Source of the DNA: a virus
Virus record (IMG/VR): IMGVR_UViG_3300020195_000870
Coordinates: 1-34,031 of that record
Direction: 5' to 3' (one strand)
Length of the DNA stretch: 34,031 nucleotides
Made by a program: the position numbers and the translations under genes. The notes beneath the pieces are model-generated. The model saw only the letters and a list, made by a program, of their open reading frames with translations. It searched no databases and had not been told where the DNA came from. Shown here one piece after another: positions 1 through 34,031 of this stretch. How positions within the stretch are numbered: position 1 is the first letter of the stretch; each line of letters begins with the position of its first letter.

Positions 1-1071
1 GACTTTGCTCAATCACACTCAGCCAAGATCATCTCAGTCGTGTCAGAGACTATGCCGCACTTGCGTAAAGGTGCAATGCGAGACTTTAAGAATATCATGG
101 AGACACATAATTATTGGAATGATGACGATTGGAATGAGACCAACTCAATCTATACATTCCCAGGTAATACCATCATCGAGTTCTTCTCTGCCGATGACCC
201 GAGCAAGGTCCGTGGCCCAAGACGTGACGTGATATTTATTAACGAGGCTAACAATGTACCGTTTGAAACCTATGAGCAACTAGAGCTGCGCACTAACGAT
301 GTTGTTTGGCTAGACTGGAATCCAGTTCAAGAATTCTGGTTTTACACTGAAGTAAAAGACAAAGAAGATGTTGACTTTATGATCTTGACCTACAAAGATA
401 ACGAAGCGCTTAACCCAGCTATTGTTAAGTCGATTGAATCACGTAAAGATCGCAAGAACTGGTGGAAGATCTACGGTGAGGGGCTGTTGGGTGAGGCTGA
501 AGGTCGTATCTATACGGGTTGGCAACAGTTGGACGAGATACCGCATGAGGCTAGGTTGGTGCGCTACGGCCTTGATTTTGGCTATTCTAACGATCCTGCG
601 GCGATTGTGGCTATCTACGAGTATAACGGTGGTCGGATCTATGATGAGATTACTTACCGCAAAGGTCTACTCAACAAGGATATTGCTGACATCTTCAAGA
701 ATTTAGAGGATGACGCTTTAGTTATAGCCGACGCCGCCGAGCCTAAGAGTATCGCCGAGATCAGTAGTTACGGCATCCAGATACTAGGTTCTGCTAAGGG
801 TCAGGACTCAGTCTCTTATGGCATTCGGACAGTCCAGGAGCTCAAAATATCTGTTACCAAACGCTCAACCAACATTTGGCGCGAGTATCAAAATTACCTA
901 TGGGAGACAGACAGAAATGGCAAAATATTAACCTCTCCTCAAGGCATTTGGAATCACATGATGGACGCTATTCGCTATGGTGAGGAAAACAACAAGCCAA
1001 GATTTGATGATACTGAATGGGAACAACACCTAATAGAGAATCAACGGATCTTAAAAGGCAGGGGTTACTAA
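1..1071 (+). CDS. terL: Terminase large subunit (5' partial)
   Basis: ATP-driven motor and nuclease that packages DNA into the prohead. The frame is open from the first base, so the N-terminus with Walker A lies upstream of the window. Numbering from the in-frame GTG at 40, a Walker B-like VIFINEAN lies at residues 64-71, with the acidic Glu encoded at 244-246. A WLDWNP coupling-type motif follows at about 90. The C-terminal part looks like an RNase H-fold nuclease: GLDFGYS (Asp179), VIADAAEP (Asp231) and MMDAIRYG (Asp309) give the usual acidic residues. The early SETMPHLRKGAMRDF stretch is typical of the PBSX/Terminase_3-like group. The stop overlaps the next ATG as TAATG. The small subunit should lie upstream. 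Confidence 0.93.
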   Translation, partial: DFAQSHSAKIISVVSETMPHLRKGAMRDFKNIMETHNYWNDDDWNETNSIYTFPGNTIIEFFSADDPSKVRGPRRDVIFINEANNVPFETYEQLELRTNDVVWLDWNPVQEFWFYTEVKDKEDVDFMILTYKDNEALNPAIVKSIESRKDRKNWWKIYGEGLLGEAEGRIYTGWQQLDEIPHEARLVRYGLDFGYSNDPAAIVAIYEYNGGRIYDEITYRKGLLNKDIADIFKNLEDDALVIADAAEPKSIAEISSYGIQILGSAKGQDSVSYGIRTVQELKISVTKRSTNIWREYQNYLWETDRNGKILTSPQGIWNHMMDAIRYGEENNKPRFDDTEWEQHLIENQRILKGRGY

Positions 1072-1307
1072 TGCCTAATTATGCCCTAACAATCAGAGAC
1101 CATAACATTAAAGCTCACCTTGATATCGAGGAAGAGATCGGGCTTAGGAAGGATGGACTGCTTACCTTCACGATCCGTGTTAATAATGGGAATATCGTGG
1201 ACTTAAACGTAACAGAATACGTCAATGTCAAACAAAAATACGGGATCATTGAAGCCCTTGTTATTGAAGAAATTACAATCGAATACCTCTCTACACTTGG
1301 TGGTTGA
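1071..1307 (+). CDS. Small protein with DUF2292-like fold (first of a pair)
   Basis: A 78-aa protein whose ATG shares a base with the terminase stop (TAATG), so it is probably translationally coupled. Residues from about 20 (EEEIGLRKDGLLTFTIRVN) through VKQKY resemble the short phage and bacterial DUF2292 pattern: an acidic start, then G-x-(I/L)-T-(F/V)-x-(I/V)-x-V, then a basic end. The function of that family is unknown. The next ORF carries a second copy of the same pattern. An ORF track start further upstream at 1017 lies inside terL and is not needed. Confidence 0.6.
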   Translation: MPNYALTIRDHNIKAHLDIEEEIGLRKDGLLTFTIRVNNGNIVDLNVTEYVNVKQKYGIIEALVIEEITIEYLSTLGG

Positions 1308-1440
1308 GAACGAGGTTAGGCAGACCCCTTTTGGTCAGATTACCTTTACTGTGCAGGTTAAGAACAGCGTAGCCCAGATTGAGACGCTGAATGTTGTAAA
1401 GAACCGACGTCGTAAATACGATGGTCGAAAAGAAGATTAA
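1300..1440 (+). CDS. Second DUF2292-like small protein, start uncertain
   Basis: The frame contains VENEVRQTPFGQITFTVQV followed by LNVVKNRRRKY, which aligns with the upstream gene (IEEEIG...GLLTFTIRV...VNVKQKY), so the two are tandem paralogues. No good start is visible. TTG at 1297 or GTG at 1300 sits at the stop of the first copy and would give about 46 aa by coupled re-initiation. ATG at 1225 would give 71 aa but also lacks a Shine-Dalgarno. A frameshift joining the copies into one two-domain protein is possible. Function unknown. Confidence 0.45.
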   Translation: MVENEVRQTPFGQITFTVQVKNSVAQIETLNVVKNRRRKYDGRKED

Positions 1441-1451
1441 GGAGGTGAGAT

Positions 1452-1664
1452 ATGTATAAAACTATAGCAATTATTGTAGTGCTATTCTTGCTGTTCATTT
1501 TGGTAGGTAGAGTAGGAGCCGCCACTATTACACCACCTACACCACCTACACCACCACGGTTGACTGGACCTGCACAGACTCCTAAGCCTGCAGCGACAGC
1601 TCGCGCTGCACAGACACCACGTCCAGCTCAAACAGCTAGGCCGGCCGCGACACCAGCCATTTAG
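1452..1664 (+). CDS. Small membrane-anchored Pro/Thr/Ala-rich protein
   Basis: A 70-aa protein with a strong Shine-Dalgarno (AAGGAGGTGAG, 1439-1449) just before the ATG. Residues 4-22 (TIAIIVVLFLLFILVGRVG) form one hydrophobic segment, a signal anchor or signal peptide. The rest is a low-complexity tail of TPP and (A/P)QTPKPA-like repeats, which should be extended and probably outside the membrane. There is no lipobox cysteine, so a lipoprotein is unlikely. I do not recognise a family. The place between terminase and portal is unusual for a lysis gene; superinfection exclusion or an envelope role are only possibilities. Confidence 0.6.
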   Translation: MYKTIAIIVVLFLLFILVGRVGAATITPPTPPTPPRLTGPAQTPKPAATARAAQTPRPAQTARPAATPAI

Positions 1665-1702
1665 GCTAAAGGGGGTGCGCATCTCACACGCACAGAGACT
1701 GC

Positions 1703-1731
1703 TTGCTCTTTTTGTTTAAACATGATCTAAT
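1703..1731 (+). promoter_or_regulatory. Promoter candidate ahead of portal operon
   Basis: TTGCTC (1703-1708), a 17-bp spacer and TCTAAT (1726-1731). The preceding bases (ACTGCTTG) match those before the promoter at 19530. Transcription would start near 1738, about 60 nt before the T-run of the hairpin at 1775-1799. Confidence 0.5.
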
Positions 1732-1737
1732 ACCTTA

Positions 1738-1799
1738 GTTAAGCAAATACCTACCAAGCAAAGTAGGAGATGAGCCACAGCGATCGCTGTGGTTTTTTT
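1738..1799 (+). terminator. Hairpin pair with T-run directly before portal gene
   Basis: The first hairpin is CCTAC/GTAGG (1750-1767) with the 8-nt loop CAAGCAAA. The second is a perfect palindrome at 1775-1792 (CCACAGCGA and its complement) followed by seven T (1793-1799), which has the form of an intrinsic terminator. The portal ATG follows after ten more bases. A promoter candidate lies immediately upstream, so this could be a short RNA gene, an attenuator or a simple operon boundary. Confidence 0.75.
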
Positions 1800-1809
1800 G
1801 TGGACTTTT

Positions 1810-3690
1810 ATGGACGAAACGGCTCAGTTAATCAAAACTAGACTCGAGGCTTCGGCGGAATACCGTAAGCAGAAACTACTCCTATTTGATAAGGTGGAGG
1901 AGCTTTTCCACAACCAATTAAATGATCTAAACTCAGCTGACTCCAACTCCCAAGTCTTCGACCCTAAACTCTCCACTCTTACCATTGAACGAGCATATCG
2001 AGTCATGGCACAGCTAGCCACAGGAAAGGTCCGCGGTATCTCGACTAACGATAAAGGTGACGAAAAGCTCAAAAATCTCTTACTCGACAAGTACGTAGTG
2101 CCTAATGCGAATGTCCAATTCGACTTCTTGACCAAGTTACGCATGGTTGATCTTTATTCGAATGTTTATGGAGCATTTTACGTCTTAGTGGACCAAGTCG
2201 GAGCCAATGAGATGCGAGATGGTTATATTGGTCCAGATATGTGGTTACTCAATATTCGAGACGTCTACTTACAAGTGGGCACAGTCTCAGTTGAGGATTC
2301 AGATTTTGTCATTATCCGCACCTGGAGACCGATTAGCTTCTTTGAAGGCCTGGCTAAGAATAAGGATTTTAAGAACATTGGCACAATTATCGGGAAGTTA
2401 AAGGACAAGTCTGGTTCTAAGCAGAGCAGAGAGCAGAAAGATAAGTCAAGACGTGAAGAAAATCAGTATCCGAAGAGTGATCCAGCTAAGGGCACTGGCT
2501 ATTTTGAGTGTTTGACCATGTACGAGAAGGATAAATGGAGCGACTACTGTGTTGACGCTGATGTCGTCTTCCGTGAGATGGACAACCCACACGAGAATGG
2601 GGAAATCCCAGTCGTCGCTAAGTACTCACTGCCTTTACTAGATGATCCAATGGGTCTAGGAGACTTTGAGCGCGGCGCATCAATGCAGCAGGTGGTCAAC
2701 GCTAATTGGAATCTATACCTTGATGCAGTAAAAATGTCCATCTTCCCTCCTACCATCATCAATAAAGACAACGTCGCTTCTATGAGCTCACTCCAACCGA
2801 TTCCCGGTGCCCAGTGGTTGGGTCGTAACAACGTTGATAATGTCGCTCGCACCCTCCAACTTTCGCCGCAAGGTATCAGCACCTTTAATAACACCTATCA
2901 AGTAGCTACATCGGCTATTTTGAACCTATTCGGGACCACAGAGACTAATACCTCTGCTCAAACCGACCCAGGCTTTGGCAAGACTCCACAAGCGCTGATG
3001 CAACAAGCTCAAAGGGAGAATACACGGGATAACGCCGACCGATTCTTCATGGAACAGTTTGTGACTAAAGTGATGAAGAAGATGGTTAACCTACTTGCCA
3101 AGAAACAATCAGCCGCTATCTCCTTCCGGATGTTTCCAGAGGAGATCGAGCAACTAGCGCGAGATTATCCAGATATTAAAGAGATCTTTGACGAGAATAC
3201 CGGCAAGTTGACAATTAAAAAGAACAAAAAAAGCGTCATGTACGACTACGAGATCGTATCTGGTTCTACCTATGCTAATGACCAAAAGGCTCAGCAAGAG
3301 AACCTGACCATGTTGCTGCAGCTGTGGCTACAGTCTCAGACACCGCAAGGTAATAGTTTAGAAGCTCAGCTCGAGAAGGATGGTTTCACCTTAAAATTTG
3401 GCGAACTCTTCAAGCGTGTAGTCTCGTCATCAGGTATACAGGATTGGAATAAGATTTTGGAAGAGAAGACCGAAGAAGAGAAGGCCGACCATATTCTTAA
3501 GCAGGCTGCGGATCAATTCAACCAGGTTCTCCAACAGGTGCCAGAGAATATGAATGGTGTACCACCAATGCCAGGACAACAACCAGGACTAGATCAGATG
3601 CCTTCTCAACCAGGACAACCACCTCAACAACCTCCAATGGGACAAGACCCTATGGCAGCGCAAGGTGGGGGTATGCCACAGGGATTTTAA
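1810..3690 (+). CDS. Portal protein
   Basis: A 626-aa protein placed just after the terminase genes. By position, length and composition it is the dodecameric portal through which DNA enters the head. The N-terminal half is a mixed alpha/beta region (YRVMAQLATGKVRG, LYSNVYGAFYVLVDQ). The stretch at about 360-420 (FGTTETNTSAQTDPGFGKTPQALMQQAQRENTRDNADRFFMEQF) is the type of segment seen before the long stem helices of podovirus portals. The last 60 residues are Pro/Gln/Gly/Met-rich. I use ATG 1810; the GTG at 1789 lies inside the terminator hairpin. No Shine-Dalgarno is present. Recognition rests on context and general character, so the exact portal family is open. Confidence 0.85.
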   Translation: MDETAQLIKTRLEASAEYRKQKLLLFDKVEELFHNQLNDLNSADSNSQVFDPKLSTLTIERAYRVMAQLATGKVRGISTNDKGDEKLKNLLLDKYVVPNANVQFDFLTKLRMVDLYSNVYGAFYVLVDQVGANEMRDGYIGPDMWLLNIRDVYLQVGTVSVEDSDFVIIRTWRPISFFEGLAKNKDFKNIGTIIGKLKDKSGSKQSREQKDKSRREENQYPKSDPAKGTGYFECLTMYEKDKWSDYCVDADVVFREMDNPHENGEIPVVAKYSLPLLDDPMGLGDFERGASMQQVVNANWNLYLDAVKMSIFPPTIINKDNVASMSSLQPIPGAQWLGRNNVDNVARTLQLSPQGISTFNNTYQVATSAILNLFGTTETNTSAQTDPGFGKTPQALMQQAQRENTRDNADRFFMEQFVTKVMKKMVNLLAKKQSAAISFRMFPEEIEQLARDYPDIKEIFDENTGKLTIKKNKKSVMYDYEIVSGSTYANDQKAQQENLTMLLQLWLQSQTPQGNSLEAQLEKDGFTLKFGELFKRVVSSSGIQDWNKILEEKTEEEKADHILKQAADQFNQVLQQVPENMNGVPPMPGQQPGLDQMPSQPGQPPQQPPMGQDPMAAQGGGMPQGF

Positions 3691-3694
3691 GTAA

Positions 3695-4030
3695 ATGAGT
3701 ACAACAGCATTAAGGCCGGGGTTTTTCAACACTCTCTCGACCATAAAAAAGGATGAAAAGGTTATAGGTGCATCAATCTCAAATGATGAGCGACATTTGC
3801 ATGCATTATCTAGTCATGCAGGCTGGCAGATTATCGATAGCTACACCCGCAGCTTATTGGATGACCTAGATAACATGACTGAAGTCTCGATGGCCCAAGG
3901 ATTGTCGCTTGAGGAGATCGGTCGGAACGCGTTAGTTGCCAACCTAGCTAAAGGAGTTATTAAGCATATCTTGCAAAAAGTTGAGGATGCTAAGGAGGCG
4001 GTCGATAAGCCAGATGGAACAGTCAGATGA
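3695..4030 (+). CDS. Hypothetical small head-region protein
   Basis: A 111-aa protein starting four bases after the portal stop, without a clear Shine-Dalgarno. It is mostly helical by composition: WQIIDSYTRSLLDDLDNM, then a helix-rich C-terminal half (LSLEEIGRNALVANLAKGVIKHILQKVEDAKEAV). No family is recognised. Its place between portal and scaffold suggests a head-assembly or accessory role. Its 3' end overlaps the next gene by 17 nt. Confidence 0.7.
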   Translation: MSTTALRPGFFNTLSTIKKDEKVIGASISNDERHLHALSSHAGWQIIDSYTRSLLDDLDNMTEVSMAQGLSLEEIGRNALVANLAKGVIKHILQKVEDAKEAVDKPDGTVR

Positions 4031-4232
4031 AGAAAACGAAGCAGAACAAGAGGTCGGCGACTTTAATAAGCCAGATTATAAATTTGAGCCGAAAGAGCAT
4101 CATGACTGGCGTCAACAGGGTCCGTACCTGGTGTGTAAAAGCTGCGAGATCGAGCATGCGACATATATCGGGATGGAGCATTTAATGGTAGGTATAAACG
4201 ATCAGGGACAGCCGATTTTAAACAATCGCTGA
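4014..4232 (+). CDS. Small acidic protein with Cys/His metal-site motif
   Basis: A 72-aa protein from ATG 4014, overlapping the previous gene. AAGGAGG at 3992-3998 is the likely Shine-Dalgarno, at a rather long spacing. The N-terminus is very acidic (MEQSDEENEAEQEVGD). The second half carries HHDW ... LVCKSCEIEHA, a His-x(n)-CxxC-x(4)-His arrangement that could bind zinc. Similar tiny zinc-knuckle proteins often sit beside phage portal genes, but their function is not established. The upstream in-frame ATG at 3981 is possible but lies before the Shine-Dalgarno. Confidence 0.65.
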   Translation: MEQSDEENEAEQEVGDFNKPDYKFEPKEHHDWRQQGPYLVCKSCEIEHATYIGMEHLMVGINDQGQPILNNR

Positions 4233-4243
4233 AAGTATTGTAA

Positions 4244-4328
4244 GTGGGGCTAACTGGGCAGCTAGCTCCACCTACAAGCCTTTGAGCTTGCGTATCATCG
4301 CACTACGACACAGGTGTGGGTTAGGTGG
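4244..4328 (+). promoter_or_regulatory. Structured leader with two alternative stems before scaffold gene
   Basis: A stem of nine pairs with one G-U (4244-4252 with 4263-4271), a CAAGC/GCTTG hairpin (4275-4290), and a 7-nt match CCACCTA (4268-4274) to TAGGTGG (4322-4328). The long-range stem shares CCAC with the first hairpin, so the two exclude each other. The right arm covers the GTG codons at 4325 and 4328. This is seen by pairing only; function is not shown. Confidence 0.4.
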
Positions 4329-4351
4329 TGTTTAAAATAAACGACGAAAAT

Positions 4352-5110
4352 ATGGCGTTAAACGCAGAGGTTGAGACTGAAAACAACCTTGATACTACGC
4401 CGGTACCAGAACAAGAACAGGTTGAGGATGGCGTGCAGTCTGAAGAGATATCTAACGACGAAACAACTGAAACAACAGGAGAAGCCCCTAAAAAAGGCTT
4501 TCAAGCGAGGGTGCAGGAGCTCAATCAGAAAGCTAGAACAGCCGAAGAGAGAGCCAACACATTAGAAGCAAAACTTGCGGAACTTACAAGACCGGTAGGT
4601 CTTCCGGAACAAACAGTTCCGAACTTTAATCCGCAAGAGCCGATTATTGCACCTGGCGAGGAGATTGATGGAGAAGAACTCAATCGAAGGATTGCAGAAC
4701 GAGACCAGAGATTACTTCAACAGGCAGACAGCCGTTCCGAATTACGGAATCGACAGAATGAAGCAATAAATCGCATCAATAGCGAATCTAGTGAGGTTGT
4801 CGGGAAATATCCCGAACTCAATCCGGACTCCGAGTCCTTTAACAAGGATCTCTCCGACATTGTTACTGAAGCAACGGAAGCGTATGTAAAAGCGAGTCCG
4901 TATACAGCATCGGTCAAGACGTTTGTGTCAAAACTGATGAAAGCCTCACAAGGCGCAGTAGCTAGAGAGGTTGGACAGGCTACCGAGAATATTGCCAAGC
5001 AAGTATCGCAAGCCGCTCTAAGACCGACCTCGATTCGCAAACCCGAGAAAGCAGCAGCGGAGAAATCCATTGCTGAGCTGGAAGCAGAATTAGGAATTGT
5101 TAACAGCTAA
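4352..5110 (+). CDS. Scaffolding / head assembly protein
   Basis: A 252-aa protein directly upstream of the major capsid gene, the usual place of a scaffold. The first 55 residues are highly acidic (ENNLDTTPVPEQEQVEDGVQ). Residues about 60-95 (FQARVQELNQKARTAEERANTLEAKLAEL) form a clear coiled coil. A charged helical region follows, and the end is basic then acidic (RPTSIRKPEKAAAEKSIAELEAELG), resembling a capsid-binding helix. ATG 4352 is chosen; in-frame GTG codons at 4325 and 4328 would add 8-9 residues. Neither start has a convincing Shine-Dalgarno. Confidence 0.8.
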   Translation: MALNAEVETENNLDTTPVPEQEQVEDGVQSEEISNDETTETTGEAPKKGFQARVQELNQKARTAEERANTLEAKLAELTRPVGLPEQTVPNFNPQEPIIAPGEEIDGEELNRRIAERDQRLLQQADSRSELRNRQNEAINRINSESSEVVGKYPELNPDSESFNKDLSDIVTEATEAYVKASPYTASVKTFVSKLMKASQGAVAREVGQATENIAKQVSQAALRPTSIRKPEKAAAEKSIAELEAELGIVNS

Positions 5111-5115
5111 CAATT
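5095..5115 (+). repeat. Perfect 8-nt inverted repeat at scaffold/capsid junction
   Basis: AATTGTTA, five bases, TAACAATT. The scaffold stop codon lies in the right arm. The stem is AT-rich without a T-run, so it is not a classical terminator. It may affect mRNA processing or stability and so the scaffold-to-capsid ratio, which is an inference. Confidence 0.5.
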
Positions 5116-5141
5116 GGCGGGAAGTGAGGTGAAATTTTAAT

Positions 5142-6110
5142 ATGGCAGTAATAGGAACAGGTGGAAACGGCGGAGATGCCAACACCAGTACCGCGTCAGC
5201 TGGTGGTAACGTACTTTCACAAGAAGTACAAACCTACTATGAGAAAGTCTTTCTTGATCGTGCAAAATACGATCAGGTTATGAAAGAGGGAGGACAAATC
5301 CGAACTCACGCAACTGGTCAAGGTCGAACTGTTAATTTCACACGATACAATCCACTGGCTATTTTGACTGATCCTTTGGGAGAAGCTTCAAATCCAGTCA
5401 GTTGTCCAATTAATGCTTCAACTATCTCGATGACACTTTCTGAGTTCGGTTTAACCACCACTCACGGAAAACTTTTGACTGTAACGTCAATCGATTCTGG
5501 AATGAAAGAGAAAATCGAATTAGTTGGGCAGAACATGGGCGAAACTTTGGATGCCTTGGTTCGCAGAGAATTACAAAATGGTACTGCTTTCTACGGAAAT
5601 AATAAAACACAACATAGCTTCACCGCAGGTGACACGCTAGATGCATGTGATATCCGTTTGATGGTGCAACAGCTTGAACTAAAAAAGGCTATGGCATACA
5701 AAGACGGTTTATTTATCGGTAAGACAGACCCATACTCTAAGTACAACTTACTCGGAGATACGACTTGGATTAACTCTAAGACGTACTCAGATGTTAAGGA
5801 TTTGTACAACGGAGAAATGGGCGAACTTTACCAAGTCCGATGGCTCTTAAACAAGAATGTTTCTTCAGGAACTGAAGTAGCATCTACAGCCGCATCAACA
5901 GTTACTAGGTTCTACACCTACGTACACGGCTCAAACTCGTTTGGAGTTTACGATTTGGCTACAGATCAACCAAAGTTGTACATTCTACCGAATCAGGTGG
6001 ACTCAAATTCACCAGCAGGTCGAGTGTCCTTTATTACATGGGCAGGATCATTTGCAACCAAAATACTCAATCCAGATTGGGTTTTGGCCGCACGATTCGC
6101 AGCAGTGTAA
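5142..6110 (+). CDS. Major capsid protein, N4 gp56-like
   Basis: A 322-aa shell protein. The N-terminal segment ending in VQTYYEKVFLDRAKYDQVMKEGG, followed by GQGRTVNFTRYNPLA, is the signature of the N4-gp56 family of HK97-fold major capsid proteins. FGLTTTHGKLL and MGETLDALVRRELQNG follow in the usual order, and the C-terminus WVLAARFAAV is typical. A good Shine-Dalgarno (GTGAGGTGA) precedes the ATG. Scaffold upstream and small head genes downstream agree. Codon use is A/T-leaning and even, as expected for a highly expressed virion gene. Confidence 0.92.
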   Translation: MAVIGTGGNGGDANTSTASAGGNVLSQEVQTYYEKVFLDRAKYDQVMKEGGQIRTHATGQGRTVNFTRYNPLAILTDPLGEASNPVSCPINASTISMTLSEFGLTTTHGKLLTVTSIDSGMKEKIELVGQNMGETLDALVRRELQNGTAFYGNNKTQHSFTAGDTLDACDIRLMVQQLELKKAMAYKDGLFIGKTDPYSKYNLLGDTTWINSKTYSDVKDLYNGEMGELYQVRWLLNKNVSSGTEVASTAASTVTRFYTYVHGSNSFGVYDLATDQPKLYILPNQVDSNSPAGRVSFITWAGSFATKILNPDWVLAARFAAV

Positions 6111-6117
6111 TTAAAAT

Positions 6118-6150
6118 CTAGGCTCCCTTGCCTAATCAGGGGAGCTCTAG
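6118..6150 (+). promoter_or_regulatory. Hairpin after capsid gene, before next ATG
   Basis: GCTCCC (6122-6127) pairs with GGGAGC (6140-6145), with outer CTAG/CTAG arms. It is followed by AAAATATAT and the ATG at 6160, not by T residues, so I do not call it an intrinsic terminator. It may protect the capsid mRNA 3' end or mark a processing site. Confidence 0.5.
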
Positions 6151-6159
6151 AAAATATAT

Positions 6160-6432
6160 ATGGCAAACATAGATTACGGTAGAACAGTAGATTTAAAAGA
6201 GTTAGCAGTAGGCATCAAGAACGCTCGGTCGAAAGCAGAACGTGAACACTTGGAGCGGATTGTCTACAGGATTTTAAAGGAGTCGACGAAAGTATCTTCA
6301 CTTCGTTCAGAGTTAATAGCAGCGTTTAGGGTTAAGGATATGAGTAAGGTCAGACGTCTACAAGCTCACATCCAAGCAGTTAAGTTAGACGAGACCAGAG
6401 GAACTAGTTGGGGACAGAATAAAGAAAAATAA
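6160..6432 (+). CDS. Hypothetical small basic helical protein
   Basis: A 90-aa, Arg/Lys-rich protein just downstream of the major capsid gene. The composition suggests a run of helices (DLKELAVGIKNARSKAEREHLERIVYRILKE and SLRSELIAAFRVKD). No family is recognised. The ATG follows an A/T-rich stretch without a Shine-Dalgarno, just after a hairpin. Position suggests a head completion or head-associated role. Confidence 0.7.
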   Translation: MANIDYGRTVDLKELAVGIKNARSKAEREHLERIVYRILKESTKVSSLRSELIAAFRVKDMSKVRRLQAHIQAVKLDETRGTSWGQNKEK

Positions 6433-6433
6433 A

Positions 6434-6856
6434 ATGCCGGATACAGTCTTTAGATCTAAAATTGAATCAACACCAGATTCGCCCTTACCAAAGGGTTCTG
6501 ATTCGTCTACTGGCAGTGTGACGACTGTAGAAGTCCCATATCTGGACTACGCCACCGAACACTCACATCCGTATCTAGCAGATCACTTCACTCTCGGTGA
6601 CAACTGGAACGACCCAGTTGGTGGGTTCCCTAAAGAGTTGGCAACAATTGAAACATACATCAACGAGAAGGTTGAATCAGGTGAGGTAGCCAATAGTGTA
6701 TCGGCGATTAAAGTTTTATTAAAGGGCATCGAAAGGATCACTAATTTAAATAAGGAAGAGCGCCCATTGGTTAAGATCGAGACAATTGCGGCCTATGTTC
6801 AGTTCTTGATGAAAACTGACCAGCTTAAGACCAACCTAAGGAGATACCATGGCTGA
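6434..6856 (+). CDS. Hypothetical head-region protein
   Basis: A 140-aa protein beginning one base after the previous stop. The N-terminal 45 residues are Ser/Thr/Pro-rich and probably flexible. The rest is mixed, with HPYLADHFTLGDNWND and a helical second half (ELATIETYINEKVESGEVANSVSAIKVLLKGIERITNL). No family is recognised. The ordering between capsid and an apparent virion accessory gene suggests a head-tail joining or structural role. Confidence 0.7.
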   Translation: MPDTVFRSKIESTPDSPLPKGSDSSTGSVTTVEVPYLDYATEHSHPYLADHFTLGDNWNDPVGGFPKELATIETYINEKVESGEVANSVSAIKVLLKGIERITNLNKEERPLVKIETIAAYVQFLMKTDQLKTNLRRYHG

Positions 6857-7187
6857 TCCGAATCGTCCCGCTTCCCAGAATAAGTACACAGAGCAGAACA
6901 TGGGTAACACCTCTTTTGATGAGGTCTTCGGTGTTAATACCTTTGAACCGTTAGGTTTTGATGGCAAACAACTCCAACGTTTCCGTGCTGATGCAACAGC
7001 TATCAAAATCACGACCGTGGGTGCCGTTACTTACCTAGCGGTTGCTGCACCCGGAACTAGCCAAAGCACCCCACTTTGGCAATGCCGCAAGATCGACGAG
7101 ACTACCGGCTTTGAACTGACTTTCGCTGATGGCGACGCTAACTTCAACAATATAGCCACTGACTTAACCAGCCTCACGTACCAATGA
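6849..7187 (+). CDS. Putative virion decoration or accessory protein
   Basis: A 112-aa protein with a strong Shine-Dalgarno (AAGGAGAT at 6838-6845) before ATG 6849; it overlaps the previous gene by 8 nt. A short polar N-terminus is followed by beta-rich sequence (ATAIKITTVGAVTYLAVAAPGTS, then FELTFADGDANFNNI). The size, beta character and place after the capsid fit a decoration protein, but no family is recognised. It is the last gene before the sugar island and overlaps it by ATGA. Confidence 0.65.
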   Translation: MADPNRPASQNKYTEQNMGNTSFDEVFGVNTFEPLGFDGKQLQRFRADATAIKITTVGAVTYLAVAAPGTSQSTPLWQCRKIDETTGFELTFADGDANFNNIATDLTSLTYQ

Positions 7188-7951
7188 CTACAGCAATAAT
7201 TGGCAGTGAAGGATGGGTTGGAAAATCCATGGTGAAACTGTTCCCTGATTCCGTTTGCTATGACACTAATGGCAAGACTGCATCTGACCAAGAGAAAGTT
7301 AACAAGTGTGACGTAGCTTTTATTTGTGTACCAACTCCTAATCCAAAAAATAAACTCTTAGATACCTCAATTGTCGAATCTTGTATCAGATGGTGTGAAT
7401 GCCCACTGATCGTGGTTCGATCTACTATCAACCCTGGCGACTGTGACCGATGGAGTGGTGAATTTGGTAAACGAATTGTATTTCAACCTGAATACTTAGG
7501 AGAAACTCCCAGCCATCCACTGATCGATCCAAGGACTAGACCATTCCTGGTTATAGGTGGAGAACGAGAAGATCGTCGTAAGCTGATTGAGCTGTATACC
7601 ACTGTCTATAACGCAAATGTGACTATTCGTCAGGTATCTAGTTTAGAGGCTGAAGTTATTAAACTCTCTGAGAATAGAGCAATTGCATTTAAAGTGGCCG
7701 AGTGCCAAGAGCTGTATGATGCCTGCGAAACCGCTGGAATCGATTACTACGCCATTCGCGATGCGGTATACGGGGATGATCCACGGTTCAACCTTTATTG
7801 GACCTTCATCTTTCCGGGTAAGCGTGGGATGAATTCTAAGTGTATACCCAAGGACGTTTACGCATGGGCTGCTTGGGCTGAATCGCTTGGTCACGAGCCC
7901 GATATCACCAACGGCATCTTAGAGAGGAATAAGCAATGGTTAGCGCAGTAA
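7184..7951 (+). CDS. Nucleotide-sugar dehydrogenase, UDP-glucose/GDP-mannose type, short form
   Basis: Members of this family oxidise C6 of a nucleotide sugar to a uronic acid using NAD. Visible motifs in order: GSEGWVG (7-13, dinucleotide loop), CVPTP (48-52), RSTINPG (79-85), PEYLGE (102-107), VIKLSEN (158-164, catalytic Lys/Asn region) and SKCIPKD (218-224) with the nucleophile at Cys220. At 255 aa it is far shorter than the usual 400-450 aa; the C-terminal sugar-nucleotide-binding domain is missing. The catalytic residues are kept, so it may be active on an unusual substrate or need a partner. The start overlaps the upstream stop (ATGA). Confidence 0.85.
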   Translation: MTTAIIGSEGWVGKSMVKLFPDSVCYDTNGKTASDQEKVNKCDVAFICVPTPNPKNKLLDTSIVESCIRWCECPLIVVRSTINPGDCDRWSGEFGKRIVFQPEYLGETPSHPLIDPRTRPFLVIGGEREDRRKLIELYTTVYNANVTIRQVSSLEAEVIKLSENRAIAFKVAECQELYDACETAGIDYYAIRDAVYGDDPRFNLYWTFIFPGKRGMNSKCIPKDVYAWAAWAESLGHEPDITNGILERNKQWLAQ

Positions 7952-8811
7952 TTCCATCCCGTAATGAGCCCTTTTTGCAGCAGACGATAGACGAGTTATT
8001 GTTAAGAGCCACCGGTGAGATCGAGATCGTTGTGGTGCTTGATGGCTATTGGCCTGATCCGAAACTAAAAGACGATCCACGGGTGGTTTTGGTTCATAGA
8101 GGAGTATCCAGAGGGATGAGAGCAGCAATTAATGCAGGTGTGGCAGTGGCCAAAGGTGACTATATTTTAAAAATAGATGCACACTGTATGGTGGGTGATG
8201 GCTTTGATCAAATCTTAGCTGATAATTGCGAAGATGATTGGGTGGTTGTTCCGACACGTCACCGCTTAGATCCGTATAACTGGGTTGTCAAAGACGATGG
8301 CCGAGCACCAATTAACTATATGTACCTATCATATCCAAATGATCCTAACGATTGGGGTGGTGCTGGTCTACATGGTCGGATTTGGGACGAGAATAATAAA
8401 TGCTCCGATCTTAAGAAGCTGGAGATTGATGACCTACTTTCTTCACAGGGATCGTGTTGGTTTATGAAGAAAACATATTTCGACTATCTAGAGTTGATGG
8501 ATGAGGAGAACTTCGGTACTTTTGCTCAGGAATTCCAAGAGATCAGCTTTAAAGCCTGGCTGTCTGGCGGCAGGGTAGTGGTGAATAAGAAGACTTGGTA
8601 CGCACATTGGCATAAGGGCAAAGATCCAGAGGGGAAGAACGTTCGGAACTATTTTATCGACACTAGAGATCTGAAAAAGGCTAATGAATATACCAATCGC
8701 TGGCTATCTGAGAAGGTTTGGCATAAGCAGATTCACGATATGAAGTGGTTAATCGAAAAGTTCTGGCCGGTTCCGGGTTGGCCGGAGGATAGGGAGCTAT
8801 GGAAGATTTAG
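7936..8811 (+). CDS. GT-A glycosyltransferase with DxH motif (GT2 / polypeptide GalNAc-transferase-like)
   Basis: A 291-aa enzyme. The N-terminus SAVIPSRNEPFLQQTIDELL and IVVVLDG (31-37) are the GT2-fold nucleotide-binding start. GVSRGMRAAINAGVAVAKGDY leads to ILKIDAHC (77-84), a DxH metal motif as in the polypeptide GalNAc-transferase group (GT27). Farther on, [33 protein letters not shown] and WYAHW follow the order of that group's acceptor region (Trp-x-x-GG ... H). It is a paralogue of the first domain of the gene at 9385. Transfer of a sugar to Ser/Thr of a protein is an inference; a plain GT2 role is the alternative. Confidence 0.82.
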   Translation: MVSAVIPSRNEPFLQQTIDELLLRATGEIEIVVVLDGYWPDPKLKDDPRVVLVHRGVSRGMRAAINAGVAVAKGDYILKIDAHCMVGDGFDQILADNCEDDWVVVPTRHRLDPYNWVVKDDGRAPINYMYLSYPNDPNDWGGAGLHGRIWDENNKCSDLKKLEIDDLLSSQGSCWFMKKTYFDYLELMDEENFGTFAQEFQEISFKAWLSGGRVVVNKKTWYAHWHKGKDPEGKNVRNYFIDTRDLKKANEYTNRWLSEKVWHKQIHDMKWLIEKFWPVPGWPEDRELWKI

Positions 8812-9401
8812 TCATCTACATTGAAGCATGTATCAACGCCCCGGGTCGCGTGGAGATCCCCGATGGTAATCGGGTAGATTTGGCTAGGTTGTTCGGCGAA
8901 CTAGGTTTCAGGACTGGAGCTGAGGTTGGCGTAGAGAAGGGCAAATACTCAGAGGTGCTATGTCAGAAGAATCCTGGAGTCAAACTCTATGCCATCGACG
9001 CTTGGCAGACATTCCCGGTCTATCGAGATCACGTCACTAATGAGGAGCTGGAATATTTTAGGGCTGAGACTGTCACAAGATTAGCTCCGTACGGCTGCAT
9101 AGTTATTAAAGGTCTGAGCACTGAAGTCGCTACTAGATTTGATGATGAATCTCTCGACTTTGTATATATCGATGGTGGGCATGACTTTGCCAATGTTGCG
9201 AGTGATCTATCTGCTTGGAACAAAAAGGTCAGACCTGGTGGGGTCGTCTCTGGTCACGATTATACCAAGAAGCCCGGATCTGGTGCGCTTAACGAAGTCG
9301 TCGAGGTAGTTGATGCTTGGATGAAGGCAAAGAATATCCATCCCTGGTTTGTACTGAAAGGAGACAGGTCTAATTCCTGGTTTTATGTCAAAACTGTTTG
9401 A
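8799..9401 (+). CDS. Class I SAM-dependent methyltransferase
   Basis: A 200-aa Rossmann-fold methyltransferase of the Methyltransf_24 type. GAEVGVEKGKYSEVL (about 40-54) is motif I, with YAIDAW just after it as the acidic motif II. DESLDFVYIDGGHDFANVASDL carries the characteristic DGGH, followed by VRPGGVVSGHDY. Members are often found in polysaccharide and glycopeptide clusters, methylating sugars or lipids. Here it is wedged with overlaps between two related glycosyltransferases, which suggests a glycan as substrate. GGAGGATAGGGAG upstream of ATG 8799 provides the ribosome site. Confidence 0.85.
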   Translation: MEDLVIYIEACINAPGRVEIPDGNRVDLARLFGELGFRTGAEVGVEKGKYSEVLCQKNPGVKLYAIDAWQTFPVYRDHVTNEELEYFRAETVTRLAPYGCIVIKGLSTEVATRFDDESLDFVYIDGGHDFANVASDLSAWNKKVRPGGVVSGHDYTKKPGSGALNEVVEVVDAWMKAKNIHPWFVLKGDRSNSWFYVKTV

Positions 9402-10944
9402 TCTCTCTATCTTAATTCCAGCACGAAACGAGATGTTTCTACAACGTACGATTGAAGATATCCTTGCACATATTGAGGGCAAAACTGAGATTATCGTTGT
9501 CTTAGATGGTCAGTGGCCAGAGCCTGGTCTACCCCAATATGACAATGTAACTATTATCTATAACGACGTTTCTATCGGGCAACGGGCAGCAACTAATCAG
9601 GCGGCTAGACTTTCAACAGCAAAGTACGTTATGAAGGTTGATGCACATTGTGCTTTTGACCAAGGCTTTGACGTTAAGATGATGTCGAAGATGCAGGATG
9701 ACTGGACAATGGTTCCAACCATGCGTAACCTGCACGTTTTTGACTGGGTCTGTGAGCAATGCGGCGATACTAGATATCAAGGACCTACTCCAACATTTTG
9801 TCTCAATTGTGATAACACTGACAAATTTAAGATGGATGTAGTTTGGATTGCCAAGCGCTCACCACAGAGCAGCTTCTTTAGATTTGACCACACTTTGCAC
9901 TTTCAATATTGGAATGACTTAGGTAAACGGGAAGAGAACAGGGGCGAGATAGCCGAAACCATGTCCATTCAAGGCTCCTGTTTTATGATGACTCGAGAGA
10001 AGTACTGGGAGTTGGATGTCTGTGATGAAGCGCATGGTAGCTGGGGACAACAGGGAGTTGAAGTGGCTTGCAAGACCTGGTTATCGGGGGGCCGAGTGGT
10101 TGTTAATAAATTAACTTGGTATGCCCACATGTTCAGGACTCAGGGTGGGGACTTTGGCTTCCCTTATCCACTATCTAATACCGAAGTGGAGAAAGCCCGC
10201 CAATACTCCCGTGATCTATTCATCGGTAACAACTGGCCAAAGGCAATCCATAATCTGCAATGGCTAATCGATAAGTTTAATCCGCCGGATTGGGTCAGTA
10301 CTAAACAGAATAAGGGCATTATTTACTACACCGACAACCAACTAAACCTCAAGATTGCTCATAAGGTCCAGAAGCAGCTTCTCACGATTGGTTTACCGAT
10401 TGTTAGCGCCTCACTCAAGCCGATGCCTCATTTTGGCCAGAATATCCATTTGCCATTAAAACGAGGCTATTTAGCTATGTTTAAGCAGATACTGGCAGCG
10501 CTAGAAGCCTCGACCGCTGAGATCATCTATTTTTGTGAACATGACGTCATCTATCACCCCTCCCACTTCGACTTTACTCCTCCCACTAAAGATAAGTTTT
10601 ATTACAACGAGAACTTTTGGAAGGTTCGAATAGAAGATGGTCATGCAGTCCATTATGACGCTAAACAAGTTAGTGGTTTGGTTGCGTATAGAGAACTATT
10701 AATAAAAGAGTATCGCAAGCGAGTGACTGATGTAGAGCGAGATGGATATGACCGACGGACCGGCTTTGAACCGGGGACTCACGACGATCGAGCTGTACGG
10801 TACTTCTCCGAACAACCAAACGTTGATATTAGACATGACCACAACTTAACCAAGAACCGTTGGTCAGAAGATCTATTTCGAAACAAACCTGTTAATTGGA
10901 TTGAAGCTGACGAAGTACCAGGCTGGGGAAGGATAACGATCTAA
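9385..10944 (+). CDS. Two-domain glycosyltransferase: DxH GT-A domain with zinc ribbon, plus second domain
   Basis: A 519-aa protein. Domain 1 (about 1-295) is a paralogue of the gene at 7936: [32 protein letters not shown] (84-89, DxH), [15 protein letters not shown], then [18 protein letters not shown] (219-236) and TWYAHMFR, close in pattern to polypeptide GalNAc-transferases. Inserted at 123-142 is CEQC-x12-CLNC, a four-cysteine zinc ribbon absent from the sister gene. Domain 2 (about 308-519) starts [20 protein letters not shown] and has [13 protein letters not shown] (380-392), which looks like another GT-A-type catalytic loop. Its start overlaps the methyltransferase and its stop overlaps the Ser-repeat gene (TAATG). 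Confidence 0.8.
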
Positions 10945-13900
10945 TGGCACGACTTTGGTCCTCAGGTTTTGAATTACAATCGGTTGTGTCCGCTGTTGAG
11001 GTCGACGTTATTTCTGGTTCACCAACCATTAGTACTGCGACCAAGCGTAGTGGTTCGGCATCATTTCGAGTTAATCCATCTGCAACAACTGCTCACGCTC
11101 GTCATGCACTTGCCGGGTCAGCGATAATTTCAACCACCCTTTTTGCTCGTTTCTATCTGTACATCACGACCTCTACCGGTGCTCTAGCTACGATTTTTAG
11201 ATTTAGTAATGGAACAACCGACAGATGTTCCATTCGTCTTAATAGTGATCGGACACTAGAACTTTGGAATTCTTCGGTTCAGCTCGGAAGCGATAGTACC
11301 GCCTTAAATACTTCTACCTGGTATTGTATTGAGGCTAAATTGATTCTCGATGGAATTGGTCTTGGTACAACCTTTGAAGGGAAAATTGATGGTACTGTTT
11401 TTGCTACCGGTACAAGCCAAAGTATCGGCTCGGTTGAAAGCATTATGCTTGGAGCCGTTACGACACAGACTTCGGACCTTTATTTTGATGATGTTGCCGT
11501 TAATGACAGTTCCGGTTCTTTTGAGAATACTTATGCTGGTGCAGGATCGATTCTTCACCTTAAACCGAATGATACGGGTGATGCTAATGAATTAGGGGCT
11601 GGAACGTCTACAAATTATAATCTTGTTGATGAGGTAACGCCAGATGATGCGACTACCCAGATTGCCACAACTTCCGATGCGGCGGCTGAAAAAGATAGTT
11701 ATAAGATCGAAGATACCCCAGCCGCTATTAATTCGGGTGACACTATCAAAGTAGTCTCGGTTGGTGGGAGATTTAAGCGATCATCAAATAATACCTCTGA
11801 TACGGTTGTATTAACGGTTAAATCTACTACTGGAGGAACAATTGAAGATAGTTCGAATATTCAACCCAATAGCAATGTCACTTGGCGTACCAATGCCAAT
11901 GCAACGCCACGGCTGTATCCACTCACTATCTATGATTTGCCTGGAGGCTCAACTACTGTTTGGACCAAAGCGGACCTAGATACTGCCGAGATTGGTTTTC
12001 GAAAAACCGTCGACTCGACTGCCGGGGTCGAAATGTCGACTATTTGGATGTTGGTGGAATATGCCGCCGCAGCAGCAGGAAGCCCCAGCGCTTCAGTAAG
12101 CCCTTCAAGCTCGATTTCAGCCTCTAGAAGTCCTAGTGCATCTGTATCACCTAGCTCAAGTGTTTCCCTGAGCCAATCCCCCAGCGCCAGCGTTAGCCTG
12201 AGTCAGTCACCATCAGCGTCAGTATCACCCTCTGCTAGTGTTAGTCCGTCATCATCGGTTAGTGCATCTCAATCACCATCAGCCTCTACATCACCATCCG
12301 CCAGCGTGTCACCTTCCATTAGTCCTTCGAGCTCTATATCACCAAGCTCGAGCTCTTCACCGAGTGTTTCACCATCAGCGTCTACATCACCCTCGGCCTC
12401 GATCTCCCCAAGCTCTAGTATTTCTGCTTCTCAATCTCCGTCTGCATCTATAAGCCCAAGTTCTTCAGTTTCACCGAGTCAGTCCCCATCCGCTTCTATA
12501 TCTCCTAGTGCATCTATATCTCCATCAAGCTCTAGTAGCGCGAGTGTGAGTCCATCAGCGTCCATTAGTCCTTCAAGTTCTTCAAGCCCATCTATATCGC
12601 CAAGCTCATCTACAAGCCCCTCTGCTAGTCGAAGTCCAAGCGCGAGTGAAAGTCCATCACAATCACCTTCCGCGTCTATAAGCCCTTCGAGCTCTATAAG
12701 TTCATCTATATCACCAAGCGCCTCAGTTTCCCCAAGCGCGAGTGTATCTCCATCCTCTTCTTCCTCAGCTAGCCAAAGTCCATCTGCAAGTCGAAGCCCT
12801 TCAGCTTCGGTATCTCCTTCAATCTCCCCGTCTGCAAGCCAAAGCCCGAGTTCATCTATATCTTCTTCTCAATCTCCGTCCGCTTCCATAAGTCCATCTT
12901 CAAGCGTAAGCCCCTCAATTTCACCAAGTGCCAGCATATCTCCATCAGCCAGCGTGTCACCTTCGGTGTCCCCATCAGCCTCGGTTTCTCCATCAAGCAG
13001 CAGCAGTTCTTCAGTTTCCCCAAGCGCCTCTGTAAGCCCCTCCGCTTCAGTTTCCCCTTCTTCAAGTATAAGTGCTAGCCAGTCCCCAAGCGCGAGTATC
13101 AGCCCTAGCGCCTCAATATCTCCATCCATCAGCCCCTCTGCTAGTCGAAGTCCAAGCGCCAGCGTTTCCCCTAGCATCTCGCCATCAGCGTCTGTTTCCC
13201 CAAGCGCGAGTATCAGCGCCTCAATTAGTCCATCAGCCAGCATCAGCCCCTCTTCTTCAGTTTCCCCGTCTTCATCTAGTAGCCCTAGTATCTCACCATC
13301 AGCGTCTGTGAGTCCGTCAGCATCCGTGTCAGCTAGTGTTAGTCCGTCAGCCAGTATTTCACCGAGTTCTAGTATAAGTTCATCTATATCCCCAAGCGCC
13401 TCAGTTTCCCCAAGCGCTTCAATTAGTCCAAGCTCGTCCTCATCCTTAAGCGTTTCCCCGAGCGCTTCCATTAGTCCTTCGGCAAGTGTGTCTCCATCGG
13501 TCTCACCTTCTGCTTCGATCAGTCCAAGTGCTAGCTCAAGCTCTTCAATCTCCCCTAGCGCATCAATCTCGCCTAGCGCATCAATATCCCCTAGCGCATC
13601 AACATCGTCCTCTATTAGTCCTAGCGCTTCAATTTCACCCTCTTCGTCATCTTCCTCGTCGAATAGTCCTTCTGCCTCTCTATCACCATCTGCGTCCATC
13701 TCTCCATCGGCTTCGGTTAGTGCATCTACATCACCATCAGCCTCTACATCACCATCCGCCAGCGCATCTTTGTCTATTTCGCCTTCGTCAAGCGTAAGTT
13801 CCTCAGTATCGCCCTCGTCTTCAGCATCTCCTTCAGTTGGCACTTCTCCTTCAGCCTCAGTTAGTCCGAGTTCTTCCGAATCGGCATCTATTTCACCAAG

Positions 13901-14144
13901 CTCAAGCTTGTCAGCTAGTGTTAGTCCCTCGGCTAGTATTTCACCCAGCTCGAGTAGCTCTCTGAGTCAATCCCCGTCTGCTAGTCGAAGTCCAAGCGCT
14001 TCTCTGAGCCCAAGCGCCAGCAGGTCTCCAAGTGCGAGTACTAGTCCAAGCCCTTCACCACCACCGGGATTCGGTTTAATCTTCATTGTTAATAGAGGCA
14101 GATTCGCTAAGTGGATCAGCAACAATAAATACTGGGAAATTTAG
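10944..14144 (+). CDS. Giant Ser-X repeat (mucin-like) protein with lectin-like N-terminus
   Basis: A 1066-aa protein. Residues about 1-200 have the character of a concanavalin/LamG jelly roll ([35 protein letters not shown]). Residues about 205-375 form a second beta-rich domain ending in [14 protein letters not shown]. From about 380 to 1040, Ser sits at almost every second position: [20 protein letters not shown] and variants, with X from P, A, S, V, I, Q, R, T, E and L. One clear slip of the pattern is at [10 protein letters not shown]. The end is [28 protein letters not shown]. It is probably a virion fibre or surface stalk, and Ser density plus neighbouring glycosyltransferases suggest heavy O-glycosylation. 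Both points are inferences. Confidence 0.8.
12080..14070 (+). repeat. Degenerate (Ser-X)n coding repeat, 6-nt base period
   Basis: About 2 kb in which Ser codons alternate with other codons. An 18-nt (six-residue, SPSASI-like) super-unit is often visible, for example three tandem near-copies around 13558-13610. Both TCN and AGY Ser codons are used freely, so the protein pattern is kept while the DNA is varied. That points to selection on the protein rather than a recent slippage expansion. Confidence 0.9.
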
Positions 14145-14173
14145 TTGACTTTCTGCTCGATTCGCTGTATAAA
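14145..14173 (+). promoter_or_regulatory. Promoter for second half of sugar island
   Basis: TTGACT (14145-14150), a 17-bp spacer and TATAAA (14168-14173), beginning at the base after the stop codon of the Ser-repeat gene. This is close to the sigma-70 consensus and is one of the best promoters in the window. Transcription would start near 14180. Confidence 0.75.
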
Positions 14174-14179
14174 CGAGTT

Positions 14180-14239
14180 GGTATCGTAGCCACATAAGTT
14201 TTGGCTATTCACCACAGATTAACGTCTGTGGTTTTTTTT
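14180..14239 (+). terminator. Hairpin pair with T-run before epimerase gene
   Basis: TAGCCA/TGGCTA (14187-14207, 9-nt loop), then CCACAGA/TCTGTGG (14212-14231) followed by eight T. The unit is about 60 nt from the predicted transcription start. A second run of seven T (14243-14249) and AGAAA lead into ATG 14256; there is no Shine-Dalgarno. Confidence 0.75.
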
Positions 14240-14255
14240 GTGCTTTTTTTAGAAA

Positions 14256-15029
14256 ATGGAGTATATTACAGGCGCATCAGGATTTTTAGGGACACATCTA
14301 ATCTCACGGTTAGCTAATCCAACCAAACTCCCTCATTCCGACATTTCTACCACCAAGATTCAACCATTCGATCGCTTCTTCTTCCTCTCGGCATATGGCA
14401 ATATGGCTTTTCATAATGAAGACAACAAAATCGTCCAGGCCAACATCACAGACTTAACATCAGTACTAGATCAGGTTGATTTTAAAAAAGGTTTTAAGTC
14501 TTTTGTTTACGTTTCCTCATCCTCAGTCAGACTCAAGCGTCAAACTATGTACTCCCACACCAAACGAGCAGCGGAAGAGATCCTTATTGGTTATATGGAA
14601 AAGCATAATGTCCCTATCTGTATTGTCCGACCATATTCAATCACTGGAGTGGGGGAGCAAAAAGAGCATCTAATACCAACCTTAATACGATCATGCATGA
14701 CTGGCGAAAATGTCAACCTAGTACCCAACCCTGTTCACGATTGGATCGATGTTGATGATGTAGCTGAGGGGATTGTTAATCTCTCAACTCATGGCGCACG
14801 AGGAATCTTCGAGTTAGGGACAGGGACTGGAGTATCTAATATTCAGGTCGTTAAGGTGGTCGAAGAAGTCACTGGTAAGAAGGCCAATATAAATATAGTA
14901 GGTCAGATGCGCGATTATGACAACGAAGATTGGATTTCAGGCAATTTTAGAGCTCGTAGCTATGGCTGGTTGCCTAAGAAGAAGTTAGCTGACTCGGTCA
15001 AAGAAATGGTGGCAGCATATGGAAATTAG
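14256..15029 (+). CDS. NAD-dependent nucleotide-sugar epimerase/dehydratase (extended SDR)
   Basis: A 257-aa extended short-chain dehydrogenase. TGASGFLG (5-12) is the NAD-binding glycine motif. VYVSSSSV (84-91) gives the catalytic Ser, and YSHTK (99-103) the Tyr-x-x-x-Lys pair. RPYSITGVGE and HDWIDVDDVAEGIVNL are usual for sugar epimerases. At 257 aa it is shorter than the common 310-340 aa; the N-terminal Rossmann part is reduced after the first helix (PTKLPHSDI region). It probably makes a modified sugar donor for the neighbouring transferases. It overlaps the transketolase gene by 11 nt. Confidence 0.87.
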   Translation: MEYITGASGFLGTHLISRLANPTKLPHSDISTTKIQPFDRFFFLSAYGNMAFHNEDNKIVQANITDLTSVLDQVDFKKGFKSFVYVSSSSVRLKRQTMYSHTKRAAEEILIGYMEKHNVPICIVRPYSITGVGEQKEHLIPTLIRSCMTGENVNLVPNPVHDWIDVDDVAEGIVNLSTHGARGIFELGTGTGVSNIQVVKVVEEVTGKKANINIVGQMRDYDNEDWISGNFRARSYGWLPKKKLADSVKEMVAAYGN

Positions 15030-15675
15030 AGACGCTTTGCGAATCAATAAACTTGAGCGACGGATCATTGATATCGCCTACAAGAAGCAGCTATCACACC
15101 TGTCTAGTTGTCTGACTGCCGTTCGATTAATCGACAACATTTACAAGATTAAAAAGGATGATGAACCCTTCGTTTTGGATAACGGTCACGCAGCACTGGC
15201 TCTATATGTTGTGTTGGAGAAGATGTATTTTAACGATGCTGAGGCACTATTTGAGAAGCATGGTGTACATCCAAACCGAGATGTGGATGACCGAATTTGG
15301 GCATCTACTGGCTCTTTGGGGCAGGGTCTACCGATTGCTGCTGGGATGGCTCTAGCCGACAGATCAAAGCCAGTTTATGTCCTAACTTCAGATGGCGCAA
15401 TGGCTGAGGGTTCTAATTGGGAAGCTCTACGTATTGCAGGTGAGCAACGACTAGAGAACTTACGAATCACGGTTAATGCTAATGGTACGGGAGCATATGG
15501 CAAGGTTGAGACTGATCTATTAGAAGCTCGCATGCAGTACTTTTATCCATCACTAGTTATCTCGACCAATATGTACAGCTATCCCGATTACCTCCAGGGG
15601 CTAGACGGTCACTATCACACCCTAACCGAAGACCAGTATCAAGATATTGTCAGGAGGTCCGATGCAACGACATGA
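15019..15675 (+). CDS. Transketolase-like protein, N-terminal (ThDP pyrophosphate) subunit
   Basis: A 218-aa protein matching the N-terminal half of split transketolases. LSSCLTAVRLIDNIYKI and LDNGHAALALYVVLE correspond to the early substrate-side segment. STGSLGQGLPIAAGMALA follows, then LTSDGAMAEGSNWEALRIA ... NANG (about 127-157), the thiamine-diphosphate/metal motif with GDG changed to SDG. Usual N-subunits are about 270 aa, so it is trimmed. It overlaps the C-subunit gene, suggesting an equimolar complex. It probably moves a two-carbon ketol unit in making an unusual sugar; the substrate is unknown. Confidence 0.85.
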   Translation: MEIRDALRINKLERRIIDIAYKKQLSHLSSCLTAVRLIDNIYKIKKDDEPFVLDNGHAALALYVVLEKMYFNDAEALFEKHGVHPNRDVDDRIWASTGSLGQGLPIAAGMALADRSKPVYVLTSDGAMAEGSNWEALRIAGEQRLENLRITVNANGTGAYGKVETDLLEARMQYFYPSLVISTNMYSYPDYLQGLDGHYHTLTEDQYQDIVRRSDATT

Positions 15676-16156
15676 GTCCCAGCGCGGATACTTCGCGCAC
15701 GCGTTATATGAATCAATGAAAGAGAACGAGGACATCTTCCTACTGGTTGGCGATCTTGGGTATAAGGTTTTTGATCAGCACTTCGAAGACTTTCCTGGTC
15801 GATGTGTTAATACTGGCGCTAGTGAACAAGCAATGATCGGCATTGCAGTCGGTTTAGCTTTAAAGGGAAAGATTCCATTTGCCTATTCAATAACCAACTT
15901 CCTACTCCGCCGACCGTACGAAACTCTCAAGCTTTATGCCGATGAAGAACAGATCGCGATTAAGTTGGTTGGTTCAGGTCGGGATAAAGATTATGCCCAC
16001 GACGGTCCCAGCCATGATGCTACCGAGGCTAAACAACTTTTAGCCACACTCCCTAATGTTAATCAGTATTGGCCAGATGAAAAAGAAGAAGTAACAGCCA
16101 TGGTTAAAGCGATGGTTGATAGTAAGAAACCCGACTTTATCTCACTAAAACGATAA
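15662..16156 (+). CDS. Transketolase-like protein, pyrimidine-domain subunit (short)
   Basis: A 164-aa partner of the upstream gene. ATG 15662 is preceded by a perfect AGGAGG (15652-15657); the TTG at 15647 lies before that site and is rejected. RGYFAHALYESMKENEDIFLLVGDLG opens the pyrimidine-binding domain. NTGASEQAMIGIAVGLAL (about 58-75) carries the Glu that activates thiamine diphosphate. Split transketolase C-subunits are usually about 300 aa because a regulatory C-terminal domain follows. Here the protein stops after the pyrimidine domain (KKPDFISLKR), giving a minimal enzyme. Confidence 0.85.
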   Translation: MQRHESQRGYFAHALYESMKENEDIFLLVGDLGYKVFDQHFEDFPGRCVNTGASEQAMIGIAVGLALKGKIPFAYSITNFLLRRPYETLKLYADEEQIAIKLVGSGRDKDYAHDGPSHDATEAKQLLATLPNVNQYWPDEKEEVTAMVKAMVDSKKPDFISLKR

Positions 16157-16168
16157 AGGAGGTGAAAT

Positions 16169-16894
16169 ATGAAAGATCAAAAAGAAAACAATAAAGAGGT
16201 TGGGCTAGGCGCGCTATTCTATCCGACTTCGGATACATTCGGCAAAGAGGTGCCTTTTGAGAGCTTGTTTATCCCTTATATCTATAAGGAAATCGAGTTT
16301 GAAGGAGTCTATATCGATATATTAAATCAACAAAAAGATATGGTCATTATGGACGTTGGCGCCAATATTGGTATCACTGTCGATCACTTCCGCAAACACG
16401 CAAAAAAGGTTTACGCACTCGAACCGTCTCCGGAGCATTTCGCCGCTTTGGCTAAGAATAAGGAGTTTAATCACTGGGATAACGTTGAGTTGTTCGAAGT
16501 AGCGCTTTCGGATCGAGTTGGAGAAACTACCCTCGCTCAGAATGATGGCAACCGCACCATGAATTCAATCATGGTAGATAATCCTCGGCCGGACGGTTCG
16601 GGGCCACGCAGCAGCCAATATGTTAACCGAGTCACGGTTAAGACTATCGACTTCGAGACGTTCTTCAAAGAGAACAATATCGATAAAGTAGATTTCGTTA
16701 AGTTTGATGTTGAAGCAGCAGACGATTTAATTCTACGTTCAGAAGGCTTTAAGAATGTGGCTGACAAGATTCAAGCAATCGAAGTCGAGTTCCACTATCC
16801 AGATTGGATGGACCTAGTTGAGTACCTGCGTTCATTAGGGTTTACCCCAAGAAGGTATGAGGCCAGCGCAATCATTGTGCTGTTTTCGAGGTGA
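16169..16894 (+). CDS. FkbM-family methyltransferase
   Basis: A 241-aa SAM-dependent methyltransferase. VIMDVGANIGITVDHFRKHA (59-78) is motif I, and VYALEPSPEHFAAL the following acidic strand. VKTIDFETFFKENNIDKVDFVKFDVEAAD is the hallmark FkbM segment (usually DxEG, here DVEA). A helix and strand (IEVEFHY) close the fold. Family members methylate hydroxyl groups on sugars and natural products. A strong Shine-Dalgarno, AAAGGAGGTGAAAT, sits before the ATG. The stop overlaps the next start as GTGA. Confidence 0.88.
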   Translation: MKDQKENNKEVGLGALFYPTSDTFGKEVPFESLFIPYIYKEIEFEGVYIDILNQQKDMVIMDVGANIGITVDHFRKHAKKVYALEPSPEHFAALAKNKEFNHWDNVELFEVALSDRVGETTLAQNDGNRTMNSIMVDNPRPDGSGPRSSQYVNRVTVKTIDFETFFKENNIDKVDFVKFDVEAADDLILRSEGFKNVADKIQAIEVEFHYPDWMDLVEYLRSLGFTPRRYEASAIIVLFSR

Positions 16895-17625
16895 AAAAAT
16901 GTTGTTTCACGGCAGTAGATGACAAACTCTTTTATCCGGAGGGAACGCACATAATGATTAACTCATTTAAGCGCTTCCATCCGGATATTGATTTGATTGT
17001 GTTTCGACAAGACACGATCGATAAGCTCTTTAAGGAAAAGAATATTAATTGGTATCAGGCTAAGCCTTACCTAGCTGAGTTGTTAATGGATGATTACGAT
17101 TTGGTGGTCAATATGGATGCGGATCATGTAATCACAGGTCGAATGACTGAGGTCTTTGATAACGTCGATTATGAGGTTGGTTTGCCTTGGAACTTTAATG
17201 ATTACGAGAACGCTAGCTTTGAGAACATCACGGAGAAGATGTATTTGCAAGCAGGGATGGTAGCTTCGACTAGTAAGGAATTTTGGTTAAAGTGGCAGAT
17301 TATGAATAGAGAAGCGATGGAATACTTAAGAAAAGAAAACGATATTGTGAATCTGGTCATCTATAACTTGATGCCTGAGTTAAAGCTGAAGATCTTCGAT
17401 AAGGAAAAAGACTATTACGGCTGTAAAGCACTAGGTCGAGAGCCCGAGTTCTATATCGAGGATGACAAACTAATGTGTCGAAATGAACAGGTCAAAGCCT
17501 ATCACTTTGCCCGTGGTGGACTATTCCCTAAATTAAACTTCGACACGATGCCACTGGTTGATCCGGTAAAAAATTGGTTGAAAAACCTTAGCTATGGTCA
17601 AAGCATAAAGGTGGTAGGGCTATGA
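16891..17625 (+). CDS. GT-A glycosyltransferase (GT8/nucleotide-diphospho-sugar type)
   Basis: A 244-aa protein starting at GTG 16891 in a GTGA overlap. The N-terminus CCFTAVDDKLF and MINSFKRFHPDIDLIVF resemble the opening of GT8-like enzymes. YDLVVNMDADHV (69-80) gives the metal-binding DxD (Asp76, Asp78). LQAGMVASTSKEFWLKWQ and the late CRNEQVKAYHFARGGLFPKL fit the acceptor and second metal-ligand regions. It probably adds a sugar to the glycan built by the cluster. Family assignment is approximate. Confidence 0.75.
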   Translation: MKKCCFTAVDDKLFYPEGTHIMINSFKRFHPDIDLIVFRQDTIDKLFKEKNINWYQAKPYLAELLMDDYDLVVNMDADHVITGRMTEVFDNVDYEVGLPWNFNDYENASFENITEKMYLQAGMVASTSKEFWLKWQIMNREAMEYLRKENDIVNLVIYNLMPELKLKIFDKEKDYYGCKALGREPEFYIEDDKLMCRNEQVKAYHFARGGLFPKLNFDTMPLVDPVKNWLKNLSYGQSIKVVGL

Positions 17626-18398
17626 GCCACAAACCATACACCATCTATGCTCCTGACTTCCAAGTCACCTCTGGTGGTATCCGCGTCATGTGGGGTCTCT
17701 ACGGTGCTTTATTAGCTAAAGGTCAGATTGCCTATATTAATGCGATTACTCGCGGTATAGACTCAGTCGCTATTTACCCCGAGATTGCTCACGGTAATCC
17801 ACTCGAAGGAACAAAAGTTGTGCGCTACATTTTAAATAAACCAGGGGTAATGGGTAGAGGCACCCCCGGGCGGAGTTTTGAGGCTGGACCAACTGACTTT
17901 GATCCGACGGATAGTCTGTATTATTTCTCGAAGCTATTTAGTGATGGCTCAGAAGCGAACAATTATATGTTCTTGCCTATTCTTGATACACATCTATTTA
18001 AAGATCAGGGTAGAACTCGCGATAAGATCGCTTTTTTTGTGGGTAAGGGTGAGGATACTAAGGCTCATCCACAGGGTTCAGTTCTAATTGATAGGGGGTT
18101 TGCTCAGGATCAGCAAGCGTTGGCAGACTTGCTAAACGAGTGCAAGGTCCTGTACTGCTATGACCCTGTGACTGCTATGACCGAGATTGCTCGACTCTGT
18201 GGTTGCAGGGTCGTAATGATAAATCCTGTTTATTCCAAAGAGGCTTGGTCGCAGTACGAGGCAGGTATGAATGGTATCTCATGGGGTGTAGATGAAGGAA
18301 TAGAGCTCGATGCGGAGGTATTCGCTGCTCACTATGCACGGATGAAAGTGCATTTTGATGAATGTTTGGACCAGTTTATCGAGGAGACCCAACGATGA
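17622..18398 (+). CDS. Putative GT-B glycosyltransferase
   Basis: A 258-aa protein in an ATGA overlap with the previous gene. YTIYAPDFQVTSGGIRVMWGLYGALLAKG looks like the N-terminal Rossmann strand and glycine loop of GT-B enzymes. KIAFFVGKGEDTK, VLYCYDPVTAMTEIARLCGCRVVMINP and the late helical region resemble the C-terminal nucleotide-sugar domain. The segment LNECKVLYCYDPVTAMTEIARLCG corresponds to the donor-site helix. It is shorter than most GT-B enzymes (350+ aa), so it may be a reduced form. The substrate is not predictable. Confidence 0.68.
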   Translation: MSHKPYTIYAPDFQVTSGGIRVMWGLYGALLAKGQIAYINAITRGIDSVAIYPEIAHGNPLEGTKVVRYILNKPGVMGRGTPGRSFEAGPTDFDPTDSLYYFSKLFSDGSEANNYMFLPILDTHLFKDQGRTRDKIAFFVGKGEDTKAHPQGSVLIDRGFAQDQQALADLLNECKVLYCYDPVTAMTEIARLCGCRVVMINPVYSKEAWSQYEAGMNGISWGVDEGIELDAEVFAAHYARMKVHFDECLDQFIEETQR

Positions 18399-18428
18399 GT
18401 AATTCGAAGATCTGATGGCAATACTGAC

Positions 18429-19520
18429 ATGAAAACAATAAAAGTCTTTGTTTTACCATCACATCAGACCAAAGAGCGCACCTCTGGAGTAGATTTTGCC
18501 CGAATTATCCAACCGATGAAGCATTTAGATGGATATACAGACGGAGAAGTAACTTTTAAGGTCGATTTATTCGATATTCACAGTACAAAGTCGTTGGATT
18601 GGTTACAAGTTGCCAAAAAATATGACATCATCTATCTAAACTACATTAATGACCCTTGGGGATATGCGGCAATGGGCGCGATGGCCCGTAAACACGGCGC
18701 CAAACTGGTTTTTGATATCGATGATAGCCTCTGGAACGTCAAAGATGACAACCCAGCCCACGGCGTATACCACAAGGGTAGCGAGGCGATTGGGAATTTT
18801 ACTAGTATCTGTAACGATGTTGATTATATGACCACGACTAGTGATTACCTCAAGCACGTTATTATGAATAACACCAAGAAGAAAGCGACTCAGATTAAAG
18901 TATTTCCAAATTATGTTGATCTAGATCTCTACAAGTATCGCGCACCCTTTGAGAAGAACTCAGAGATCACCTTAATGCACTTCGGCTCAACGACTCACCA
19001 AAACGACTTATCGGACGATGAGTTCAAAAAGGGTATCGACCGTATATTTTCTGAGTATCCGAACATTAAGTTAAAGATGGTTGGGGCTTTTTTACCTAAG
19101 TTCAAGACTCGTTGGGGCCAGCGATACCAGAACGCCTATGGCCATAGTGATATTTATAGATGGATTAGCGACAAATTCCCTGAGTTTATGGCCGAAGCCG
19201 ATATTTTGGTTGTCCCATTAACTGATGACATCTATAACCGCTGCAAATCATCGATTAAGTTCGTAGAGTCAGCCTCAGCTAAGATCCCGGGCGTATGGCA
19301 GGATATTCGTCAGTACCAAGAGGTGATTGAGCCTGGTAAGAACGGCTATTTAGCTAAAGACGCCAAAGACTGGTACAACGGCATTAAGGCTTTGATAGAT
19401 GACGCCGAGCACCGCAAGAGTGTGGGCGAGGCGGCACTTAAGACGGTAAAAGATAAATGGACAATTCAAGCTCATGTTAAGGATTATGCACAGTTCTTTA
19501 AAGATATACTCCTTCCTTAA
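18429..19520 (+). CDS. GT4-family glycosyltransferase (GT-B)
   Basis: A 363-aa protein of normal GT4 length. The N-domain has VFVLPSHQTKERTSGVDFARIIQPM and YDIIYLNYINDPWG. KLVFDIDDSLWNVKDDN is the DIDD segment seen in many phage and capsule GT4 enzymes. The C-domain begins near ITLMHFGSTTHQNDL. FMAEADILVVPLTDDIYNRCKSSIKFVESAS carries the donor-binding Lys/Glu region (EX7E-like position). GKNGYLAKDAKDWYNGIKALIDD closes the fold. It is the last gene of the island; a short unexplained gap (18399-18428) precedes it. Confidence 0.85.
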   Translation: MKTIKVFVLPSHQTKERTSGVDFARIIQPMKHLDGYTDGEVTFKVDLFDIHSTKSLDWLQVAKKYDIIYLNYINDPWGYAAMGAMARKHGAKLVFDIDDSLWNVKDDNPAHGVYHKGSEAIGNFTSICNDVDYMTTTSDYLKHVIMNNTKKKATQIKVFPNYVDLDLYKYRAPFEKNSEITLMHFGSTTHQNDLSDDEFKKGIDRIFSEYPNIKLKMVGAFLPKFKTRWGQRYQNAYGHSDIYRWISDKFPEFMAEADILVVPLTDDIYNRCKSSIKFVESASAKIPGVWQDIRQYQEVIEPGKNGYLAKDAKDWYNGIKALIDDAEHRKSVGEAALKTVKDKWTIQAHVKDYAQFFKDILLP

Positions 19521-19529
19521 ACTAACTGC

Positions 19530-19558
19530 TTGACAGGTTAGTTTTCATATCATCTACT
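19530..19558 (+). promoter_or_regulatory. Promoter candidate ahead of internal-virion operon
   Basis: TTGACA (19530-19535), a 17-bp spacer, then TCTACT (19553-19558, four of six consensus bases). The bases 19528-19546 are repeated exactly at 24744-24762, where another promoter lies. AACTAAC/GTTAGTT also form a 7-nt inverted repeat around the -35 here, which could be a weak terminator for the island. Confidence 0.55.
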
Positions 19559-19564
19559 ACTAGT

Positions 19565-19629
19565 AGTTAATCGAGAGACAAGCTCCTCTCGCCAGCTCAC
19601 CGGGAATTCCCCTCGTGGGCTTTTTTTTT
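19565..19629 (+). terminator. Hairpin pair with T-run before 37-aa gene
   Basis: CGAGAG/CTCTCG (19572-19591, 8-nt loop ACAAGCTC) is followed by GCTCAC/GTGGGC (19595-19620) enclosing the palindrome GGGAATTCCC, then nine T. The predicted RNA is about 65 nt. ATG 19639 follows after nine bases, with no Shine-Dalgarno. Confidence 0.75.
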
Positions 19630-19638
19630 ACTTAAAAT

Positions 19639-19752
19639 ATGCCTACCGTCAATAAAAAGAAATTTGCATATACAGCCAAAGGTGAAGCAAAAGCTAAAGC
19701 CGAAGCCAAAAAAACAGGCAAAAAACTGTTCTTTAAAAAAGGAGCTAAATAA
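19639..19752 (+). CDS. Tiny Lys/Ala-rich protein (37 aa)
   Basis: The reading frame MPTVNKKKFAYTAKGEAKAK ... FFKKGAK ends in TAATG with the next gene, so it is very likely translated and coupled. The pattern K-K-F-A-Y-T-x-K-G followed by Ala/Lys repeats is a recurring tiny phage protein, usually near virion genes. It is strongly basic and may bind DNA or acidic virion proteins. No function is established. Confidence 0.7.
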   Translation: MPTVNKKKFAYTAKGEAKAKAEAKKTGKKLFFKKGAK

Positions 19753-20756
19753 TGCCAATCTTTGGACCAGGACTAGGTCATGGTAACGACTATTGGAATC
19801 CCACCACCCGACAGGTGCAGATGGGGAACAACTTCGTCAGTACAGATCCTACCAAGAATGTTTACGCCGAGGGTATTGTTGGGTCCAGGCCTAATTCAGG
19901 TGTTCTAGGTGCATCAACCTCGGCCTCTTCAGGTCGAAGATCTAACGCTCCAGCAGCTCAAGCTCAAGCTCAAGCTCCTGCTACACAGCAATCACAACCT
20001 GCTCCTGATCCATATGCTGGACTACGCAATGAGATCTCCTCATCTTGGGATAACTTCATCAACGGTACAAACGACTTGGCCAATAACACACTGCCCCAAC
20101 AAAGATTAGCACAAGAGAATATAGCCAACAATCAATACACTCAGGGACAAGAGACAATTAATACTCAGAAGTCTGCTTCGCTCAGAGATATCGGTTCGAA
20201 TATTCGTAACGCCTTCTCAGCTGGCAATAACTTTCTCGGTTCACGAGGAGCCGGAGATTCTAGCGCCGCTGGCCAGTATCAGTTTGCCCTCTCCCAAGAA
20301 GCCAGTAAGCAAACGGGTAAATTAAACGAATTCGTCAATACTCAGCTGTCCCAACTTAAGTCTCAAAATGATCAACAAATCAACTCGATCGCCGCCTGGT
20401 TTGCTGATGCTCAGTCTCAATTAAAACAACAGGTCCTCCAGGGTGGTTTAAATAAATCTAAAGATCTTCAATCACTATCCCAGAATATCCTCAACCAAGC
20501 TTTACAACAAAAAGCCCAAGTCCAGCAGGAAGCATCAAGTCGATACAACGCTTTACTATCATGGGCAGCTAATAATTCAACCACAATGCAGGGCCTAAGA
20601 CAAAACATGTCTGGTATTCCATCGGCAATCGGTCAAGCTCAAGTCGACTCTGGCGGCAACTTCTCACAAGCTCCAGTCGGCTATGGCACAGGTCAACCAA
20701 CACAAACTCAGGATCAAAAACAACTCTTTCAAAATCCAAGCTGGTTTGGACAATAG
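19752..20756 (+). CDS. Putative internal virion / ejection protein, Gln/Ser/Ala-rich
   Basis: A 334-aa protein. The N-terminal 60 residues (GPGLGHGNDYWNPTTRQVQMG) have a defined but unfamiliar pattern, then comes an (AQ)n linker with AAQAQAQAPATQQSQPAPDP. Residues about 95-290 are long Gln/Ser/Ala/Asn-rich helices (LNEFVNTQLSQLKSQNDQQINSIAAWFADAQSQLKQQV), and the tail is Gly/Gln/Pro-rich. This composition is common in podovirus internal core proteins ejected with DNA. No catalytic domain is seen. It lies in one operon with the 1331-aa protein downstream. Confidence 0.6.
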   Translation: MPIFGPGLGHGNDYWNPTTRQVQMGNNFVSTDPTKNVYAEGIVGSRPNSGVLGASTSASSGRRSNAPAAQAQAQAPATQQSQPAPDPYAGLRNEISSSWDNFINGTNDLANNTLPQQRLAQENIANNQYTQGQETINTQKSASLRDIGSNIRNAFSAGNNFLGSRGAGDSSAAGQYQFALSQEASKQTGKLNEFVNTQLSQLKSQNDQQINSIAAWFADAQSQLKQQVLQGGLNKSKDLQSLSQNILNQALQQKAQVQQEASSRYNALLSWAANNSTTMQGLRQNMSGIPSAIGQAQVDSGGNFSQAPVGYGTGQPTQTQDQKQLFQNPSWFGQ

Positions 20757-20761
20757 CATGA

Positions 20762-23700
20762 ATGGCAAACTTATTAAGTCTAGCTGGAAAAGTAAAAGAT
20801 AACCTCTTCAACAAAGTTGACCAAAACTTTGGCTTTAATAATGGCCGTTGGAACCCCGTAGCGCAAGTAAAATCAGTTTATAACGCCACTCCACAGGTAA
20901 AGCAGCAGTATCGACAACAAATTGATCAGATGACCCCAAAGTTCGATTTTACGAACACCGGTTGGACCCCTTATCAAACTCCTCAATACAATTCCGTCGC
21001 ATATAAAGCGTTGGATATTTTTTCTAAGCTTCAACCAACCGCCGGATCGATTGTTAATGAAACCGTTAACTCAACGGCAGGATCACCCTTTGGTTTAGCG
21101 AAATTCCCGTCGGCAGGCAACACACAGGAAGCACTGGGTGATTTTGCCCAATTCGCACAAGGCCCATTGAACTACGCAGGAATGAGATATGCCCCAGCTC
21201 CAATAGTTAAATCTGGTAAAGGGGCTGCGGGTATGCTAAAAGCCGGTGTTCAAGGATTTGGCAAGGCAGCTCCATGGGGCGCAGCCTCAGGTGCATTATC
21301 TGGTTTACAATCAGGTCAAACAATGAGCCTGGGCGATCAGATTAAAGAAGCTGCTAAACAGTCAGCGATATCGGGTGTGGTCGCTGGAGGTACAGGAGGA
21401 TTATTAGGGGTTGTTTCTAATTTGCCCAAAGCCGGTATTGAAGCTATCGCTCGAAGGCTCAGACCAAATGCGAAGTCTGAAGAAATTACTCTGATGGCAC
21501 GTAACTATATAAAAGATAGGACGACTGGCAAGTTCATGAAGAACCGGGCCCGATGGGCAGGGGGAGTCGCTCCTTTAGATCAGGCCAAGTTAGATAAGGG
21601 TCTGTGGCCAACTAAGTCGGTTCCGAAGATCAATGCAGAGATTGATGAGTATATAAAAAATCGAATTCCTCAACCAGGACTCACGATAAAATACGTAAAT
21701 AAGACAGGATCGAAGTTATCAAAAGGAACAGCACAGCCAAACCAGTCACCCAAAGGAGCCCTTGAATATAATCAGGGACAGGCTGGCCAAGTTCCTTTTG
21801 TTGACGAAAGTATCCCCGGATCATCCACACTAAAAACATCAGGTTCATTGCGAAATGATACCACAAGCATACTTAACGGTAGTCAGCTAAAAGACAAGAA
21901 ATTAGTGGCAAGAATTAAGGGTAACGAGAAGTACCCTGATGATGCACGACAGATGCTATCCGGTACTTACATTCCAAAGAGCAACGCTGAAACAATAGCA
22001 GTTGCAAAGAAGGCAGTTCGGTTAGATCCTGCAACAGCGGAACAACGAGCTTTAAACCCTCAAAATGCGGTGGATCAAGCGATTGGAGCGGAGTTGTTTA
22101 ATTACCACATGGATGCTGGGGATATCGCAAAGGCCAACGAGATTATTAATGCTACTTCTGGTACTAATGAAGGACAAATGATTCAGATATTGTCTGAGTA
22201 CGATAAAACGACGCCTCAAGGAGCTATCAAATTCGCCAATAATGCAGTTAAATCTTATAACGAAACGCACAAAAACAAGCCAGTTGTTCTAAGTGAGGGT
22301 AAGATTCAAGCATTATATGACCAGGCTAAAAAGATTCAAGATATGGCTCAAGGTCGTGAACGCAATCTTGCTTCATACAAATTAATCACAACAGTAAATG
22401 ATCTGATTCCATCGAGCATAGTCGACAAAGCGCTTACGGTGTGGAAAGCTGGTTTACTGACTTCACTGCGCACTCACGAGCGTAATCTAATCGGGAATAG
22501 TCTTCACTTTGGCGCTGAAACTGCTAAAGATATTCCGGCATCTATCGCGGATAAAGTGATGGGCTTAAGAACAGGTAAGCGATCGTTGACGTTCAATGTC
22601 CAAGGCGTAGGATCGGGATTAAAAAAGGGGTTGGTAGCCAGTAAAGATATGATTACCAAAGGTTTCGATCCCGAAGAGTCTATAACTAAATTTGACCAAA
22701 AGCACATCACTTGGAACGATAATCCGGTGGAGAAGTTCTTGAAGGGTGCTACTAACTCGGTATTCAGAACTTTAGGGGCAGAAGATAAACCGTTCTATCA
22801 TGCAGCTTTTTCTAGATCTATTAACGACCAGGCTAAAGTGGTAGCAATCAATGTCGGTAAAAACGGCGACAAAGGCTTTATTAAGAAGCTAATCTCAGAA
22901 CCCACAGATGACATGATCAAGCTAGCGGGTGACGAAGCGAATATGGCAACATTCCACAATAAAAATATCTTTTCCGACATTACGACTGGGATCAAAAATG
23001 CAGCTCGGAATCCAAAATATGGCAAAGCAGCTGAAGTGGGTAAGTTTGCGACTGAGATGACGATGCCGTTTACTGGTGTGCCGTCATCGATTGCCGGTCA
23101 GTTGGTCTCCTACTCGCCGATAGGTCTAGCTAAAGGAGCAGCTAAAGTAGGTTATGTGATTGCAAAGAATGTCCCCGAACTACAACGTCAGGCAGCTCAA
23201 GAACTGGGTCGTGGACTATTAGGTGCCGGACTTTACGGACTAGGAGCATATCTAATGAATAAAGGACTAATGACTGGTCAACCAAAAGATCAGGAAGAAG
23301 CAGAGTTGTGGAGACTACAGAATAAGCAAGCTAACTCGGTATTAATCGATGGTAAATGGCGTCAAATCGGTTCGATTGGCCCTGAGAACTTAATTATATT
23401 GGCCGGGGCTAAAGCCCAGAATGAACTATCTAAAGGGGAGGATGCATCGTTGGGAAACTATTTGGCCAGTACAGGCAAAGATTTTATGAGTCAAACGTTC
23501 CTTCAAGGAGTTCAGCAACCGCTGGCTGCCCTAAATGATCCTACTAGATATGGTTCTAGCTATCTAGGGAATCTGGCTTCTTCAGTAATACCTAATATCG
23601 TAAAAGATACGGCCAAATCGCTCGATCCTTATGTCCGAGAAAACAACCAGTTTACGGACTATCTTACTAACTCACTCCCCGGACTTAGGAACCAGAACAC

Positions 23701-24757
23701 GGTCCGCCGTGGTGTACTAGGTGATCCAGTCATGCAAGAACCAACTGGTGTTGGTGCGTTTGTGGATGTATTCAATTCAAAAACTCCGAATGATAGTCCT
23801 ATTGTAGCCGAGATTAGTCGATTGTACGATGCTGGTCAGTCAGCAACACCTTCTAAAATGGGTAAAAATCAAACTATCCTCGGCCAGAAGACAAAACTCA
23901 GTCCAGAGCAGTTAGGTGATCTTAATAGTGCGACAGGGCAGATCATCCAACAGCAATTGGGTGTGTTAATGGGCAGCTCGACCTATCAGAGTATGGCTGA
24001 TGAGGACAAGACTAAAATAATCGATAAGATCGTTCAAAATGTTCGTACTCAATATAAAAACACCAATGCGCTTCCAGGCACCGATCCTAAGTATGCAGGC
24101 AGTATAGTCTCTGGTTCGGAGGGCCAAAGAAGAATAACCTCTAATACAACGAGTTCACCAGCACCAACCCAAGGATCAACGTCTTTCAGTATCGGTGGAA
24201 CTGATATTGAGGGAGTCGTAACAGGCAACAAGTTCAACTATATTGACCCAGAGACTGGTGATTACAAAAGCTCTTCTGTCGAATCGCTCGCTAAGCAGAA
24301 AATTAGTTACGATAAGGGCATTGCGGATGAGGAATATGCCTTGGTCTCCGACCAACTTAAACGACTCGACAATTCTGAGGGTTGGGTTAAGTTAACCAAA
24401 GATTACGTCCAATCCCTAGAAGAGTACAAAGGAAAATTGAATCAGGTGAAGGATAGAAAGTCTGTTCTTGGATTAGAGAACAAGATAGCCGATCTAAAAA
24501 CCAAAGTATTCGCTTACGAAAACTATGGAGGATTTAAAAAACCAAAGAGCGCAAAGAAGATTAAACTATCATTAAAAAGGGCTTCATTTAAGCTAGCGTC
24601 ATTAAAAGGGGCTTCATTTAAGCCAGCGTCATTCAAACTCCGTCAGTCTTCTGCTCCGGTCTTGAAGCTAACCAAAACGTATCGAATGAAACGCGCTAAA
24701 ATTGTAGGAACAAGCAAGTTTAAGGTTGCTAAGATAAGAAATAGCTTGACAGGTTAG
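20762..24757 (+). CDS. Giant internal virion / polyvalent-type protein
   Basis: A 1331-aa protein, the largest gene in the window. It has Gly/Ala-rich hydrophobic stretches (AISGVVAGGTGGLLGVV at about 200; LGRGLLGAGLYGLGAYLMNKG at about 820) that could insert in a membrane. Between about 560 and 1030 (LLTSLRTHERNLIGNSLHFG, DKPFYHAAFSRSINDQAKV, PFTGVPSSIAGQLVSY, LRNQNTVRRGVLGDPV) it resembles the helical C-terminal region of large phage polyvalent proteins injected with the genome. The last 70 residues are extremely basic (IKLSLKRASFKLASLKGASF, later KTYRMKRAKIVG) and contain a 30-nt tandem duplication. No lysozyme or protease motif is found. Confidence 0.72.
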   Translation: MANLLSLAGKVKDNLFNKVDQNFGFNNGRWNPVAQVKSVYNATPQVKQQYRQQIDQMTPKFDFTNTGWTPYQTPQYNSVAYKALDIFSKLQPTAGSIVNETVNSTAGSPFGLAKFPSAGNTQEALGDFAQFAQGPLNYAGMRYAPAPIVKSGKGAAGMLKAGVQGFGKAAPWGAASGALSGLQSGQTMSLGDQIKEAAKQSAISGVVAGGTGGLLGVVSNLPKAGIEAIARRLRPNAKSEEITLMARNYIKDRTTGKFMKNRARWAGGVAPLDQAKLDKGLWPTKSVPKINAEIDEYIKNRIPQPGLTIKYVNKTGSKLSKGTAQPNQSPKGALEYNQGQAGQVPFVDESIPGSSTLKTSGSLRNDTTSILNGSQLKDKKLVARIKGNEKYPDDARQMLSGTYIPKSNAETIAVAKKAVRLDPATAEQRALNPQNAVDQAIGAELFNYHMDAGDIAKANEIINATSGTNEGQMIQILSEYDKTTPQGAIKFANNAVKSYNETHKNKPVVLSEGKIQALYDQAKKIQDMAQGRERNLASYKLITTVNDLIPSSIVDKALTVWKAGLLTSLRTHERNLIGNSLHFGAETAKDIPASIADKVMGLRTGKRSLTFNVQGVGSGLKKGLVASKDMITKGFDPEESITKFDQKHITWNDNPVEKFLKGATNSVFRTLGAEDKPFYHAAFSRSINDQAKVVAINVGKNGDKGFIKKLISEPTDDMIKLAGDEANMATFHNKNIFSDITTGIKNAARNPKYGKAAEVGKFATEMTMPFTGVPSSIAGQLVSYSPIGLAKGAAKVGYVIAKNVPELQRQAAQELGRGLLGAGLYGLGAYLMNKGLMTGQPKDQEEAELWRLQNKQANSVLIDGKWRQIGSIGPENLIILAGAKAQNELSKGEDASLGNYLASTGKDFMSQTFLQGVQQPLAALNDPTRYGSSYLGNLASSVIPNIVKDTAKSLDPYVRENNQFTDYLTNSLPGLRNQNTVRRGVLGDPVMQEPTGVGAFVDVFNSKTPNDSPIVAEISRLYDAGQSATPSKMGKNQTILGQKTKLSPEQLGDLNSATGQIIQQQLGVLMGSSTYQSMADEDKTKIIDKIVQNVRTQYKNTNALPGTDPKYAGSIVSGSEGQRRITSNTTSSPAPTQGSTSFSIGGTDIEGVVTGNKFNYIDPETGDYKSSSVESLAKQKISYDKGIADEEYALVSDQLKRLDNSEGWVKLTKDYVQSLEEYKGKLNQVKDRKSVLGLENKIADLKTKVFAYENYGGFKKPKSAKKIKLSLKRASFKLASLKGASFKPASFKLRQSSAPVLKLTKTYRMKRAKIVGTSKFKVAKIRNSLTG
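24568..24630 (+). repeat. 30-nt tandem repeat in the basic C-terminus of the giant protein
   Basis: Two near-identical 30-nt units encode SLKRASFKLA and SLKGASFKPA, followed by a partial third (SFKLRQ). Only a few bases differ between units, so the duplication is fairly recent compared with the Ser-X repeat. Confidence 0.75.
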
Positions 24758-24774
24758 TTTTCGCATGGTTAAAT
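24746..24774 (+). promoter_or_regulatory. Promoter candidate ahead of tail adaptor operon
   Basis: TTGACA (24746-24751) inside the last codons of the giant gene, a 17-bp spacer, then TTAAAT (24769-24774). The sequence from 24744 to 24762 is identical to 19528-19546. Confidence 0.6.
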
Positions 24775-24780
24775 CTCTTT

Positions 24781-24837
24781 GGAGTCTTTTTCTGCACGAA
24801 CGGCAGATACGGCACGCTTAATAGGCGTGCTTTTTTT
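24781..24837 (+). terminator. Hairpin pair with T-run before adaptor gene
   Basis: TCTGC/GCAGA (24791-24807, 7-nt loop), then GCACGC/GCGTGC (24812-24830) and seven T. The stretch from the T-run into the gene (24831-24851) is nearly identical to 1793-1813 before the portal. ATG 24848 has no Shine-Dalgarno. Confidence 0.75.
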
Positions 24838-24847
24838 GTGGAATTTT

Positions 24848-25528
24848 ATGGCTAAAGTTATAACTACACTCGGAGATGCACTTTCTAAATTGAACTCTTT
24901 ATACGAGGGGGATTCAACATCGCCAACTAGTGGTGAAGAAGATTTTGAGGTTTGGACCTCACTAATAAATATTGGAGTAAATATCTGGGAATATGAAGAG
25001 GGGATGCTGTGGAAGGAACTTTTTAGTAAATTAGCTGACGCTGCCACCGGAGACAAAACGATCACCTCGAATGATTACAGCTATGCTGTCCCAACTAACT
25101 TTAGCCATAACGCCTCTGGCTATGTTTGGATTGGGTCAGGAACAAATAAGATCCCCTTTAAAGTCATCAAACAAGAAGATGTTCAGCTCCAGGAGAACGG
25201 TACTGGCCGTTGGTGCTACTTCTTAATGGATACGACCCCGACACTCGAATTTAATCCTAATGCCACCTTACCTACGACAGGTCAAACCATCTCTTATAAC
25301 TACTACAAAACTGCGACAGCCTTAGCCGCGGCCAGCGATATCTTCGAAATGGCTGACCCAATGTTTGCGGTCTATTTTGCTCTTGGTGAACTGAAGAAGG
25401 AAGAAGGGGACACCTCCGCTCTTTCGATAGCTACCCAAAAGCTGGAAGCAATGAAGACACGCAACACGGCCCCAGCATATTGGCAGGAAGACACAATAAT
25501 GCCTAGACGCGGAGGATTTGGAGTATGA
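24848..25528 (+). CDS. Head-tail adaptor (gp4-like tail accessory protein)
   Basis: A 226-aa protein. The order TTLGDALSKLNSLYEGDSTSP, LINIGVNIWEYEEGMLWKELF, then GYVWIGSGTNKIPFKVIKQED and YYKTATALAAASDIFEMADPMFAVYFALGELKKEEGD fits the podovirus adaptor group: helical N-terminus, a small beta domain, a YYK.a..l strand, and a late helix. Such proteins form the ring joining portal and tail nozzle. ATG 24848 is preferred; an upstream frame start at 24779 would read through the terminator hairpin. It overlaps the nozzle gene by 4 nt. Confidence 0.75.
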   Translation: MAKVITTLGDALSKLNSLYEGDSTSPTSGEEDFEVWTSLINIGVNIWEYEEGMLWKELFSKLADAATGDKTITSNDYSYAVPTNFSHNASGYVWIGSGTNKIPFKVIKQEDVQLQENGTGRWCYFLMDTTPTLEFNPNATLPTTGQTISYNYYKTATALAAASDIFEMADPMFAVYFALGELKKEEGDTSALSIATQKLEAMKTRNTAPAYWQEDTIMPRRGGFGV

Positions 25529-27549
25529 AGCTTGCTGCACCTCGTCAGAATCGCTCCAAAGATCTATTAATTACCATCGATGATTTCTCTGGGGGGTATA
25601 ACAACTTAATCGAAGAAGCGAAGATGCCGCCTAAGTTTGCGGTTGAGTCTAATAACATGATGCAGGTTCAAAACGGTATATGGGAGACACGCTGGGGCAC
25701 TCAATACTACGGTGCTGCGTTGCCCGATAACTCTGATGGAGCCCAAGAATACGTCAAATCTAATGGAACCACTGAACTCATCGCAGTTGCTGGTGGAATA
25801 GTATACAAATCGACTGACGGTGCGTCTTGGTCCTCTGTCAGTGGTGCAACCTTCACTGGCGGTATTCAATGCTATTTTATGCAGCTTGGAGGGTACGACA
25901 GCTCTAATACCTTTTATAACTATCTATACATAGCCAATGGTACAGATGTACTAGCTCGTTATAACGGTACGACTCTAGAAACATATACCTCTCTTTCAGC
26001 TCCTGCCAACCTCACATCGTCACTTGTCGCATCTGGCCTGTCTTCGGGTACAAACGTCTTATATGCCCAAGTAACAGCCTTAAACATTGTTGGCGAGACT
26101 GTTGGCTCAACCGAAGTATCTGCTACTGCTAACAAATTACGCGCAAATTGGGTGGCCGGAACTGATCGAATGACTTGGAGTTGGAACGCTGTAGCTGGAG
26201 CAACTAAATACCAGCTCTATTTATCTGACGTATCTGGTTTTGAATCACTACTCACCTCTTCTAATGTAACTAATTACACCGACGATGGGACCTTAGAGAT
26301 AAACCCGTATGTCCAAGTGCCATACGACAACACCACAACTGCCCCTAAGTTCAAATCGATGTGTACATCTAATAATAGGATTTTTGCCACTAACAACACT
26401 ACTGACATGTATAAGGTCTATTTCTCTGGTACTGGCCGCAGTATTGGGGCGTTTTCAGACTTTTACGGTGGTGGTTGGATCAACCTGGAGCGGGGTGGTC
26501 GTGAGATACCCGTTGCAGTCAAACACTATCAGTCAGGCGGAGGTGAAGGACGAGCGACTGTACTGTGCAAGACGCCGGACGGCAAGGGTGCAGTTTGGCA
26601 GATTCAAATCTCTACTGCGACAGTTGCAGATACATCCTTCTCAGTTCCGTCGGCTGCTAAGATTGTCGGTTCATTTGGTACGGAATCGATTCTTGGTGTT
26701 GTAGCTACCGATAATAATATCGAGTTCCCTAACCGTAAGGGTTGGTTTACTCTTGGACCTGAGAAGCAGTTCTATGGACTGATCCGCACTGCAGAGCAAT
26801 CCTCAAATATCCGCCCATACTGGCGATCACTGGTTGGTAGCAAAATCTCTGGTATTTGCAGCTATTACTATGATGCTAAGATCTTCATCTCCGTACCAAC
26901 CTCTAGCGCTGGCAATGACCGGATCATCATTCGAGATACTGAGCGTGGTAACTGGTCTGTCGATTGGTCAATTGGTGCAAAACAATTTTTCGAATACACC
27001 GACACAGCCGGAAACTCCCATTTACTTTATATCCCGATTACAGGCACTCGATTGATTGAGCTCTCTAGTAACTACTTAAACGATTTAGGAACTGCTTTTA
27101 ACCAATCATATGTCTCGCCGCTGTTACCAGTCTCCAAGGTTAAATCTGACATTATGTCCTTAAAAGAGGCTGTGGTTGAACTAGGCCGTCCACAGGGTTC
27201 AATTAATTTCCAGATCTTGGGTATCGGTAAAGGGAATAGCTTCGCGACATTAGCGACTAAGACCATTACCAACTTTGGTTCGAATACTGGTGTAGGTTCC
27301 GACCTGGCGGGTGATTTCTTTGCTAGTTCTACAAATGATAACTCAGTAAGTGGCGCGGTAGTCTTCACCGATACCCCATCGGTCTTTACACAATCAACCA
27401 CTAAAAAGGCGATTAAAAAGAGGACCAAATTATATGCCTTGCAGTACAAGGTCTCCTCTACGACAGCCGACACCAAGTATTCGATTCTATCCCTGCAAGC
27501 CAAAGGTAGATTGGTTCCATCGAGGATACCGTCAAGTTGGACAGCATGA
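25525..27549 (+). CDS. Tail nozzle / tail tubular protein B-like protein
   Basis: A 674-aa, beta-rich protein following the adaptor. DFSGGYNNLIEEAKMPPKFAVESNNMMQVQNGIWETRWGTQYYG is the typical start of podovirus nozzle-type proteins (G-G-x-N ... N-x-x ... G-x-x-x-R-x-G). Propeller-like strands follow. At about 155-250 there is a fibronectin-III-like insert (SAPANLTSSLVASGLSSGTN to YQLYLSDVSGFESL). NRIFATNNTTDMYKVYFSG and DRIIIRDTERGNWSVDWSIG are usual late blades. It probably forms the hexameric tail tip channel. GGAG precedes the ATG. Confidence 0.78.
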   Translation: MKLAAPRQNRSKDLLITIDDFSGGYNNLIEEAKMPPKFAVESNNMMQVQNGIWETRWGTQYYGAALPDNSDGAQEYVKSNGTTELIAVAGGIVYKSTDGASWSSVSGATFTGGIQCYFMQLGGYDSSNTFYNYLYIANGTDVLARYNGTTLETYTSLSAPANLTSSLVASGLSSGTNVLYAQVTALNIVGETVGSTEVSATANKLRANWVAGTDRMTWSWNAVAGATKYQLYLSDVSGFESLLTSSNVTNYTDDGTLEINPYVQVPYDNTTTAPKFKSMCTSNNRIFATNNTTDMYKVYFSGTGRSIGAFSDFYGGGWINLERGGREIPVAVKHYQSGGGEGRATVLCKTPDGKGAVWQIQISTATVADTSFSVPSAAKIVGSFGTESILGVVATDNNIEFPNRKGWFTLGPEKQFYGLIRTAEQSSNIRPYWRSLVGSKISGICSYYYDAKIFISVPTSSAGNDRIIIRDTERGNWSVDWSIGAKQFFEYTDTAGNSHLLYIPITGTRLIELSSNYLNDLGTAFNQSYVSPLLPVSKVKSDIMSLKEAVVELGRPQGSINFQILGIGKGNSFATLATKTITNFGSNTGVGSDLAGDFFASSTNDNSVSGAVVFTDTPSVFTQSTTKKAIKKRTKLYALQYKVSSTTADTKYSILSLQAKGRLVPSRIPSSWTA

Positions 27550-27574
27550 GTATGAATAGACCGGGAGGTAAAAT

Positions 27575-28333
27575 ATGCCAGCTTTAAATACAGATAAATT
27601 TAAAAAACTAAGCAGAAGATGGGTCGGACAAATAGGCGCCGGTGGTGTTGCTGATTCAGTAACCACTACGGTTCCATTGTCTTCGGCTACTAATCTAGCA
27701 ACTGACACAGCAGTCTTAGCGACTATCGATCGGGTAGACGTTAACGGCGTGGCTACCCCAACCCTGGAAGAGACGGTGATTGGTGTGGTATCGGGCTCAA
27801 GTCTTGTCAGCTGTGTTCGAGGTTCAGAAGGAACAGCTCAAGCGCACAACGCAGGGGCAGTGGTCGAAATATTGGTCACCTCTAAAGGCTACAACGACAT
27901 CGTTGATGGAGTTCTGGTTGAACATAACCAAGATGGTACTCATAAGACTCCGGTCGTAACTTTAACAGGGACTCAAACCCTGACCAATAAGACGCTCACT
28001 AAGCCCACTCTTAACGGCTCCGTCCAGGCAGTCACCGCGGATACCGATGCGGCGACTATTACCTTCAGTATGGCAGCCAGCAACTACCACACCGTCACTC
28101 TGGGCGGCAACAGAACGCTGGCCGTTTCCAACGTCTCCACCGGCCAACCCTTCATCCTGCGATTGCTTCAGGACGGCACCGGCTCACGGACTGTGACTTG
28201 GTTCGCCACCATTAAATGGGCAGGCGGTGTTGCTCCTACCTTGACCACCACCGCCTCAAAAGCGGACGTGTTTGGGCTCGTCTGTACGGGCTCGAACACC
28301 TACGACGGCTTTGTGGTTGGACAAAACCTGTAA
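27575..28333 (+). CDS. Putative tail fibre / virion surface protein
   Basis: A 252-aa protein with Shine-Dalgarno GGGAGGT. LNTDKFKKLSRRWVGQIGAGG is probably the virion-attachment end. The motif TLTGTQTLTNKTLTKPTLNG at about 130-150 is a common fibre element. The C-terminal part (SNYHTVTLGGNRTLAVSNVSTGQPFILRLLQDGTGSRTVTWF) is a beta domain frequent in phage fibre and adhesion proteins. The DNA is markedly richer in G+C from about 28010 onward than in the first half, which suggests the C-terminal domain was exchanged. Confidence 0.7.
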   Translation: MPALNTDKFKKLSRRWVGQIGAGGVADSVTTTVPLSSATNLATDTAVLATIDRVDVNGVATPTLEETVIGVVSGSSLVSCVRGSEGTAQAHNAGAVVEILVTSKGYNDIVDGVLVEHNQDGTHKTPVVTLTGTQTLTNKTLTKPTLNGSVQAVTADTDAATITFSMAASNYHTVTLGGNRTLAVSNVSTGQPFILRLLQDGTGSRTVTWFATIKWAGGVAPTLTTTASKADVFGLVCTGSNTYDGFVVGQNL

Positions 28334-28335
28334 CC

Positions 28336-29016
28336 ATGCCAAATACCAACTCACTCTCATTAAACGGCACATCTGACTATCTCAATGACGCCGACAATTA
28401 CTGGAAACCAACAGATTTTACGCTGGAATGTTGGATAAAGAAAACCGCACTGTCGGCGAATAGTCGGCCCATTTCTCTGGTCAATGCCGATGTCGATTTT
28501 ACGACGGGTACTAATGGAAAAATTCGCCTGGAAATCCGACACGGCGGGGGGATTGAATCAATTGACTCAACTGGTACTTATAGCACCGGTGTCTGGACTC
28601 ATATCGCTACGACCTACAAGAGTGGCACAAAAGCCTATGTTTTCTACATCAACGGTGCTGACGCTGGTTCAGGAACATCAACCAATACGTTGGCCTACCA
28701 AGGTTTAACCGACTACGGCATTCAGATCGGGGCTCGTGGCGGACCATCCAACTATTTTGACGGCAAGATTGACGATGTACGGCTATGGAGTGTCGTGCGA
28801 ACAAGTGGCGAGATTGCAGCCAACTATCAACGTCAGCTAACCGGCACTGAAACTGATCTCTACGCGTATTGGAAACTAAACGAAGGCTCCGGCACAACGC
28901 CCCAAGATTCGACCATGAATAATTACGATCTTGGGTTTGTCAGTAGCCCGAGCTGGTCAACGGATGTGCCTTTTATTGATCCCGAAGGGGGAGCATTCTT
29001 GCTGAATTTTATATGA
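28336..29016 (+). CDS. LamG/concanavalin-like lectin virion protein
   Basis: A 226-aa single jelly-roll domain. LSLNGTSDYLNDADN, FTLECWIKKTALSANSRPI, GVWTHIATTYKSGTKAYVFYINGADAG, YFDGKIDDVRLWSVVRTSGEIAANYQRQLTG and LYAYWKLNEGSG follow the LamG/Laminin_G_3 order completely. Such domains bind glycans, so a receptor-binding role is likely. The end DPEGGAFLLNFI is short and hydrophobic. ATG 28336 is chosen because the frame upstream overlaps the fibre gene; no Shine-Dalgarno is seen. It overlaps the next gene as ATGA. Confidence 0.85.
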   Translation: MPNTNSLSLNGTSDYLNDADNYWKPTDFTLECWIKKTALSANSRPISLVNADVDFTTGTNGKIRLEIRHGGGIESIDSTGTYSTGVWTHIATTYKSGTKAYVFYINGADAGSGTSTNTLAYQGLTDYGIQIGARGGPSNYFDGKIDDVRLWSVVRTSGEIAANYQRQLTGTETDLYAYWKLNEGSGTTPQDSTMNNYDLGFVSSPSWSTDVPFIDPEGGAFLLNFI

Positions 29017-29228
29017 CAAATCAACAGAAAACGAACATCGATATTATCGCCAATGACCTGAGCTATATCCGCCGTGATGTTACAGATATCAAGCTCAAGC
29101 TCGACCACGAATATGTCACCAGAGAATCATTTGAACCGATTAAACGAGTAGTCTATGGATTGGTTAGCCTGATCCTAACCGGAGTTGGATTGGCTATAGT
29201 AGCTCTAGTCATCAATAAACAACCATGA
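29013..29228 (+). CDS. Small coiled-coil membrane protein, XhlA-like
   Basis: A 71-aa protein. A coiled-coil N-terminus (IDIIANDLSYIRRDVTDIKLKLDHEYVTRESF) is followed by one transmembrane helix (VVYGLVSLILTGVGLAIVALVI) and a short tail. This matches the build of haemolysin XhlA-type holin partners, which help release endolysin. It sits at the start of the lysis module and overlaps its neighbours on both sides by four bases. Confidence 0.7.
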   Translation: MTNQQKTNIDIIANDLSYIRRDVTDIKLKLDHEYVTRESFEPIKRVVYGLVSLILTGVGLAIVALVINKQP

Positions 29229-29665
29229 AACGAAGCGTCGTCAACATCCTCTCGTATAGCTCGATTCTGATGGCCTTTATCGCCCTAATATACGTGGCAT
29301 ACCTGCTCTTCGTCCCACCTCAAATCAATATCGCCAATATCCAACCATATAGGATCCTTAATCCTCAAGTTCACGCTGGGGAAGTCGTGTACTATCAAGC
29401 CAATCTTTGTAAGTTTGCCGATGTTTCCGCCACCATCAATCGTCGTCTCGCCGGTTCGTATTCGTATAACCTGCCTGACACCATCAGCAACATCAAGAGT
29501 GGTTGCCGCATCATCAACGTTGGAGTGGTAGTACCAGAGCATGTATTGCCGGGACGCTACAGCCTTGAGCTTGACCTACAGTATAAAGTGAACTTCTTAC
29601 GCACTGCCTCCTATAACTACACTACTGAACAGTTTGAAGTCTTGCCAAGGAAGCAAAACCAATAG
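29225..29665 (+). CDS. Single-pass membrane protein with beta-rich outer domain
   Basis: A 146-aa protein. Residues 9-30 (LSYSSILMAFIALIYVAYLLFV) form one membrane segment or an uncleaved signal. The rest is beta-rich (AGEVVYYQANLCKFADVSATINRRLAG, ... VGVVVPEHVLPGRYSLELDLQYKV) with two cysteines (CKFAD and SGCRI) that could form a disulfide outside the cell. The immunoglobulin-like pattern suggests an exported domain. It lies between holin-type and endolysin genes; a spanin-like or wall-facing role is possible but no family is recognised. Confidence 0.65.
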   Translation: MKRSVVNILSYSSILMAFIALIYVAYLLFVPPQINIANIQPYRILNPQVHAGEVVYYQANLCKFADVSATINRRLAGSYSYNLPDTISNIKSGCRIINVGVVVPEHVLPGRYSLELDLQYKVNFLRTASYNYTTEQFEVLPRKQNQ

Positions 29666-29674
29666 TGGTACAAT
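29666..29674 (+). promoter_or_regulatory. Extended -10 promoter candidate before endolysin
   Basis: TGGTACAAT (29666-29674) is an extended -10 (TGnTACAAT). No good -35 exists at 17 bp; TTGCCA at 29642 is 21 bp away. Transcription would start about 12 bases before ATG 29693. Confidence 0.4.
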
Positions 29675-29692
29675 ATCTCTAACCTTTTAAGA

Positions 29693-30463
29693 ATGACATT
29701 TAATGATTTTATCAACAAGTATAACGGCAAGGGCATTGACTACGATAAATATTATGGCTATCAGTGCATGGACCTCTACCAGCAATACAACAAAGAGGTT
29801 GTCGGTGCGCCGAGTATCCCCTCTGCCGCTGCTGCTGACGTCTGGACCAATTACCCCAAGGATTACTACGAGAAGATCGCTAACGGTCCATCCAATGCAC
29901 CCCAGTTCGGGGATGTCATAATCTGGAAGAAAGCCGCCAACCTCCCCTACGGCCACATCGCGGTCTGCAAAACCGCCGACGCGAACACCTTTACCAGCTT
30001 TGACCAGAACTGGCCGACCGGCTCAGTCTGTCACTTGCAGCAACACAATTACACCAACGTCCAGGGCTGGCTTCGACCCAAGACCCAGGTCACTTCGACC
30101 ACGACCGTTGTTTTTACCTTTTCCGACCAGACCCTGATTCCAGTAGGCGGAGAATTTGGCGAGCCTGAACTACAGGCAGTCCGGGGCGTCTATGGCGACG
30201 CCAAGCGGATGCGGGATGAAATCACCGGGTTAAAGAGGGATGTGTCCGACCGGGACGCTCGCAACAAGGAGTTACAGGAAAACATCGATTCCCTCTCTAC
30301 TCAGCTGATCCAGGCATTGAAGAAAGTGAAAGAACTTACCCCTGCGACGCCCAAAACCCCAGCTAAACCGGCCCCTAAACCCAAAGACGAGCCAGTTGAC
30401 ACCGTGGAACTCCCCCCATTTCTGACCGCCTTCATCGACTTTCTGAAAAGGAAGCTCCAATAA
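29693..30463 (+). CDS. CHAP-domain endolysin
   Basis: A 256-aa peptidoglycan hydrolase (amidase or endopeptidase). The CHAP domain covers about 1-130: YYGYQCMDLYQQY gives the nucleophile Cys25, PQFGDVIIW the conserved GD, PYGHIAVCK the catalytic His88, and FTSFDQNW the acidic/amide residue near 104. VQGWLRPK closes the domain. After this come a beta stretch, a coiled coil (about 175-215), a Pro/Lys linker (TPKTPAKPAPKPKDEP) and a short amphipathic end (LTAFIDFLKRKLQ). There is no signal peptide, so release should depend on the holin. No known wall-binding domain is seen; the C-terminal helix may replace it. Confidence 0.9.
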   Translation: MTFNDFINKYNGKGIDYDKYYGYQCMDLYQQYNKEVVGAPSIPSAAAADVWTNYPKDYYEKIANGPSNAPQFGDVIIWKKAANLPYGHIAVCKTADANTFTSFDQNWPTGSVCHLQQHNYTNVQGWLRPKTQVTSTTTVVFTFSDQTLIPVGGEFGEPELQAVRGVYGDAKRMRDEITGLKRDVSDRDARNKELQENIDSLSTQLIQALKKVKELTPATPKTPAKPAPKPKDEPVDTVELPPFLTAFIDFLKRKLQ

Positions 30464-30473
30464 GGTTGGCACG

Positions 30474-30758
30474 ATGCACGAGGACACCTTGACCGTTATT
30501 CGGGCGCAGCTCGACACCCTGCAAAAGTCTGTCGATCGGTTGACCCGCGACATGGGCAATGACCGCAAGGACATTCAGGATAACCAGATTCGTCTGGGAG
30601 CCTTGGAAGGACGGGTGACACAGTTGATCGAAACCGTGGAGCAAGTGCCGCGCAAAGTGGGCGATAAGGTTGAGGATGCTATGCAGCCGATTACCGACAC
30701 GCTCGATCAGGTGCAGACCGAAAAATGGTGGACAAAGCATTTTAAGATTAGGAGGTGA
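30474..30758 (+). CDS. Small coiled-coil protein in lysis module
   Basis: A 94-aa protein, nearly all helix with heptad spacing (LTVIRAQLDTLQKSVDRLTRDM ... LGALEGRVTQLIETVEQV). It has no membrane segment; the end is basic and aromatic (KWWTKHFKIRR). It lies directly between endolysin and holin. It could act as a peripheral holin partner or antiholin, or be a small structural protein; no family is recognised. Confidence 0.62.
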   Translation: MHEDTLTVIRAQLDTLQKSVDRLTRDMGNDRKDIQDNQIRLGALEGRVTQLIETVEQVPRKVGDKVEDAMQPITDTLDQVQTEKWWTKHFKIRR

Positions 30759-30764
30759 ATCTAA

Positions 30765-31046
30765 TTGAACATAACGAATTTGGTAGGGTTCATCCTACCG
30801 CCAATTATTGACCTTATTAACCGGAAGATCGTGGACCCAAGTCTGCGCTTTCTGGTGTCTGTTGGGGTTTGTGCCGTCATCGGTGCCGGGCTTAACTACA
30901 TGCAGCATGGGTATCAGTTCGGTCCGATTGAGGACGTAGCTGGTGACATCATGGTGATCTTTGGACAAGCGCAACTCGCGTACAAACTGGCCTGGGAAAA
31001 GTCTCAGCCTCGGGTGACCTTGAACTTAAAACCAGATAACAACTGA
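30765..31046 (+). CDS. Holin-like protein, TTG start
   Basis: A 93-aa protein. AGGAGGTGA (30750-30757) sits seven bases before TTG 30765, which decides the start. Two hydrophobic segments are seen: NITNLVGFILPPIIDLI at the N-terminus and LRFLVSVGVCAVIGAGLNYM after a short basic turn. A polar helical C-terminus rich in Gln/Lys follows. Size, topology and place beside the endolysin fit a small holin that forms membrane holes. Overlap with the next short frame (ATG 31046) is noted below. Confidence 0.7.
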   Translation: MNITNLVGFILPPIIDLINRKIVDPSLRFLVSVGVCAVIGAGLNYMQHGYQFGPIEDVAGDIMVIFGQAQLAYKLAWEKSQPRVTLNLKPDNN

Positions 31047-31127
31047 TGGCTGTAACGGTGGGAAGGATCTCCTGACTAGGTGGTGGACGCCTCGGGCAGT
31101 GGCTCCACCCGACTCCTTCTCACCATT

Positions 31128-31385
31128 ATGGCCACCACTGAAGCCAACCTAGAGAAATACGACAACCTGTTTCATGGACAACGGGTGATGCTGTCAGAGC
31201 TCCAGCAGGAATGTCCGGTGACCCTAGCCGCCATGGATATGCTGATCGCCTCAGAGCGAGTAGTGGGACAACACCTGCTCTTTAACCAGCGAGAGGTTGA
31301 GCTCTATATCCCCAGATCTGAGACCATCCAGGAAGAACCACTCAAACCTGAGCGACCCCGTTTTACGAAGCGCCTAATCAAATGA
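31128..31385 (+). CDS. Hypothetical small protein
   Basis: An 85-aa protein from ATG 31128 (MATTEANLEKYDNLFHGQRV). The frame is open further upstream with GTG starts at 31080 and 31083, behind GGAAGG (31061-31066), so a 101-aa form is possible. It has a helical core (MLSELQQECPVTLAAMDMLIASERVVGQHLL) and a Pro/Arg/Lys-rich end. The helical part resembles a small winged-helix type DNA-binding module, but only weakly. Overlaps the next gene by four bases. Confidence 0.6.
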   Translation: MATTEANLEKYDNLFHGQRVMLSELQQECPVTLAAMDMLIASERVVGQHLLFNQREVELYIPRSETIQEEPLKPERPRFTKRLIK

Positions 31386-31726
31386 AAGAAGCCGACACCG
31401 AAGTATCACTTCCGAAATTCCAGCTTGGTGAGCAGAGCCGCCTTGCCCAGCGAATACAACGCTACCGCAATCACAAAGACCAGATCCACACCAAAATTAG
31501 TGAGTTGCGACGAGAGACCCCAGAAATAACCCATGTGACCTTTTCCTCCAATCTCTCCGACAACATCACCTACCGGACCTCCCTTCGGGGCGTCGAGAAG
31601 ATATTTTACCGTGCTGCCATGAGCTTTACCTTGGCCGGCTTGGACCAGGGCCTAGATCTGGGCCACGACGCCTTCCTCCACCGCTGTGTCGAAGAGTCCA
31701 AACCCACCCCCGATGAAACAGATTGA
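31382..31726 (+). CDS. Hypothetical protein, 114 aa
   Basis: The ATG overlaps the previous stop (ATGA). It has a basic helical first half (SRLAQRIQRYRNHKDQIHTKISELRRE), then a beta-like stretch (HVTFSSNLSDNITYRTSL) and a helical end (RAAMSFTLAGLDQGLDLGHDAFL). No family is recognised. It belongs to a tight string of small genes after the lysis module, with G+C-rich codon use like its neighbours. Confidence 0.6.
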   Translation: MKEADTEVSLPKFQLGEQSRLAQRIQRYRNHKDQIHTKISELRRETPEITHVTFSSNLSDNITYRTSLRGVEKIFYRAAMSFTLAGLDQGLDLGHDAFLHRCVEESKPTPDETD

Positions 31727-31964
31727 ATGCCGCACCTGTGACCTCTGTCCCCAGACCCGTTGCATTGACGTAGCGTTTGGCTCAGGCCGGATCATGCGCG
31801 GGGAGGGCAGTGAACCAGGCCGACCACGGGTAGAGATGTGGTTCAAGAACAAGATCGAAGAGTGCCCACTACGACCCAATATCCTGGCAGAACGAGTCAA
31901 GGTAGGATTAGCGGTGGTGGAAGAGCCACGAAATCAACAGGTACTTGACGATAACAAGAGGTAG
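31713..31964 (+). CDS. Small Cys-rich protein, possible metal site
   Basis: An 83-aa protein from ATG 31713, overlapping the previous gene by 14 nt. The N-terminus CRTCDLCPQTRC has four cysteines in 12 residues, with one more later (EECPLRP), consistent with zinc or iron-sulfur binding. The rest is polar and charged. The same-frame start at 31686 would add a short Pro-rich lead. No family is recognised. Its 3' end carries the -35 box of the next promoter. Confidence 0.6.
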   Translation: MKQIECRTCDLCPQTRCIDVAFGSGRIMRGEGSEPGRPRVEMWFKNKIEECPLRPNILAERVKVGLAVVEEPRNQQVLDDNKR

Positions 31965-31974
31965 TGAGATAATC
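31946..31974 (+). promoter_or_regulatory. Strong promoter candidate before small-gene string
   Basis: TTGACG (31946-31951), a 17-bp spacer and GATAAT (31969-31974). Five of six bases match consensus in each box. Transcription would start near 31981. Confidence 0.7.
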
Positions 31975-31980
31975 GCTTTA

Positions 31981-32061
31981 ATCTGAATGTAGGCGGAGGG
32001 TTAAGAAGCAAATATTGTTCATTGAACCCCCTTCCGGCTACATACGGGTGGGGGTTCTTTT
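31981..32061 (+). terminator. Leader with terminator hairpin and possible antiterminator
   Basis: GAACCCCC (32024-32031) pairs perfectly with GGGGGTTC (32050-32057), followed by TTTT and immediately ATG 32062. An upstream segment, TGTAG (31988-31992) with GGAGGGTT (31995-32002), can instead pair with the left side of the hairpin (AACCC..TTCC..CTACA, 32025-32042). That gives the layout of a two-state attenuator. Confidence 0.65.
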
Positions 32062-32184
32062 ATGATCACATTACCGCTGATTATTAGTCTAATTGTTCAA
32101 CTTATTGGATTTCTGCCGAAGTCTCCTCTTTTACTCACCATCAACAATGGCCATGTCGTCCAAACCCTAGGAGCAACCAAATGA
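32062..32184 (+). CDS. Small hydrophobic peptide (40 aa)
   Basis: ATG directly abuts the T-run of the hairpin above, with no Shine-Dalgarno. The product begins MITLPLIISLIVQLIGFLPK, one short membrane-like segment, and continues with a polar 20-residue tail. The stop overlaps the next ATG (ATGA), which supports translation. It could be a leader for the downstream gene or a small membrane protein; no family is recognised. Confidence 0.5.
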   Translation: MITLPLIISLIVQLIGFLPKSPLLLTINNGHVVQTLGATK

Positions 32185-32522
32185 TTCATTGTTATAATCC
32201 CACCTGCACATACGCCGAGAAGCTGATTGAAAACCGAGACCAGTACGGTCATCTGATCTACGACGCCTTAGGTGGCCATATGATTGATGTTGGTGAGTAT
32301 TTACCAGGAGAACGCCCGTACACGGCATTTTGTAGCGAGGAATGCCACGGCGCCTATTACCCCAATCTACCAGAATTTGCTGATGATGCCCCGGTCAGAA
32401 CCATTGAAGATATGCAGCGCCATTGGCTCAGGAAGACCTCTATTCCGGCAGATAAACACCAGTTGTACCTCAATAACCCTGAACTGCTAATTGAGCCCAA
32501 TCCAACCGAACCCAAGGAATGA
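32181..32522 (+). CDS. Cys-containing zinc-finger-like protein (113 aa)
   Basis: MIHCYNPTCTYAEKL has C-x4-C near the N-terminus, and TAFCSEECHGAY has C-x3-C with a following His around residue 52, together a plausible zinc site of the FCS/treble-clef kind. The rest is acidic and Pro-rich (IEPNPTEPKE end). GGAG (32169-32172) upstream may serve as ribosome site. It overlaps both neighbours by four bases. Function unknown. Confidence 0.65.
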   Translation: MIHCYNPTCTYAEKLIENRDQYGHLIYDALGGHMIDVGEYLPGERPYTAFCSEECHGAYYPNLPEFADDAPVRTIEDMQRHWLRKTSIPADKHQLYLNNPELLIEPNPTEPKE

Positions 32523-32689
32523 AGAACAAACAGCGTGTCATTAAGATCAAGGCTGGACGTGCTTACCTACATTCATCCTACAAGACAAACAAAATTACCT
32601 ATGAATCAATCATCCCTCTTGGTTCTGATGCCAATCAGATTCAACGCCTCGTGCTGTCATTCAATGCCGATGTGGTATTTTTGAAATGA
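32519..32689 (+). CDS. Small basic beta-rich protein (56 aa)
   Basis: MKNKQRVIKIKAGRAYLHSS begins a 56-aa product with alternating hydrophobic strands (AYLHSSYKTNKITYESIIPLG, QRLVLSFNADVVFLK). ATGA overlaps at both ends and AAGGA just before the ATG support real translation. No family is recognised; the basic start could bind nucleic acid. Confidence 0.6.
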   Translation: MKNKQRVIKIKAGRAYLHSSYKTNKITYESIIPLGSDANQIQRLVLSFNADVVFLK

Positions 32690-32808
32690 CCGTCGTCAAC
32701 AACAAGAGTACGGAGACCAAGGCGGCAGCCTTCCCACTCCACAGCCAACGGAAAGGCGTAAAACCGATGGGAAGAGCAAGGACTAAGCTGGGGGACCTCA
32801 AGGGGTAA
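32686..32808 (+). CDS. Tiny basic protein (40 aa), last of the string
   Basis: The ATG overlaps the previous stop (ATGA). The product starts MTVVNNKSTETKAAAFPLHS and ends RARTKLGDLKG, basic and without hydrophobic segments. Only position and coupling support it. A non-coding region follows. Confidence 0.4.
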   Translation: MTVVNNKSTETKAAAFPLHSQRKGVKPMGRARTKLGDLKG

Positions 32809-33145
32809 CCAGATACAAGCGGTGTTCTTAACGCCTCCGCCCGGTGTCATGTAACCATAAAGACCGGAGAGATAGAACTAAGTGCCTGGCCAGAGACATG
32901 GCCGCCGTTTACAAAAACAGGCATGAATCACTAGCCCAAGTAGGGATCTTTCTGGTGCTCTCTTAGGGGTTAGGGATTTAGGGATTTCTTCTAGCTCTGT
33001 CTTAGCTTTGAATAGTAGATGTAAACGGCGGCGAAAGACGCTGCTGCCTGCACAAGGCAATGAAAGCCATACTGCATCTAAACAGTGTTAAGTGAAGCCA
33101 AACTCCTATCTTGACACATACTGATACATCGTATACAATAGCTAT
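32809..33145 (+). other. Non-coding region with 13-nt inverted repeat and TTAGGG repeats
   Basis: No convincing gene lies in these 337 bases. A 13-nt exact inverted repeat (32901-32913, GCCGCCGTTTACA, with 33020-33032) encloses about 106 nt. Inside are three TTAGGG units (32963, 32970, 32978) and a further TAGGGAT (32941), giving four G-runs on one strand. It lies between the late-gene string and the unit opening with the HTH gene, so it could be an origin, a recombination or packaging site, or a structured RNA. None of these is shown. Confidence 0.5.
33111..33139 (+). promoter_or_regulatory. Near-consensus promoter of HTH gene (leaderless)
   Basis: TTGACA (33111-33116), a 17-bp spacer and TACAAT (33134-33139). 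The ATG at 33146 lies six bases after the -10, exactly where transcription should start, so the mRNA would have no leader. ATAC-ATC-GTAT in the spacer could be a small operator. Confidence 0.8.
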
Positions 33146-33331
33146 ATGTCCAATGAATTGACCCACATCACTGTTTACACCGTTAATGACGTTGCCAAGA
33201 TGCTCCGAATAGATCATCAAACCGTTCGACGTTATATCAAGGCTGGCAAGATAAAAGCTATCCGTTTTAGTGGAAATATCCGTATTGCTGCTACTGAAAT
33301 TGACTACCTTTTAGAAAAGGGTCAGGAATGA
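33146..33331 (+). CDS. Excisionase/MerR-like helix-turn-helix protein
   Basis: A 61-aa protein filling the helix-turn-helix-17/excisionase (DNA-binding domain, excisionase family) pattern: YTVNDVAKMLRIDHQTVRRYIKAGKIKAIRFSGNIRIAATEIDYLLEK. The helices VNDVAKML and HQTVRRYI form the DNA-reading part, and AIRFSGNIRIAA is the wing. As the first gene of a new unit behind a strong promoter it is probably a regulator, possibly acting on its own promoter. The name excisionase is a family label only; no integrase is present. Confidence 0.85.
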   Translation: MSNELTHITVYTVNDVAKMLRIDHQTVRRYIKAGKIKAIRFSGNIRIAATEIDYLLEKGQE

Positions 33332-33549
33332 ACAAGTTACTTTCCGTTCAAGCCAAATTACAGGCGGTACTTGAGCTTCAATTGGAAGCAGCACAAACGA
33401 TGAACTATCTCCAAGCTCGTGAAACTGAACTAGAAATTGAGCTAATCACCATCCAAGAACAGTTGAATCAGGAACATGAGTGGACCCGGATTGAAGTTGA
33501 GCAAGACCTGAATGCCCAAGAGAAAGCGAGGACTACCAACCATGAATGA
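33328..33549 (+). CDS. Small coiled-coil protein
   Basis: A 73-aa product in an ATGA overlap with the HTH gene. It is almost entirely helical and acidic with heptad-like spacing (VQAKLQAVLELQLEAAQTMNYLQARETELEIELITIQEQL). No family is recognised. It could be a partner of the HTH protein or a small early factor. Confidence 0.65.
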   Translation: MNKLLSVQAKLQAVLELQLEAAQTMNYLQARETELEIELITIQEQLNQEHEWTRIEVEQDLNAQEKARTTNHE

Positions 33550-33733
33550 ATTTGAATTCAACGCTCGGATGCTTGATGACGAACTACGATCTGAAGCGGA
33601 GAATGAGCAAAAGGAAGAAGCTGGCAGTATGACAGATGTATTACAGCAGTTGGATGAATTAGTTAGAGATGCACACGAGCTAACGGTTAAGTATGGGACT
33701 AATAGTAAAACAGACGAAAGGAGGAACCAATAA
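33542..33733 (+). CDS. Small acidic hypothetical protein
   Basis: A 63-aa product from ATG 33542, overlapping the previous gene by 8 nt. It is highly acidic and helical (MLDDELRSEAENEQKEEAGSMTDVLQQLDELVRDAHELTV), with a basic Arg/Asn end. No family is recognised. GAAAGGAGG at 33717-33725 within its 3' end serves the next gene. Confidence 0.6.
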   Translation: MNEFEFNARMLDDELRSEAENEQKEEAGSMTDVLQQLDELVRDAHELTVKYGTNSKTDERRNQ

Positions 33734-33735
33734 CA

Positions 33736-34031
33736 ATGAACGATATTAATTGCAACATTCACAGTGTTCCATTCAAACACTACGATAAAAACGGTAAAGA
33801 CTGGTGGGCTCACTCCTACCCCGATGGTCAAGGTGGCACCGCCTGGTGTAATTACAAAGAAGGTGACCAGAAACGGGCTGTGAATACGACCTCAGCCTAT
33901 ATCCCCGCCTTGACGACCAAGACCTATGGAACAGATCAGGCAGAGAGAGTGGACCGAGAACGCCGCATTCAGCGACAGCACTGCCATGAGATGGCCCTGA
34001 GGTATCTAGACCTTTTACAGAAGACCGATGA
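33736..34031 (+). CDS. Protein with CHHC-type zinc site (3' partial)
   Basis: AAGGAGG precedes ATG 33736; the frame runs off the window end (98 codons visible). The N-terminus MNDINCNIHSVPFKHYDKNG, then DWWAHSYPDG and TAWCNYKEG, gives C-x2-H ... H ... C, a pattern seen as an accessory zinc module in various phage early proteins, including some recombination proteins. The following helical part (ERVDRERRIQRQHCHEMALRYLDLLQ) is charged. The full product and function cannot be judged from this fragment. Confidence 0.65.
   Translation, partial: MNDINCNIHSVPFKHYDKNGKDWWAHSYPDGQGGTAWCNYKEGDQKRAVNTTSAYIPALTTKTYGTDQAERVDRERRIQRQHCHEMALRYLDLLQKTD

Follow-up and report, generated by a model that had tools for sequence, protein, structure and literature searches.

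Polypeptide GalNAc-transferases are the initiators of mucin-type O-glycosylation. In Gram-positive bacteria, serine-rich repeat proteins (SRRPs) such as Fap1 have Ser-rich repeats whose serines are glycosylated by the products of a dedicated glycosyltransferase gene cluster (PMC5207161). Among phages, mycobacteriophage virions are described as glycosylated, their capsid and tail-tube subunits reportedly carrying C-terminal glycans (Freeman et al. 2023, as cited in PMC12619734). As far as that citation goes, the locus described here is similar in that the proposed substrates of the phage-encoded glycosyltransferases are structural proteins of the phage itself, and differs in that a dedicated Ser-repeat acceptor candidate travels with different enzymes. 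Like SRRP systems, it pairs a Ser-rich repeat protein with adjoining dedicated glycosyltransferase genes. Unlike them, it lacks the Gtf1/Gtf2 (GtfA/GtfB) initiating pair in a Pfam and NCBIfam scan of the island proteins, contains no island ORF that matches accessory Sec genes, and is encoded among structural genes; its Ser-rich protein has neither a signal peptide nor a recognised cell-wall anchor.

Layout of the island

The window, meaning the whole stretch analysed, is 34,031 nucleotides of viral DNA (IMG/VR record IMGVR_UViG_3300020195_000870). The original prediction placed an island of glycan-building genes at 7184-19520 amid structural genes. The ORF boundaries agree exactly with that span, and a terminase and capsid gene upstream and an SU10-type adaptor and tail-fibre-like gene downstream bear out the setting. 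The island lies between the capsid gene (5142) and the adaptor and tail genes (24779 on). It holds 12 ORFs, all on the plus strand and most overlapping their neighbours by 1-29 bp, which encode 11 enzymes or putative enzymes and one Ser-rich protein (SRR).

1-1071, upstream of the island: terminase
5142, upstream of the island: major capsid protein (phrog_1357, 3e-40)
7184..7951, plus: short nucleotide-sugar dehydrogenase, 255 aa (PF00984/PF03721, 2e-13; phrog_9148, UDP-glucose dehydrogenase)
7936..8811, plus: GT2a, glycosyltransferase with a polypeptide-GalNAc-transferase-like profile (PF00535)
8799..9401, plus: Methyltransf_24 methyltransferase (PF13578)
9385..10944, plus: GT2b, two-domain glycosyltransferase (PF00535)
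10944..14144, plus: SRR, 1066 aa, acceptor candidate (N-terminal part, phrog_14065)
14211-14232, plus: terminator-like hairpin between the modules, 9 pairs, then TTTTTTT (consensus scan only)
14256..15029, plus: NAD-dependent sugar epimerase/dehydratase (PF01370, 3e-21; phrog_540)
15019..15675, plus: transketolase, thiamine-diphosphate-binding half (PF00456, 1e-12), kept across the viral group
15647..16156, plus: transketolase, pyrimidine-binding half (PF02779, 3e-20)
16169..16894, plus: FkbM-family methyltransferase (PF05050, 3e-16; TIGR01444 above cut-off)
16891..17625, plus: putative GT-A glycosyltransferase with invariant N74-x-D76-x-D78
17622..18398, plus: conserved protein of the viral group, possibly a glycosyltransferase
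18429..19520, plus: GT1/GT4-type glycosyltransferase (PF13692, 3e-11; phrog_7162, 3e-28), group-wide
24779, downstream of the island: SU10-type adaptor (E 3e-5, just below the Pfam cut-off)
27575, downstream of the island: tail-fibre-like gene

The gene content expected of a single island was confirmed, but a gap of about 110 bp containing the hairpin divides it into two modules. Module 1 (7184-14144) comprises the nucleotide-sugar dehydrogenase, GT2a, a methyltransferase, GT2b and SRR; module 2 (14256-19520) comprises the epimerase, the split transketolase, the FkbM methyltransferase, and one clear and two putative glycosyltransferases. Pfam matches back the dehydrogenase, the epimerase, the split transketolase and both methyltransferases, and likewise three of the five glycosyltransferases originally proposed (7936, 9385 and 18429). 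The remaining two (16891 and 17622) are assigned by inference: neither had a Pfam, PHROG, NCBIfam or significant PDB match, the 16891 protein giving a weak match to a galactosyltransferase around the DxD motif (E 0.077). Neither a tape-measure nor a tail-tube gene could be recognised, which is consistent with a podovirus type without proving it.

The Ser-repeat protein and the GT2 enzymes

SRR has a beta-rich N-terminal part (1-375), a (Ser-x)n repeat (about 376-1035) and a short C-terminal tail. Ser occupies 99.1% of alternate positions across the 660 aa of the repeat, and all six Ser codons are in use (37% AGY), so the alternating pattern is maintained at the protein level. This codon mix and the recurrence of the gene in relatives establish that the ORF did not arise by chance. 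The N-terminal 375 aa are homologous over their full length to a Hiyaavirus protein whose gene lies between those for the capsid and the head-to-tail adaptor. These phrog_14065 proteins of the Streptomyces phages Hiyaa and Galactica share with SRR its N-terminus, its position and a nearby methyltransferase, but their repeat part is rich in Ala, Thr and His instead of Ser, and the Hiyaa and Galactica records gave no GT2a or GT2b match. The label "minor tail protein" carried by the Hiyaavirus homologue is an annotation with no experiment behind it. In other loci the SRR N-termini match tail-region lectin or fibre-slot proteins, and in one (L119) the tail-fibre-like protein itself bears the Ser repeat. 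Structure prediction for the N-terminus of SRR gave a pLDDT of 43. A literature search on the repeat motif and on phage mucins returned nothing relevant.

Compared with PDB chains, the GT2a profile gave a GalNAc-transferase chain as its best match (E 2.3e-12), and the GT2b profile gave polypeptide GalNAc-transferases (E 8.7e-12), with an alignment to GalNAc-T1. In VIA-align, GalNAc-transferases took the first 29 places for the GT2b AlphaFold model (pLDDT 93.5), with Z 24.0-27.7 against 20.5 for the following entry, and aligned over about 264 residues with rmsd 2.4-3.1. Family GT27 is thus closest to GT2a and GT2b in profile and fold, at about 20% identity, although the GT-A/GT2 background is wide. 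GalT1 (5hea), an enzyme that belongs to the Fap1 Ser-repeat system of streptococci, was also among the structure-database matches of the two phage enzymes, a further likeness to SRRP systems.

The D-x-H, W-G and H-x-F-R motifs shared with GT27 are invariant across 54 GT2b sequences (D86, H88, H248, F250, R251), so that both the D-x-H metal motif and the later metal-ligand His are kept; D81-x-H83 and H224 are invariant across 36 GT2a sequences. In place of the Glu of W-G-G-E-N, which contacts the sugar in GalNAc-T2, 43 of the 54 GT2b sequences have Gln, 9 have Met and 2 have another residue. The phage enzymes were therefore not assigned to GT27, and with Glu replaced by Gln or Met in nearly all of the phage enzymes, the donor sugar may be other than GalNAc. 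GT2b may also differ from GT27 in its architecture. Its N-terminal domain (about 3-308) is polypeptide-GalNAc-transferase-like, and where GT27 has a lectin domain it has a second, catalytic-looking domain with an invariant E385-x-D387; Pfam found no ricin-type lectin domain in GT2b. The likely acceptor, as judged from its sequence, is a Ser/Pro-rich mucin-like repeat, in keeping with the substrates of GT27.

No relative of GT2a or GT2b was found by tblastn in 50,697 GenBank phage records, nor any match to GT2b in plasmids, and a near-identity search of GenBank phages with the island was empty. Among PHROG families none corresponds to GT2a, to GT2b, to either transketolase half, or to the 16891 and 17622 proteins. 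The closest viral hits for GT2b in BFVD were partial, near 20% identity.

Co-occurrence and the separation of the two modules

The expectation that the Ser-repeat gene and the enzymes co-occur in related phages was borne out in both directions for module 1. A Ser-repeat ORF was present in 67 of 80 GT2b loci in IMG/VR, the other 13 having none within the fragment examined, and it lay 1-3 genes downstream of GT2b in 51 loci (permutation mean 15, maximum 26). When Ser-repeat DNA alone was used for a reverse scan, GT2a/b accompanied 18 of 27 true Ser-repeat fragments versus 0 of 53 chance fragments (Fisher 1e-11). In the viral group of the window, the Ser-repeat gene and GT2a/GT2b were present together (6/6) or absent together (14/14). 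Presence is scattered over the capsid tree of the group, with about 6 changes, and well-supported branches underlie only two of the independent presence/absence contrasts. This distribution and L119 mark the cassette as mobile.

That mobility would suit a different explanation, in which the Ser repeat is no more than an unmodified, flexible stalk, the targets of the enzymes lie elsewhere and a shared mobile segment provides the link. Low-complexity stalks are common in phage fibres, and the repeat stalk of the Hiyaavirus relative lacks a Ser run. We nevertheless regard an unmodified stalk as quite unlikely: the Ser period of two is nearly unbroken despite the mixed codons, the enzymes resemble polypeptide O-glycosyltransferases specifically, and the association spans many diverged loci and an enzyme-independent scan.

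Module 2 does not track the Ser-repeat gene and the GT2 enzymes in the viral group. Its seven genes persist where SRR, GT2a and GT2b are absent, and throughout they stay at one position, between the capsid and tail genes. The idea that every enzyme of the island acts for the Ser-repeat protein was thus not supported and was rejected. Enzymes occurring without the Ser-repeat gene and next to host cell-wall genes had been named as the contrary pattern; the first part was found for module 2, but its genes were never seen beside host cell-wall genes. Module 2 is probably a separate, group-wide glycan pathway that modifies another, constant component of the virion.

The other module 1 enzymes are proposed to supply and cap the glycan. 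The 7184 dehydrogenase has the NAD-binding and central domains and a catalytic-type motif, N-S-K-C-I-P-K-D; the C-terminal domain is missing, as in the relatives seen (242-258 aa). The 8799 methyltransferase is optional, being found in 56 of 80 GT2b loci. Phage glycosyltransferases are known in DNA hypermodification (cited in PMC12619734), and one of the PHROG labels given to the 8799 enzyme is "DNA methyltransferase". Modification of phage DNA bases by the island is nonetheless highly improbable, as Pfam assigns this enzyme to Methyltransf_24, no base-modifying enzyme was seen in the island, the cassette tracks the Ser-repeat gene and the nearest folds of its enzymes act on polypeptides.

Target of the cassette, hosts and implications

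Sugar genes of this kind could also remodel the host surface, for receptor masking, superinfection exclusion or host adhesion, with the Ser-rich protein as a phage-delivered adhesin on the host. In Patescibacteriota phages, sugar genes of lectin and O-antigen type have been interpreted as host-adhesion genes (PMC12911398). Copies of the cassette moreover occur on contigs of small-genome bacteria, one of them downstream of tRNA genes and UvrD/KsgA-like genes, and may have a cellular role. The island itself argues otherwise. Unlike O-antigen conversion sets, it has no flippase, polymerase or membrane-anchored enzyme, and by hydropathy neither SRR nor any of the enzymes has a membrane segment (highest 19-residue value among the enzymes, 1.33). 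SRR is also without a signal peptide, its N-termini are akin to phage structural-region proteins, and the island lies inside the structural block in a capsid-to-tail slot conserved across the viral group. Remodelling of the host surface is therefore unlikely.

Glycosyltransferase genes inside the structural module, as found here, are what phage virion glycosylation would lead one to expect. Because the left-hand enzymes are polypeptide-glycosyltransferase-like and the SRR N-terminus is of virion type, the preferred reading is a glycan carried by a virion protein; the original idea of a glycan on the virion itself thus survives for module 1, but not as a role for the whole set. We consider it likely that module 1 is a cassette for a mucin-like virion glycoprotein, in which GT2a and GT2b O-glycosylate SRR, with module 2 separate from it. 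The soluble GT2a and GT2b would move sugar from a nucleotide sugar onto the serines of the repeat in the cytoplasm of the infected cell, the 7184 dehydrogenase providing the oxidised nucleotide sugar and the 8799 methyltransferase capping the glycan. Glycosylated SRR would then be incorporated near the head-tail region of the particle, by way of its N-terminal part. There it is predicted to form a stiff, hydrated, sugar-covered fibre that would adhere or shield.

As for hosts, two relatives of the capsid protein were located in MAG contigs. Another cassette phage (L114) matches, at 100% identity, a contig (L278) from a genome of the same phylum as one of these MAGs, a phylum whose genomes are mostly 0.5-1.2 Mb. 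Some of these phages may accordingly have Patescibacteria-like hosts, but this is only a lead, given that binning can err.

Virion glycosylation in phages is known from few cultured examples, and the cassette points to a widespread environmental system. It joins a dedicated mucin-like acceptor candidate to putative protein-glycosylating enzymes, a combination absent from GenBank phage records. It provides a testable enzyme-substrate pair and an alternative to interpreting phage sugar genes as host-surface auxiliary genes. Since this pairing of Ser-repeat protein and glycosyltransferases turns up in dozens of uncultured phages, it is probable that some phages cover their own virions with a mucin-like brush of sugars. 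The chances seem about even that many uncultured phages with several tail-type backbones share a mobile cassette encoding a genuine mucin of phage origin, in the form of an alternating-Ser fibre of the virion that is O-glycosylated by the cassette's polypeptide-GalNAc-transferase-like enzymes. If so, mucin-type O-glycosylation would be borne by bacterial viruses, which raises the question of how the phage enzymes are related to the initiators of mucin O-glycosylation in animals.

Anatomy of the island and its two modules

The source record of the window is an IMG/VR virus of 34,031 bases. The original prediction had placed a glycan-building island at 7184-19520, and ORF calls matched these coordinates: twelve ORFs, all on the + strand, are flanked by capsid genes and tail genes. 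Pfam families back a nucleotide-sugar dehydrogenase, two GT2 enzymes (GT2a and GT2b), two methyltransferases, an epimerase, two transketolase halves and a GT1-type enzyme. Proteins 16891 and 17622 had no family match, so that three of the five glycosyltransferases predicted are established and the other two are putative. The dehydrogenase (7184-7951) lacks the usual C-terminal domain, as do the relatives seen (242-258 aa), and despite this all retain a K-C-I-P-K-D motif. Outside the island, a probable internal virion protein (20762-24757, 1331 aa) carries a C-terminal Lys/Ala/Ser/Phe-rich tandem repeat (24569-24637, 30-bp unit). A 61-aa protein at 33146-33331 resembles an excisionase-type DNA-binding domain, possibly a hint of lysogeny.

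Within the main gap of the island, 14144-14256, a strong hairpin, ACCACAGATTAACGTCTGTGGT, with a run of seven T behind it, resembles a terminator. The gap lies directly after the gene for the Ser-repeat protein (SRR):

10944-14144, + strand, Ser-rich protein (ORF call)

Gene maps were drawn for relatives found via the capsid protein and via the 18429 enzyme. Genes to the right of the gap keep the same place throughout the viral group, and this constancy suggests that their target is a constant virion component. The presence of the genes to the left (GT2a, GT2b and often the dehydrogenase and methyltransferase) tracks the Ser-repeat gene. Among 20 tabulated contigs, GT2a and GT2b were found in all six with a Ser-repeat ORF, while GT2a, GT2b, the dehydrogenase and the 8799 methyltransferase occurred in 0/14 of those without it. 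Mapped onto the capsid tree, the pair switches between present and absent about six times, with a scatter equal to that of shuffled labels; G002, the contig of the window's nearest relative (80% capsid identity), is without the pair. Taken alone, a tree-based sign test was non-significant because just two independent contrasts sit on well-supported branches.

In L042, from a distant relative (46% capsid identity), other sugar genes (epimerase-like, GDSL-hydrolase-like, GT2-like and GT1; 8910-13644) occupy the same capsid-to-tail slot. Small extra genes resembling HNH-type homing endonucleases lie inside or adjoining the island and capsid genes of G002 (37718-39909 and 1-5351 of the oriented contig) and of another relative, L041 (7257-7865).

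Co-occurrence of the cassette with the Ser repeat

Viral contigs yielded at least 125 GT2b relatives, of which 80 were retained. A Ser-repeat ORF was present in 67/80 loci, and in 51 it followed GT2b at a distance of 1-3 genes (permutations gave a mean of 15 and a maximum of 26). As a guard against circularity, a second scan searched the collection by a Ser-repeat DNA pattern alone. A true Ser-repeat ORF was found in 27 of 80 fragments, the other 53 being chance matches; GT2a or GT2b accompanied 18/27 true repeats versus 0/53 chance ones (Fisher 1e-11, a value that is indicative only because the loci are not all separate lineages). The backbones vary, with tape-measure and head-tail adaptor genes adjoining the cassette in some loci and a window-type capsid in others. 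GT2a and GT2b had no match among 50,697 GenBank phage records and no family in PHROG.

Cassette copies also occur on bacterial contigs, one of them downstream of tRNA genes. In view of these copies, the main rival explanation, that the sugar genes modify the host surface instead, keeps some probability, though less than virion glycosylation; it is the published interpretation for the sugar genes that Patescibacteriota phages carry (PMC12911398). O-antigen conversion systems differ, however, in that hydropathy gave no membrane segment in the island enzymes and no signal peptide or membrane segment in SRR. The copies were seen on small-genome bacterial contigs (L277, L279, L280 and L281). That in L280 is adjoined by kinase, isomerase, phosphatase and nucleotidyltransferase-like genes resembling a heptose-nucleotide pathway, and that in L279 follows tRNA-Gly, tRNA-Pro and UvrD/KsgA-like genes.

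The Ser-repeat protein

SRR contains a 660-residue stretch with Ser in 99.1% of alternate positions. All six Ser codons are used (AGY, 37%) and Tandem Repeats Finder detected only short DNA repeats in the repeat region; the alternating pattern is thus maintained at the protein level.

Residues 1-375 match phrog_14065 (3.4e-72) and show 31-36% identity, over the full length, to a protein of the cultured Streptomyces phages Hiyaa, Galactica, Keanu and Spocter. Hiyaa and Galactica encode it, under the annotation 'minor tail protein', between the genes for the major capsid protein and the head-to-tail adaptor. The repeat part of such homologues is rich in Ala/Thr/His, whereas that of SRR is Ser. 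N-terminal domains of other Ser-repeat proteins are akin to lectin proteins of the tail region or proteins in the fibre slot, among them the one at window 28216-29016. In L119, the protein at 18802-19599 is related to the tail-fibre-like protein at window 27575 and starts with a Ser-Pro repeat; direct fusion of the repeat to a fibre-type protein is thus possible. N-terminal homologies, gene position and the L119 fusion favor SRR as a putative virion protein. The 28216-29016 protein is of the Laminin_G_3/concanavalin type; from its listed start it overlaps 27575-28333 by 118 bp, and the true start is probably an ATG about 39 codons in (MPNTNSLSLNG).

GT2a, GT2b and the proposed glycosylation

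A GT2b profile built from three sequences ranked polypeptide GalNAc-transferases first, and deeper profiles matched these enzymes with E 8.7e-12 (GT2b) and 2.3e-12 (GT2a); GalT1 (5hea) was also among the matches of both. GT2b was modeled with AlphaFold2 from 54 natural sequences (mean pLDDT 93.5). In Foldseek and VIA-align comparisons the model scored highest with polypeptide GalNAc-transferases (29 rows, Z 24.0-27.7, covering about 264 of ~305 residues), followed by other enzymes at Z 20.5 and below. The D-x-H, W-G and H-x-F-R motifs are invariant across the 54 sequences. Animal polypeptide GalNAc-transferases have Glu after WGG, whereas nearly all the phage enzymes have Gln or Met there. GT2a and GT2b thus look like protein O-glycosyltransferases, with a donor sugar that may not be GalNAc, and they are left outside GT27.

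Virions of mycobacteriophages are glycosylated by phage enzymes, according to work cited in PMC12619734, and Gram-positive bacteria have Ser-repeat proteins with dedicated glycosyltransferases (PMC5207161). A mucin-like phage structural protein combined with polypeptide-GalNAc-transferase-like enzymes was not found in the literature or phage records searched; the combination is spread across many uncultured phages.

The left module would most likely O-glycosylate the Ser-repeat virion protein. Island anatomy, enzyme fold and motifs, and co-occurrence are the directly backed elements of this reading; sugar transfer to Ser, the identity of the sugar, location in the particle and benefit are inferred. 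Glycosylation would take place in the cytoplasm, ahead of assembly, and the product would be a mucin-like fibre that may serve adhesion or shielding.

Follow-up and report, generated by a model that had tools for sequence, protein, structure and literature searches.

Genes at the locus

The window, i.e. the whole stretch of DNA that was analysed, comprises 34,031 nt (positions 1 to 34,031 of IMG/VR virus record IMGVR_UViG_3300020195_000870). An intact open reading frame on its + strand (10944-14144, ATG start, 1066 aa) encodes a protein composed of an N-terminal region (aa 1-379, 10944..12080), a stalk in which serine alternates with other residues, (Ser-X)n or (SX)n (aa 380-1039, 12081..14060), and a C-terminal tail of 27 aa plus stop (14061..14144). 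The start of this frame is overlapped by the stop of GT2b (9385..10944, + strand), a PF00535 glycosyltransferase gene with a catalytic domain (aa 1-308) and a C-terminal domain (aa 309-519). Upstream on the same strand lie a nucleotide-sugar dehydrogenase of the UDP-Glc/GDP-Man type (7184..7951), the single-domain GalNAc-transferase-like PF00535 gene GT2a (7936..8811), and a class I methyltransferase (Methyltransf_24, 8799..9401); the methyltransferase is present in 49 of 64 GT2b loci and the dehydrogenase in 23 of them. Downstream, a second sugar block (14256..19520, + strand) contains an epimerase, a split transketolase, an FkbM methyltransferase, two unassigned ORFs and a GT4 gene. An antisense ORF at 12869-13843 was set aside as a mechanical by-product of the repeat.

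Sequence and codon usage of the stalk

The initial annotation described about 660 repeat residues with serine at nearly every second position, and a computed periodicity count yields exactly 660 residues with 329 of the 330 alternate positions filled by serine (373 serines in total). The best single-phase serine fraction is 0.997, compared with a maximum of 0.645 in 2000 composition-preserving shuffles. The only exception is a glycine at aa 966; what had been taken for an occasional slip of the pattern at this point is really a Ser-to-Gly substitution, and the register is unshifted throughout. The X positions are filled mainly by P (100), A (71), S (44), I (42) and V (37), followed by Q, L, T, R, E and N. 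All six serine codons are used (233 TCN, 140 AGY), reproducing the mixture of both codon classes noted earlier. At equal residues, codon identity within the block is about that of synonymous shuffles at nearly all lags, except for a weak signal at a lag of 6 residues (z of 2.3) and one exact repeat of 35 nt. The memory of the repeat is largely gone from the DNA of the window, and is kept in the protein.

To quantify selection on the pattern, we compared closely related pairs of (SX)n genes. Summed by hand over ten pairs, one of which overlaps another in part, 187 synonymous changes and a single nonsynonymous one (Ser to Thr) fall on Ser positions, while the X positions of the same pairs carry 141 synonymous and 76 nonsynonymous changes (Ser vs X, Fisher p about 7e-23). 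The pair L026 and L101 illustrates this contrast: its 451 Ser sites carry 81 synonymous changes, 2 of them switches between TCN and AGY, and no nonsynonymous change, while its X sites carry 67 and 34, respectively. The ratio at Ser positions indicates strong selection on the protein pattern; together with the random-like codons, it bears out the earlier proposal that the protein pattern is selected while the DNA is diversified. Across 132 distinct (SX)n runs, Ser occupies 99.5% of the Ser positions and Thr 0.19%, the former figure being biased upwards because the selection of runs favours Ser.

These data bear directly on whether the block could reflect neutral expansion of low-complexity sequence. 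Slippage can produce repeats of this kind, and the sister locus L260 still shows a 16-residue unit. However, the window's block retains no codon memory, purifying selection at Ser positions is extreme, and (SX)n recurs in unrelated proteins. We regard neutral expansion as extremely improbable, and the codon test and the synonymous/nonsynonymous contrast lead us to rule it out.

Terminal regions of the protein and their relatives

Residues 1-379 give a match to PHROG_14065 (E 3.3e-70), a family of unknown function; no Pfam or NCBIfam name was obtained above cut-off for this region. In the AF2 model (pLDDT 82, pTM 0.85), aa 1-200 form a concanavalin-A-like jelly roll, followed by a second beta domain. 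The VIA comparison of aa 1-201 gives Z about 19 to TtX122, Cip1 and glucuronan lyase, so that the lectin-like N-terminus proposed from the sequence agrees with the predicted fold. Homologues of the N-terminal domain include gp11/gp13 of Hiyaavirus (Streptomyces phages), which are encoded beside head and head-tail genes, i.e. also in a virion gene region. One of them, Galactica gp11, is annotated as a minor tail protein and sits between the major capsid and head-tail genes; unlike the window's protein, it lacks the (SX)n repeat. Among viral relatives of the N-terminal domain, L002, L003 and L004 retain (SX)n, L006 and L009 carry other repeats, and L007, L011 and L013 have no repeat. The initial annotation had staked its reading on the survival of the pattern in relatives: it is kept in L003, L004 and L260, but it is missing from some N-domain relatives, which also lack the window's glycosyltransferase family.

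The distinct C-terminus anticipated from the sequence consists of the 27 aa outside the repeat. Similar short tails follow (SX)n in L052, L260, L324 and L325, also in cases with a different N-terminal domain, and because these look-alikes persist in that setting, the tail may be the anchor of the protein. It contains no LPXTG-type anchor, and no signal peptide is evident in the sequence of the (SX)n protein.

GT2a and GT2b resemble polypeptide GalNAc-transferases

The DAHC motif led us to predict a likeness to polypeptide GalNAc-transferases ahead of structure searches. When single sequences were searched against solved structures, most of the matches were enzymes of this family, and HMM profile comparison with polypeptide GalNAc-transferase gave E 2.2e-13 for GT2a, over the whole catalytic domain, and E 1.5e-8 for GT2b. 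For the GT2b model (pLDDT 86), the top 29 rows of the VIA comparison are all GalNAc-transferases (Z 22.6-25.9, with 254-265 residues aligned at 2.5-3.2 A), while the next family reaches Z 19.1; Foldseek on the same model agrees. Thus polypeptide GalNAc-transferases, the enzymes that start mucin O-glycosylation in animals, are the closest family to GT2a and GT2b as judged by sequence profiles, and the nearest fold to the predicted structure of GT2b.

The alignment with GalNAc-transferases places invariant residues of both proteins at the DxH metal motif (D81 and H83 in GT2a; D86, A87 and H88 in GT2b) and at a downstream histidine (H224 and H248, respectively). The two proteins differ at the Glu of the WGGEN motif, which is an invariant E199 in GT2a and an invariant Q223 in GT2b. 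Because this Glu is kept in GT2a, GT2a appears to be the better candidate for the initiating enzyme; GT2b could serve in binding, in extension, or with another donor. A ricin-type C-terminal lectin domain is usual, though not universal, in polypeptide GalNAc-transferases; it is found in neither GT2a, which stops after the catalytic domain, nor GT2b. The C-terminal domain of GT2b (aa 309-519), modelled as alpha/beta, matches nothing in Pfam or, by sequence, in the PDB and is specific to (SX)n viruses in our contig comparison.

Linkage between the glycosyltransferases and (SX)n

Scanning viral contigs with a degenerate pattern detected at least 119 (SX)n stretches, and among all loci gathered at least 98 contain an (SX)n ORF, compared with 0 of 120 random control loci. 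The repeat turns up in a wide range of unrelated proteins, where it forms a tail, a linker or an insert, and several contigs have two or three such ORFs. To evaluate its association with glycosyltransferases, we examined 49 (SX)n contigs, a set that includes some near-duplicates. PF00535 (glycosyltransferase family 2) exceeds the cut-off in 36 of the 49 and in 2 of 50 random contigs (p 1e-13). The GT2a profile, which also picks up GT2b, matches 34 of the 49 (34 of the 36 GT2-positive and 0 of the 13 GT2-negative contigs), none of the 50 random contigs and none of the 12 N-domain relatives in which (SX)n is missing; for the GT2b C-terminal domain the corresponding counts are 32/49, 0/50 and 0/12. 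A generic GT2 is above cut-off in 5 of those 12 relatives, making its mere presence too loose a measure of linkage. The 13 (SX)n contigs without GT2, some of them longer than 30 kb, would have to rely on enzymes of the host or remain without sugar.

The reverse search, starting from GT2b, gave a consistent result: 39 of 47 viral loci carry (SX)n, compared with 0/120 controls, and most of the remaining 8 are incomplete loci. In 19 of 27 loci, (SX)n is encoded by the ORF that immediately follows GT2b. Of 64 GT2b loci, 61 also have a GT2a-like match, although in loci without a separate GT2a gene the match can be GT2b itself.

The most specific information comes from the window's own lineage, which we traced through relatives of its capsid and portal proteins. 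These loci share a common gene order up to g6434/g6849 and again from the epimerase onward. In the intervening slot, GT2a, GT2b and (SX)n are all found in the window, L324, L325 and L334, while L323, L332, L335, L339, L349, L350 and L353 have none of them and keep the downstream epimerase-transketolase genes. Among slot-spanning loci, therefore, 4 have both the glycosyltransferases and (SX)n, 7 have neither, and 0 are mixed (Fisher p 0.003). Since the two are present or absent together while other sugar genes stay, this pattern argues that GT2a/b specifically serve the (SX)n protein. The second sugar block (14256..19520), which persists in relatives without these genes, probably has a separate function. 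The slot is occupied instead by a tail-spike-like protein in L349, a tail-fibre-like protein in L353 and a LamG protein in L339 (there is no clear match for the replacing proteins in the remaining slots), suggesting that it is a place for an adhesion appendage. The (SX)n gene thus lies in the structural gene block, in a spike/fibre slot, in the window and its relatives. The glycosyltransferase linkage proposed in the initial annotation is therefore upheld, both by the contig counts and by joint presence and absence within one lineage.

Alternatively, (SX)n could serve as a spacer between adhesin domains, flexible or extended but unmodified, with GT2a/b acting elsewhere, for example on the capsid or the host surface. 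This would accommodate the (SX)n contigs that have no GT2 at all, the use of (SX)n as a linker between beta domains in L263, and the existence of phage glycosyltransferases with other targets (PMC12619734). On the other hand, it would not account for the coordinated gain and loss of glycosyltransferases and (SX)n in one lineage that retains its other sugar genes, nor for the resemblance of both enzymes to protein-modifying ones. Moreover, an inert role does not require Ser rather than Gly, Thr or Asn, yet nonsynonymous change at these positions is nearly nil while synonymous change is abundant. We consider an inert spacer unlikely.

Host range

A search of cellular contigs with GT2b gave 9 matches, 8 of which name a group, in every case Patescibacteria (Woesebacteria, Andersenbacteria, Microgenomatus and unnamed Patescibacteria); the ninth is titled 'bacterium'. 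Among 286 sampled Patescibacteria genomes, 4 contain the GT2b C-terminal domain, and one of these 4 is the only genome with the strict (SX)n pattern, which overlooks established cases, L314 among them. Judging from the associations of its genes, the window's virus probably infects ultra-small Patescibacteria. Neither GT2b nor GT2a is matched in any of 50,697 isolated phage records, so that there is no experimental record to borrow.

Could the protein instead be a glycoprotein on the surface of the infected Patescibacteria cell, altering attachment or blocking superinfection? Cassettes of glycosyltransferase and (SX)n do occur on Patescibacteria contigs of chromosomal appearance with no evident phage genes (L313, and L314 within a 744-kb contig), and a related survey of Patescibacteriota phages reported lectin and O-antigen sugar genes, which it read as helping the host by aiding its adhesion (PMC12911398). 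However, the window's gene is located in a late structural block, in the slot also used by spike-like and fibre-like proteins; an N-domain relative is annotated as a minor tail protein; and neither a signal peptide nor LPXTG is evident in the protein. In addition, the Patescibacteria contig L308, phage by our reading, carries (SX)n followed by apparent head-tail and tape-measure genes, identified by eye. A host-surface role thus appears less probable still than an inert spacer.

Proposed mechanism and comparison with known systems

Taken together, these observations make it likely that the (SX)n protein serves a tailed Patescibacteria virus as an adhesion appendage on the virion, with a serine stalk O-glycosylated by GT2a/GT2b. 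The appendage would consist of the lectin-like beta domain, the 660-residue stalk and the short anchor-like tail. The alternating serines would present a dense, regular row of hydroxyl acceptors to which GT2a and GT2b would attach O-linked sugars, with the X residues (Pro, Ala, Val, Ile) keeping the chain extended and accessible; the resulting sugar coat would make the stalk stiff, protease-resistant and mucin-like. The role of serine as acceptor, the occupancy of the sites, the identity of the sugar, the location in the virion and the physical role of the stalk are inferred. Several features count against O-glycosylation: the almost complete lack of Thr (0.19%) at Ser positions, the Gln in GT2b in place of the GGE Glu, the (SX)n contigs that lack GT2, and the missing ricin-type domain. 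Animal GalNAc-transferases generally favour Thr.

It is instructive to compare this arrangement with known glycoprotein systems. With the GT27 enzymes and mucins of animals and Apicomplexa it shares a GT-A catalytic domain with DxH and the downstream His, which gives the best HMM and fold match, and an acceptor-like protein rich in Ser, Pro, Ala and Val. In contrast to those systems, it is viral, is encoded beside its likely substrate and lacks the ricin lectin domain; beyond its catalytic part, GT2b carries an additional C-terminal domain, and it has a Gln for the GGE Glu; and the candidate acceptors are almost only Ser, in strict alternation. Bacterial serine-rich repeat (SRR) adhesins such as GspB, Fap1 and PsrP use GtfA/GtfB as the first glycosyltransferase pair and are exported by SecA2/SecY2. 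The resemblance to these adhesins suggested by the initial annotation holds for the long SXSX-type serine-rich stalk, an SRR feature present in the window's protein, placed behind a binding domain with glycosyltransferase genes adjoining. It does not extend to membership, given the GT2-fold, GalNAc-transferase-like PF00535 enzymes, a tail without LPXTG, and X residues that are P/A/V/I; the SRR adhesins are an analogy.

Staphylococcal Ser-Asp repeat proteins, glycosylated by SdgA/SdgB (PMC3794999), likewise have Ser at every second position and dedicated glycosyltransferases, but there X is Asp and the proteins belong to the cell wall, while here X is P/A/V/I and the gene is a phage gene. Mycobacteriophage structural proteins carry glycans, as the window's protein is proposed to do; there the glycans sit at the C-termini of capsid subunits and of tail-tube subunits (Freeman et al. 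2023, cited in PMC12619734) rather than on a dedicated serine stalk. By analogy, the window's system would resemble animal mucins and the SRR and SD-repeat glycoproteins in its mode of action, with membership in none established. In the literature we searched, we found no report of a viral serine stalk with co-encoded GalNAc-transferase-like enzymes.

A broader proposal, to which we give not quite an even chance, is that Patescibacteria viruses encode a self-contained mucin system, i.e. stalks together with GalNAc-transferase-type initiators acting directly on them in the bacterial cytoplasm, which would form a counterpart in prokaryotic viruses of animal mucin-type O-glycosylation and may be related to it by descent. 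Because an odd repeat is tied to specific enzymes, the locus offers a testable substrate-enzyme pair, with short glycosyltransferase genes and a simple SPSASVSP peptide. If the interpretation is correct, phages of ultra-small bacteria that have not been cultured would coat their adhesins with sugars by means of enzymes considered characteristic of animal mucins. This would bear on the origin of mucin-type O-glycosylation, on tools to O-glycosylate designed serine repeats in bacteria, and on how such phages find their hosts or evade them.

The placement of the (SX)n run, with Ser at every second position, varies among the loci compared with the window. In L003, a second (SX)n protein (8836-9729) adjoins the first, and its run splits a small virion-like domain, leaving a conserved half on either side; the loci L057 and L123 share this layout. 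A protein of ∼535 aa, found in many loci (L272, L273, L275, L277, L278, L283, L295, L296 and L304), carries the run close to its N-terminus, at a nearly constant length of 64-70 aa. The longest runs in a group of related contigs (L026, L046, L101, L110, L135 and L136) reach 1062 aa, with Phe and Tyr included among the X positions; glycosyltransferase family 2 (GT2) was not found in L026 (9.2 kb), the sole contig of this group searched for it. A second class of C-terminal tails, bearing tandem YTDKY(S/T) motifs, follows the run in many loci, e.g. L278, L296 and L273.

On two Patescibacteria contigs (L313:665-18310 and L314:838-20818), a cassette of glycosyltransferase and (SX)n genes is flanked on both sides by ORFs that resemble each other and look like REP-type transposase genes; the cassette is possibly mobile or ex-viral. 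TatC-like and UppS-like genes lie close to the L314 cassette.

Elsewhere in the window, a transketolase split over two ORFs (15019-16156) is kept, together with an epimerase, an FkbM methyltransferase and a GT4, in relatives lacking (SX)n. The window also encodes a separate LamG lectin-like protein (28216-29016; PF13385, E 6.6e-26), whose ORF shares sequence with the 3' end of another, tail-fibre-like one (27575-28333).

The N-terminal domain of the window's (SX)n protein recurs in L006 (6001-8451) and L009 (6001-7695), where it is followed by other repeats, either Ala-rich ATATLAA or NSERSAKLTG. These sequence comparisons thus indicate that the stalk type behind this domain is exchangeable.
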